NCBI RefSeq assembly: GCF_002865645.1
Contig: NW_020194518.1
Coordinates: 1,611,463 to 1,675,462, forward strand
Origin: Hyaloscypha bicolor E
Lineage: Eukaryota > Ascomycota > Leotiomycetes > Helotiales > Hyaloscyphaceae
Length of the DNA: 64,000 bases
Reading direction: 5' to 3'
In this document: positions 1-64,000 of the stretch, in pieces
How positions within the stretch are numbered: position 1 is the first letter of the stretch
How the letters are laid out: the number at the start of each line of letters is the position of its first letter
The notes under the pieces: generated by a model
The model's database searches: none
Told to the model about the DNA's origin: nothing
What the model saw: only the letters and a program-made list of their open reading frames with translations
Translations under genes and position numbers: made by a program

Positions 1-475
1 TGCTCATTGAGTATTGAGTAGAGTATAAGTAGCCCCTCTATGACTAAGCTTAAGTAGAGTAGAGTAGACTACTTAAATAGTTTAACTACTCATCACGTGA
101 TTTATTTTATTTAATATCTCTCTTTATATTATAAATACCACTTAATTCTTCCCTTTATTATCTTTTTTATTACTTAAAATTCCTTTAATATTAGTAAAAA
201 TTAATATAATAATCACGTGTTATTTAATACATATGACTTCTAAATAATAAGTCAAGGAGAAAAGGAATATATAGGGCTTATTTTGACTTTGACTTATACT
301 TAAAAAATAATATAGCCTTTTAAAGTAAGTTTAAAACTAATACTTAAGTTGCGGGATCCCCTTATAAGAATACGTGCTTACACGTGACTTACTACTTAAG
401 TTACTTAAGTATATACTCAATGAGTATTGAGGAGAGTATGAGTAGTACCCACTACTCTACTCTACTCTACTCATT
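1..475. repeat. AT-rich repeat element with direct and inverted GAGTA-type ends
   Basis: The stretch is AT-rich with many TTAA/TTAT words. A 30-bp block near 3-32 (CTCATTGAGTATTGAGTAGA...) recurs as an imperfect direct repeat near 417-446. AGTAGAGTAGAGTAGACTAC at about 50-68 reappears inverted as a CTACTCTACTCTACTC run near 451-471. No coding frame is visible. It looks like a RIP-mutated dispersed element or its edge; the left end may lie outside the window. Confidence 0.45.
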
Positions 476-1930
476 TGACACACTGGTAGTACTGAAATAA
501 GAATAATTAGCCAATTTCGTAACACAGCTGACGAAGTTTTGCCCCGCCAGACAGGAGTCTTCATAGCATCTGGGCTTTGCTCATTGCTTTGACTCTCACT
601 TGTGCTCGTGCTTAGACCGATCACCCATAGGTCGGCATTGGATGCATCCCAATATCGGGACCAGCAGGGAAGCTTCTGCCCAGCTCGGGCGGCACGTCCG
701 CAATTAGTCCTCGCCAGTGTGCCCCGTGAGTGTCGTTCTGTTGAGACGGTAAGTCTCCACAGAAATAGCACGGCAATCCTTTCCCCAACTGTCCATTCTA
801 GTAAACAATTCTGCTTGAGCCGTCTCGTCGTCTGCGACCTTAGTATGAAAGTTAACCGGGACCAAAATATTGTTCACCCGGTCAAGCTCAAATCCAGACA
901 CATGAATTCAAGTGATGATCTTGGATGAGCATTTTATTGATTTTAGTTGAAAATACAGAGATTGCCAGCCTCACAGTTCGATTTATCAGTGGAATTGTGA
1001 AAAAGGAAGCGTCAAATTAGGGCTGGAAAAACTGGTTACGTGACTTGCTAGTGAGGCTCAAGCTCCCCCTTATTTATTCAAGCCTCTAGATTTCGCGGAG
1101 ATCTGGTTAATATAGTACCACACTTGGGAGCAGTGTTTTGAGCTTTTTCCGGTCACAATTTCACAAAAGTGGTCCACCGACCCCACCATTGTGGAAGAAT
1201 AGCTGAAAAAGAGTTATAAATTGTATTTCGGAAGATGCCAAAATTGATGATGGCAGCTTTCTAGAGAACGATGAACGATAAGATCTAAGAGAAGAGTCGC
1301 AGTCGCACGTTGGTGTTGATAACGATACATGTGACTCTTCATGTGACTCTTCATACTCTGCTCAATCCTGGGTTAACGCCCTATGACTAGCAAAGTTAGT
1401 ATCAGAAGTAAATGTGGTGGGAAAGAAGGAATGTTAAAGATTGGGAACTTACATGGATCTCCGGGCTGTGGATGTAATGGAGTGGGAGGAGGCTTGGGTG
1501 GACTTTGTGGCATATCGAAGAAAGTTCCTGGGCTACTAGAGGTTGAGCTGAAGTCCAAGGGTGATTTTCAGAGCAGCGAGATCGACGATAGGTCAGATAT
1601 TGGGCTGTACGAAGACGAAAGATGTGTATAGAGACACCCACAGCGTCGTGTGTAGCTGCCTTGCATAAATCGGAAGAGGACCAAGAGGCACAGTGCACCA
1701 GAAGCGTCTTTGATGATATGTGCAACTAGAATTTTGCAGAAATATAGGAGATTGAATGGTAACAAAGAAGGGAGACTCATCAGATATACTTTACGTCTGG
1801 CTTTGCCACACTCAGTGTGCACGCACATGCTGGGCACGCACACGCATGATGCGTGCATTGATATCACAGCCAGCAACCAGTTAGGACAGAAGAGAGGAAT
1901 GAAGAAGCAAATGGCGAGGTCGATGGGAAA
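476..1930. other. Intergenic stretch, no supported gene
   Basis: Base composition is close to that of genic DNA, but every reading frame is short. A 65-codon frame on the minus strand (704-901) has a protein-like composition, but it lacks an ATG in context, ends in a stop and matches nothing I recognise. It could be an exon of a gene I cannot assemble or a relic. Confidence 0.35.
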
Positions 1931-1934
1931 TGGG

Positions 1935-2086
1935 CGGGGAATGGATGGGAACTGGGTGGTGAATGGGTGGTGAATGGGTGGTGAAAAATGTATGGAACGA
2001 TGGTTAAATCATAGGCAATGGGTGGTGAACGGGTGGTTAATGGGTGGTGGATGGGTGGTAAATGGGCGGTGAATGGGTGGTAAACG
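1935..2086. repeat. Minisatellite, unit about AATGGGTGGTG
   Basis: About 150 bp are built from variants of an 11-bp G-rich unit (GAATGGGTGGT, AACGGGTGGT, AATGGGCGGT). The array runs directly into the left target-site copy of the transposon that begins at 2087. Confidence 0.8.
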
Positions 2087-2665
2087 GGGAATGTGTAAAA
2101 CGACACCCTCCCGGGTGTCGATTGGGGCGGGGGTGTTCATGACTTGTAATTGGCTATCTAAGCTCCCTATAAATCTTAAGTTAGATTTTTTGATATAAGT
2201 ATAAGCTAATATATTATAACCCTTGTATTATAATCACGTGCTCTCTAGCGTATAATAAAAAGATTCCTTAAAATAGAATTTTAATTTAAGGAAGATTATA
2301 TACTAATTAGTTGAGTTCTAGCTTTTAAGCCTTATAAGGCCCTATAAATTAGGGACTTATTTGTTAAATTTTTAGGCTTTCTTAAGCTTACTTTTAGACT
2401 AAAAAATATATAACTTTTAACTTCTTTAATATAAAGAGCTATTACTAATCAAAAGTTTATAAAAAGTTTAAATTTGAATAGCCCTTAATTAGTGCTATAA
2501 GTAAATGAAACAAGCATTAAATTATATTAATTACCTATTAAATTAAATTAAATTAAAGAAAAAGCCAGAGTTTTGGTGTTCCTGTCCGAGCGCCTCTACT
2601 TTGGGTTAGTGATAGTAATCGACACCCCAATCGACACCCGGGGGGTCGTCGTTTTACACATTCCC
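2087..2665. mobile_element. Non-autonomous TIR transposon (MITE-like), complete, 8-bp target duplication
   Basis: Terminal inverted repeats of about 41 bp start with a perfect 18-bp match, GGGAATGTGTAAAACGAC: left arm 2087-2127, right arm 2625-2665. Exactly outside both ends lies the same 8-bp word GGTAAACG (2079-2086 and 2666-2673), a good target-site duplication. An 8-bp duplication is typical of hAT elements. The 500-bp interior is AT-rich and has no transposase frame, so the element is non-autonomous or a RIP-worn internal-deletion derivative. The superfamily assignment is inferred from duplication length only. Confidence 0.8.
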
Positions 2666-2870
2666 GGTAAACGAGTGGTTAGGTTAGTATTTAGTCAAAT
2701 AGGATTAAGAAACTGTCCTAACCGCGTGGCTGAAAGGGAGTCAGCTGATCAGGCTTTCTTGTTGCAAATGCATGCACGATTGCAAATCTTCCCTGCTTCC
2801 ACAACCTCTCCCATTCCAAATAACCTCTATCAGAGATCGATTGCTTCGCATTCGGCACAAGTCAATCCTT

Positions 2871-5800
2871 ATGGCAACTGGCTCGTCGACTGGCTCTTCA
2901 ACCCTCAACGGCCACGGCCTCATCGTCGTTCCCTGCTGCGCCAATCCGGCTTGGGTTGCGGATCATGGGAGCCCAACCGTTGAGTACGAGTTGCTCTTCT
3001 GTCTCGTTCAATAGAAAGCTGATCTTTGTTGTATAAAGCATTGTAGCTATCCATGGCCTCAATGGAAAACGGTGGTCAACATGGACTTACAAGGCGAAGG
3101 GCAAGACAGACGTCATGTGGCTGCAGGATCTCCTTCCACACAAACTCCCTCAAGCTCGAGTGATGACCTTTGGGTACAACGCCGACATGATCAACAACTA
3201 TGCTACATCGAATATTAGAGATCATGCTCGAAAGCTTCTGTCACTGCTGCGAAATAAAAGGGATGAAGGAGACGTAAGCTTCACTTGGATTGAGCCTTGT
3301 CCAATTGTGCCTCAGACTTATTGAAAACAGCAGGCTAGTCGTCCTATAATATTCGTTTGCCACAGTCTAGGTGGCATCGTTGCCAAGCAGGTATGGTTTG
3401 ATCTTTGTTATAGTACAGTAGAGTTCCATCGCGACTGTATTTTGCTACATATCATCCGCTTTTCTGATGCTACATCAGGCTCTACGCATCGCTACAAACG
3501 AGACACCTTATAACTCTATCGCGAATTCTACTCGCGGAATTGTGAGTCCTGCCCTGGCAGCCTGCCACCGTTATAAGAGCCGTATTAAAATTCCGTAGGT
3601 TTTTATGGGAACACCACACCGGGGCTCAGACCTTGCCTTCTGGGGAAACATCCTCGCAGGCATATCGAAAGCCGCCTTTTTGCACCCCACCCCGAACATC
3701 AAGGTCCTGAAGAATAATTCAGCAACTTTGATGGATGTGTCGGAGGACTTCAGATCAATTGTGGGGAACTACTCTATCGTCAGCTTCTATGAGGATGCAA
3801 AAATCAAGGGCGTTGGCAAAGAGGCATGTACTTGACCCTTTTTTTTATTGCTTTATTAGTCTGTTGACAACTAGGGCAACAGGTTGTTGGAAAGCACTCT
3901 GCCGTGATGGAAATCACTGGTGAAGAAGCGGTTCCTCTGGCAGGAAATCACATGGAAATTTGTACATTTTCAGGGGTCGGTGATGAGAGATTTGAAGAGG
4001 TTTGGAAAGCCATCAAGCGAGTTATTGAGTCTAAGCCAGCTCGTACGTATTTGGAATGGAGAGTCAACATTGCTGACTTTGTTTTTAGAAAATACTGATG
4101 CGAAACGTGCTTTGGTGCAACGACTGACACAACTCGCACAATTTGACCATCTACGGTTCCTGGAAGAGATGCCCTCGCCGCTTGAAGGGACTTGCAGCTG
4201 GATACTTGACCACCCAGCTTACCGTTCGTGGTTGGAATGCTCAGGAATCTCGATACTCCACATGCTAGGGAAACCTGGTTGTGGAAAGTCCATGATCTCG
4301 AAGTACCTACTGGCAGATTCCAAATCTCGACTTGACTGGATTTCGACCGGCTATTTCAGTTTCAGCGCTACCGAAGGACGACAAAATCTGATACAAGTGT
4401 ACGCATCATTTCTCTTGCAGATCCTCGCCTTTGCGACGTCGATGTATCCTCGTATTATTGAGGCCTGCAGCGCCAACCCAAAGGGGGAATGGAACGAGAA
4501 AGATCTGGAAACTCTGTTAGAGGAAGCTCTGGCCATCTTCCCCCGCCGACGCGTCATACTTGTCCTGGATGCTCTTGATGAATGCCATGCTTTCGGTTCA
4601 GAAGTCTTGTGTGCAATTACGAAGGTCTGCCGCAAAGCACCGTGGTGTAAGGTCTTGGTGACAAGCCGGCCAAAAGAGGGCATGCCACGGGAGGAGGATG
4701 TGACGGAGCTTAATCTCGATAAAGAACCTGGATTGGAGGCCGACATAAAGTTGTTTATCGCGGATAGAGTAAACCTCTTGATGAAAGCTCGACCATTCTT
4801 TGCGCCTCTGAAATCTGAGATCGCCAAGCGACTCAACGAGAGAGCAGATGGGATGTTTCTACTAGTGGAGCACATCCATAGAAGCCTTTTGAACTTAAAA
4901 GGCACGTCCAGAAACAGTATTCGACAGGTACTCCGCTCACTACCTAGAACCCTCGCAGATGCATATTCTCAAACGTTTGACCGAGTCCAGCCGGAGGATA
5001 TCGAGTTTGGAAGCAACGTTTTAATTTGCCTGCTGTACGCTGCAAGGCCCATGACTGTCTCAGAGTTGGCCATAGCAATTGCAATTACAGAACAGACCCC
5101 GAATTTCACGGAAATGGCAGATGATGTGGCTCTTTCAGTCCTATACGACATCAACACCAGAATTGGACCTATCGTCACTGTCAGCAATGATTATGTTTCA
5201 CTTATTCACGCCTCAATGAAAGATTTTCTGCTTTCCACGGTCAATAGCGACCTAGCGGATACTGCAAATTCTGAAGGAGCTAGTTCACGAAATTTAAGGC
5301 CCGATCCACGGAAATGGTACATAATCGGCAGGGACGAAGCCAACAACGATCTGCTCTCTCGTTGCATGAAATATCTCTCTTTATATTTCCTCGAGTCGAA
5401 AGGGAGGTTGGATCGTTTACCCAGGGCTCTTTCACCGGCATCCCAGCAAGTAAACAACGAAGAGAATTTCGAGCCAAACTCGAAGGAATGTGAAGGATTT
5501 CTCTCATATGTCGTCGAAAATCTTCCAGACCATGCCAGGAAATTATCTAAGACGTCGAGAAGGGAACGGCGACGTGTGAGGGAGTTCTTTGAGTCATCCC
5601 GGTTCTGGCAGTGGGCCTCACTTTTTTGGGAAGAAAAAGATCCGTCAAGGAGCCCTTCAGACCTTGGTCCCTTGGCTATGGCTTGCCTCTTAGGTTTAAA
5701 ACTGACAGTGGAGGATCTAGTAGCCCCAGGAAACAGAAACAGCCTCAGATTCGACTCGGATCGGTCAATTCGCGATATATATAAAGTTTTGGCGGCAGCG

Positions 5801-7798
5801 ATTGAGGGCGGGTCCACGGAAATTCTTTCCCTTTTGATTAATAGTGGTGCATCAATCGATGGCTTCATTAAACTGGGCGAAAAGAGAACGCTTCTCTCGG
5901 TCGCAGTATGGTATGGGAGGACTGAAATGATTGCCCTTCTTCTGGATAAATCAAATTATCTCAGTCTTAGTGACGAGGAAACGAACGGCTCCACCCCCAT
6001 TGATATTGCTGTCGAGGCTGGTCGACAGTCCACAGTCCGTTGGCTTCACGATAATGGAGCCCCACTCAACTTGGGGAACCATCCTTGGCAGAGACGATAT
6101 TTGTCTGCTCTACATGTCGCTGTTCGGTCTCACCGATCTGGAATGATCCCTATGTTACTGAAGCTTGGCGCTGATGCTAGGGAGCCTACACGGGACGGAG
6201 ATTTTGCGTTCCACATGGCGGCTCAACTCGGAGATCTGGCCGCCTTAGAAATATTGAAACCACATGATGTCGACGCGAGGGATGCAAATGAAAATACAGC
6301 GCTCCTGAGGGCTGTTGAAGCTCTACAGAAAGAAATGGTACTGTACCTGTTAAAAGAGGGGGCCGATGTGAATGCTCGAAACAATCGAGGATCTCTTGGA
6401 ACCGCGGCCTATTTAGCTCTCAGTAAGCGAACAAAGGACGACCACCAGAAAGCCAGAGAAGTGGTAGAGCTTCTTCTTTGCCATGGCTTCGACATGCAGT
6501 CCGAAGAGGTGGGGGTTATCCTGTATGCCGTGGTCGAGTCCGATAACATCTTTGCGTTTTCTTTCCTTCAAGTTTGGCCTGGGTCATTTTCTTCGAGGGT
6601 CCGCCTGGATTCGGCCGGTGTGTGGATGCTTGCTTCTAACATCCGCGCGATTGATATTTGCCATTCTCTGCTCCAGACTAATGCTGTCGATGTTAACACT
6701 TGCGATGCTGACGGGACCACCGCGCTGGCAGCCGCTGTCAAACGAGGAGACATTGCTTTCTGTCAAAAGCTCATCTCAAACTGCCACGCGAAGACTACCG
6801 TCCGGGACAAGGAAGGCAGAACACCACTTCATGCAACCACTCAACTTTGGCCCAGGGAAGTGGGATTAGAAATTGCAAGCCTCATCTTAGATCATGATGA
6901 TAGCCAGCTTTCGAATTTCATGAGAGACAATCGTGGCTTGACTGCGCTGCATTTAGCAGTTTATTGTGGGAACGTTGAAATGGCCAAATTCCTGCTCGAA
7001 CGAGGCGCCGCGGTGGATGCGTTGGATACCACTGGCCGTACCTCATTATATTGTTGCAACTTTCGAAATTCTGTCTTAGTTACACTCCTCCTTGAAGCGG
7101 GTGCTGACCCAACCGTCCGAGCCCACAGCGGCAAAAGTGCTGCTATCAGAATAGCAGACTCCGGCGAAGAGGAAGCCATGGAAATCTTATTCCGGCGAGG
7201 GTTCAGCTTTAGCGAGAGCGATGTTCTTGAAGCGACGAAAGTTGGAAAACAAGAAGTCCGCATCAGCTGCTTGCTCTGGTATATTTACCTCAATGGGAAC
7301 ATTGAACTCGTGCAAAATATGTCGAAGAATGGAATGATGAGTAGCAATGATAAAGAGATGGGGTTAAAGTGGGCTTTAGAAAAAAGAAAGCGCCCCGTCC
7401 TAGATCTCCTGGCACCAATGCTCGAGAAGAATCAAGTCAAAGAATTTGTAGGACAAGAGCTTGTAACCTGGCTTTTGTTTCCAGACAGCGAGAAGAGAAC
7501 ACAATCGATTCTCTTCATTCTACTATCCGACTACGTGGACCTCAACAAAGCTTATTCACCTCCTTCGGAACGGGATTGTCGCGCTGTGCACCGGAGGATC
7601 ACGGTGAATCCTTTGATGAAGGCCATTGAAAGAGGAGAGCACATCTTTGTGAGAGCAATGCTTGAAAATCAAGCTAGCTTGTCCATATCTAGTCGATTCC
7701 TTGACAGCGCCCTCCGTCTAGCCAGAAAAGAAAGGCATGAAGAAGTTGCAAACATACTGGCAGGTCACATAGAAGCTTTGGCTTCTCAACGAGAATGA
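2871..7798 (+). CDS. NLR-type protein: serine esterase-like (DUF676) domain, NACHT NTPase, ankyrin repeats
   Basis: The model joins seven exons: 2871-2983, 3039-3273, 3334-3390, 3479-3541, 3599-3823, 3883-4042 and 4089-7798, giving 1520 aa. Residues about 35-280 form an alpha/beta-hydrolase domain opening with DIVAIHGLNG, with the nucleophile in CHSLGG (Ser127), GTPHRGS at 160-166 and a late His in AGNHMEI. The P-loop GKPGCGKS is at 345-352 and Walker B VILVLDALDE near 440-449. A winged-helix-like stretch follows, then many degenerate ankyrin repeats from about 640 to 1150. Domain order matches fungal STAND/NLR proteins, some of which act in heterokaryon incompatibility or defence; the ligand is unknown. 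Splices are phase-consistent. The fifth intron needs a GC donor (GCATGT at 3824); an alternative GT donor at 3828 with acceptor at 3874 changes a few residues. The start was chosen as the ATG giving the usual short leader. No stop or frameshift was seen in the model. Confidence 0.85.
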
Positions 7799-8668
7799 AC
7801 TTGGTCCGCTGGAGCCGGATCTCATGCCACACATCTCGAAGTTTCCTTCCTCTTTAGCAAATGGGGTATTTATTTGTTGTCGGAATGGGGGAGAAGTCAA
7901 ACTGAATTAGGGTTGCAATAGAAAAGCGAGCCTAACAATACCCGCCGGGACCACCCATCAGTCGTTCTGACCCTGATGCATTTGTGCCGAAGAAAGCTGA
8001 TCAACATCTGTACTGCTCGTTCCGCAAGGCCGGTCGAACGAGAGTTGACTAATCGAGCCAAATTCGTGGTGGCCATTATGACGCTTGAAAAACCCAGAGG
8101 CTCTGTTTCCAGCAAAATGGCCACCGTTATCTGAGTATCCCCATTTGAGCGATCCCAACATTGGGACTCAAGAACAGGACGAAGCTCATTGTCTCGTCTT
8201 GGTTGTGGTCTCAATATGCCTTCGCCCACACGAACCGAGTAAGGTAGTCAGCAACGATCCTTCCCGTTCTCCCACATGATAGCATGTGCTTTGCTGTCGT
8301 GTGACTGATTCAGAATAATCCAGCGCCTCTCAATATCTCGATTCCGGAGTGGCGATGTCCCACATAAATAGCCATTGACCACTTATGTGGAATCAAAAGT
8401 AAATACTTATAGAGTAAAGCATTTTCCGAGAGCGCAAACGGCAAACGAAAGCAAATCCACATCTGCCTCACGGTGGACCATTAAAGCCGGCGCTGAATTT
8501 TCCAACGTGGGTCGTTAGAGGGGAGTTGAATTTCAAAAGTTCTAGAACCTCGGGGGTAATTGGGGAGAGTAGACTCGAATGTGCGATAGATTCATGGAAT
8601 ATTCCGAAGGAAGGCAGCTGAAGTGGTTCCGTACACCTTCAATTGTGGTATCGAAAATTCAGAGAAAC

Positions 8669-8699
<31 letters not shown>

Positions 8700-10295
8700 G
8701 GCTACCATGAAGCTGCAAAGCGTGATCGAAACCACGGTATGAATTGTGGAGAGGTGGAGTGACTACCGTACCTATTTGTTCTAGTCCAACCACGGATAAT
8801 CTCCTATTCGCCGAAGGGCATATGCCGTTGCGAATATTCTAGTCTATTTCGCGAATAATAGAAGGTTGAATGAATTAAGGCCATTCACGAATAGTGTATA
8901 CTAGTCATGGAGAACTTATTATTCCCGGTCGGCATATGCTAGTCAGGAACCCCACTTACTATACTAGCAAGGTATATAAGTCTATTCTTCGTTGGCACGT
9001 GCCCAAAAGGTGGTATATAAAAGTATTATTTTGATCTAGCTACTTATCCATACTATAAAAATAATAAAAGATAGAAGAATTAAGCTTGTAATTAACGTGA
9101 GAGATGCGAAGTCTTAGGAGAGCTTTACCGCTGCTTCATGGTTTGCGTACTAAGTAGACTAATTGCTAAGTGGGCAAGTGACTAGTGTGAGGTTATTCCC
9201 GGGTGGCGTACGCCCACCACGCCTTTTGCGGATAGCCTCACATTAGCGTATAACTCCGCGACTTCACAGGTTACTTCGTACCCGGGGTAACAGTTCCAAG
9301 ACACAGAAGATCTACTTTACCTCAAGAGGTAGTATTTTCAGCAAATTCCAAGAGTTCTGTTGGCTAGATCCCCCCTGTTAGCGCAGAATCTTCCGGAAAA
9401 TGTTTTGGAACTGTCACGCCGAGGGGGAAGTATATTCGTGAATGGCACCTGCCAGTCGCGAAGGTACGCCATTCGTAGGAGGACTGGAACATACTAATCA
9501 CCCAGTCACGTGTCATCGAGCTTTTGTGCTAGCTGTTGCAATGTTTTGGAGGTTGACGACTTGATTTTTCAGCTTACGCGGGGTAAGCACTCTATATATA
9601 CATCCGGTATATCAACTACAGTGTACCAGCGTACACTCAGTTCCAACACTAGCTGTGAGCGCGTACATCTTGAGGAAATAATAAGGGTTCATGTGTCTTT
9701 CGGAAGAAGATACTGTAGTAACAATCCAAACCCTGAACCATGCTTATCTTTTCCTAAACAACAACCTTGAGCGCGTTCCCAACATCGTCAAGGGTTCGAG
9801 CAAGCGAAACGGAGATGAAAGAACAGAACGGTTTAGCGAAGCGACCCCCCTTATTTTTGCAATACCGGGCGGCTAAACTCCAACACGCTGCTTCTTCGGC
9901 CGAAAAGGCAAGCCACTCAATCCCACACGGGCTTCACAACCAATGATGTGGATATGATGGAAGTATTGGCAACTGCGAGGTGATCCCTGTTTATAGGTGA
10001 TGCGCCTGTCAATAATTCAGTCACCCATCAGACCCGCGGGCTGAGGGAAGCGATTGATTGAAATCGATCGTTCTTACATTCACGAGCACAATATGTTGGT
10101 GAAAGCAGGTCAAGATATGAAACCTTTGAGTTTTGAATTTCCTTCTCGTGGTAGCAGCCGTAGCTTCACTACACCAACTACAATACACCCATTACACCCC
10201 CGGAACCCATCAATCCACCCCCTGCACCCCTCCTTCACTCTACTCTTCTACACCCTTCCCCCCAAGACTCTAAATCTCGCGGAGATCTTCAAAAT
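7799..10295. other. 2.5-kb intergenic stretch with poly-T and repeat debris
   Basis: No gene can be supported. There is an uninterrupted T tract of about 27 nt at 8672-8699. From about 8760 to 9800 the DNA is AT-rich with scattered TATA-like words and looks like transposon debris. A frame on the minus strand at 7897-8229 looks vaguely protein-like but has no recognisable motif. Confidence 0.5.
9401..9784. repeat. Possible solo LTR of a Copia-type retrotransposon
   Basis: The stretch starts TGTTTTGGAAC and ends GTTCCCAACA, which are inverted versions of each other in the TG...CA style of Copia LTRs, and a TATA-like CTATATATAC lies at about 9591. An inverted copy of the left end occurs just outside at 9286-9303. 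I find no 5-bp target duplication, so this stays tentative. Confidence 0.3.
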
Positions 10296-11976
10296 CTAAG
10301 CAAAGCTCTTCTCCTCCTCGTGCTGCGGGATCACCTCGTGGCTCTTCTCCGTCATGCCCATGTCGGCCGCAAAGGTGGAGTGCGGCACCCACTTGCTGGA
10401 GTGGCGCGGCGTCGTCTCCTCGAACATGCGGTCGACCTGTTCCAGGGACAGGCCCTTGGTCTCGGGGATCAGGAAGTAGGAGTACACGAAGCAGACGGCG
10501 CAGAGGGAGCCCCAGATGAAGAAGACCTTGGGGCCGAGGTTGCCTTTGTTCTCGCCGACCATGTAGGGGGTGATGACTGCGATGATCTGCAGACGGTTGT
10601 TAGTAAAGCATTAATGCCAAAGGATTAGGAAAGAGACGTACGCAGTTCCACAGCCAGTTAGAAGCGGTCGAGAGACCGACACCGCGGGAGCGAATGGGGA
10701 TCGGGAAGATCTCGCCGATGACGACCCAGGCGCCGGGACCCCAGGTTGAGGCGAAGAAGAAGATGTATATGCAGATGAAGGCGATGAGGGCGCGGGTGGC
10801 GTTCTGGTCGTTGGGGAGAGCGGTGCCGACGGCGCCGACAATGAACTGGCAGATGACCATGCCGAGGGCGCCCCAGACGAGGATGGTGCGGCGGCCGAAG
10901 CGCTCGACGGTCCAGAAGGAGATGGGCGTCGAGCACACGTTGACGATGGTGAAGATCATGGAGATGAGGAAGGGGTTGGAGATCGTGTGCAGGGATTGCA
11001 GGAAGATGGTGGAGTAGTAGAAGATGAAGTTCACGCCAGTCCATTGTTGCATCATTTGCAAGGAGGTGCCGAGGATCGTGCGGCGGAGATTGGAGGAAGG
11101 CTTAGAGAGACCGCCCTTGAAGCAGTTGGCCCAGGATGAGAAGTAGCCGCTCTGGGGGATGACGCTCATCTCGTACTCGTGGTTGGCAATAATCTCAGCA
11201 AGTTCCTGTTGGATGTACTCGGAGTCTTGGGGCTGGCCGCGGACACGAGACAGGACGGCAGCGGCCTTCTCGAGTTGTCCCTTGATGACGAAATATCTTG
11301 GGGATTCTGGGAGGATGAAGAGCCCAGTCGCGAGAATGATGGCCGGGATGAGTTGGATGGAGATCGGGATGCGGTAGGAGCCAGAATCCAGTCTGTTCTG
11401 GGTCGCGTAGTCGACGCACGAGGCAACCATGAGCCCAATGGTGATGGCGAATTGATATCCAGCAACAATGGCACCACGGACCTTGCGGGGAGCGATCTCT
11501 GACATATACAGGATGATGATGGCAGAGACGAAACCAACACCGAAACCGGCGATGATACGGCCAACAGCGAGCAGTGCGATGGTGGAGGAGGCGAGTTGGA
11601 GAGCAACACCAACAGCAAAGACACCACAGCCGGCAATGATGGTTGTGCGACGTCCGAACCAGTCGGAGAGATCACCAGCGATGACGGCGCCAAAGAAGGT
11701 GCCGGCCGAGAGGATAGAGACGATCAGGGAGTTGTTGGACGAAGACAGGACGAAGTAGGCAGATTCGGACGCGGTGGCTCCAGCAGCTGGGTAAGGCAAG
11801 CCTTGGAATTGGTGAATGAAGTACTTCATTCCCAAAACACCACCAACGTAACCGGAATCGTAGCCAAAGAAGAAACCTCCAAAGGCAGCGAAGACACACA
11901 TGAGGTAGGCCTTCATGGTGACGGGCGCCTCAATACGGGCGGTATCCGCCGTGGCGATGATAGCTCCACCAGCCAT
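10296..11976 (-). CDS. MFS sugar porter family transporter (hexose-type)
   Basis: There are two exons, 11976-10642 and 10586-10296, joined over a 55-bp GTACGT...CAG intron (10587-10641) in frame, giving 541 aa. Sugar-porter signatures are present: FFGYDSGYVGGVLG in the first membrane helix, DWFGRRTT in the first cytoplasmic loop, PESPRYFVIKG after helix 6, ERFGRRTI in the second half and PETKGLSLEQVD near the C-terminus. These fit a 12-helix plasma-membrane symporter for hexoses or related sugars. The exact substrate cannot be read from sequence. The start was chosen at the ATG before GGAIIATADTAR because upstream in-frame codons look like leader sequence. The gene is isolated, with about 3 kb of non-coding DNA upstream of it. 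Confidence 0.93.
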
Positions 11977-13160
11977 GATGTGTATGGAGGGGGGGTGAAA
12001 GGCTTGAGGATGAGGGTGAGAGCTACCTTGAGCTCGTTGAAAAGATATGAAGGAGAGTTGCCGGCCTCCTGCTCGATGTGGAAGATGAGTGGACTGAAGT
12101 CTGGAGAGCTGGACAGCATCGTGGGACCTTGCCCAGATATATACCTCCCCTACAGCAAAAGCACAGAAAGGCCGATTCGGTCCAGCCAGACCCATGGGGA
12201 AATCCCTTGAAACCCCAAAGCAGAATGCTCACCTAGACTTGCACACATGATGCGTCTAGCGGAGCGTCGAAAACGAGATCTTGGGCCCTTGGCTCCCTGG
12301 CTGTTGGGTTTCGGGCTTCCTACAATCGGACCGACGCTGCAACCTCGGCGACAGTTGGGAGAGGGAGCGTGCCTGTGGGGAATCGTGGCCGCAGTCCCCG
12401 ACTCTCCAGACCCCTCAGAGTGCCTGAAAGTGGAGAGCGGGAGGGGATGTTGGATGACGGAGAGGACCAGCGGCGTGGTTGGAGGTCGTGGAGGGGGGCG
12501 GACTCGGCTAGAGCACGCTCCAGTTCTGGGCTGCAGCGACCAGGGGTGGCAAAACTTACGAGAATTACTGTATATCACCCCCGGCTCAAAGCTCAAAGCT
12601 TCATCACGGTATGGATAACACCACGCCTGTACGGGCCCTATCAAGGGTCGACAGCGAATAGAGGCTCTCTAAAGCACCTGAGATTCCCTATGTTGGGGAT
12701 ATAAACGAGGTTTTGGGGTGGTGTTATCAACATCGAATGTACTTTAGCTTTCAACCAGGGAGGGGGGAAGAGTGTGGGGGCAATAATAAACGATTGGTAA
12801 TGGGCTTACGCATTATTACATCATAATAGGCTTCCCATTGTTATAGGCTTCCTATTATTATTACACTTTGTTTATATAAGATTTGTATAAGTTCAATGCA
12901 AAAAGTATAATAGTCGCAGCTATAAGCAAGAGTTTGAGCATCTTCAATAGAGCATACTACTTCTAATCCTGCGAAATAAATGTTAGTTGCCACCCGTTTA
13001 CCGGGGTTTTATTAGCGAGCTGGCGGAATACCAATCATCTGACTTGATTCCAGCTTTCTTGCTCCGTATATGCAGATAAATGCAGTACTGTACTGGTACT
13101 GCACGGGTTACATGTCAAGACCCCTGTGCAGAGTATTGCAGGATTTCCCCTTCGGGCAAG
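11977..13160. other. Upstream region of the sugar transporter
   Basis: This 1.2-kb stretch has no convincing coding frame. The first 700 bp are GC-balanced and likely hold the transporter leader and promoter. From 12780 to 13000 it becomes AT-rich (runs such as CATTATTACATCATAATAGG). Confidence 0.4.
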
Positions 13161-13411
13161 ATTGCTCCCCTTTGAAAAGAAAACGCCACCAGACCCGCAA
13201 TACCACAACGCATCATAGGCTCGAGGTGTTATTGATAATTGTTCCGTAATGGGGTGGGCGTAAATATGGCATCCCTAGCAGTGCAAAATTGCTCCCCTTT
13301 GGAAAGAAAACGCCACCAGACCCGCAATACCACAACGCATCACAGGCTCGAGGGTGTTGTTTATAATTATTCCGTAATGGGGTGGGCGTTAATATGCCGC
13401 CCCTAGCAGTG
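13161..13411. repeat. 127-bp tandem duplication
   Basis: Two head-to-tail copies, 13161-13287 and 13288-13411, both begin ATTGCTCCCCTTTG and end CCCTAGCAGTG. They differ at about ten positions, so the duplication is not very recent. No coding content is visible. Confidence 0.85.
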
Positions 13412-14957
13412 ACTGTCGTGTGAGGAAGCTGTGGAAGTGTGGATGCAGAACCGAAGGCAATAAATACAGATCGAGCAGGAAACCCGTTTACGTTCGCTGT
13501 GCCTCGTGCGCCAGCGGCAAAACCGTCCCCACAAAAGCACCGAATGGCGGGCAGCAAGTAGTTGCGAGGGCGCGGGCCACTCCTGCGGCTTCAAGTCGGC
13601 GCTACAGGGGCCGCGATCGTTATCTGCGCCGGGCGCCCGTGTCGAGTGGGTAGCGACCGGTAGCGACTGGTAGCGACAGCTAGCGAGATCTCGCAACTAC
13701 AGCCGCGCCGGGGTCTTCGCGCCCCGCTAGTCCGCATCCCGTCAAGCGTCGGCTGCTCTGCGGCCACCGCCTCCCAAGTCGAGAAGCATCGCAAGGCTTC
13801 GTGGTGCAACTGGCTCCCTCTTCCGTGCCTCCTTGCGAGTCCGCGACCGGCCAAGCGCTCAAAGAAGTCTCGTGGCATCGCTTCGTACTGTACGAAGTAG
13901 TGCCATTTTCAGCTCGCCGGCAGGTGTGCACCACTTCGCGTCGAGTCGTCGACGAGTGGAGCGAAAAGGACCGCGAAAATACGCCCTCTGGGGCATCTGG
14001 GCCTCGGGGGCCTGGGCAGCGACAAGGTGGTCCCGCGGATCGCGGCCGGCGGTGACAGCAAAGTCTTGTCATCGTGGCTTTCTTGCTTTTGGGATCTGGA
14101 GGCTGAAAATGGCTGAAAGGCGGGGTAACGTTGCCAATCTTGGCTGCAAGAAACAAATCTGACCCAGCGTGTTGGTATGGCCCTAATAATGAGACACAGG
14201 AGGATTAATAAGCAGTCAAACTCTCGATTGATGAAGCAATCTATTTGGCTTCAACGAAAACCGGGAGGATGGAATCGGGTCTGGAAGGCGGACGTGTGTG
14301 GACGGAGGCCAGAAATTGAGGACCGCTCCAGGTTCCACGAGTCAGTCGTTTCAGGAGCAAACCCCCGAGATTACTCGAGCGCAACCTCGGGATGTCCGCC
14401 GTTCTTCAGCGTCTGGAACTTCCGCTTCGTGACAAATATCGACGTACGCCGCGTCGCCGTCGAAGAAAACTTTCTCTTCGTAACTTAAGACATAGCTGTC
14501 AGCCTGTCGCCGTCCCAAGTGGAGTGTCCGGCGGCTTAGCTACGATCGTCGTTTCTTCCACTGGTTTTCTAGTCTCCTGACCTCGCGTTTCTAGCCCGCA
14601 ATCAAGGAAACCGGATTTAAAACCCGCTACTGCGGTTTTCAAGTCACGAGTGTCGACTTCGACATCTGCTTTCGTATCTTCGTATTTGAATTTTTTGGTC
14701 GCGTACAGTTCCCATATTCTGCTCTCTATGGTCCCCGTCGACGTCGCACGACATGAAGTCGGTTCTCAGGGGCTGACAAAGTGGCGAGGGTCAGGCAACT
14801 CACTGGCATTGACCCTCCACGCTGCGCTCGCAGAAGATGAAAGGGATATGCGGTTGAGGTTAGAATTGTTGTTTAAGCATTGAGTGTTGTCTGTTTAAGA
14901 ATTTTTGTAGTTCGAAAATTTTCTTGCGCGTGAATTTTCGGTCACGTGCTTCGGCAC
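13412..14957. other. GC-rich intergenic stretch, no supported gene
   Basis: Open frames occur on both strands but none has recognisable motifs or a consistent exon structure. A short GGTAGCGAC-type repeat (about four copies) lies at 13645-13690. The stretch may be relic coding DNA. Confidence 0.35.
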
Positions 14958-14996
14958 TAGTTCGCCAATCTCAAGGAGAACAGCGTAAAAGCAGCC
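14958..14996 (-). repeat. Copy 1 of a dispersed 39-bp coding-like repeat
   Basis: On the minus strand it reads GCFYAVLLEIGEL. It matches 18126-18164, which reads GCFYTALLEIGGL, with about 80% base identity in the same orientation. It lies 180 bp downstream of the stop codon of the HET gene. It is probably a fragment of a paralogous coding sequence. Confidence 0.6.
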
Positions 14997-15178
14997 TTCG
15001 ATCCCGTAATTTCGACGCATTGTCTGATTTACTATGTGACACTGTACTAAATAGTAGTAAATGTTTAATTTGATTCGACATAAATTCTACCTAAGCTATA
15101 TAAGACGTAGAAGCGGACTCGGCTTTTATGGCCATGACTGGAGGCCATGATGGCCGAGCTTGAATTGCTTCTCACACG

Positions 15179-17374
15179 TCAACATAACCCAATCTCTTGA
15201 GCTTCGCACATTCCGTTGCTCAGCACTTCGCTACCCATAACGCCTTGAACATAGCATTCCCCCACCATAATATACGAAGAGCCACGAGGCTTTAGAACAA
15301 ACGGTGTCTTCGCCCCAAGGGGGACCCAAACCTCGTAGATATTCGACTCATCCGTATACGCCTCGGGATACACAGCATCCATTTCATCCCACCTCACTCG
15401 AACGTGAGGCCCCATTACGGAGGGTCCAAGGCCAAGATATCCTCTCTGCGTTTCAAACACGCAGCGATTATTGCACACTGACTGAGCGGCTCGTTGGAAC
15501 CGTTGGTACATTGGCATGGGCTCGGAATTTTTGCTACCATTGGATTCCTGCCACCCCCTATACTCGTGAGAGGCTTGGCCGCCTCCATTGTAGTTGACAT
15601 GCTTGATCTCGTCCCCCACTAGGTCCATCGCGTTGGTGTGTGGCCTTCCATCCTGCCGAGAGCGCTCCTCACCCAGGCGCAACCTCATGTCCCCGGCCCT
15701 CGCAAATCGGAGCTTCGTGAACTCCGAAAAGGCCCTCTCGTGAGCCCCAACGTCCGGTTCGAGGCCCCATCTACCAAGGCCGGCCGTGATAACCATGGAA
15801 AACGCGGCCTGGATAGAGTAAGACTCGATATATGGGGCACGAGTCTGGGCCGCACCCGAGTAAAGGTGCCAGAGGCGGTCGACGTAAGTGGGAATATCGC
15901 GGGCCGATGGCGTAACCGACAGATCATCCCAGCCGAGGCTTGGATGGATGATGGCAATACGATCCAAGAATATTGCTTTCATTCTGAGCATCTCATTCTC
16001 TACCGTGAAGTCCTGGTATTCCGATGGACCGCCGGCTGCAAGCCCACGTATTTTATAAAGCGGCACAATGAAACAGTTTCTGAAAGTTAGTATCCAACTC
16101 GGGAATGATGTCCTTTCCATTTCGAACCGAGAGAGGCTTTCATGGAAGACGTGCGACAAGCCGTCCAGTCCATCCTCCCGTAGGATCTGCCCAGAAGCGC
16201 CAAGCAGCACATCCTTCAAAGACCTGGAATAATCCGGGACTAGCGTGTCTTCCTGTCGCAGAAAAGCAAAGACCTTGTCACGAGGGTCAGTTGCAAAGAA
16301 TCCGCGGGTTTGTTCTAGCCTAGTCATCAAGCTCGTGCTTGGTGCGGCGAGACTGCGTATATAAATTGCGTTGGAGATTCCTCGGTCTGTAATCATTTTG
16401 TCACGGATGGCCTCGCGTGCTCGGAACGCACAGAGAGCCGAGAGCTCAATGGCTAGGAAGGTGGTTCGAGACTGTCCACATAAGACGAGGCAGTTGTCGT
16501 TGGCTTGGATTTCCTGAATGATCCACGTTCGACAGAAATATGGGAGCTCAAAGAACCGGAAGAGGGACTCCCGTCCGCTCGAGCCTTGGTCTGGGAGTGA
16601 GGAGAGCGGGATGGAGTCTGCCAGCACGCGGAGATCGTAACTTCGTGGAGTATTCGGGAGTGAGTACTTTGCTGCCAAGCGATTCATCAAGGCCACGGCT
16701 ACTTCGTCTCTAGCATCCTTCGGTCCGAGCTAAACAAGGACGTGATGCGCTCGTTCGTATATATCTCGCATTATCTGCACCTGCGCAGAACGTTCTGCGT
16801 GATCTTCCTGGTTAATGCAGATGGCGTCTGCTCAAAGGACCCTTCCATTAGCTGGTGACCTAATGCACTGCAGCGCAGTGTAGAGGTTTCTCGTGACCTT
16901 GAAGGGGATTCCGTCGAGGAATATCTTGGCTTGTCCCCATGCGTCTCCCCACACGTAGGAAATCGCCTCGTACTGGATTCCATGGTCGATATTGGCGGTA
17001 AACAGAGAACAAGATAGGGCTTCGTCACCCTGGCCACGCTGCAGGCGGATGAGTCGTACGGAGCGACCTGGCGGAAGCCGAGAATAGGTAAAGACATTCG
17101 GTTTATCAACCCAACGTCTGAATGTGTAGGCGCCAGGGCTTTCTAACGGCTCTTCTACCTTGGGCCACCTTTGATCCCTAGGAACATCTGGGTATTGTGT
17201 GTACCGGCAGGGAGTGAAGCTTGGGAAGAGAAACTTTGCCTCGTTATAAGGATAAGGCGGCTGAACCGCGTTGGAGCTATCTTTATCACGGCCTTGAATC
17301 AAGGATGTTCTAGCGTCATCCATTGTTATAACGGTGCTAGAGCCCCCAGAAGCGAGACCTGAAACTGATTTCAA
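15179..17374 (-). pseudogene. HET-domain gene disrupted by two Trp-to-stop changes
   Basis: One continuous frame of 732 codons, stop included, runs from 17374 to 15179 and is broken only by two in-frame stops. The N-terminal half has the HET core: YEAISYVWGDAWG, then ALQCIRSP, then a TGA at 16832-16834 where the family has Trp, then ADAICINQEDHAERS...QVQIMRDIYERAHHVLV, then a TAG where the family has WLGP. The C-terminal half keeps the typical FVLKPRGSSYIMVGECYVQGVM ending split around the usual spacing. HET proteins trigger vegetative incompatibility. Both stops are G-to-A changes in TGG; the TAG is in the RIP context (CpA to TpA on the other strand), the TGA in a CpC context. No frameshift is seen, so inactivation looks recent. 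The alternative is read-through or a sequencing fault. Confidence 0.85.
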
Positions 17375-18107
17375 CTTTTACTGTACGCCTTTTCTTTTGA
17401 AAGTTCGAAGGCTTCGTGCAAGCAGGAGGCTACAGTAGTTAAGGCAGGTGCGGGGTTGTTTTGCTCTAACCACAAATCATCAGCAGGTTCCACTGGCCAA
17501 CCGGGCAGACCCACTTTCCGCCCAAGCCAAAGTTTGACTTTAATATTAACTTCTCAATTATTAATATAATTTTATATGTTTGTATTTTTTGGCTAAACAA
17601 TATATTCTTTAATTGAATCTTAATATTTTAAAGCACAAGATATTATTAATGTGACGGCTGGTGTCACATGGTTGATTTCGGCCATAGGGGTTCGTTTTAG
17701 CTAAGGTTCCAAGCTATGGTTCAAAGCAAGCTCGGGTTCCAAGCTCGGCCTTTCAGTGGTCTTGGCCGTACCTACTTATCCACTGCCACACCTCACTCCT
17801 TCTCTCCTTAGCTTTAGATTTTATAGGACATTGGAATCATAGATCTTTGAGCATCGTTCTATTGCTTTATTCCTGCCGTCACAATTAATGTTATTTATAA
17901 AACTAAGTTCTTAATTATATATTTTGAATTTTAATACTATATGAAAGAATAATTAAAAGAAACCCTTTTATAAATATTCCTATAATTGAGAGACATATTA
18001 TTAGCAAATAAAAAAATCAATTTTTATAAAATTTGATTAATTATTAGTATTATAAATAGCGAGAGAAAAATCAGTTTTTGGCTTGAGCGGAAACTAGGGT
18101 TTGGCAG
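17375..18107. other. AT-rich intergenic stretch
   Basis: This is the region 5' of the HET pseudogene. From 17540 to 18060 it is AT-rich with words such as TTAATATTAA and looks RIP-worn. No gene is seen. Confidence 0.45.
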
Positions 18108-18370
18108 TCAGTAAGTGAACCCTTCTAGTCCGCCGATCTCAAGAAGAGCAGTGTAAAAGCAGCCACAATTTCGGCCTCGCCGACTCACACTTCTTATACA
18201 ATACTCGTCAATACCCACAAAATGCCACGTACTCTCTAAACATCCGGCAAAACAACTCCAACTGGTACTTCTCCCCAACAAACGGTATCCCGCAACTGGA
18301 ATCTCGCCCCTCACAACCAGCACATCACCCTTCCCCAGGCGGCCGCAATCGACATCCCATGCAGCCCCCC
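18108..18370 (-). pseudogene. Coding relic resembling the C-terminal end of a HET-type protein
   Basis: The minus-strand frame begins LGKGDVLVVRGEIPVAGYRL and ends GCFYTALLEIGGLEGFTY. The KGD-V-L-V-V...IP layout resembles the last segment of HET-domain proteins, where a hydrophobic strand precedes a GECYVHG-type ending, but the frame seems to shift inside. It contains the second copy of the 39-bp repeat of 14958-14996. Its missing 5' part would lie where the Helitron region now starts, so truncation by insertion is possible. Confidence 0.35.
18126..18164 (-). repeat. Copy 2 of the dispersed 39-bp coding-like repeat
   Basis: It matches 14958-14996 in the same orientation, about 3.1 kb away, on the other side of the HET pseudogene. 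Confidence 0.6.
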
Positions 18371-18440
18371 ATAATGGATTAGCGTATAATAATAATGTAA
18401 TAACGCATTTTTCTCCATTACTTCTTTATATTGAGCTACG

Positions 18441-18720
18441 TTCGGACCACCCTTAACCGGTTGGCTCCCGGAACTCCTGGAAAAAAACTGGTCACGTGAG
18501 GAACACCAGAATCGCCCCCTTCTAGGGAATCGCGCATCAGAACGCGATTACGTCTAAATCCTTAGAGCTTAGCTTAGGATTATAGAGAGAATACTCGAGT
18601 ACCTTTCTCTATATTTTAGTAGTTCTGAGATGCAAGGGGCTTTTATTATAATTTTTTAAAGCTCGGGGGAAAATCTAAAGCTAGCGGTTCCGTAGAAGGC
18701 ACTAAGAAAAGAAATCCTGA
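18441..18720 (+). repeat. Helitron leader block, copy 1
   Basis: This block precedes the RepHel frame and runs from CGGACCACCCTTAACCGG through AAAGCTCGGG. A diverged direct copy occurs at 23556-23830. It probably contains the transcription start of the element. Confidence 0.7.
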
Positions 18721-18758
18721 CCTTATATTACTTTTCTCTCTTTCTTCTCTTTATTACT

Positions 18759-21700
18759 ATGGATCCTCCCCGCTTTTATACTTCCTGTAGGCAAAACCGG
18801 CCTGCTTCTGACTTTATTACAGAGCGGGCTAAGCCATATAAAACTTGCTCTCACTATCGAGTTTATATCCTTCCCCTTTTCTGGCTTAATTAACCAGTTA
18901 ATAGGCCCGAAATACTACTAATTATACCCAGCGGCGCCCTGCCTTACAAGAACTCGATCCGAATACCCTCCCTACCTTCCGGCAATAATAACGGTCGATT
19001 ATAGACGTCTCTGCGGACGAGCCAGCCCTATAGTACTAGTAATGGATCCGTTAACTGTCCGTTGCGGCCCTAGTTTATATTATAGAGGACCCTCCTACCG
19101 ACCTACCTACTATACGGCCTCCTGCCTTCCTCTCCCGCTTCCGGCCAGCTCCCGTATATATAACTGGTCCGCTTACAGGTTACTATATAGCTTGCGGAGC
19201 TCTTTATTTTGGCTATACGGATAATTGCTTTAAGGCCTATTATAAGAAGGGCGACGTAATACTTCCTCTGATCCGCAAGCCTCCTCTATACCTCTCTTAC
19301 CTCTTTACGGGCAATAACCCGCTCTATTAGGCCTTCTAGACAAATATCCGGGTATATAATTATACTTTTGCCTTTATATTAATTAGCTATAAGAAGGATA
19401 CCCGGATTGACTTCTCCTGTAGGATCTAGTACTTTCAGATCTATGGCGAGCTCTTCCACTTCCAAGGCCCGCTATAGCCCGCTTTATATACCAAACCCTC
19501 TTTTATATAGCTCTTCTTTTATGATCCGCTCTTTATAACTAATATACGGGCTACTAACTTCCCTTACTTAGATTATATAGTTCTTTTATAGCTTACGGAT
19601 ATACTTACGGATTATAATCCGTTTATTACGGTCTATAAGATAGCCTATAAGTATCTTGTAAGCTAGTAAACCGATTTCCGGATTTTACTTAACCCGCAAA
19701 TATACTTAATTCTTGAGTCGGGTACTAATTATTATTATAAGAACCTCCTAACGAGCAATGAGGTTATAGCCCTTATCCCGGACGAGTATATGGATATAAG
19801 CCACTGCAATCTGGTATTTATGGTCCGTAAGGCAGGCTGCAAGTATCCGCAAATATATATGGTTAATATTATATATATAGCATATATACCACTCTATTAT
19901 GTCTTGCTTTTCCCGTACGGCGACCCGGGCTAGTACTACGGTTTGTAGTTATAGGACCATAATAGGACCCGTTAGCGGATATGACTAGAGTAGCAGGTCT
20001 TTTACTAGTACTACCTCTATATTTGTCTGGCTTTCTTCCTGCTCTTTTATACTAGCTGCCTCTTTTAGTAGTATATTATTAATACGTATATTACCTGCAA
20101 GACTATCTCGCTTGACTAGCTCTGCTTATACTAGCAAAATATCCGTACGGATATATATATAGGACTTATAGATACTCTAATTCGTAAGGATGTCTATACG
20201 GGTAATATTAGCCGTTGCTTTATCCTCTCGTTAAGCTTTACGGGCAGTAATTACTTTATATAGTAGCTCTTTTAAGACTTAATGGCTATTATATAATACT
20301 TTAGTAAGCCAAGCTTCTTTATTACCTTTATGGCTAACCCGTACTAGCCTGAGATTACAGATTATCTCTTAAACGGGTAGTAAGCCATTAATTATCCGGA
20401 TCTCCTTTGCCGGGTCTTTATATTAAAGATAAGAGAGCTACTTGCGGACCTAAAGAATTACCTTTTCGGACTATATATAGGCCATATATATACGATTAAA
20501 TACTAGAAGTATAGCCTCCCGTATATATATCTGCTCTTATTCCTTAGGAGGGAAGCCGTCTTCTTAACTCCCGATTTAGTTAATAAAGTTGTTTATACCG
20601 AGCTCCCAGACCCGTTATAGGATCCTATAGGCGAACTTATAACCATAGTAACTAGTTAGATATCTTACGGACCATATAGCCTTAAAGATAATCCGAAAGC
20701 CCCGTATATAGTCCGTAAGATACCTATAGCCCCGCTTATATACCAGAAGAGGTTCCCTAAGGCATTTGCGGCTATAATAATTATCTATAAAAATGGGTAT
20801 TCCGAGTACCGGTACCGGAATAATGGCTATATGTTTATGGTCCGCAAACCAGGCTTTCCAGGCCAGGAAGTCGTCCGTAATAACCGCTAGGTCATTCTAT
20901 ATAACCCGTATCTCCTCCAGAAGTTCCGCTCCTATATTAATATCGAGATTTGCGCTTCCGTATAAGTAATCAAGTATATCTATAAGTATATCTATAAAGA
21001 AACAGACCATATAACTATTATAATCTCAGAAACGGATAATAAGATTATCTAATACCTTTAAGCTCGGTATATAGGCCCTATAGAGGCTTTCTGGTACCTG
21101 TTCGAGTACCTAATATACCAGGAGTTCCCTCCGGTCTAGTACTTGGTAATCCACCTCCCTGGGTAGTATACGGTCTGCTTTACGGACGACCTCTTACCCG
21201 AGCAAATTACGGACCGGGCCGTAAATGCCCGTTTAACCTTAATAGCTTTCTTTAAGTATAATATAATATATAAGAACGGCCGCTAGTACCTCTACTACAA
21301 GTTCCTATAGTACTTTATATAGGTTACCAAGACCCGGATATAGAAGCCCTATAAGCGAGGGTATAATATTAGCCATATTTACTACTATAGCCCAGTTTCG
21401 GGCAAGCGGTTCTACTTATGGCTCTTACTAATAGTTATATACGGTCCGTAGTCCTTTAATGAGCTATATTTGGTCGAGAGTATCCGTTATCCTATATACT
21501 ATACTACCTGTATTACCTATAGCTTGGCAGAGAATAATTAGAAGTAGTTCTAGTACTTTAATAAGGCTATTTTATTAATAACCGGCCATGATTTACGGAC
21601 GCTCTTTCTTATAGGTATCCGCTAGTAGCTAATTACGGATATATAAGCGATCTGGAACCGGTATAAGGAGTATTTCTATAATAACTTGGCCCGCAAGCTC

Positions 21701-23330
21701 GCCTACAACCCGTTAATTGACTTCCCGCTACCCTTAGTTAATCCTTACTATAATTACGGCCTCTTTTTACTTGGTCTTGGCCTTACGGATCTCTAGTAAA
21801 TATTTACGGATATTGCCCTGCCTGAGAATATCTTTAATTAGATCATAAGCTACCGTATGGCTAATCTGCAGGTCGATTATACCTATAAGATATTACTGGC
21901 GACCGTAATACAAGCCTAGCTAAACGTAGACTAGTACTCTTGCTTCTAGATAATTATGGTAGTAATTACGGACGATTTGCAGACGGCCTACTTCTATTTA
22001 CAAGGCCCGGGCGGGACTAGTAAGACGTTCCTTTATAAGACCCTCTATTACTATTACCGTAGCCAAAGTAAGGTAGTCCTATATATAGTATTAACGGGTA
22101 TTATAGCTCTCCTTTTCCCGGACAGACGTATATCTTATTTCTAGTTCCGGATCCCGCTCGAGCTTAATAAGTCGTCCGTAAGTATGATTACTAAGACGAG
22201 CCGGCTCGGGGCACTCTTGTAATCTATAGACCTAATTATCTGGAATAAGGTACCCATATAGTACAAGTACTACTTTGAGATAGTATACTAGCTAATGGTC
22301 GATTTACGGTCGGTTGCGGATAATATTCTCTTTAGAGGAATACCCGTAATTCTCGGGGGGAACTTTGCCCAGATCTTACTAGTAGTCCTATATGATTCGC
22401 AGGCTAATATGGTACGGACCTGCTTATAGCAGATATAGATCTGGCTATGGCTCTATTAGTTATTATTACGGATTAATATACGGGTCCGTAATAACCCGTC
22501 TAAATAGGATTTTATAGACTAGATTAGTTATCTATTATACGACCTGTTCTTGAATAGACAGATTATACTCCCGCCTTTTATTCCGTATACCTAGTTAGTT
22601 ACGGACCTGATTAATTACGTCTACCTGTGAGAATAACTCTTGCGGGCCCCGTATAACTACCGGGCCTTTAGTAGACGGGCAATCCTATTAATCCTGAATA
22701 ATATGGTCCGCAAGCTTAACTAAATAATCCTGGATATACTCCCTGGCCAGGAACGGACGTATTTCGTAATAGATTCGGCTAATATAAATAAGGCAGATCC
22801 TGAGATTACAGAATTACTACTAGAGGTCTTATAGAGTATCTATTTACCGGGTCTACTTCTTTCTAAGCTATGACTCAAGATTAATATACCCGTAATACTC
22901 TTATGAAATCTCTATCTGTAGGAAGGGCTATATAACGGGTTACGGATATTAATATATAGCTTTAGGAGATTCTTAATTCGGGTATAGCTACTAGGTAGTG
23001 ACTTTAACGGCCAGTTATGGACGATTCCATGGATTAAGCTCTAGTCTACGGATTAGTAACTGTCTTTTATGCTCTCCCGTAAGCAGTTTCTACTTGCTTT
23101 ATCCTTTATAATAACTATTAATAAGTTATAGGGCTAGTTATTTGAGGTAGTAGGGGTGGATTTATAGTTCCCGGTCTTTTCTTATGGCCAGTTCTATATA
23201 GCAGCCTTACGAGTAACCTTATAGGCAGGGCTTTATATTCTTTTATCCCCTAATATAAACCGTACGAGTAATATAGTATACCCAGAAATATTATAAGGTC
23301 TTACTTAGCTTTTAACTTACTTATAGCTGA
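18759..23330 (+). pseudogene. RepHel (Helitron replication initiator-helicase), full-length but dead
   Basis: Reading through stops gives a full RepHel protein. It starts MDPPRFYTSCRQNRP (an N-terminal Cys-rich domain common in fungal Helitrons). The Helitron_like_N region shows LSLSFTGSNYF and KPSFFITFMANP (about 20225-20340). The HUH motif should read LPHxH, but LPYIY is found (20519-20530), which fits His-to-Tyr by C-to-T. The Pif1-type helicase has Walker A GPGGTSKTFLY (22004-22033), the GIPVILGGNFAQI block near 22340, INKLxG near 23110 and a VYPEIL end near 23280. Dozens of in-frame TAG/TAA codons make it non-functional. Confidence 0.9.
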
Positions 23331-23448
23331 CTTTATATATTTATGGGCTATTTTTCTTCTTATATTATTTATAAAGGGTCCGTAAAGAATCCGTACCTGA
23401 TTTATATACTTAGCTAAAAGCCTTTATTATATTCCAAACTTACTCGGA

Positions 23449-23533
23449 ACAAGTTTAGGGCAAAATTATTACTAGCCCCGGAGCTTATATAGGGCCGCTA
23501 GCAATAATTTTAGCGAAGCGGCCCTAAACTCGT
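23449..23533. repeat. 85-bp near-palindromic element, copy 1
   Basis: Arms ACAAGTTTAGGGC and GCCCTAAACTCGT flank a second inverted pair, AAAATTATTACTAGC and GCTAGCAATAATTTT. The whole could fold into a long stem. It sits at the right end of Helitron 1. Confidence 0.85.
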
Positions 23534-23555
23534 CCTTTTCTATATTGTCCTATAT

Positions 23556-23870
23556 TCGGACTATCCTAAGCGGTTGGCTCCCAGTACTCCCTGGAAAAAG
23601 CGGGTCACGTAAGGAATACTAGAATCTCTCTCTTCTAGGGAATCGCGCATTGGAACATAATTACGTCCAAATCCTTAGGGCTTAGCTTAGGATAAGAGAG
23701 GAGAAGCTCAAGTATCTTTCTTTATATTTTAGTAGTTCTGGAATGCAAGGGGCTTTTATTACGATTTTTTAAAGCTCGGGAGGGGGCGAGGGAAATTCTT
23801 AAGGCACTGGCTAGCTCTCAAGGCTTCCAAAAATACAGGTCACGTGAGGAACACCAAAACTTCCATATAT
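23556..23870 (+). repeat. Helitron leader block, copy 2, with partial second leader
   Basis: Bases 23556-23830 repeat the Helitron 1 leader (GCGGTTGGCTCCC ... AAAGCTCGGG). They are followed by a copy of the start of the Helitron 2 leader (AAAATACAGGTCACGTGAGG, then GAACACCAAAACTTCC), which also occurs near 26949-26998. It is followed by low-complexity DNA instead of a RepHel frame, so this is a truncated or non-autonomous Helitron copy. Confidence 0.7.
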
Positions 23871-23879
23871 TACATACTA

Positions 23880-26820
23880 TAATCCTAATACCTAGTAAGC
23901 TTAAGGGAAGTTTTATAGATATAAGAGAGAGCTTTATAAGTAAGAGTAAGGCTATAAGGGTTTATATAAGGAAAGAAGAAGCTTTATAAGCTTATAAGAT
24001 AGCTTAAAAAAAAAAAAAATAAAAGAAAAAGCTATAATAAATTATATAAAAAAAGAAAAAGCTTTATAAATATAAATAAAGGCTAAAAAAAAGCTATAAA
24101 TAAGAATATAAATAATAAGTTACTTATAGAGATAAGTAAGACTTAAAAGAAAATATAAAAAGAAAGAGTTTTATAAATAAAAGTAAGGGCTATAATAAAT
24201 AAGGCTTAAAAAAGCCTATAAAAAAAGAAAAGAACTTTATATATATAAATAAAGCTATAAGAATTTATAAAAAGAAAAAGAGAATTTTATATATAAATAA
24301 AAAAAGCTATAATAATTTATAAAAAAAAAGAAAAAGCTTTATAAATATAAATAAAAACTAAAAAGAAATTATATTTAAGAATATAATTAATAAGAAACTT
24401 AAGGCAAATAAGGTTTAAAAAGCTTATAAAAGAAAAAGAGCTTTATAAGTAAAAGTAAGGCTATAGGAATTTATATAAAGAAAAAAGAAGCTTTATAAGC
24501 TTATAAGATAATTTAGAGAGAATTATAAGCAAGAAAAATAATTATAATAATTTATAAAAAGAAAAAAAAAGCTTTATAAGTATAAGAATATAAGTAATAT
24601 AAAATTTATAAAAGCAAGTAAAACTTAAAAGAACTTATAAAAAAAAAGAATTTTATAAATAGGAATAAGAGCTATAATAATTTATATAAAATAACTTTAC
24701 GAGTATAAATAAGGCTTAAAAGAGTTTATAAAAAAGAGAAAAGAGCTTTATATATATAAATAAGGCTATAAGAATTTATAAAAAGAAAAAGAAAGTTTTA
24801 TATATATAAATAAAAACTATAATAATTTATAAAGAAAAGTAAAAAGCTTTATAAATATAAATAAGGCCTAAAAAAGAATAAAAAGAAAAAGAAAAGAAAA
24901 AGCTAAGAAAGCTTTATAAAAATATTATTTCTTTTATTATTAAAAAGGCTTTTTATAAATTTTAATTAATTTTTTTATATAATTAATATTAGAAATAATA
25001 AATAAAAATAAACTAAATTTAATATATTAAATATAAGTTTATAAATATAAGTTTATAAATATAAGTTTATAAATATAAGTTTATAAATATAAGTTTATAA
25101 ATATAATATAAGTTTATAAATATAAGTTTATAAATATAAGTTTATAAATATAAGTTTATTAATATAATATAAAAAAGAGTTTTATAAATTAAATTAATAA
25201 AAGAAAATAAATTATAAAAAATATATTATATAAAAAATATAAATTAAATTATTTTATTAAAAATAAATTAAATTTTATTTTATTTTATTAATTTATAAAA
25301 AAAAAGCTTTATAAATATAAATAAAAACTAAAAAGAAACTATAAATAAGAATATAATTAATAAAGAACTTAAGGCAAATAAGAATTATAATAATTTATAA
25401 AATAATTTTATAAATATAAATAAGGCTTAAAAGATCTTATATATATATAAAATTATAAAAATATATAAGATTATAAGAATATATAAGATTATAAGAATAT
25501 ATAAGATTATAAGAATATATAAGATTATAAGAATATATATAAATAAAGGTTATAATAATTCATAAGAATAAAAAAAGCTTTAGAAATATAAATAAAGCTT
25601 AGAAAAAAATATAAAAAAAAAAAAGATTTAAGAAAGCTTTATAAAAATAAGTTTTATAAATTTTAATTAATTTTTTTATATAATTTGTCTTAGAAATAAA
25701 ATAAATATAAGTTTCTAAATATATAAGTTTTATATATAAATAATTAAAATATATAATTAATAATTTTAATAATTTAAAGAAATTATATTAAGTTTAAAGT
25801 TTAAGAATTTATAAATTAAATTAATAAAAGAAAGTTTATTATAAATTAATTAAGTAATATATTATATAAAAAATAAAAAATATAAAAAATATAAAAAATA
25901 TAAGAAATATAAGAAATATAAGAAATACAAGAAAATATAAGAAATATAAGAAATATAAGAAATATAAGAAATATAAGAAATATAAGAAATATAAGAAGTA
26001 TAAAAAATAAAAAGAAATATAAAAAAATATAAGAAATATTATTTAATTTATTTTATTATTTATTAAAATAACTTTTAAATTAAGAAATATATTTTTATAT
26101 ATTTAATAATATTAAGTTTATTAAAAATATTATATAAAAGGATTTTATATTAAAGAAACTTATATTAAAAAAATATTAACTTTTAATAATAATTTATTTT
26201 ATTATATAATATAATAGTTTTATATTTAAATAAAATTAAAGAAAAATATAAAGAAAATATTAATAAATTACTTTTATTAAAATCTTTCTTTATATAATAC
26301 TTATTAATAAAAGAATTTAAATCTTATATAAAGCTTAGTAAACTTTTATTTTTTTATAATTTATATATATTTAAATTAATATTTTAAATTAATATTCTTT
26401 AATTTTTTAAACTTATTTATTTTAGTTTTTATTTAAAGTACTTATATTATTAAAATTTAATAATTAAAAATATTAAGATTTATTTAAAAAATTATTAATA
26501 ATTATATTATAATTTAAAAGTTAATCCTTTTTAATAAATAATTAAAAAAAATTAACTTTAGAAAGGTTTTTAATTTAAATAATATTTCAAGTTTAAATTT
26601 ATTATAATTTTTATTTTATTAAATATTTTAATAATAATTAAATTTAATTTAATTCAAAATTTAAAAGAAATTATAAATAAAACATTTATTAATTTTAAAT
26701 CTTAATTATTAAAATATAAATTAAAAGAATAATTTTATATATTTATAAGCTATTTTCTTTCTTATATAATTTATTAAAAGTTTATAAAAAGTTTATTACT
26801 AAGAAGTATTATTTAAAGAG
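23880..26820. repeat. 2.9-kb almost GC-free low-complexity block
   Basis: The DNA is almost only A and T, with AAGCTTTATAA and AAGGCTATAA words recurring. Longer blocks repeat: the stretch near 23930-24005 matches 24440-24515, and 24354-24420 matches 25318-25385. Embedded short arrays are TATAAGTTTATAAA (14 bp, about 25030-25165), AAGATTATAAGAATATAT (18 bp, about 25455-25540) and ATATAAGAA (9 bp, about 25870-26030). No coding frame exists. It is probably heavily RIP-mutated satellite-like DNA. Confidence 0.8.
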
Positions 26821-26829
26821 CTACTCGGG

Positions 26830-26914
26830 ACGAGTTTAGGGCAAAATTATTACTAGCCCCAGAGCTTGCATAGGGCCGCTAGCAATAATTTTAGCAAAGC
26901 GGCCCTAAACTCGT
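26830..26914. repeat. 85-bp near-palindromic element, copy 2
   Basis: It has the same length and structure as 23449-23533, with cleaner ends ACGAGTTTAGGGC and GCCCTAAACTCGT. It lies immediately before the Helitron 2 leader. The two copies differ at only a few C/T or G/A sites. Confidence 0.88.
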
Positions 26915-26935
26915 CTATATAACATTGTCGTACGG

Positions 26936-29900
26936 TCGGACCACCTATTAAAAATACTAGTTACGGGATCTTACCTAAGTACGAACACCAAAACTTCCAG
27001 CCCTGTACGGTTCACTCTAGCCTCCGTTTCTCCTTTTATCCGGCCAGTAAGCTCTCTTTTATCGAAAATGGATTCATCTCCCCGTCCGTTTTGCCCGTAT
27101 TACAACCAGTACCGTTCCTTATCTCAATTCCCCCAAAATCGCCAGGGTAATGCCTATAGAACATGTCTATATTACAGGGTCTCTCTCTCCTCTCCTCTCC
27201 TCTCCTTTTCTTTTCCCTTATAAAGCTAACCTCTTTTCAGGCCCGCCAGAGGGAACACCGGTCCGCTCTTGCTGAGCTTGATCCTAATGCGCCCCGGCAG
27301 ACCCGTAGCGGTCCACGATAACCAGTTACGGGCGGGGATAATAACCCACGGCCCCGCAAGCGTATTCGGCGAACTAATGTATAAATCGAACGAGACCGTA
27401 TTCTGGCCGTAGTAAATCCTCTGGCTCCTCCTGCTCCTCCTAGCCCTTCTCCTTTACTACCCGGCTTCCGTTTACTATTTCGGCTTTTACTACCCCATAA
27501 TCTTGGCCCGATGAATATTAAGTGCGAGGATTATGTGGCGAGGCACTAGATATTAGAGGTACTTACGGGTATAGGATAGAAGTTTGAGCTCTGTTATAAG
27601 AGGGGGGATGTGGTAATAGACAAGTTACGGGCGCCCCCGCCCTTTTTACGGGCGCTTTTCGAAGGGGATAATCCGCAAGCCCGTAGCTTTCATTAGAATA
27701 TAAGGGCATATAACTCTATACTTGCTTTTACGTCCGTAAGCTATACTAAGGATACCCGTACTAACCTTTCTTGCGGTCTTTACTACTTTCAGATCTATAG
27801 GGAGCTGTTTTACTACCAGGGACCCTTAAAGCCAGGCTTGTAGTAGGTTCCGGCCTTTGCCTAGCTATTTTTTTATAATCCAGACTATATAACTAATCTC
27901 CGGTTATAGTACTGCCCGTAACTCGATCGAATTATTCTCTATAGCCTTTACGAGATACTTACGGACTGTGGTAATCCCTTTATACGGATCTATAAGACGG
28001 CCCGGGAGCAATTAGCTAGCCAAACGGGTCACTTTCGGATTTTTCTTAGCCCGTAGATATGCCTAATTCTCTAGTCTGGGGCAGATTATTGCCGCAAGAA
28101 CCTTCCTATAGCCACAGAGCTAGTAGGAATCCTTCCGGACGAGTTTACGGACGAGAGTTAACATGATATTCTTCTTATGATCCGCGAGCCTGGCTATTAA
28201 GGTCCGTAACTTTACTAGGTAGCTATTACCCACATAGCATATATGTCACTTTATTACGTATTCCTCTTTCTATATAGCAAATACGGATAGTACTATAAAA
28301 TGACCTTACGGGATGCCCGTTATACCTATTAACGGATCCGTTTGAAGTAGTGGCCCTTTTATAAGTTCCGTTTATATACCCGTATTCGCAAGGTATCTCT
28401 TCTCTTTTATGCTTGCCGGCTCTTTTAGTAATATATTATAGATACTTTTATTACCTATAAAACTATATTCCTTAATTAGCTTCGTTTATACTAAGACAAG
28501 ATCCGTATGGATATATATAACGGTTTAGCAAATACCTTAATCCGCAAAGATATCTTACTGGCTAATCTGGGCCATTAATTTATTCTTTCTTCCTCTTTTA
28601 TAGGCGGGAATCAGTTTATATAATAGCTTTTTCAGGACTTAATAGCTATTATTTATTATTTTGGAAAGCCTACCTTTTTTATTATTTTTATAGTAAACCC
28701 ATAATAGCCAGAGATTATCCAGGAGCTAGATAGCTTATAACCTATAGACCGGCCAGATCTAATTACTTACGTATTTCGACTTAAGGTCCAGGAGCTTCTT
28801 ACGGATCTAAAAAACCATATTTTCGGATAATATACAGGCTATATTTATATAATTGAGTACTAAAAGCAAGGGCTTCCGTATTTATACCTGCTTTTATTCT
28901 TATAAGTATCCGAAAAGTTTAATATACCTGAGTATATAGACAAGGTCATATATACTAAGCTACCGGATCCATTATAGGATCCTATAGGCGAGCTTCTGGC
29001 CTTGGTTACGAGTAATATATCCTATGGTCCGTATAGGAAGAACTATATACAGGCCCCGTATATAGTCTATAAAGAAGCTTATAGCCCGTTAGTATACTCC
29101 AAGAGGTTCCCAAAGGCTTTTACGGACCGTACCATAATTAATGAGGATAGCTATCCCGAGTACTACCGCCGGAATAACGGGCAAATATTTATAGTCTGTA
29201 AACCAGGCTTTCTAGGCCAGGAAGTTATCCGTAATAACTACTAGGTTATTCCGTATAATCCGTACTTCCTTTAAAAGTTCCGCTCGTATATTAATATCGA
29301 GGTTTATATATTTATATAAGTAATTAAGTATATTTATAAGTACGTATATAAAGGAGCGGACTATACTATAGTTATAGTTACGGCTACGGATAATGAGATT
29401 ACCCGGTATATATATGCCTGTTACGTAAATCTATATAAGGCTATTTGGCAGCTATTCGAATTTTCTATGTATTAGGAGTTCCCTCCTATTTAGTATCTTA
29501 TAGTTTATCTTAAGGAAAAGCAAACGGTTTACTTTTCGGATAATATCTCTCTTATAGCCCTGGCCGCAAAGACCGCAAATGCCCGTTTAATACTAATGGC
29601 TTTCTTTGAGTATAATGCCATATATAAGGATAGCCGGAAGTACTTATATTCCGAGTTTCCGGCCGAGTTTATATAGGTTCCAAAGACCCGGAAGTAGAAG
29701 CGTTACTAGCAGGGCAATAGCAAGCGGATCGGCCATATATATTACTATAGCCCTGTCTCAGGCGAGTAATACTACTTATGGCTCTTACTTATGGTTATTC
29801 GCGGCCTGCGGTTCTTTACGGATCTGTATTTAGTTAAGGGCATCCGTTACCTAATATACCAGGCTACCTGTATTACCTGCGGCTTGGCAGAAAATAACTA

Positions 29901-31700
29901 GGAGTAGTACTAGTATTTTAATAAGGCTATTCTGTTTATATCTATAGGTGGTTTACGGATATTATTCTTAACTAGCCTCTGCTAGCGGCTAATTACGGAC
30001 CCGTTAGCGATCTGGAACCGGTATAAATACTACTTCTATAATAATCTCTAGTACTAGCTTACTCGTAATAGTGGTTTCCTACTTCTACTTCTTAACTTGT
30101 ACTATAATTACGGCCTCTTTTTACTCGTATATAGGCTTACGGACTAGTAGTAGTCACTTGCGGACTATAGGCTCCCGTCTTTTATCTGGGATTAGACTAG
30201 TAGGTACCGTTTCTTATCCGTATTATATACTCTCGAGGACCAGGTATTACTTATAGTTATAATACGAGCCCAGCTTAATCCTAATTAGTAATTATACTTT
30301 ATAGAGATTATTATGGCTATTGAATTAGATCCGCAAATAGCCCACTTCTATTTGCAAGGGCCAGGAGATATAGGCAAGACATTCTTATATAAGGCGCTTT
30401 ATTATTACTTTTATAGGCAAGGGCAGATAGTTCTTTATATGGTATCTATAGGTATTATGGCTCTCTTACTACTAAATAGATATATGTCTTACTTCTAGTT
30501 TAAGATTCTAATTAAGCTTTACAAATCGTCTGTAAGTTCTATTATAAAGCAGAGCGCCCTTAAATAGATTCTCCGGTCTATAGATCTTATTATCTGGGAC
30601 GAGGTACTAATATAGTATAAGTACTGCTTTGAGGTTATTTATTAGCTCTTAGTGAATTTATGGTCTATAGCGGATAATATTCTCTTTAGAGGGGTGCCCG
30701 TAATTCTCGGTAGGGACTTTGCCTAGATTCTTCTAGTTATACCGTATGGTTTACGGGCTAATATTATTACTATATACCTTTAATAATTATTTATTTGGCT
30801 ATGGCTTAAGCAGCTTTACTTACGGACTAATATACGGGTCTATAAGGGCGAGAATAGCCAGGAGTTTGTCTGCTAGATTAGCGAATTGCCTAATAACCCA
30901 GACCCTAATATAATAGTAGTAATTCCGGACTATATAAACTAGCTAGTATTAATTACGGATCTGATTAGCCATATTTATCCCCTAGATCTTCTCTCTCGGG
31001 CCACTACGGATTCGTTAACCTTCTATAGGTAGTACCTCTTAACTATATTAAATATTACGGTCTTAGAGCTTAATACCTATATTCTTGGATATTTACCAGG
31101 CTAATTACGGATATACTAATCGGTAGATTCCCTGGATACGGACAAGTTTTCGAGTAATAACCTATATGAGCTATTTATAGAGTAGCTATAAAGCATTAAT
31201 CTTCCTTCCTTATTGCTATCTTAGCTTACTCTCAAGATCGGGGCTCCGGTACTACTCTTATAGAACCTATATTCGTAAGAAGATTTATATAATAGGACCC
31301 GGATAGTAGTTATAAGCTTACGGGTATATTATATCGAGGCCCGCTTGCTTAGAGGGGATTTTAATAGCTAGTTACAGGTAATTCTACGGATCAAGCTATC
31401 TGCTATAAATACTAGCCTGGGAATTGCCCTCTCCCGGAAGTAGTTCCCGGTCCGTTTGTGCTTTATAATAACTATTAACAAGTTATAAGGTTAGTTCTTT
31501 TATACCGTTAGTTTGGACCTACAAATACCCGTATTTGCTTACGGGTAGTTTTATATAGGGGTTTCCCGTACGTTATCCGTAGAAGGCTTAAGTATTCTTC
31601 TACTATACGAGAACCTGTCTAGAATACTTAATATAACTTATCCTAAGGTCTTAGCTAATTTACTTTAGTACTTTATCTCTTGCGGGTATCTTACGGGTGC
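26936..31700 (+). mobile_element. Helitron 2, autonomous type, RIP-degraded
   Basis: A leader (26936-27060) is followed by a second RepHel frame in the same orientation as Helitron 1. Candidate 3' hairpins lie further right at 32203-32250, so the element may extend to there. Sequence similarity to Helitron 1 is clear in protein but weaker in DNA, so they are different family members or old copies. Confidence 0.72.
27068..31655 (+). pseudogene. RepHel of Helitron 2, dead
   Basis: The frame starts MDSSPRPFCPYYNQYRSL. A small intron with a CTAAC branch site ends at 27240. The Helitron_like_N block reads LSSSFIGGNQF and KPTFFIIFIVNP (about 28590-28695). The HUH site reads LPYLY (28876-28887), again both His positions lost to Tyr. 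Walker A is GPGDIGKTFLY (about 30358-30390), the FRGVPVILGRDFA block is near 30690, and the C-terminal RKxFPVRLCFIITINK block near 31440. Many in-frame TAG/TAA codons are present. Confidence 0.88.
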
Positions 31701-32202
31701 CAGGTGGCCTTACGGGTCGGTTTGAGGGGTTTGGGGGTCCGTAACTATCCGTAACTACCTATAAGTATCCGTATCTATCTGTAAGTAACTTGTAATTATT
31801 ACTTCGAATATTTTAGGGCTCAAACGGACCGAGAATACCATGCTATTAGGTATTAAAAGTATATACCTCTCCTAGGTAATCCTTTATGGGATTTATAACT
31901 CCTCACTCTGCTCACCCTCCTCCCTCTCCTCCTCCCTCTCCTCCTCCCTCTCCTCCTCCTTCTCTCTCTCCTCCTCCTCCGTCTCCGGCACCGAGTAATT
32001 CGTCCTCTCCTCCTCCTCCTCTAGTACCTCCGCCTCTTCTTTATAAAGAGCCGCTAGCTTCCCATAGAGCTCAGCGAAACGGCGTGCCCTCTGAGAGGGA
32101 GTAAGTGGGCGGCGGCGGCGAGGGGCGGCGGGGCGGCGGGCTATTTACATGTTAGTTATAATCCGTAATAATCCATAGCGGATATATATATACGAAGATA
32201 AT
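31701..32202. other. GC-rich low-complexity DNA right of Helitron 2
   Basis: A CCTCCCTCTCCTCCT-type pyrimidine repeat (about 31915-32040) would encode Pro/Ser runs, and a GGCGGCGG tract follows at 32107-32140. No conserved domain is seen. Confidence 0.5.
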
Positions 32203-32250
32203 CTGCCGGGAGCGACCCGGTCACCTATACGACTACCGGGAGCGACCCGG
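32203..32250. repeat. Two 30-bp-spaced CCGGGAGCGACCCGG hairpins
   Basis: CCGGGAGCGACCCGG occurs at 32206-32220 and again at 32236-32250. It can form a CCGGG/CCCGG stem with a 5-nt loop. GC-rich terminal hairpins are a Helitron 3'-end feature, so this may mark the end of Helitron 2; the bases after it do not give a clear CTRR. Confidence 0.5.
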
Positions 32251-32654
32251 CAAAGCGGACGTGGGTTGGCAGTAGCAGGGGCAGGAGCTGGAGCTAGAGC
32301 TGGAGGGGGAGGGGGAGCGGCGGCGGCGCCTATAAGTACCCGTTAGGTTAGTTACGGTCCGTAAAAGATCAGTAAACAGGTATAAAAAGCACTTACGGAA
32401 AGAATAACGGGCATCCTCACTGCCATAATAGCAGTTGGCATAGCTTCCTCTAAACTAACCAGCCACGACCACACATACCGTCCACACACCCGACCCGCCA
32501 GCACAATGTGTGCACCCGGCGGCATGAACTTGACTAACGAATTGGCCAAGCTCAGCCTCCAGGTTGGCAGGCCGGGCGGGGTTGGTGGTGCGGCCGGGCC
32601 GCAAAACAGGCACCCGCAGCGGAGCCAGCAAAGAGAGCGCCGTTATGGCGCGGG

Positions 32655-32885
32655 TTGGGCGGGCAGGCAGGGCAGGCAGGGCAGGCAGGGCAGGCAGGGC
32701 AGGTGCTGGTGCTGGTGCTGCTGCTGGTGCTACTGCTGCTGGTGCTGCTGCTATTGCTGCTGTTGCTGCTGCTGGTGCTGGTGGTGGTGGTGGTGGTGGT
32801 GGTGGTGGTGGTGCTGAAGCTGGAGCTGCAGCTGGGGCTGGTGCTGGTGCTGCTGAAGCAGCGGGAGCAGATGGTAGAGAAGACA
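32655..32885. repeat. GGGCAGGCA and GCTGGTGCT / GGT triplet repeats
   Basis: A GGCAGGCAGGGCA array (about 32660-32702) passes into CTGCTGGTG triplets and a pure GGT run near 32785-32812. All frames are open, giving poly-Gly, poly-Ala or poly-Val, and poly-Pro on the other strand. None is a convincing gene, although the repeat escaped RIP-type AT conversion. Confidence 0.8.
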
Positions 32886-32949
32886 TTCTACGGACCGTAA
32901 GGAGCGTTACAGGCCAGGGGCAGGCCCGTAGCGGGTATGGGGGTTGACT

Positions 32950-33480
32950 TACGTGTGCGTGTGTGTGTATGTGTTTATTAAAAGAAAGAAGCTTTGGAAT
33001 TCGAAATTAAAATCTACCTTATTTAGCTTACCTGGAGAATTTTTAGCCTTCAAAAAGTGAATTTTCAAAGTGAATTTAAAGTCAGTAAAGCTGATATCCC
33101 TTAAATAAGTGCCTGAGGCTTCCAATTAATCTCGTCCCTATACCACGCAACAAAGATCCACGGACTGCAAAAAGGTAGGTATGTCTTATAAGATCTTACA
33201 AGAGTTGTAAGAAGCCACAGGAAAGAATCTATATTAAATTATTAAGAAGTAAATGCTTAACGTGCCAAAATCGGCCACTTTTATCTCTGACAGGAGGAAG
33301 TTGTGAGGGGTTAGCGTGGTTTTAAGCGAAGCACTAGCCTAGACTGCCTATTTGACAATCACGTCCAAATCCATTAAGAACCAAGTACTCCTGCACCCCA
33401 CATCTCCTCTTAAATCGACCAGGTGCAAGGTCTTGCCTCAAGCACTTCGCGTCTCTGTTCAGCAGTCTCGCCCTCGAGAT
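32950..33480. other. Intergenic stretch
   Basis: It begins with a short GTGTGTGTG run near 32950-32970 and is then AT-moderate without supported genes. The broken ATPase gene starts near its end. Confidence 0.35.
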
Positions 33481-33481
33481 C

Positions 33482-34117
33482 ATCCTCCTAAACCCAAATT
33501 TCCTATCTTTCTACCCCAAACCCCTAGAGTTCGGTCCATCAATTGATCCCCCACGCAAACTCCTTATCCAAATGGCCGGTGCGCCGGGTTCCGGGAAAAG
33601 CACCCTTGCGAACCTGCTAGCACAATCTCTCAACGGAGTAGTCATCGACCACGATCTAATCCGCTCCTTCTTCCTCTCCACCTCGATCCCTTTCACTCAG
33701 TCCGCAAACTCTCATACAGCTTCCAATGGGTGCTCGCCTCCGATATACTTAAACAAGGACGTAGCGTTGTTATCGATAGTACTTGTAATTACGATGAGAC
33801 GCTCAACCAAGGGATGGCGCTTGCGAAGCAGTGTGGGGTCGAGTATAAGTATGTGGAGTGTAGAGTTGAGGAGCCAGCGGTCTGGTGTGTGTCTTCCGCC
33901 GCCTGATGCTGATGCTGAGGGTGGGGGAAGCAACGAAGACTGCCATAAGCTCTTTGAGAGGTGGATTGAACACCCCTGTCGCCTGGAGAGCGATGCCATT
34001 ATTGTGGATTCAGCGGCCAGCCCCGAGAAGTGTCTTGACTTCGTACTCAAGCAAGTTCTGCCTTCAGCTGGTGGCCAATCAGCTGAGTGTGTAGCTTCGA
34101 ACTTTGCCGATAGCTGA
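33482..34117 (+). pseudogene. P-loop ATPase/kinase-like gene (AAA_33 type), frameshifted
   Basis: The frame runs through LLIQMAGAPGSGKSTLANLL (Walker A GAPGSGKST near 33580) and VVIDHDLIRSFFLSTSIPFTQS. It then drops one base near 33705. The expected continuation KLSYSFQWVLASDILKQG, VVIDSTCNYDETLNQGMALA and GVEYKYVECRVE is in another frame up to about 33865. The first frame resumes at LRSQRSGVCLPPPDA, with roughly 15 expected residues missing, and ends CLDFVLKQVLPSAGG at 34117. So there is one frameshift plus a small out-of-frame deletion. The family is common in ascomycetes and thought to be kinase-like; substrates are unknown. Confidence 0.75.
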
Positions 34118-34925
34118 GGCAGTATGAAGCTTCTCTCGGACAAATTTCGTAGACGTATCTCGTTGGGACGCGAGTGGAGCAGGGGCGAACATGGTATTGA
34201 TGAATTCTGTTCACTTGGGATGAGAGTGGTTCTTCGGCCAGCCTAACCCTAGTCCTCGGGCGCAATGACGAGGTGAAAACTCGTAAAATGTGCTCGCACG
34301 ACGGCAATGTACGTCAACTTCTTTGAGTCCAGAGGTGAATAAGGAAGCAGGCCTATTCGTGAAGCCCCTGAGTCCCGGAGCTGCGCCATTTTGATTGTTC
34401 GCCTGTATGCCCCAGCCAGTCGTTGGCAGAGCGGCATTTGCTGGCATGGGCTACTTCCATTCTTATCACTATCGACGATGTTTGGAGTATGATCTAGTGG
34501 GTTGGAATATTCGAAGGCTGCACCCTGCAGCCGAGAGGCCTCTCATCGGGTTTCTCTGCCTTGTGGTGAAACACCTGCATGACGAACCCTGCAGCAAGAA
34601 AGCGCCTCAAAAGACGAGGCTGTGAGGCCTCTCACTGCATCAAAGGAAACACGCAATTGGTCGACTCCTCTGCTGAGGCCGCTCACGCTAGTTTCGTGTT
34701 GGCATTTCGCGATTGGTATAAAGCACCCCGTTCCGAATTTTCAACCTTCTCTCCTTTCAGCAGTCAACACCTACTCTCGATTACAACAATCAAGGATTGT
34801 CTCCTGAGCCAACGCTCAAGGAGCTTTTCATTGCGCACCTTCAAACGCGGCCCGTCTGGGCTATCCAAACTAGACCGGCAGGACTCTTGTCACGACCATT
34901 GATCGTCGCTCAAGCCTCAAGGTGA
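34118..34925. other. Intergenic stretch upstream of the zinc-finger frame
   Basis: No supported gene. The last 170 bp continue the zinc-finger reading frame upstream of a stop (QQSTPTLDYNNQGLSPEPTL...), so an upstream exon or a stop-interrupted N-terminus may be here. CTTTCAG at about 34753 could be a splice acceptor. Confidence 0.35.
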
Positions 34926-35832
34926 TCCTTCACCTCCCTCTTCTCGACAAGCGCGCGGAGCGATCCCTCCGCGCAGCAACCCATTTCAGGTCACCATGAC
35001 TGGCAACTAAGAAACAATTGCGATTCCCAAGATTTCCCTTTCCCTCCCTCAAGTCAATTCGATTACGAGTTCTCTCTATTCCTGCATTCTCAGGGCAGCA
35101 CGGAGCCCGAGAATCAGACTCGTCTGGATCCCTACCATGATATCGTCACTTTTGATGCCACACTATCCCAACTCTATGTCCCAGAATCCACTCTTCCTCC
35201 TCGAAATGTCCGCTGTGCCAGCCGAGAGCCACCACTAGTCAATGGCAACCCGCTCCAAGAACAGTACAGCCCTTCGGTTCCAAGAGCCGATTCAACCGAC
35301 ACTACATCATCTTCCCATCCCTCGACTGGACAGAGTACTCCTGATTCAAGTGCTCCAACGGGGTTGTCTTCTCCAGGCTCTTTCATCGGACCTCCAAGCT
35401 CCTCCGTCAACGACAACGGCCCCGGCTCTCGGGCCCCACGACGGCCCCAGTTCCGGTGTACTCAGTGTCCAAACCGTTCCCCTTTTCGGCTTCAGTCTCA
35501 ACTTACGTGAGTACCCGAATATCCGCAATCTCTCATCAGCATGTCAACTAACCCAAGTAAGCCGCCATGCAAAGACTCACTCAAAACCATACGCGTGCCG
35601 CGTGCAGCCAAACTGCGGTTTCCGCTTCGCGGAGCAACGAGATCGACAACGACACGAAGCCGGGCATGGACTACAAGCACAGGGCATGGTGCAATATTTC
35701 TGCCCTCATGGCTGCGAGCGAAGTCCCACGGGAAACGAAGGCGGGTTTGGAGTCAGGGAAGACAATGCAAAGCGGCATATTCGAGGCAGACACGGTGGAT
35801 CGGCAATGGTACCTATACGAATCATCACTTAA
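34926..35832 (+). CDS. C2H2 zinc-finger protein (5' end uncertain)
   Basis: Exon frame 34926-35506 encodes a Ser/Pro-rich region and the first finger FRCTQCPNRSPF...QLT. A 55-bp intron GTGAGT...AAG (35507-35561) leads to RHAKTHSKPYACRVQPNCGF. Finger 1 is C-x2-C-x12-H-x3-H across the splice, finger 2 is YAC-x5-C...H-x3-H (HEAGH), and finger 3 is YFCPHGC...RHIRGRH. This suggests a nuclear DNA-binding factor of the fungal three-finger type. No in-frame ATG is visible after the stop at 34923, so either an upstream exon supplies the start or the N-terminus is lost. Treat it as partial or possible pseudogene. Confidence 0.6.
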
Positions 35833-37153
35833 TACGACTTGAAATCAACTTTGAGGGGAAATATCTTAGGAATCGCAATTTTCGGTCGCGATATCGAATG
35901 AGAGATGGTTCTTAGGCTTTGAGGTGAAATGAGTGAAACCGGAGACAGTTCTATGGTGGACTTAATATGGTTACTCGGCCAAGCCGCATCAGATTGTTTC
36001 TTTTGACCAATGCTCACGAGACCAAGAAGCCTGAGATTATTTCGACTCAGTTACGCAGCAGCAAGGCACTCGTCACGGATTGAACTCGATTCCATTTGTT
36101 TGTGCTGTAACGCCCTGCCTACTCTGTATGTCGTAGAACCCCTTGGTTTTACTGGAGGTGAGGACGGGTGAGCTATCACTGCTGCTGCTAACTAGATATC
36201 ACGATACTCTGTTCGCCAGAAGACGAATTTCCTTTGTAAAGCTACGAGTTTTCTATGAAAAGGCTTCTCTGAAGTCGAAGGCCATACAAAAAAAAAAGAC
36301 ACTGGTGGCGCGAAGGGAAACTCAACTGTAGTCTGTCGACAAGCTGCGAGTTGCCTCTAGAGGCCGGAGGAAGTACTCGCAAACTTTCGAGACAGGGCTA
36401 AGATTCTTGATGGCCGGCCTATCAGGATCGAAACGCAATTGGAGTTGGGCATAGAGGGATGGTGTTGGAAAAGATAGGTATAGATCAAGATGAACGTAGT
36501 TGTTTCTTACAAAATCGGATCAAGAGTTCTGAGTTAAATGTATCACCATTTTCCTCGTGACGAAGCAGAAAGAATATTTTCATTCTCCCCTTTGCGGTCA
36601 TTCAGCTCGTGCTCCCCCCTCCCTTTCCAGCAAGATCAACCTTCAAACGCCTCACTCCCGGGAACACATCCGTAGTTGCGAAACAAAGTGTCTTGTATTC
36701 TACGAGACAAAGAGAGTATTTAAATCCATATGTGATGTACTTAGCGTACGTAGCATGTGACCAAAAGTCACGTGCACTGGCTGCAGCTATACATCCACAA
36801 CCCGTCCCTGATCCAAGTCCAAACAATATGCAGAAAGCCCCCGATCTCACCAGGAACTCATAAGCAATGACCTCGAGATGACCCCTGGAGCACTGTCCCA
36901 ACTTCCTCTTGCCTATACATGACGATGTATCAATGACTTGACAGAAACTCTCCGAGGCGAGTCCCATTTTCAAGTATCGTTCTCACGAAGACGATCTCTC
37001 ATCTTTGGAAGGCCTCTGAAGATGCTTTCACTTGGAGTCGCTTTTGTGTTTCTTCTCGAGAAATGGGATGAACGATCGTGTCCTTGAGAAGTAGTGGTGA
37101 GGCGCTGTACCGAGACTGAGGTACACTGACATATTGGAAGTGTTAGGGAGAAA
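35833..37153. other. Intergenic stretch between convergent genes
   Basis: It separates the ends of the zinc-finger gene and the second NLR. A 123-codon minus-strand frame (36602-36973) is open but matches nothing and has no clear signal; I do not call it. Confidence 0.4.
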
Positions 37154-40100
37154 TCACCTCGGTCTCGTTCTTTTTGTCGATATTTGGACTCGAGATTCTT
37201 CATCGCTGGAGTTTTGTCGCTTGAGTGGGTTATTCGTGAAGGTTTCTGACATATTGGTCGGGTTCGTCGTTATATGCTCGGTAGAAGATGTGCTGGGGCT
37301 GGAGGTTATTGCCATAGTATCGATATCCATGGCTGTTGAATCGTGGCTTCCATTGATGGCGTCGGCGTCTGAAACCACTCGAAGGGGCAAGTCGCCGTGC
37401 TCTTCGGTTTGGGCAAAGTTGGAAAGAGCGGTTCTCGGAAGTTGCTCTATACTTGAAGCACCTTGGTGATTCTCTCTGAAAGAGAGTTGACAATCGGTGG
37501 TGTTTTGAATGGCCACTGCAATGTCTTGATATCCACATGCCAGAGCAGCGTCCTTTGGAGTTTGTCCTTGGTTATTTCTGTGCGAAGCCTGACACCCACA
37601 TCTGAGCAAAGCCTCAACAGCGGGCTTGTTGCCAAGATAGCATGCCATGTGTAGAATTGTTTGATTATCCGCGAGTAAGACGTTGAGATCTGCCCGAGCA
37701 TCTAAGAGCATCTCCATACCTCGTATGTTCCGACTTCGAATTGTCAGAGCAAGTGGCGTGAGTTGGTTGTCGTTGTGAATGTCGAGTTTGGGACCTGCTT
37801 TGAGTAAGAAGTTCAGCTTCGTCAAGGAATCTTCGTCGTGGTTGGTAGCGAGGATGTGAAGTATCGTGTTTCCGTTATGGTATTGATATGAGACTTGCAT
37901 TCCTCGCTTGATCAGATAGACGAAGTTTGAAAGCAACCCTTCAGGTTTTGCCGCGAAGTAAAGAGCTTGGAGTTCTCGAGATATGCAGTCATCATCCTTT
38001 GTGCCAATGGAAAGGGTCAGAAGCTGGTCTTCACTGTCCGTAACAAATTCCCCGTCGTCATCGTCTCCACCCTCCTCTTCGGTGTTCTCCTCGAACACTC
38101 TGCCATTGGTCGAGCCGCGATCCCATTCATATCTTTGCTCGGCGAGAACAAATTCCAAAAGCTTTGGGGATTCCTGACTAACTGCAAATTCTAGCAGGTA
38201 ATTCTCAGGCAAAAATTTGCCTTTATAGAGCTTCTCTGTCAAAAATCTCAAGACAGCTTCATTGTTCGATCTGATTGCGGTGCAGATAACCCTTTCGATA
38301 AGCTTGGGCGAGGTTTCAAAAGCTAATGTCTTGACTAACGCGTCCCAGAATAGTTGGAAAGTCTGAGGATCGAATCCTCTGGCTGCCAGCTCAATAGGCG
38401 TGATACCTTCTTTGTCAGGAAGAACCACACTTGCTCCATGAAATAGTAACACCCGAATGACTTCCTCTGATTCATCTTCGGGGAAGTGCTGACGAGAAAC
38501 ATAATGAAGGTACGTTTCACCAGAATCATCTACTCCGGTCACCCAGGAACACCGATGAGAAGCATCGAGGTCGTCGTTGAAATGGAGAAGAAACGACACG
38601 GTTGAATGGCTGAGAACGCGAACAGCTCCGGCGACCGAGCTCTGCAGACTCGAGATTGCTTCTTCGATGGTAGGGGCGCTATGTCGAACAGCTCTAGAAA
38701 GGACGTCCACCAACCTTCCCTGCGGGTCTCGTGACTCGTCCCGAATTATCTTATCCAAATCGGATCCCTTGCAACATGGAAACACCCTCGAAAATCTAAT
38801 TTCAAAGAAATCTTGCAAATATGCTAGCGGCCAATCCTCAGCCACAACCTGTAGCATAAATGAGAAAAACGCAAACTCGGCACCCGGTAATAAACCTAGC
38901 GTTTCTCCTGTAGCTGTCTTAATCAAACGAGGAATAGAAACACCGCAGCATGTAGTATCGCGGGCCTCAGCCGGAGATCCGGGAAAAGGACTGTCTTGCC
39001 ACGCTTTCTCAAGAACTACGAAATCTTCCGCTGAGAGTCTGGCCCCAGAATCAAGAAGCATGGTAACTAAGAATGGATCTTCAGCGAATTCTTCATCTTC
39101 AAGGGCAACGGTCAGCGCTTTAAATTGGCCTTCGGGATCTACCCCAATGTCGAGATCCAACCCGGTGTCGAGAAGTTGCCGGATGACTGACTGTCTTGCT
39201 GGTTGCATCCACAAACGGTCCTCGTGGATGGGTGCTAAACCATTCAATTTCGAATGCTTGAATATTGAATGTCGGGAAAGCATACCACAGTAAAGCGGGG
39301 TCCCAATGATGCTTTTCTGGGCAACACTTAATCCACGCTCAATAAAAATAGCGCACAATTTGTCAAGGGCGAAAACCGCGGCCCAGTGGAGAGCTGTTGG
39401 TGATGAAGACTTTTCGAAATACTTAGAGACAGGGGGATGATTGTCTTTCCCCCAAAACTGTGTTTGCAGCCACACAAGTTTCCAGAATTCGAATGCACTT
39501 TTTGTATCGAACAATCTCATAACGTTGTTCTCAATGCTCTCCCAGTCGCTCTTGTGAACATGGCCGCTCCAGTACTCGCAAGCATAATCGAAAAAGGGAT
39601 AGTTGTTACCAAGTTCTAAAGATTCTTCGATCCATTGGTCAAAATCATTCCTGTTTCTAGGAAGAGGCAATCCGTCAAACTCTTGACAAAGGATAAAGTT
39701 GAGACACGCTTTTGCTAGTACTGTGTGGTCATCGCATAAGCGATATTGTTGAAAAAGAGGCCTCTGTGCGGGATTGATGGCTTCTAGGAACTCCTTTACG
39801 GTGAAATGAGCTAGTTCCAATTTTCCGGTTATAGTGCCTCTTCGCACCAGGCTGCTACACCAGTGCAGAATATCTTCCTCCGTCGTCATCGAATTCGAAT
39901 CGAAGTGTCTCTCGTCACGGACGGCCAGTGCCTGAATTAATTTCTCCGTTCCAAAATATCCCCCGGCATAAACGATCCAGTGCAGTGTCTTCTTGACTAG
40001 CTCTTGGTTCTCTCTGCTGCTTCGATTCACTCTTTCCAAGATCCGTTCGTAGGAGCTCGGCAAGTCAGGGGGTAACTTCTTCAATGCCTCTCGACGGTCT

Positions 40101-41908
40101 CGGTCATTGTTACATTCGCACAGATAATCCATCTGGCACGCAACCCAGCGGAACCTACGCAAAAAGTCAGCAACTAAGTCCAATCATCCCCAAAAGCAAA
40201 AGGAGCCGGAACACATACATCCCATCAGCACCGTTAACAAGTGTTGTCATTATGTGGTCCTTCAAACTTGGGTCTCGTATTCGCAACTTCTTCTCCCTGG
40301 TCCTCCTTTCAATCTCGGAAGCAACGTAAAGCCTCAAGTCGGTACTCATTGCTGCAATAGAAACCTGGTTGAAGTATTCCAATTCATAACCAATATCAAC
40401 CTCTGGTCGGCTCGCAAACAAGGTCTTGACCTGCCCGCCCTGTGTGTTGAGACTTCGGAGGAGTCTTGTCACATCAGCACGGTTGTTGGTAATCTCGTCC
40501 AGGCCGTCCACGACTATCATTGTCGTTTGAAAGTACATTGAGATTGTGCTGATCAGCTCGCAAAGTTCCTCGGGTGTGGGATCCCGATGGGTATGAGAGT
40601 CCGTAGTATGATCCTGGTAGAATTGGGTCAATTGAGTAAAGCAGCGTTCGTTCTGTAAGATAAGCTGCCTTGCTAACGCTCCCAATATAGTTGCAGGGCT
40701 GTGCGTTTCGGGATCTTTGTAGTCGCAGTAGAAAAACGCAAGCCCTGCTCATGCTATCAGAAAAGGCCAAAATGTGGGGGAGGAGATCTGCCCACCATGA
40801 GAACTCTCAATATTTTTCTCGATCTCCTGTATTATTGAAGATCTACCTCATATTAGCGCCACTCATGGTCTATAACAAAACAGTAATGAGATTTCGAGAT
40901 TGCTCACATGAGTATGGTTTTCCCAGCGCCAGCTACAGACAAGTTTCAGCCAAGTCTCAAATTAGATTTCAAAAACCTACGAATCCCATTGATCCAAAGT
41001 TTTGAGTCGTTCGTCGATAACCAAGTTTTGAACTCGGCGCCATCGGTGAACCCTAGGTAACGCGGGAGTTAGCATTGCTAGATTAAGACTTTCTAGGGAG
41101 AGGACACTGTCTTGGGAGAAAATCATGAAACAGTCCGAAATAGGAAAGGGCTTCTCCCCCAGTACCTACAGACACCAGTGCCAGGCTGCCTGAGTCGAAT
41201 ATTTGAGTCTTGCCATTTTCGGGCATCGACTCTCCCTAATAGATCCAGCATCTTTCGTCGTTCTACACCTAGAGATTACTCGTCAATCAACACCCTGTCT
41301 GTTTGAAATAATGAGACAAACTTATCACTATTTTTCGCCTCTCGGCTCGATCAGCTTCGAGACTCAATCTAATGCCTTCCATTCCGCCTCGGATATCATC
41401 TTGTCCCGCCAAAACATGTAGCAAGGCGGTCCTGTCAAATATCAGCACGTCTATTGAGACTCCCCAGATTACAGATTAGAAGAACCCACCATTGCCTCGC
41501 GCTCATTGCCAAAGTCATCGTCGCTTTATGTCTTCCGATCTCAAGCAACAGCTCTTTGGTACGCTCCTTCTTCAGCGGCCATTTCAACCTGTCTCCTCTA
41601 GACATCGGCGTCGCAGGCATAGCCTCATCAAAATGATCCTGAATCTTTTTCAAAGTCTTATAACATGACTCAATATAGTGTATCTAAGTCGACGGATCAA
41701 TATTTCCATCATCTTCCTCGAGTCGCTCGACGACATTGTTGAGGCTGTGAAGCACACCAGACAGGTTGTTGACCTCTTCCACGAGCTTCTCCGCGGAGTT
41801 CTCGGCGTCTTTCACATCCTTGATGAACTTGAATCCTTTTCGTACAATGGCGTCTGCGATTGTCACTAGCCCTTTCACACTATCAGCGACCCCGATGACT
41901 TCTGCCAT
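37154..41908 (-). pseudogene. NLR-type gene: Helo-like N-terminus, NACHT, ankyrin repeats; one in-frame stop at codon 75
   Basis: Eight exons join in phase: 41908-41490, 41431-41322, 41268-41176, 41052-40981, 40932-40908, 40842-40796, 40744-40219 and 40154-37154, giving 1430 codons plus stop. The N-terminus MAEVIGVADSVKGLVTIADA continues as an alpha-helical fungal STAND N-terminal domain (Helo_like_N type). Walker A GIPGAGKT (230-237) is assembled across an intron. FFYCDYKDPETHSPATILGA, Walker B MIVVDGLDE (about 328-337) and many ankyrin repeats follow. The last residues are basic (KRTRPR). The only defect is TAG at 41686-41684, where QIHYIESCYKTLKKIQ would be expected; CAG to TAG is a RIP-context change. 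Everything downstream is intact, so it may be a null allele of a working gene, or two short products. Confidence 0.85.
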
Positions 41909-42648
41909 TGCGTGGGCGGCGATAGATGGTCATTACTGCTGAGTTGGGGACACTTTCTTGAGGGTTTATTGCGATGCTGCAAGGCGCCCCATGTAGTAGT
42001 CTGCCTTGTCCGCCTCGCCAGCTCATTAGCTGCGCAAGAGGTCTCAGGCTGTTCGGTAGGCGTTCTGCATACTTGATACTGCCCCCCGGGCGTAAATATC
42101 AGACCGCTTTTTCAACCGACCTTGCCCCCAAAGAAACAATACCTTTCCCCAAGGTAAATGGATGGTGTGGGTTGTGAGGTCGATTCTCACTCTACACCTG
42201 TCTTCGATTTTCGCATTCGGAACAGAAAATGTCACAGCTTGAGCTGGCCTGTTACCTGTTAGCCATGGGAGTTATTCTGCCAGGACATCTTTATCTTTAG
42301 AGCAGCTGCGTTTGGATAATGGAGCATGCACGTCTCGACGACCCAGAAAAACTCTAAAATCAGGCCATTCTGCAAAGATCGCCGCTACGACATGCCAATC
42401 AAGGCCCCTGTTCTCACTGACCCAAGGGCATCCGAGCCCGGAGCTTCAACTGGCTCGCGTATGAAACACCCTGCAAAGCATGTGCTAAGCCTCAGAAATG
42501 GCCGAGATTTTGGAATCCCCACAACCACTCTCTCGGAATTCTGCAACGTCAATCAACAGCTTCGTAGCTGTGTCTCGAGGAGACTGCGAGGCTCGACGTC
42601 GCTCACTGTTCCCGTGAAGGAGACTACGAGGAGGGAATAGCATGCGCG
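41909..42648. promoter_or_regulatory. Shared upstream region of divergent NLR and methyltransferase genes
   Basis: This 740-bp spacer lies between two divergently transcribed genes, so it should contain both promoters. I see no clear TATA box and no gene inside. Confidence 0.45.
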
Positions 42649-44225
42649 ATGGAGGCTCCTGGACCCTTGACCCCGCCTGCTCCGGAGGTCGCGGAAGAGG
42701 ACAAAGATGAGGAGGAGGAGTTTGACGACGAGCCGCCATTTGATGAGTGGGATCTGCAGCACGAGGTGAGAGACTACGCAGTCGTAGTTGAGTGGAGTAG
42801 CTGACCCTATTCGCCGTGTGAAAGCATCGAGATGCAGACTCCGCTTATGGCGATGACACCGGTAGCAGGATGAACTACGGCTCCATAAGTGAGAGCATAT
42901 ACAACTTTCGCGAGGAGAATGGCAGGACTTATCATGCAGTACGTTTTCTTTCCGTGCTCTCTTCTCATGCGGTATGCACAAGACTGCTGCTAATAATGCT
43001 TCGCTGTAGTACCGCAATGGACGTAAGCCTCCATGAAGTCTGTGCTCGTGAATGTTCAAGCTGCTTATTTGCACTAGATTCTTACGTTCTCCCCAACGAT
43101 TTGGTCCGTCAAAACCCCCCTTCCACGTGACCCATTTAAACAGCTAATGATATGAGCAGAGAGAACAATACAGGTAGCACTCTCTTTGTACATGAGAATG
43201 GTTCTGACGATCAGTCCGTAGAATGGACCTCGCGTACCACTCCATTTTGCGGATGTTTGACGGGAAGCCCTTTTTTGCACCCATAGAGAATCCCCAGAGG
43301 ATTGTTGATATGGGCACTGGGACGGGTATCTGGGTCGTGGACGTTGGTGATCAGTACCCCTCCGCGCACGGTAAGCCTCAAAGTCAGGCATAGCTACAAG
43401 ACATCTAGGCTCATACACATGACCGTAGTCTTGGGAATCGATATCAGTCCTATCCAGCCGAGTTGGTAAGTGGCTGAGTACCCCTAGCTTACTTCCCGTA
43501 CGTGCATCTGACGTTAACACAGGGTCCCTCCAAACGTGGAAGTATGGATCGATACTCCGATACCTGGCTCACTTGCTAATGCGTGACAACCAAGTTCCGA
43601 TACGATGATATCAACTTACCATGGGTGTACGAACAACCCATAGACCTTGTGCACAGCAGGATCTGCTCCGGACTTGCAATCCGCGACTGGCCAAAGTACC
43701 TTTCTGAGAGTTACCGCTGTCTGCGGCCAGGCGGCTGGGTCGAGGCCCAAGAGTTCTACATGGAAGCCAAAAGCGACGACGACTCATTTCCCCCAGACAG
43801 CGCGATCATCCAGTGGCACGAGGCGTGCAACAAAGGATTCTCGCTTGCTGGTTGCAATGTGCGCGTCTCGGCCCAGGATCTCAAGAGTTTAATGAAAGAA
43901 GCCGGGTTTGTGAATATTCAGATGCTGGAGATGAAGTGGCCGATGAGCCCATGGAATGAGGATGAGAAGCTGAGGGAGGCGGGCCTGTACATGATGGATA
44001 GTACATTGCGTGAGCTCCGTGGGATATCCTTGGAGGTCTTGACCAAAATTCAGGGATGGAAAATCGAGGATATGGACTTATTGCTCGCGAAGGTTAAGAA
44101 GGAATGGTTCCGAGAGGATATCCATGGATACTGGCCACTGTGAGTGTATTTCCCAGCCCCCATGAATATCGTGCTAACAATTTGACAGATTTGTCGTATA
44201 CGGCCAGAAACCTTTAGATACCTGA
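42649..44225 (+). CDS. LaeA-like SAM-dependent methyltransferase
   Basis: Ten exons assemble in phase: 42649-42765, 42825-42938, 43010-43022, 43078-43103, 43160-43173, 43222-43370, 43429-43465, 43523-43541, 43595-44139 and 44189-44225, giving 356 aa. The start MEAPGPLTPPAPEVAEEDK is acidic and disordered. It is followed by FREENGRTYHAYRNG and YVLPND, motif I VDMGTGTGIW (about 122-131), LGIDISPIQPSWVPPNVE, YDDINLPWVYEQPIDLVHSR and LRPGGWVEAQEF. The C-terminus is LFVVYGQKP. These match the fungal TAM/LaeA-like family, some members of which modulate secondary metabolism and development, while most have unknown substrates. Three exons are only 13, 14 and 19 nt, and the fourth intron uses a GTCCGT donor. 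No disabling change was found. Confidence 0.85.
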
Positions 44226-45116
44226 GGGAAAGGGATGAGCATGTTTTGAACTCAGCGGACAGATCGTTACGAAATCATTTTTCGGACTTCTGTCTTCCGA
44301 ACTTGACATCAAGCTTCGACGATCCGAGTGTAGCGGGAGATATTATGAGTGCGCGGGATAACGAGTGAGCGGAATGGTAACTCGAACTTCTTGACATTTA
44401 GATGGAAAGGGCGAGGAAAATCTATCGAGTCTGTTGAGAGCGCGAGGTTGTGACAAAAAAGGGGGAGAAACTGGACTCGGGCGCACTTCACTTGAATCAC
44501 CATGCTTTTTCGAGATGAGCTGTTACAAATTTGAGACTAAACTTTTCTTCGATGAAGGCTTTGCGCAAATTAGATCAAGACTCTCTGAGCTTCTCCTCGA
44601 CATCGCAACATTGAACGAGCCGGGTTCTAAGAAAATTTCTCACCCTGAACCGGCCTCCATCCAACTCCTCATGTTCATGCGGCATTTTCAATTTTCTTTT
44701 TTTTCCCTGACCCGGCCTCGCGCTCGTCCTTCAAAAAAGCAAAACCCCTCGAGACAGAAAAGCGTTGAGCTCTAGGCCCGGGCCTATATCCAGGGTCGGT
44801 ATTGGTCCTACACAGCACGTGGCGTCCTGTGGCTTTCCTCAGGGACAATGGCGACAGCGGCTGGCACTGCCGCAACCACTTGCAGCGATTGGCAGGTCGC
44901 CTCGCAATTACACACAGCTATGACGCAGCTTATAGCTTGATTGGAACGCAGCACGTTTTTCTCGTCCACGTTCTCGATGTTGACATGCACGGGATGGAAA
45001 AGACTTTGCCCCACCCCCCTGATTCTTGGCGATAAGAACCCCGCAGCTCCCAGGGAGCTTTTCTGTGTCCTACGAATCACATGATAATATAAATATATCT
45101 CTAATCATCGATCATC
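44226..45116. other. Intergenic stretch
   Basis: This is the end of the methyltransferase and the promoter of the next gene. A pyrimidine run lies near 44690-44706. An AT-rich ATAATATAAATATATC lies 20-35 bp before the next ATG. No gene is seen. Confidence 0.45.
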
Positions 45117-45737
45117 ATGGCTTCAACAGAAGAGACCACAGTCCCTGAAGCACGACCAATCGACAGCACCAGGTTCAAAGAATTCCAGATCTCGAAGGCC
45201 GGGCTCTCGGGCCTGCAGATCTCGTCTAAAGACCCCGCCTCCCCCCATTCTCAATTCTACATCGACACCTCGCTATTCCTCCCCTCGAAAAAGGACATCA
45301 CGATCCACGCCGGCGCCTCCGCAAAAGGCAAAACCCTCGGCGACGTGGACCTGAAAAACTTCTCCGGACACTACATGATCGAACTAGGCGATCCGAATGT
45401 CGAGCCTGTTGTGCTTGAGGAGTTGGATCGAGTGAAAGGATGGAGCAGTAGACATCAGTTTGAGTTTGCGTTTGGCGGGAGGGAGAGGGATGTGTTTTTG
45501 TGGCGGCATAGAGGCCGGGATCTGGCCGAGAATAGAGATGATTTGGAGCTGCTTGTCGAGGACGAGGAGCGGGAGGAGGAGGATGAGGTGCTTGCTGTTT
45601 ATGAGGCGAAGGGGGGTGAGCATGGGTGGAAGAGTAAGGGGAGGCTGTTGATTAAGGAGGGGGGTGGGGAGCAGTGGGAGTTGATGGTTATTTTGACGGC
45701 TATGGCGTTGATTGTTTCGAAGAGGAGGGAGCAATGA
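45117..45737 (+). CDS. Conserved fungal hypothetical protein
   Basis: This is a single-exon gene of 206 aa. A beta-rich body includes HSQFYIDTSLFLPSKKDITI, LKNFSGHYMIELGDPN and QFEFAFGGRERDVFLWRHRG. Then comes an acidic Glu/Asp-rich loop and a C-terminal WELMVILTAMALIVSKRREQ that may be a buried strand/helix or membrane-associated segment. The layout resembles a widespread ascomycete family of small proteins of unknown function related in style to LURP/tubby-like folds; that comparison is from memory of the pattern only. The ATG follows an AT-rich leader and ATCATCATGG context. Confidence 0.8.
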   Translation: MASTEETTVPEARPIDSTRFKEFQISKAGLSGLQISSKDPASPHSQFYIDTSLFLPSKKDITIHAGASAKGKTLGDVDLKNFSGHYMIELGDPNVEPVVLEELDRVKGWSSRHQFEFAFGGRERDVFLWRHRGRDLAENRDDLELLVEDEEREEEDEVLAVYEAKGGEHGWKSKGRLLIKEGGGEQWELMVILTAMALIVSKRREQ

Positions 45738-46090
45738 GCTGCTGTGTGGTGAGAGGGCTTCTAGGCGATGGCTTGCGAACCACTTCCATGCTCTTTTTGC
45801 TTGATATTGACATTGATTATATGGGTACCTTTCAAAAAAAGTTTTATTGTGTTCTCAAAAAGGATAAATCACTTAACATTTCATCGCGGATGTCATTTCA
45901 AGGCACAAAGACAGAACAAGACTTAATGAACTTCATTGGAAATTTACAATTTCAGACTCCAGCAATGCATAATCCAGATGCAACGCCATCAAAGCCAGTC
46001 CTCCCAAGCCCAAACACCAATCTATGCTCCACCCAATGCGGCCCCAACTCCATTCAAAATTCAAATGCCATCCACCCTCTCCCCAATAAA

Positions 46091-46453
46091 TCAATACAAC
46101 TCACAAACCACACTCCCCACCGCCGTCACCGCACCAAAATCCAACTCGTCATATACACCAAAAGTTCCCAGTGGGTACGTAGCCCCGGTATCACTGAACG
46201 CGTTGCAAACGACCTTAGTCAAATCAACCGTCGCATCGTTCGGTGTGATGGAGAGTTTGGTGGCTTGGCAAGGAGCAAAGCCGTTGTCACCGATGCAGAC
46301 TTTCGTTTCGCCAATGACGACTTGGATGGCGTGGGAATCTTGGGTAGCTTCGGTCACGAAGACGTCAAGGTGTTGGGTGTCGCGAGCCACGGGGGTGAAG
46401 GCGGATGCCAGTGTGGCGACGGACATGAGGGCGGCGATGAGGGAGGAACGCAT
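46091..46453 (-). CDS. Small secreted protein, 4 cysteines
   Basis: The protein has 120 aa from the second in-frame Met, chosen because MRSSLIAALMSVATLASA is a clean signal peptide (cleavage likely after ASA). The mature part of about 100 residues has four Cys: one each in KVCIGD, APCQAT, VVCNAF and VVCELY, enough for two disulfides. It is acidic to neutral and has no known domain I recognise. Size, secretion and Cys content fit an effector-like or cell-wall protein, but that is inference. A TATA-like TATATATTC lies about 145 bp upstream. Confidence 0.75.
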   Translation of the reverse strand: MRSSLIAALMSVATLASAFTPVARDTQHLDVFVTEATQDSHAIQVVIGETKVCIGDNGFAPCQATKLSITPNDATVDLTKVVCNAFSDTGATYPLGTFGVYDELDFGAVTAVGSVVCELY

Positions 46454-46597
46454 GATGAAGCGTGAAGTTTGTTTGACCAAAAGTACCAAGGTGGACTGAA
46501 GATGACTGGTAGAGAGAATTGATAGTATGAGATGCTTGGGTTGGAGAAGATGTGAGTGAATGTGGATGAGACCGAAAGCAAGTGAAATGAGCAGCAG

Positions 46598-46606
46598 AAT
46601 ATATAC
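46598..46606 (-). promoter_or_regulatory. TATA-like element of the small secreted protein gene
   Basis: The minus strand reads GTATATATTC about 145 bp before the ATG at 46453, leaving a plausible 5' leader of roughly 110 nt with CT-rich sequence. Confidence 0.45.
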
Positions 46607-47683
46607 TTCTCACCGTATCCTTATTTAGACACTTCGCTGGTCAGTTGTCAGCGCAGTTTGTCGTATTATCACACAAACCTCAGGTGTGACGAGGCCGATT
46701 GTTAGCATAGCAAAATCGCAAGCAGTTCTGAGTGAGGCGCAGGTGATGACTTTCATCAACCGAGAGCTCAGCGTGCACGATCCTGGGGGTGGCGGCCGAC
46801 CGACTCGAAATTTCGGCCCCAACACCGGCGTTACGGAAGAGACTGCCACGACGGAGTAAATACGAGGATCATTTAAGGTGAAGGCTGTGTACTCACGGAT
46901 GAAGTCGGATTCCCCGCGTAGGGCTGATGCATGACATTTCTCTCCGGAATAATCGGCGTCAGCACGCGCCTCATCCGCAGCAAATGCCTCTGAGATCTGA
47001 GGCAACAGGACTTATAGATAATTATAGACTTCTGACAATTTGTCCTGTGAACTGAAGAACGGTGGCACTTAAAATAACATGCAGGAACGAGGCAATTGAA
47101 GAATGGAGTTGTGGTATTGCTCTGCTGCTTACAGTGATGCACGCTGATTCAACGCTGGGTATCTCCGCGGAACGTTCATGAATCGTGCCTATCCACCCAT
47201 AAAGTCCAACATGAGAGTCGTGATGAAATATTCCTACAAGCAGCAGACAGGAAATTTTCATCGAGATGAAATGGAACCCGACGAGGTTTGCATGCGGCTA
47301 CATGTCAAGTCGACAGACAAGCTCGAAATATGAAGTCGAGACGGTGATTGGCTGCTTGGTGATGCCGTGACTATGAGAGGAAGTCGAAGGCACATTGACA
47401 TTTTCATAGCAACATGCTCAAGAAAATGATCTCAAACATACGGATCACTCAATAAAACAGAAGTGAGAGTGGAGAAGTGAGAGTGGAGAAGTGAGAGTGG
47501 AGAAGTGAGAGTGGAGAAGTGAGAGAGAAGTGAGAAACATGTTCAACTCTACATTAAGTCTCAGAGGCGACTTAAAATCCAGTGGCGATGTGGTCGAGGC
47601 GTCGAGTATAACGGCTTGAATGTGCAGCTGAGGCGACATTATCCGCTAGAAGAACGTACTAATCTGAACTATCCAAAGGCTGA
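46607..47683. other. Intergenic stretch with a minisatellite
   Basis: No gene is supported. Several open frames occur but have no motifs. Confidence 0.4.
47461..47534. repeat. 14-bp minisatellite AGTGAGAGTGGAGA
   Basis: About five copies of AGTGAGAGTGGAGA lie in tandem, the last ones degenerating to GTGAGAGAGAAGTGAGA. Confidence 0.9.
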
Positions 47684-48929
47684 TTAGATAAAGTCAAGAT
47701 CCAAATGCGAGATACATACCCGTGGCATTTTCCCAAAGTGGCGTTTTCCCTCAAGACGATAGTCCTTGTCAAACTCCTGATCGAATTCTATATCGTCGCT
47801 GGAGGTATGATCAACGGGTGGTGCAGACGACAGCTGTCTGACGCGGACTTTTGGAATTGAATACTCTGGAAACTTCTGACTGAAAAGCTCCAGGCATTTC
47901 TGCGTCCACCACCGGATCTTCTCTCCACAAATAGCCCGTAGTGTGCCGCGCTCCAGACGACAGAGGCGTTGGTCAGATGGTACCCGGATTCTGTCGGTCA
48001 TATCATCAATTCTCAATTTGAGAACGATTGTCAGGACTTTCAAAGGAGGCAAACGCCGAAACCATTTAATGTCGTGACCATCGTCGATAAGAAGGTGCCA
48101 CTGTTCCCAACTCATGGCTAGATTTTGGATGCCGTTGAATTGGGCGAGGAGTTGACGCAAAATGGGAACATCGAACTTTCCGTCTTTATTCTGATGAGTG
48201 GGAAAGTAATCGACCTCTTTTAGCAAGCTCAGGAAGTAGAAATCGGACATGCCTCTGAAGTAGACGTGGTCGAATGTTTTGTTGATATAAGCAGCTCCCC
48301 GAAGAGGGACATGAGTCTTGACGGCGGCCAGGGCCCAGGCGGTGTATTCTTTGAGGGCGACCAATCTTGCGTCCCGACAGGCCGTCAACAACTCGGGATT
48401 AGAGAACGCCACGCCTGGGCATACTCGCAGTTGTTGATTTAGCTTCGCGGAGATCGGCTCAGACTCAAGATCCTCTGGATCCGGAGCGACCCACAACACA
48501 CGAGGAGAACTTGCTGGGATAACGACAGCCGCCCAAGACCATATGAGATTTCGAATCTCAGGAGGAAGCCTGGAGAAGCATGTGAAGGTGTTAGCTGGCT
48601 GGCTCGCCATCAATCTCGAAGTGTCTGTTGTGGTGGGTGAGTAATGAAGCTTCGAATATGTGAACTTGGACGCGATTACCTCTCTCTGATCTCGTCCGAA
48701 CTACTAGTTGCGAATTGTTGATTTCCTCTCCTTCAACTACAGTCGATGGTGTTGTACGCATGGCCAGCTCAGATTGACCTCCGATCTTTCGTCTTTGAGG
48801 GACTGTTTTCTTCCTTGAACCGGCAGTCTTCGAGACTGGAGCTGGTCTAAGTTGAGCAGGTGGACGTCTCGTGGTGGGGAGCTCGTCGTCCTGGGCTTCG
48901 AGCTCATGGTGTCTATTGGTAGACTCCAT
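47684..48929 (-). CDS. 2EXR (F-box-like) domain protein
   Basis: Two exons, 48929-48680 and 48624-47684, join over a 55-bp GTAATC...CAG intron with an ACTCAC branch site, giving 396 aa. Exon 1 is disordered and basic/Ser-rich (MESTNRHHELEAQDDELPTT...). Exon 2 carries the 2EXR signature TFTCFSRLPPEIRNLIWSWA and then NPELLTACRDARLVAL, typical of a large fungal family of unknown function with an F-box-like start. If the intron is not real, the protein could begin at MASQPANTFTCF (48610). The C-terminus RVCISHLDLDFI is intact. Confidence 0.8.
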
Positions 48930-49511
48930 TGGGGGCTCTTGACTCGAGGAGGATGAGTTAGGGAAGAGATCGAATTTTAGAGGAAGAGTTGTGGACAAAA
49001 GAAGTTCGCATGCGAGCGAGGTTGTGTATAATAGTCGGAGGGGGGTGGGAGGTGAATTAGGGCCGGAGAAACTGATCTGCACCTGCCGGCCCTAGAATTT
49101 CAGGGGCTCGCTAGCAACACAGGGGCAATGGCACCTTTTGCTTCCTTTGCATTTGTTGCATGGACCATAAAAGTATCTATCTATCACCTTTGTGCTGCAA
49201 GAAATACAGAAGATTGTTGCTCAAGAGCCAAGTGTCTTTTCCTCGATAATTTAAATCCACGCGACGAAGCATTCCTGAGTGAATACCAGAGCCATTTCAC
49301 GTGACCCCCTTCCCCACATCACTCGCTGTCTGATTTCCCGAAGTCTTCATCCGCATTTCATCGTCCACACATCTCCCCACACGTCCACCTGTACTGTTAC
49401 AGCGTCAGACCACATGTATTCTATTCTACAGTAGAGAAATACAGCCACTATATCCTCGTCCCTTCCCTTCCATTTTCTCTGTGACTCAATTGATCTAACA
49501 GCACAACAATC
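48930..49511. promoter_or_regulatory. Divergent promoter region
   Basis: This 580-bp spacer lies between the divergent 2EXR and DUF3500 genes. No clear TATA box or gene is seen. Confidence 0.4.
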
Positions 49512-50957
49512 ATGGCAGCTCCAGTCAACTCCGGCTACGTCCAAACGAGCGACCCCTCGAAACCACGCTCCGACGCTGCAGTCCCCTTCCGCGACCTCAT
49601 ACCTTCTCCTTCCCATCCTCGAATTGCCGGAATTGTAGATCACACTGCCCTCAGTTGGTGCGAATCGCGCAGACAGATCGAGGCCCCAGCGTGGCTGATC
49701 AATCGACTCGACGCGAAGAATTTGGAGAAACCATACAAAGGGTTCACGTCAGACGGGAAGGTAAGAGAGGGATTGTATAACTATGCAGAGGATGAGGGTG
49801 CGCCAACGGAGGAGGTGATGGCCCGGACGGCAGATTTATTCAAGATTCTTAGCGGCGAGCAGAAGGACCAGGTGCATTGTGGGGAGGTGACGGACGATGA
49901 TTTCAGACTGTGGTCAAACCCTGAGCTCTACATGAACCCAGGTATGTCAAAGGCTGAATTGGGGTAGATATCGAACTGACTTCATTCTGCAGGCGGGCTG
50001 CGACTCGATGAATGCTCCGCCGAAGTACAGACCGCAATCCATACGATCCTCAAAGCTTCAAGCTCTCCCGAAGGCTACGAAAAGATCCTTGGCTGCTGCC
50101 TCACGAACGACTTCCTGGGACACCTTGTAAATGGCAAGAGGGTGCTGAATGAACACTCCTACAATTTCCGCCTCTTTGGCGTTCTCTCTACCTCTACACC
50201 ATGGGGCTACACATTTTTCGGACATCATCTTTGTCTGGCAGTGGTCTTCCTTGGGAAGAGAATGGTGTTTGGGCCTACATTCATGGGTGCAGAGCCAGAT
50301 AGGATTGATGAGGGCCCACACGCAGGATTGAGACTGTTCCGGGCAGAGGAGATGGAGAGCTTGAAATTGATGCAAAGTCTACCGAAGGAGCTGCAAGACA
50401 AGGCGACACTTAGTAAAGGAATGGATGGGAATAGTTTGGCTGCAGATAGGTGGAATCCGTTTGATGAGAGACATCTCGGAGGAGCGAGGCAAGATAACAG
50501 AATTGTACCATATGGTAAGGTATCCTCCTTTAAGGAAGAATTAAGCTAATAGTTATCACAGAGGGCTGCTTAGTCTCTGAATTCCCACCAGGCAAGCAAG
50601 AAATGATCATCAATCTATTCAAAGCTTTCAACGAATATTATCCAGCGCCGGTGTTGGAACATCGGCTCGCCCTTTTCAAGGAGCATTTGAACGAGACATA
50701 TTTTGCGTGGATTGGTGAATTTGGAGACGAAGATCCGTATTACTATAGAATACATAGTCCAGTAGCGTTTATGGAGCTAGATTTCCATTGTGGGAGTAAG
50801 TTGCAAATATCAAGATCGGGTGTCAGCTGCTAACATCTTGATAGTTTTCTTGACAAATACAACTCCAGCGAGATGTCACATCCACACAGTAAATAGATTG
50901 CCTAACAGAGGAGACTACGGAAAAGCTTTGCTAGAACAGAACGGGCTTAAGTCTTGA
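49512..50957 (+). CDS. DUF3500 family protein
   Basis: Four exons, 49512-49941, 49993-50515, 50563-50795 and 50845-50957, encode 432 aa. The residues match the DUF3500 layout: an early TADLFKILSGEQ helix and FRLWSNPELYMNPGG. LFGVLSTSTPWGYTFFGHHLCLAVVFLGKRMVFGPTFMGAEPDRI is followed later by YYRIHSPVAFMELDFHCG and the end HIHTVNRLPNRGDYGKALLEQ. His residues in FGHH, HSP, DFHCG and HIHTVNR suggest a metal-binding centre; function is unknown. Small introns of 47-51 bp splice in phase and no defect is seen. The start ATG lies in a good CAATCATGG context. Confidence 0.9.
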
Positions 50958-51250
50958 ATTCGGGGTATATATCAAATGAAAATCAGGCTTGGGTATCAAA
51001 TTACGTGTGCCTCTCCGGAGTCCCGCCCAGGACTTTCTCCTCAGTATCATGAACAAAGCGCTCTTTTTCCAAGTATCGCTCGAGTCTGCTCGTTATATCC
51101 CTGGTTTGCTTTCCGCTTCTCATTCTTTCTTGAGTTTCGAAGTTTCGATCCGTCCCCACTCCCCACAAACCTCCTCCATGTCCCCACTCTGCGCTATCCC
51201 CACTTCAAGTCACGCCACCATCACGTGTCTTTCATAACTCGATCTCCTCT
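50958..51250. other. Intergenic spacer between convergent genes
   Basis: This 290-bp spacer between convergent genes is CT-rich near its right end; no gene is seen. Confidence 0.4.
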
Positions 51251-52451
51251 CTAACCCCCACCACCACCATCTCCTCCTCCGTCCCCGCCAGAATCTCCTC
51301 CCCCATGATGCCCCCCATAATCACCACCATAATGCCCCCCCTCATGCCCGCTTCCATAATCCCCTCCACTTCCATAATAGCCTCCCCCTCCAACATCCCC
51401 CACATATCCAACCCCATGCATTCCCCCATAAGACCCTCCATAACTATGGCTCGGAAAATCCCCCCAATACCCGTCTCTCCTCGCCATCGTTCCCTCCATC
51501 TGTTCCCTCTCCTTCCCCTTCCCTTTCCCCTGCGAACCGTGGAGTCTATCACCCGCAAGCACCTCCTCCAACTCCTCCCTCCTCTCCTGCCGAAAGTTCC
51601 TCACTACGGAGCTATCTCGCCTCTCCTCATCCCTTCTCTCACCGGTAACAGCAACACCGATTTCAGGTTCCTGCCCATATATTTGAGGGGAGGGAGAAGG
51701 CGAGGGGTGAGACGCTCTCAGCTCACTACTCCCGATCAACAATCCGCTATACTGCGGCCCCGGCAAATTCTCTAGGCCCAGTCTCGGGTCATATTCCCTC
51801 CCCTCCCCTCCTCCCCCATCATTAAAAGACGCACTGTAGTAATTATTGCCTGCCTCCACCCTTTCTCTCCTCTTCTCCAATATGGTCTTGATGATACTCT
51901 TTCTCCGCGCAGGCTTCGTCCCCGCTGCCCCATCCCTAGCTTGACTTTCTGTCTGTGTCTTTTGAGGTTCGGGGGGAGCAGGCGCAGGAGCGTGAGAGTT
52001 CCGCTTCTTAAGGGATGTTGGGCGGGCGGATTTTGTATTTGGGCGGGGAGACTTGCTAGGAGGAGGGGGCTCGTTGTTGTTTCCTGGTGTGATCGTGATT
52101 TGTGGGGGAAGTGGAGGGGGAATATTTGCATTTCCTGGGGAGACTCTTATTTCTGGAGGAAGGGGGTGAGGAAACTCAGGGTGAGGAGCGTCGGCATGTT
52201 CGGTTGCTGGAGTGAAGGTTGTAGGTGGTGAGGGTTTAGACTTTTTGGAGGGCTTTGTAGAGGGAGGAGCTGCTTGGGCGTTGTGGGATCTGTTGTACAA
52301 TTAGTTTGGGACTGGGAAGATTAAGAGAGGGAGGGAGGGAGGGAGGGAGGGAAGGAAGGAGCTGAGGACTGGAGGGACGAAAAGGTGGTGCGTGCCTTTT
52401 TCTGAGCACCTTCCCCTTCTTGGGGGGGTTGAAGAGGGTCGCGAACAGCAT
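51251..52451 (-). CDS. Pro- and Gly-rich low-complexity hypothetical protein
   Basis: The main frame 52289-51251 encodes a disordered protein. Pro-rich segments such as PEIRVSPGNANIPPPLPPQI and TPGNNNEPPPPSKSPRP come first, then a short conserved-looking helix KPARRKSIIKTILEKRRERV, a charged middle and a Gly/Tyr/His-rich tail (GGDYGSGHEGGHYGGDYGG). A first exon 52451-52396 (MLFATLFNPPKKGKVLRK) joins in phase only through a non-canonical GC-AG intron (52290-52395) rich in GGGA repeats. The protein may be an RNA- or membrane-associated disordered protein; I cannot assign a function, and the low complexity makes gene status moderate. Confidence 0.5.
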
Positions 52452-53310
52452 GTCGATTGCAAAGCTGTTGTGCGGATATCAAAGGCTAGCACAAAATACG
52501 TTTTCTCTGGTTGTAGTTGGGAGAATTCATGATGTTATGGTGTCATGAGGTTCAAGACATGGAAGGATGAGGCTGTGTCGTTCCACTAGTATAACAAGCT
52601 AACTAAGGTGACTTCTTATTCGCTAGCGGTTGAAACAGCGCTGCTGACGTGGAGCAAACACCGAGATGTGATTTGGAATCGGATTGGCGGGTTGTTTGGG
52701 CTTGATTGCGAATCATCGTTGGTTGTTCCAGGTTTTTGGAGGCGGGGTAGGAGAGGTGGTGTCACCAGTGTGACACGAGGGGTCGTCACGTGAGGAGGGG
52801 TAGTGGAGCGAGAGACGTCAATGAGACTTATGGTAAACAGATTTCTTTCATATAACGAGGTGTCTGGCTCTAATGAAAGTCAGCGAGGACTTCGTGGGTT
52901 TCAGGCATGTTACTTTGGTGAAGTACGGTCGAGAACGAGCGGAGGTCAAGGTGGACTTCAATCAGATACTGAGATGTTCGGCTGACGGCCTCGCATTATG
53001 ACTGGCGAGTCTGCTGCCTACTCTGAGGCCGCTCAATAACTACGATAAATCAAAGGGAGGATAATCACGGCAGACCATCCTATTTATCGCAGCACGCACT
53101 TTCTCCTACGTAATCTGATCAAGCGAGTGGGGAGGTGGAGGAGACTGTTGGCTGCTCTAGCCAGTGGTCGAGATCCGAGCCACTACAGACCTCATCGAGG
53201 TAGCACGAGCTTCCAAAATTGAGCAAGCACCTCTCTGTGGGAACTGTCGTGAGCTTAGATTTGATCCCCACAATGCAATAAAAACAGAACGCGATGGTTA
53301 ATAGCATTTT
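52452..53310. other. Intergenic stretch
   Basis: Short frames only, no motifs. It lies between the low-complexity gene and a decayed HET gene. Confidence 0.4.
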
Positions 53311-54410
53311 ATGCACTACAGGCTCAAGGATCAACTTCCACACTTGTCCAACCTCAAGCCACCTACCAAAAGAGGATGCAATTTGTGCGGATTCCTCGCG
53401 CAGGTAACCCGAAAACACATCTTGGACAGTACCTCGATTATAGCTGGATTCGAATGTGAACTTTTTGGCCAGGCTTCGCCGGTGACTATATTGAGTTAAC
53501 ATTAAACAAAATGCATATTGGGACAAAACACAATGACGATGATCGGCTTCCACAGTTTGTGACGGGCCGGATTGGAGTTGGAACTATTACTGAATCGCTC
53601 AGAATTGATGTGCAGGGCGAGGAGGGTTGGTGTTCCAGAATCTTGTCAATGATGTTGATAACTAATACGATACGTAGATTTTCTTTGCGGTTGTCCGGAT
53701 TCAGACACCTTGTCTGAGAGGACTCTAAGTTTTGTAAGAGACAAAATCGAGCTTTACGTTCAAAATAATCAAATTAGACACGGTCATTGCTCTCAGCTAA
53801 GAGCTTCAATGGGCCTCTCCGGTTACTGGTAGTTGGTGACGGTAATTTCGTCCAGCTTATTGAGGATGATAGTCGATTTTTTCAGTACCCTGCCCTCAGG
53901 TACTGCTGGGGATCTTCCGATGCAATTGTATCTGCACGTACCCTAGCACCAAATCTAGGCTTCAACGTTTTACGTTATCTTTATTGCCACAGACTCTCCC
54001 GGATGGCATAATCGTAGCTCGACACCGTTCAGTCCCTTACATTTGGATCGACGCACACTGTATTTTCCAAGTTTCAAAGGAGGAGTGGGATAGAGAGGCG
54101 GCGAAGATGGTGAACACGCATATATCACCATTGTAGCGACTTCTGCAACATCAGCTGATGCAGGTTGCCTCTTCAAGCGGCCCTCGTATCATCGTTTAAC
54201 TCTGACAAATGCCGGAAATGGTGAGCCCAGAAGGGTCCTGAACTTCTCATACCCGGAATACCGCAATAGCTGCTGTGATGTCAATGATTCCGTTTGGAAC
54301 AGCCATGGCTGGACACTTTAGGAAAGGCTGCCATCAAGGCGACTCAACTTCTTCACCTGCCATGGAACTTGGTTTGAGTGCCGTGGGGCCCATCGGAGAC
54401 ACGGGTGAAG
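53311..54410 (+). pseudogene. Decayed HET-domain gene
   Basis: Fragments in several frames follow the HET layout. KDQLPHLSNLKPPTKRGCNL is the upstream Cys region. RLLVVGDGNFVQLIEDDSRF and YPALRYCWGSSDAIVSA (family: Y-A-L-S-Y-C-W-G) lie near 53810-53930. VPYIWIDAHCIFQ is near 54030 and AYITIVATSATSADAGCLFK near 54118 in a shifted frame. Then comes HGWTL-stop-ERLPSRRL, where TAG at 54319-54321 stands for the invariant Gln of WTLQERL. So it has frameshifts, stops and a truncated 3' end. CAG to TAG again fits RIP. Confidence 0.75.
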
Positions 54411-54862
54411 GATGGATAGCAATTACTGCCAGACCGCCATGAACGGCAATGCGGTGACAACCAAAACGGCTCCTAACGACGGAACCCAGACGACGAAGAC
54501 ACCCATCACGGTTGTCACGGCCATCTCATCCCCTGTCTTAACAGGTACAAAAAAAGGGAATGGTTCGGGTTCTGGGTTAAACATTTTAGACAAAATTGTA
54601 CATGGATGTGGATTGGGCCCTGGATCGCCAGCTACGATTATCGCAAATTTCAATGTTTGAGGGCTTTTAGGACACCAACATAAAGTCAATGGAAAACATA
54701 TGTTCGATACTCCTTCATCAGGCAAATTCCAGATGGAGGAAGTCAAAACAGTGGGTTCAGAATAAGTGCTGATTGCTTTTGTCATTAAGTGTACGAGTTC
54801 TTCAGAATTCTCTCAACAGATGTTACTTTCTCCTCGTGTCCCCATCAACAACTTCCGCATCA
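54411..54862. other. Intergenic stretch downstream of xylanase
   Basis: No gene is seen; it probably holds the 3' UTR of the xylanase. Confidence 0.4.
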
Positions 54863-56065
54863 TCAACAAACAGTACACGGCACGTCGGTAATCGCCTCGG
54901 CAATAGCATAATACGCAGGCTTCCGTTGCAACGTCTCATTATAGATATCCGCACCACCCTGTCCCGTAAACGCAGACGGAACCCACGAATACTTATCATC
55001 GAAATCCCAAACCGTAATACCCCTACACCGGCGTCCAACCTGCATACAACTCGCAACAGAATCATAATAATTCTGCGCCTGGGTAGCCTCGCCCGCGGCT
55101 GTATAATATGGCGCCGCAACAAACCTCACATCCAGTTCTGTGATCGCGACGTCGACACCGAGATCCAGGAATTCTTTCTTTGCAGTGACCTGGGCTGCAA
55201 CGGATGGAGTGCCACCGACCTTGAAGTGCGATTCTAGACCAACGCCGTCGATTTGGATCTTCCGGGCCTGCAGTTCTTTGACCAAGTTGTAGGCGGCTGT
55301 TGTCTTGGTGCCAGGGCTCTCGAGCCCGTAGTCATTGTAGTAGAGCTTGATATCTTTGCCAGTCTTCTTTACGGCTTCTTGGGCGAATTGGAAGGCGAGG
55401 AAGAAATACTCGGGCCCGATGGTGTCATGCCACTGAAAAAGACATGGAAGTCAGCCGAAGGTCAAGAAGGAGTGAAGTGAGGCTGTACTTACAATGCTGG
55501 AGGAGAAGGTTCCGTCACCGTTCAAGGCTTCGTTTACCACATCCCATGAGTAGCAGCGGTTACCCCAGTGAGTGACCAAATTGTAAATATGGTTCTTCAT
55601 GACGGCTGTCAGAGTTGCGGCAGTCCAGGTACCGGATGTTACCCAATCGGATATTTGACTGGACCAGACGAGGTTGTGACATCGGACCCGCATTCCATTC
55701 TTTTCAGCGAGGTTGAGAACATAATCTCCTCCTGTGAAGTTGAACACATTTTGTTGGGGCTCGGTATACATGAACTAAAACCTATTAGAACCTCATCAAT
55801 TTTTTTCTTGGGTACAACAGCTCACCTTCATCATGTTGGCAGGGGTGATCTCTCCAAAATTCTTAGGGTTAGTCAAGATTCTCAAGTAATCTTTATCCGT
55901 CTGTTCAGCAGTCCCCGGAATATCTGCAGCTGTGCCAAACCAAAGTTTTCCGTTGTCCCGTGCAAGATCATTCAGATATCTTGGGCCGGTTGGACGGTGT
56001 GGTGCTGATATCGCAGTTTGCAGGGAGGCGAGAGCCACCAAAATGGTGGCAAGGAAAGAATGCAT
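54863..56065 (-). CDS. Secreted GH10 endo-1,4-beta-xylanase
   Basis: Three exons, 56065-55826, 55774-55493 and 55432-54863, encode 363 aa. A signal peptide [21 protein letters not shown] leads into [18 protein letters not shown] and the GH10 barrel. [19 protein letters not shown] and [14 protein letters not shown] carry the acid/base Glu in WDVVNEA, and VAITELDVR has the nucleophile Glu. The end is [18 protein letters not shown] and then PCTVC. It hydrolyses plant-cell-wall xylan outside the cell. No CBM1 module is attached. Splices are canonical and in phase. The gene appears intact. Confidence 0.95.
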
Positions 56066-56690
56066 TTTCCCAAAGCCAATTAAAGACTTTTATTGGAGCA
56101 GAAACGACTGAATGAAGAATTCAGAATCTTTTCCGCCATGTTGAACATACTTATAGAAAAAGCTCACAGAGCTTGATATTCGCTGGAAGCTAGTTATTCC
56201 TGCCCGTACATCCGAGGAAAACCCAAGAGCACGGTTCCTCCCCGACTGAAAGGCGGAGAGGCGCAGGGTATTCAGAGGGGAGGCGAGGGGTCAATTTTCA
56301 GGCTGATTGTTATTTTAATCAGGCTGATTTATAGCTCAGTAGAAAACTAGTCCTCGTGTCATGGAGAGCGCAAATCCCCGCACAAATGGAGAACGGTAAG
56401 CGGAGCGTAATCCCAAAATGGCCTAAGTATTTTTGTTTACCCCTCACTAAGGCTAGCGAGGATAGGCGAGTTTGGCCGATGATCCCTCGTACCCTGAAGT
56501 AGAGTGTAAGACATTTGCAGGGTTATCGGAAGATGCTCAGGGGTTATAGCGCTGCTGGCAGAGCAACCATAGCGCTCGGACGCTGTGAGGGTGGTAATTA
56601 TAGGGTACCTTAGCGAACCTTCCCCTGTAAGTACAGGGATACGCCTTAAAAAGGTGTGGTACCCCTTGCTTGCGATTTATAGCGTTCGTT
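56066..56690. other. Upstream region of xylanase and intergenic DNA
   Basis: No coding frame. It is gene-like in composition, passing into repeat-derived DNA at about 56690. Confidence 0.4.
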
Positions 56691-57008
56691 CAGGGCAGTG
56701 GCCTAGAAATATAGGGGGCTTTAGTGGTTGAATCCAGCAGAAAGTGGCCTGAAAGTGGACTTGTAGTTCAAATGCCCTGTAGTCCCGTCACTTTATGCCG
56801 TGATCTTCGTAACTATGACAGAATCATGAGATCATGATTGAGTTTTAAAATGTAGCTTGAGCGGTGTAATAGAAGTTTTCCGTTTAATTATTGAATAATT
56901 TCAAGTGGCCATTATAAATTGAAACGGTGATCAAGCGGTGGTTTACCAAGGCTGAGTTACACCCCTGCAACCTAAATCTTAAGATCTGGGTCCCGAACCA
57001 CTGCCCTG
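56691..57008. mobile_element. Short inverted-repeat element (hAT-like MITE), with a nested Tc1-type end
   Basis: CAGGGCAGTGG at 56691-56701 is repeated inverted at 56998-57008 (CCACTGCCCTG). CAGGG-type ends are usual in hAT elements. No clear 8-bp duplication is visible. Inside, at 56769-56809, is a third copy of the terminal repeat of the 61289-63371 element (ATGCCCTGTAGTCCCGTCAC...), suggesting nesting or shared ends. Confidence 0.5.
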
Positions 57009-57499
57009 AAAACAACAGTTGAACTAGATATAAAAGTAGCCAATGGCTAGCACTTGGATAAATGTGAGAGCGGCTTGGATATAGCCGTGGTAACCCCGTT
57101 GTTACCCAAGTGGTTCACGGATGAGACCATATTTGCAAACTGATCGATTCTTAAAAGTAAAAGGTACCTGCGCTAGGACTCCCACCAGTAGCATCCAGTT
57201 CCATATTTCTCATTGGTACGTAATACGCCTTCCCCAATAGTGTGCTTACGTGTTTGGATTATCGAGATCCTCCCAGTAACCTCTCGCTTGTCCGGGCTTT
57301 GATACTTCCTCCTCTCCGGCCGACAGAATACATCCCCCCCCCCCCTACAAGTCTCCCACAAAAGCTCTTGTGAGACTAACACCCCATCCTCCCGCAAATC
57401 AATCCACCCAGTCCAATGACGACACATATGGCTAAGAAGGATATATTACTAGTTCTGGGCCAGTCAGCTGGTATCCTCTATATTAACGTGAGTGTCTCC

Positions 57500-57652
57500 C
57501 TAAGCCTTTACCCTATCGCGCAGGCAGCACATAAGCACAATGAGGACGGGGATTAACACAGCAGAAACGACGCCCCCAATCTCCATGTTGCTCAGGCCCC
57601 TTGCGAAGATGTGTGAGAGGCGAGTGAGGACTTCATCGTTTATGGAAGGCAT
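57500..57652 (-). CDS. Micro-membrane-peptide gene A
   Basis: The unspliced frame gives 50 aa. It begins MPSINDEVLTRLSHIFARGL, has one hydrophobic segment (about 28-43, VVSAVLIPVLIVLM) and ends in a basic CCLRDRVKA. The N-terminal motif matches the paralogues C, D and F. A good intron (GTAAAG donor at 57511, GCTGAC branch, CAG acceptor at 57455) would change the end to RDRN with a stop at 57449, 48 aa. A single-pass membrane peptide with cytosolic basic end is predicted; no function is known to me. Confidence 0.65.
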   Translation of the reverse strand: MPSINDEVLTRLSHIFARGLSNMEIGGVVSAVLIPVLIVLMCCLRDRVKA

Positions 57653-58306
57653 GTTGTGTATGTATTTGCTAGGCGTGAGTTGGTTTGACTTCCCTTCCCG
57701 CCTCCGTTCTAGTTGCGTTTGAATGACGTGCGAATAGCTGAAAGCTGCTGAAATGGTTTGGGTCGAGTCTCTCTAAGCACTTTGCTTGAGAGGTTGTGGA
57801 GACAAGTTGATTGATCGAGATTGGAGAAAGGGAGTAAGAGCCTGAGATAGATGGAAGGTTTTATATGCAGTGGTCTGAGAAGAGAAAAGTTGTTGATTTG
57901 TTGTTGAATAACTTCTTGCTCAAATTCCAAAGCATTCAGGCTGCTTAGGAGGAGAAGAGGGGCTTGTAATTCGGTGAAGAGGTGAGCTATGAATCATTTC
58001 TCACTGTCATGGAAAGGTGTCACAGGTTCATCGAATTAAATGACTGTCCAGTGTATATCTATTAGAACAATGTAAAGTTCCCCAGAGTGTCCTTGGCCAT
58101 CTTCGCCGGCGTATTTTCTCGAAATAAAAAGCCAGTGGCTAGCTACAATTCCGAAATCTACTTGTGATCACGAAGAGACAACTTCTGGCGACTTAAAGAG
58201 AGTCAGCTTTAGCTTTTAAGCATGCTTGAATGCGATTAGATAAGGCGTGTTTACTTGACCTCTTATCCTTTACAGCAGGAGGACCATATAATGAAAGCTA
58301 GGAGCA

Positions 58307-58429
58307 GAAGCCCACGAGGAATTCCAGAGCGGTGCCTGCGATAGCTCAACCAGGAAGGCTCTAGTCTCGGACATAGAGATGAGCGAAGTCACCAATGTGA
58401 GACATGAGTTTGTGGTTTAGAGGCGCCAT
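58307..58429 (-). pseudogene. Micro-membrane-peptide copy B, decayed
   Basis: It starts MAPLNHKLMSHIGDFAHLYV, then R-D and TAG at 58371-58373. Beyond that the frame reads SLPG, a second stop and AIAGTALEFLVGF, which is the expected membrane segment. Two stops break it; otherwise it aligns to copy C. Confidence 0.65.
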
Positions 58430-59103
58430 ATTTCTTCTCATTCAGAATGACCTAGTATAAAGGATTAACTTATTATTACTTTTGCTATAATTATGGGTTT
58501 AGAGTGTATGGTCTCTATTATATCCTGGATTGACCTCAACCCAGTTCTTATTACTCGAGTCAAAATATTTGAGTGAGAGGCAAGAGGCAACTTTATTCGA
58601 TTCTGAAACTGGACAGATAAAGCGCTGTCCAACAGGGATGGAAGGGGTCGTCTAATGTGTCGAGCAGTCGGTATTTCGGAGTTGATCAGGGCACAGCGGA
58701 AGCCAGTGGTTCAACCTGCTTAGCAGATGAAAAGTTTAGATGACATTTGCAACACTAGATTGAGAGAGTCATGTATCAGTTCTCGCGTAACCATTAAGAA
58801 GGCACAGAGTCATGTTATATCAGATTGATTCACGTGCCCCTTTTTAGAGCTCTGAAGAGTTTTGGAAACTCATCGATTCAGAAATGTGCCAGACCTATCT
58901 GACTGTAAATCTTTTCCTGGTCCCCCCCCCCGCCCAGGTTGTTGTCTTAATTGCCTAATAGAAAGATCAGGTTTCGCTCCCTTTCACCGCTCGCAGCGAG
59001 TGCTAAAAGATCTTTATAACCTAAAGAGCCCACGGTTACAAGCCTGAAAGATGTTAGCATTAGGCACCCAGGAAGAGTTTCTTGAATCATGCTTTACCTG
59101 CCG

Positions 59104-59253
59104 TCACCTTCTTCCAGTTAGCCTAGCTCCAAAGCAACCAAGGAGCATGACACCAACAAAAACTCCAAAAATAATGCCTGCCTGTGCTCCAGGGGAGATT
59201 TCTCGTGCGTAGATGTGAGCGATATGAGAGAGTTTGTGGTTTAGTGGCGGCAT
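59104..59253 (-). CDS. Micro-membrane-peptide gene C
   Basis: The frame encodes 49 aa. It starts MPPLNHKLSHIAHIYAREIS, followed by a Gly-rich membrane segment (GIIFGVFVGVMLLGCFGA, with GxxxG spacing) and a basic LTGRR end. The stop is TGA at 59104-59106. A likely intron follows: donor GTAAAG just after the stop, or GTGACG just before it, then CTAAC branch and CAG acceptor at 59044. If the GTGACG donor is used, the frame continues into a second exon ending at about 58947 with a hydrophilic tail. Which form is made needs transcripts. Confidence 0.75.
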   Translation of the reverse strand: MPPLNHKLSHIAHIYAREISPGAQAGIIFGVFVGVMLLGCFGARLTGRR

Positions 59254-59897
59254 ATTACTTGATTGGTGAGACCGGTTATCTGGATGGATGCGTTTACTAA
59301 AGTGTTGACTTTCTGTGTGGTTTTTAGTGTTGCTGATCTGGGTTTAGTCGCTTTATTGTTCTTCCGAGTAATTGATATGTTGTCTGAATAGGCAAGGGCA
59401 GCTTGTTCAGATGTCAAAATTGGTTATATAACAGGGAAGGATTTATACGACCAATTGAGCAATTATTGTAAGATTTTACTCGAATTGGCGTTCGACCCAA
59501 AGCTAAGTAACTCACTCCAGTGGGCAGGGATTGTAGCACGAAATCAAGTGTGCCATAGAGTCACTGCCACATACTCGAAGATTACAAACACTACACCTTA
59601 CACATTGATTCACACGGAGTTCTCTTAAAGTTCCAAAAGTTCGTGCTCATCGATTTCAAGACTGCCAGTTTCCGATTGGAAGACTTTCCCAACGTGCACC
59701 TAAACCCCTAGCCTTGGTAACCTAACCTTGTTGTCGGGGCGGTCTTCAATTATAATGTCAGGTATCGCTCCCTTCGTTTATGAACACTCGCTCCACGTCC
59801 AGAATGACTCTAAGTCCTGAAGAGAATATCGTCGACAGATTACCGCAAGTCAGCATATGGCAAGCTGGAAAGACTTTCATGATTATCTTGATCTCAC

Positions 59898-60059
59898 CTA
59901 AAATTGGCGTGTAATATTGCCAAACCAAAGCACCAAAGCACCCAAGGCAATGACACCAAAGATACCGGCCACAACATAGGCTGCGACGATTCCACCGGAG
60001 ACATCTCGTGTGTAGATGCGAGTGATGTGAGATAAGACTTGGTCATTGAGTGGCGGCAT
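59898..60059 (-). CDS. Micro-membrane-peptide gene D
   Basis: The frame encodes 53 aa. It starts MPPLNDQVLSHITRIYTRDV, followed by SGG and a membrane segment of about 23 residues (AAYVVAGIFGVIALGALVLW) and FGNITRQF. The stop TAG is directly followed by a strong splice donor GTGAGA (59897), with a CTGAC branch and CAG acceptor at 59817, so the intron lies in the 3' UTR or the stop arose at the exon end. It is the closest paralogue to copy C in the first 20 residues. Confidence 0.75.
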   Translation of the reverse strand: MPPLNDQVLSHITRIYTRDVSGGIVAAYVVAGIFGVIALGALVLWFGNITRQF

Positions 60060-60689
60060 ATCCCTCGTAGTGGGAGATTTTTTTTATCGACTATTTTGTC
60101 GTTGCCCCTTCTTGAGACGAGTTGTAGTGTGTCCTCGGATGTGTCTAGGTATGGGAGAACCGATTTGTTGTTTTTGAGCAGATGCGTTTTTGAAAGTTCG
60201 AGTGACAAGGCGGAAGCACGTATTGAATAAAACTTTATCACAAATTAAACAGTAGCTATGTGAGCAGTAGCTATGTGTGAATGAAGGAAGTTTCAAAAAT
60301 TCGGACTTTTGGAGGCAATTCAATTTCAAGTGTGAATGTTTGGCAGAGGCTTTAGGGCATCGATTTTGAGGCATTTGATCACTCATAACTTGGGATCCAA
60401 AAAATCGCAGTACGTTATGGTTATCCTTTTTAAAAGTGCAAGTGTTTCTCAGACATCGTGGATAATTCTCTAAACTTCATTGATTTTAAGACCGTCTAAT
60501 TGCGCTCTCTTCACTCTTTTTCAACAACTTTCATTCCCTGGGAACTATATAACCCCTCCCGTCACGATTTGCCCGGAGAGAAGATTATTTGAACCCATGG
60601 AATTGTGACGAGCAAATTCGAGCATAACTCAGTTCTAGCTAACCTCCCGGTCCCGCCCAAGGTCTTCGAGTTTGTCGGGTTCAGAAAGG

Positions 60690-60830
60690 TAAGATTACAA
60701 CCAGATGTTGCGATGCGAGCAATGATGAAAACACTAACAGACCCTCTACCAGAGCGATGAATACAATAGTATCACTCGAAGCCGCTCTCTTGGAGATGTA
60801 AGATATGACTTAGTTGTTGAGTGGCGCAAT
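60690..60830 (-). pseudogene. Micro-membrane-peptide copy E, decayed
   Basis: The start codon reads ATT in place of ATG, then APLNN, a TAA stop, VISYISKRAAS and a hydrophobic TIVFIALVEGLLVF. The N-terminal motif is recognisable but lost Met and gained a stop (a codon now TAA). Confidence 0.6.
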
Positions 60831-60949
60831 ATTGCCTCTCTGCTAAATTGATATATTAAGTCAATGTCGGTCGAGTTCGCCAAGATGGATTGAAAAAGAG
60901 TATGCCCCTATTAACCCCCTATTCAGCTCGCATAGCATTTCTAAACTAA

Positions 60950-61288
60950 AATGATCCGTACAAATTAGTAATTTTGTACACGACTTAAGATCAACTCTAT
61001 TATATATATATATATACTAGTATCCTTCTAGGGCTACCTTAGAAGGGTGCTTATACAGTTAAGAGTTTAATTCCCATCTGGCCCCCCTTCCCCCTCTCTT
61101 AAGAAGAATATGTTTTTAATTTTCCGTAAAAGAAGACCCTTTTCGGCTATGTTTTAGCCCCCAGCGCATATATATAAGACAGGCAAGAAGCATATCCCTT
61201 TATTGCCCTCATAACCGCTTAAGAAGTATATCCTCACCTTTTAATATTTATTTATACGAGTAGTACAGGAGTCGCGTGTCTTAGCCTA
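60950..61288. other. AT-rich flank of the Tc1-like insert
   Basis: It contains a (TA)n run near 61001-61015 and looks like repeat debris between the array and the transposon. No gene is seen. Confidence 0.4.
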
Positions 61289-63371
61289 CGGAGACAGCGG
61301 CATAAAGTAACGGGAATACAGGGCATATTTTATAATATATTAATAAAGACTACTAATAGGCCCTATAGGTCTTAGTTTCATCTCCCCATAATAATATCCT
61401 AGTTCCTATAAGCCCTATAAGGGTCCCCTAAAGTAATTAATTAACCCTGTACCCCCTCAAAAGAAGTAAATAGGAGCCAAACCATAATATTAAACTATAT
61501 TAATATATAGCTACCTTCTTCTGGCCTTTCTTTCTATCTTCTTTATACTTATTTCCCCCTTCCAAATAAATTATCTCTTATATATAATCAGGAATTACTA
61601 TAATTTACTCTTAAATCTTACTTTAGGGAAGATCCGCCTAGTATTTCTCTTACCTTATTCTGAGCTTTTTTCTATTACTTATAGGCCCCTGTCTAGTAGT
61701 TTCCTTTTTTATTTAAAACTATACTTTCTTAATTATATTAAGATTAGATAAGTTTTCTAGCTAAAATATCTTTATAATCTTTTATAAATTATAAATCTCT
61801 TTTTAGTAATATAACTTATAAGCTAGTATATTATTCTTTTATATAATTATATTAGAGTAATTCTTTTAGTACTTTCTTATAAAAGATAAGAGCTTCTTAA
61901 TTAATATCCTCTTCTAATATTAATACTAATTAATTTCTTTTTATTTCTTTTTTATAATAAAGGCTCTAGTTTTCTTATTATATTTCTATATCTTTTATAT
62001 ATTTCCTAATATCTGGCTATAGATATTTTTCTAATTCTTTAACTATTTCCTTTATTTCTTCTCTTATTTTTATTTATTAGCTTTTTTAATTAATGAATTC
62101 CTTATATTAAGATTAGCTTTATATTCTCTCTTTTTCTTTATAGTTTCCTTTTCTTATATATAATAAGGCCCTTTCTTATTAAAAGAAAAAGCTTTCTAAA
62201 ATATAAATTTAGAAAAGCCTTTCTATTTTCTTTATATATAATACTTATTATATATTTCTTTAGATAATCTTTATATATATTTCTTATTTTTTATATCTTC
62301 TAATTATACTATAGTCTTATTTATAAAAATTATATTTTTCTAGTTTTCTAATATCTAGTATATTTGTTTTAAGTATTATTTTAATTACTTTTTTTTATTA
62401 AACTTATTTAGTTTAGGCTTTATTATTAATTTATACTAAAAATAGCCTATTTATTTAAAGACTTTCTAGATAGTTCTAGAAGTAATTTTATACCTGTACT
62501 TTCTTATTTCCTTTATAATTATAGTATAAGAAAAGCCTCTTATAGTCGAGTTCTAAAATATAATCTTTAAAATATATTTAATTATATTAATTAAAATTAG
62601 AGGTCTTCTAAATTATAGTATATTTAGAATATAACTTATTTCTAAAGGCATATTCTTATTCTCTCTCTAGCTATACTCTCTAGTAATAGCATATAATTAA
62701 TAAATAATTATTTTGGGTACTCCTATAGCCTTTTTAATCTGAGCCAGAGTCTTTCTATTCTCAAGTATATAGATTGCCTTGATTCTTGTACTAGTAAAGT
62801 ACTCTTTATATATGGCAGTAGAAATAACAAGTTTAGTTAAGGGTACAGGTTATATGGGAAGTACCAAAAGTAGTGGGCTTGAATTATCGTCTTTATCCTT
62901 GTCTTCTAAATTAGTAGGTAAATTATACCATATATTGTCTTTATCTTTAGTATACTTATTAGAATACTCGTTATTAGACGAATCAGGGGGTGACGAGAGC
63001 TCTGATTACCTATCTAATAAATTAGGGAAGTCAAAAAGACCTCCAAAAGTAGCCATAATAAATTAAAGCGAGAGTAAAGAAGAATAAAGGATATAGGAGA
63101 GCTTAATAGGGGGGTAAAAGCTCAATTTACCCTGCTACCGATTACGGACGTACGTCTAAAAATATAGGGGCTAAGGCCCTATAGAACGCTGTGGCTTAAT
63201 ATAACGTCCTAATCGAGCTGCATGAGGTTTCAGTAAGCCTTCAGGGGTCTTATGGCCTTGACTTAGTGTAATTACAGTGGCTGCAGGGCCAAGTGAGACA
63301 CTATAGGGCATATTAGAGGGCCTAGAATTATGCATGCCCTGTATTCCCGTCACTTTATGCCGCTGTCTCCG
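61289..63371 (-). mobile_element. Tc1/mariner-like transposon, RIP-degraded, TA target duplication
   Basis: Inverted ends of about 38 bp, starting CGGAGACAGCGGCATAAAGT, lie at 61289-61327 and 63334-63371. Both are flanked by TA (61287-61288, 63372-63373), the mariner target duplication. Inside, the minus strand near 62690-62780 reads AIYILENRKTLAQIKKAIGV, a Tc1-type helix-turn-helix. Further left are stop-riddled pieces with the Tc1 transposase layout. The interior is very AT-rich with CpA lost, so the transposase is dead. It is inserted between micro-gene copies E and F. Confidence 0.75.
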
Positions 63372-63673
63372 TATATTCTTCCTGAGCCAAGTAGCAGAAA
63401 CATAAATCGCTTGATTTCTTGTCAATTTTCACGCAGCAAATCCATGGGAACATATCATGTAAGCTCATCGATTTTTAAACGTGTCTAAGGCCCCTCTAAT
63501 CACAATACATGCTCCAGCTCTCACGGCTCCTAGTGCACCCATCCAGTCTATGGAGGGTAAAAGTGAAAGGTTTTCCGCGTTGAACGCCGTCTTCTGAACC
63601 ATAAAATCGTGGAGCCAAGTCGACAGCATAGGTCATCCTGGAAACCCTTTCGAGAACACCTGGTTTTGTTCAA

Positions 63674-63820
63674 TTATCCTCTTCGCTTCAAGAAATATAC
63701 AAGCCCAGCCATTAGAATGGCAATGATGGCTACTGACCCAACACCTAAGCCGACCGTAGCTCCAGCGGAAAGGCCTCTTTCCGAGATGTGAGACATGACT
63801 TGGTTGCGGAGTGCAGGCAT
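63674..63820 (-). CDS. Micro-membrane-peptide gene F
   Basis: The frame encodes 48 aa. It starts MPALRNQVMSHISERGLSAG, followed by a Gly-rich membrane segment (TVGLGVGSVAIIAILMAGLV) and a basic YFLKRRG end with TAA at 63674-63676. It shares the motif with A, C and D but is three residues shorter before the membrane. It lies at the right edge of the window, so the array may continue. Confidence 0.72.
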   Translation of the reverse strand: MPALRNQVMSHISERGLSAGATVGLGVGSVAIIAILMAGLVYFLKRRG

Positions 63821-64000
63821 GGTGAGGTTTTGAGGTTTGTTAAGGTTGTTTAGTGAGGTTGTTTGGTGAAGTTGCTTCTGAGAGTAGGCGGCTTTGAGGT
63901 CGCCAGTGTAGTTCGAATGGATTTTGGTCTTAGTACAAATGTTTCGAGAGTGTTGATAGATGAACAGAGGAGAATTTAAGGGAAGATCTGAGTGAGGTAA
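63821..64000. promoter_or_regulatory. Upstream region of micro-gene F
   Basis: A GT-rich stretch with GGTTGTTTAGTGAGGTTGTT repeats lies before the ATG; it is the presumed leader and promoter. It runs to the end of the window. Confidence 0.35.

What the first reader, a model, noticed from the sequence alone, without database searches (positions are those of the whole stretch)
57141..63820. Tandem array of at least six paralogous micro-genes for single-pass membrane peptides
Four intact frames (57500-57652, 59104-59253, 59898-60059, 63674-63820) and two decayed ones (58307-58429, 60690-60830), all on the minus strand, share an N-terminal signature near M-P-P-L-N-x-Q-V-L-S-H-I-x-x-x-Y-x-R. All have one Gly-rich hydrophobic segment, and the intact ones mostly end in a basic or short polar tail. 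They are under 55 residues, so standard annotation would miss them. A conserved amphipathic start with a diverging membrane segment and gene birth/death resembles rapidly evolving membrane-active or signalling peptides. I do not know any described family that matches.
Basis: partly seen in the sequence, partly recalled or inferred. Interest (0 to 1): 0.92.

Follow-up and report, generated by a model that had tools for sequence, protein, structure and literature searches.

The report
Fungal tandem family of membrane micro-proteins
A likely fungal genome carries nine copies in a row, seven with an unbroken frame, of a predicted gene for a roughly 50-residue protein that matched none of the family libraries searched, and that protein is predicted to cross the cell membrane once and likely acts as a small accessory helix for larger membrane proteins.

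Summary
Nine related units lie head to tail on the minus strand: six in the window (57500-63820), three just beyond. Six are intact ATG frames (47-70 aa), one is open without a start codon, two are broken. A profile built only from database relatives finds all seven open frames at E<=1.9e-15 and nothing comparable in about 84 kb. Seven genome-wide protein searches find no clear copy elsewhere. Fifteen database proteins match single members (six of the seven open ones); 13 of 13 pairs tested align without gaps; 11 of 15 end at the same place. dN/dS within c6-c9 is 0.25-0.52, but about 1.1 for c3-c4. No convincing Pfam, NCBIfam or PDB match. Each protein has a short start, an R-x-x-[ST], a membrane segment with mostly small residues first, and a short, mostly basic tail. 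The amphipathic start is weak or absent. Best reading (inferred): a lineage-restricted family of plasma-membrane micro-proteins, N-terminus outside, packing by a glycine face against larger membrane proteins; Pmp1-like in action, not Pmp1 by sequence. Expression, location and partner are untested.

The parts
57500..57652 (-). c1: intact micro-gene, 50 aa
   Evidence: relatives P0006 (47 of 50 identical) and P0009 (45 of 50)
58307..58429 (-). c2: decayed copy, in-frame stop before the membrane segment
   Evidence: start region found by the relatives-only HMM, E 0.001
59104..59253 (-). c3: intact micro-gene, 49 aa, three GxxxG steps
   Evidence: relative P0008 (47 of 49 identical)
59898..60059 (-). 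c4: intact micro-gene, 53 aa
   Evidence: relatives P0004, P0005, P0007, P0010, P0014, P0015; AlphaFold helix 22-52 mostly confident, helix 5-16 weak
60690..60830 (-). c5: decayed copy without ATG, early stop
   Evidence: DNA match of its start region to c4; not recovered by the protein HMM
63674..63820 (-). c6: intact micro-gene, 48 aa; the array continues past the window end with c7, c8, c9
   Evidence: relatives P0002 (47 of 48) and P0013 (39 of 48)
59606..59654 (-). shared upstream DNA block (ATCGATGAG ... GTGAATCA) about 400 bp before c3
58826..58877 (-). same upstream block about 450 bp before c2
57111..57148 (-). same upstream block downstream of c1, where no unit was found; possible remnant of a further lost unit
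   Evidence: loss of a unit is inferred
61289..63371 (.). A+T-rich element with terminal inverted repeats of at least 26 bp and TA at both ends, between c5 and c6; not part of the family but explains the 2990-bp gap

Best explanation
The locus is a tandem family of nine related units, six of them complete open frames for predicted proteins of 47-70 residues with one strongly hydrophobic segment, which are predicted to sit in the plasma membrane with the start outside and the tail inside, and likely act as accessory helices that pack against larger membrane proteins through a glycine-rich face. Shown: nine units, their order and decay; relatives of six of the seven open members elsewhere; ends conserved in 11 of 15 relatives; no clear copy outside this locus in this genome; an excess of GxxxG steps over shuffles; small residues in the first half of the membrane segment in most members. 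Predicted: one membrane helix preceded by a short break at R-x-x-[ST]. Inferred: N-out orientation and plasma-membrane location (small residues in the outer half, long segment, mostly basic tail), and packing against a partner. Untested: expression, translation, location, partner. On this reading the copies differ in their membrane segment so that each can fit a different partner or tune the same one, and dispensable copies decay.
For: Array and uniqueness. Relatives: 12, 14 and 7 hits, together 15 distinct proteins. Frame conservation: 13 of 13 pairs tested align locally without a gap (P0010 and P0015 not tested); substitutions in the six most diverged pairs, one per member, are more conservative than neutral simulation, combined p=0.0022; the residues upstream of the start in P0007 and P0003 switch frame relative to our DNA where the genes do not (read by eye). 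dN/dS 0.25-0.52 in six of six c6-c9 pairs. Ends conserved in 11 of 15 relatives. Membrane design: volume difference between the halves +34 A3 on average over eight hand-bounded segments, reached by 0 of 10,000 shuffles, the pattern Sharpe et al. 2010 describe for fungal plasma-membrane segments (PMC2928124; abstract and sections 9, 11, 12 read); GxxxG 10 observed against 4.0 expected in seven members, p=0.0014; tail charge at least that of the N flank in 9 of 9 proteins, strictly higher in 6 of 9; AlphaFold helix 22-52, pLDDT 85-95 for residues 21-50. The 20 weak PDB profile matches are membrane segments of DAP12, APP, EphA1 and EphA2 (best E 0.004), N-out proteins (recalled).
Against: No expression data and no partner. 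c3 lacks the volume asymmetry (-1 A3); c1 and c4 have no GxxxG. Charge difference is tied in three of nine. c3-c4 dN is about equal to dS over 44 codons (0.48/0.43) and exceeds it in the membrane segment (0.86/0.49). The substitution test gives p<0.05 in only 3 of 13 pairs, one of them above 0.03. P0007 is nearly as similar upstream of the gene as in it. Relatives were found as called open frames, which biases against stops and gaps. No relative of c4 in prokaryote or viral contigs (other members not tried). The relatives' DNA could not be read. A pmp1 null of Candida albicans showed no growth, filamentation or biofilm difference (PMC6521590, passage), so the model system for the proposed role is itself modest.
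Confidence: 0.4

Rival explanations
1. The proteins are real single-pass membrane micro-proteins that assemble with themselves through the glycine zipper and perturb membranes: self-acting membrane-active peptides, kept as a diversifying set.
For: GxxxG excess; membrane segment has higher dN than the start in 7 of 7 paralogue pairs and dN above dS in c3-c4; copy gain and loss.
Against: No cleavable signal peptide and no Cys pattern evident by eye (no predictor run); dN/dS of the membrane segment is below 1 in six of six c6-c9 pairs (0.21-0.52); members have their own counterparts in relatives, unlike fast arms-race peptides.
Confidence: 0.17
2. They are mitochondrial inner-membrane micro-proteins: the start is a cleavable targeting sequence cut at R-x-[LIV]-S.
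For: R-x-[LIV]-S just before the membrane segment in 15 of 15 rows of A3 resembles an R-3 processing site (recalled); small single-pass subunits are common in that membrane (recalled).
Against: An acidic residue in the start of 15 of 15 rows of A3 and net charge only about -1 to +2; P0014 and P0015 have R-S-P-[ST] instead; no amphipathic moment above shuffles in c6, c8, c9, P0001, P0012; plasma-membrane-like volume asymmetry.
Confidence: 0.15
3. Relics: membrane-segment exons or promoter-plus-frame duplicates with little or no function left, most of the array decaying.
For: Two broken copies and one without a start codon among nine; c3-c4 dN near dS; a generic resemblance to a membrane segment on contig C48 beside a frame that looks kelch-like by eye (E 0.03).
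Against: Gap-free frames in relatives down to 62% identity and shared ends in 11 of 15, conservative substitutions, no constant upstream frame in P0007 and P0003.
Confidence: 0.15
4. N-terminus inside: a phospholamban-like regulator with a cytosolic R-x-x-S kinase site, possibly acting on the nearby P-type ATPase.
For: R-x-x-S in 17 of 17 rows of A4 and R-x-x-T in P0015; a P-type ATPase and an HMA-domain frame lie upstream of the array.
Against: Tail charge and volume asymmetry favour N-out; neighbourhood alone is weak, and other frames lie between.
Confidence: 0.08

Closest known systems
Yeast Pmp1/Pmp2 plasma-membrane proteolipids (Pfam PF08114)
   Same: Very small single-pass membrane proteins with a basic tail (recalled); deletion of both lowers plasma-membrane H+-ATPase specific activity by half without changing Pma1p amount, as stated in passages of PMC6521590.
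   Different: None of the 17 members of A4 nor five further rows matches PF08114, and the genome has no match over the family's cut-off (best E 0.6 on another contig; that search's 14 control genomes gave no match over the cut-off either, so it had no positive control). Pmp1/2 are a pair, not an array of nine.
Single-pass segments of DAP12, APP, EphA1 and EphA2
   Same: Small-residue first half of the membrane segment followed by a basic stop; profile match over the membrane segment only (E 0.004 at best).
   Different: Animal proteins (recalled); resemblance is compositional, no homology claimed.
Phospholamban/sarcolipin-type micropeptides
   Same: About 50 residues or fewer, single helix; phospholamban has an R-x-x-S before the membrane (all recalled).
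   Different: Opposite orientation is likelier here; not among the PDB or Pfam matches.

Membership tests
Pmp1/Pmp2 (PF08114) | match to the family profile over its cut-off | tested here: not met
   0 of 17 members of A4 and 0 of 5 further rows in Pfam scans; 0 matches over cut-off in the genome, without a positive control
[quoted passage not shown]
   needs co-purification
Pmp1/Pmp2 (PF08114) | one membrane helix with a basic C-terminal tail | tested here: met
   a general feature, not proof of membership
Mitochondrial inner-membrane small subunits with cleavable presequence | amphipathic, basic start free of acidic residues (recalled) | tested here: not met
   D or E in the start of 15 of 15 rows of A3, net charge about -1 to +2; hydrophobic moment not above shuffles in c6, c8, c9, P0001, P0012, marginal in c1, c3, c4; no targeting predictor was run
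Mitochondrial inner-membrane small subunits with cleavable presequence | R-x-[FYL] processing site before the mature part (recalled) | tested here: inconclusive
   R-x-[LIV]-S in 15 of 15 rows of A3, R-S-P-[ST] in P0014 and P0015
Exon of a larger membrane protein | coding frame continues past the ends in relatives | tested here: inconclusive
   11 of 15 relatives end at the same place and the frame is not kept upstream in P0007 and P0003, which speaks against it; splice-like sites near the ends of c1, c3, c4 were seen by eye and no transcript was available
Any Pfam, NCBIfam or PDB family | match over curated cut-off, or a convincing PDB E-value | tested here: not met
   lowest Pfam E-value 0.0026, at 18 bits against a cut-off of 28.8; best PDB E 0.004 over the membrane segment only; NCBIfam covers prokaryote families

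The most novel reading that the evidence does not exclude
A new family of plasma-membrane micro-proteins in fungi, kept as a tandem set in which each copy carries its own membrane helix, forming an interchangeable kit of accessory helices that tune different transporters or receptors by helix packing alone.
Probability: 0.25. Interest if true: 0.75.

Novelty: new variant of a known kind. Interest (0 to 1): 0.5.

Why it matters
Small single-pass proteins are poorly annotated in fungi. A locus-bound set of seven open copies, six of which have their own counterpart in relatives, gives a compact system to ask how a bare membrane helix acquires and changes partners after gene duplication. It also shows that a tandem micro-gene family can be found from raw sequence when the curated libraries searched have no entry.

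Tried and rejected
Amphipathic start as a family feature: not above shuffles in the c6-c9 group. Exon of a larger gene: I looked by eye for introns; splice-like sites exist near the ends of c1, c3 and c4, but shared ends and tails in most relatives speak against it. RNA family: 0 Rfam matches in the window. Fold search of the model against PDB: 0 matches at E<=10. Prokaryote genomes and viral contigs: no relative of c4 (only c4 was tried). AATCGATGAG alone is not enriched in the window (5 found, 4.63 expected), nor GTGAAYCA alone (3 found, 2.76 expected); only the spaced pair is: 3 in the window against 0 expected, 4 in the genome, 3 of them in the array, reversed-pattern control 0. The pattern was drawn from the array itself, so this points to shared promoter ancestry, not function. 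Literature: eight answered searches; five bear on this kind of family, and the rows listed (20 of 97, 15 of 88, 8 of 326, 10 of 206, and 0 papers) hold no description of it; for these only titles and abstract starts were seen, and the lists are capped. The organism was not identified; Hyaloscypha/Meliniomyces bicolor was a guess from genome size and is not claimed. In the GxxxG test the c9 stretch began eight residues early because the motif search caught an earlier R-x-x-S; the c9 start was cut short there for the same reason. The membrane segments were bounded by hand, and one search used P0001 in place of c7 for the volume and moment tests.
Full report
WHAT IS THERE. The window is C4:1611463-1675462 of an 82.0-Mb genome in 76 contigs. 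Genome size, A+T-rich stretches with RIP-like dinucleotide indices and a glycosyl hydrolase family 10 gene in pieces fit a filamentous ascomycete; this is inferred and the species was not identified. On the minus strand between 57500 and 63820 lie six related units, and three more follow just beyond the window. I call them c1 to c9 from low to high coordinate: c1 57500-57652, c2 58307-58429 (broken), c3 59104-59253, c4 59898-60059, c5 60690-60830 (broken), c6 63674-63820, then c7 (open frame, no start codon), c8 (47 aa) and c9 (70 aa). c1 to c5 are spaced 771-824 bp start to start; c6 to c9 are 340-411 bp apart. The 2990-bp gap between c5 and c6 holds an A+T-rich element of about 2.1 kb with terminal inverted repeats of at least 26 bp and TA at both ends; without its length the spacing would be about 0.9 kb.

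IS IT MORE THAN CHANCE. An HMM built from 11 of the database relatives, and no window sequence, was run against 2,546 six-frame fragments of window, L004 and L005. It finds the seven open units at E 1.7e-24 to 1.9e-15 and the start of c2 at 0.001; the next fragment is E 1.3. c5 is not found by protein, only by DNA. The relatives had been found with window members, so this is a check of specificity, not a fully independent discovery. Genome-wide searches with c1, c3, c4, c8, c9, P0001 and P0015 (c6 was not used as a query) give matches only in this array, apart from one weak match (E 0.03) to a membrane segment on contig C48, beside a frame that looks kelch-like by eye. Counts from that tool are lower bounds.

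RELATIVES. Three searches of a 5.8-billion protein database of public genomes and metagenomes gave 15 distinct relatives (12, two more, one more). By identity they fall to single members: c1 (P0006, P0009), c3 (P0008), c4 (P0004, P0005, P0007, P0010, P0014, P0015), c6 (P0002, P0013), c7 (P0001), c9 (P0003, P0011, P0012). c8 and the broken c2 and c5 have none. P0002 and P0006 report the same longest contig length (8758) and source, which suggests that the array is kept together there, but the contigs could not be read. P0001 begins with M, so counterparts of c7 with a start exist.

CODING AND SELECTION. Thirteen pairs (all relatives but P0010 and P0015) align locally without a gap, at 62-98% identity. 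Simulated neutral change gives less conservative substitutions than seen: in the most diverged pair of each member p=0.0035 (c4-P0014), 0.028 (c6-P0013), 0.072 (c1), 0.161 (c9), 0.28 (c7) and 0.70 (c3), combined p=0.0022; over all 13 pairs, three are below 0.05. All relatives were found as open frames, which biases against stops and gaps. Upstream of the start, the residues of P0007 and P0003 switch frame relative to our DNA once and twice, while the genes do not (read by eye). P0007 is nearly as similar upstream (48 of 54, counted by eye) as in the gene (50 of 53), so that pair alone says little. Eleven of 15 relatives end where our copy ends; the exceptions are P0009 (runs 12 residues on), P0010 (changed tail), P0014 (one residue shorter) and P0015 (changed tail). 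P0014 and P0015 also begin ten residues further upstream. Among c6-c9, dN/dS is 0.25-0.52 over codons 2-42 in six of six pairs. dN is higher in the membrane segment than in the start in all six, as is dS, and the ratio stays below 1 in both parts (start 0.28-0.86, segment 0.21-0.52). c3-c4 gives dN 0.48, dS 0.43 over 44 codons, with the segment at 0.86/0.49 and the start at 0.20/0.35. These values rest on few codons and are rough.

ANATOMY. The start is 18-21 residues long; the only invariant columns in the 17 rows of A4 (P0003, P0007, P0010, P0015 and c7 left out) are M1, R18 and S21 in c4 numbering, giving R-x-x-S; P0015 has R-x-x-T. Then follow a membrane segment of 21-26 residues and a short tail, longer in c9. 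AlphaFold gives a weak helix 5-16, a break at 17-21 and a helix 22-52 for c4 (mean pLDDT 76.5, about 58 in the start, 85-95 over residues 21-50). The first half of the membrane segment has smaller residues than the second: mean difference 34 A3 over eight hand-bounded segments, reached by 0 of 10,000 shuffles; c3 is the exception at -1. Sharpe, Stevens and Munro (PMC2928124; abstract and sections 9, 11, 12 read) report this pattern for fungal plasma-membrane segments: longer, with glycine and valine towards the outside and leucine towards the cytosol. GxxxG steps number 10 in seven members where shuffles give 4.0 (p=0.0014), carried by c3, c6, c7, c8, c9; c1 and c4 have none. Tail charge equals or exceeds that of the N flank in nine of nine proteins (seven members, P0014, P0015), strictly in six.

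SURROUNDINGS. A spaced pair of DNA blocks, ATCGATSAG-N15..44-GTGAAYCA, occurs three times in the window, all in the array, and four times in the whole genome; the two blocks alone are not enriched. It stands about 400-450 bp before c2 and c3, and once after c1 where no unit was found. This suggests duplicated promoters and a lost unit (inferred). Upstream of the array, beyond the window, are frames of a secreted-looking protein (by eye, no Pfam match), and a P-type ATPase with an HMA-domain frame beside it; downstream is the family 10 glycosyl hydrolase.

HOW IT MOST LIKELY WORKS. Shown: family, conservation, design of the segment. Inferred: N-terminus outside, plasma membrane, packing of the glycine face against other membrane helices, copies specialised by their segment. 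The nearest known way of working is that of yeast Pmp1/Pmp2, which support the plasma-membrane H+-ATPase (PMC6521590, passages seen; the same paper found no phenotype for the Candida albicans null). Membership in that family by profile was tested and not met. Self-association, mitochondrial location, relic status and a phospholamban-like inward start remain open at lower weight.

NOVELTY. No curated family searched gives a match over cut-off and PDB gives only weak membrane-segment matches; five literature searches listed nothing on such a family in the capped rows seen. Single-pass micro-proteins are a known kind; a nine-unit tandem set with counterparts of most open members in relatives is a new variant of it.

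Noticed in passing
61289-63371: A+T-rich element (17-37% GC in 500-bp steps from 61001 to 63000) with terminal inverted repeats of at least 26 bp, TA at both ends and RIP-like dinucleotide indices, between c5 and c6; a related end lies at 56772-56811 (88% over 40 bp).
   Followed up: partly
24001-26000: Stretch of 11% GC with strong GC skew (0.50), far below the rest of the window.
   Followed up: no
18001-33000: Long block with RIP-like indices (TpA/ApT 1.2-1.6), possibly decayed transposons.
   Followed up: no
54863-56065: Glycosyl hydrolase family 10 gene in several frames on the minus strand, next to the array.
   Followed up: partly
L004:4199-7670: P-type ATPase frame and an HMA-domain frame upstream of the array, probably one gene.
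   Followed up: partly
L004:491-974: Only 127 bp separate the stop of c9 from the start of c8, so the two may share one transcript; c9 has a tail of about 29 residues conserved in three relatives.
   Followed up: no
L004:154-294: c7 carries an Asp in its membrane segment where its relative P0001 has Gly, and lacks a start codon; the frame is otherwise open.
   Followed up: partly
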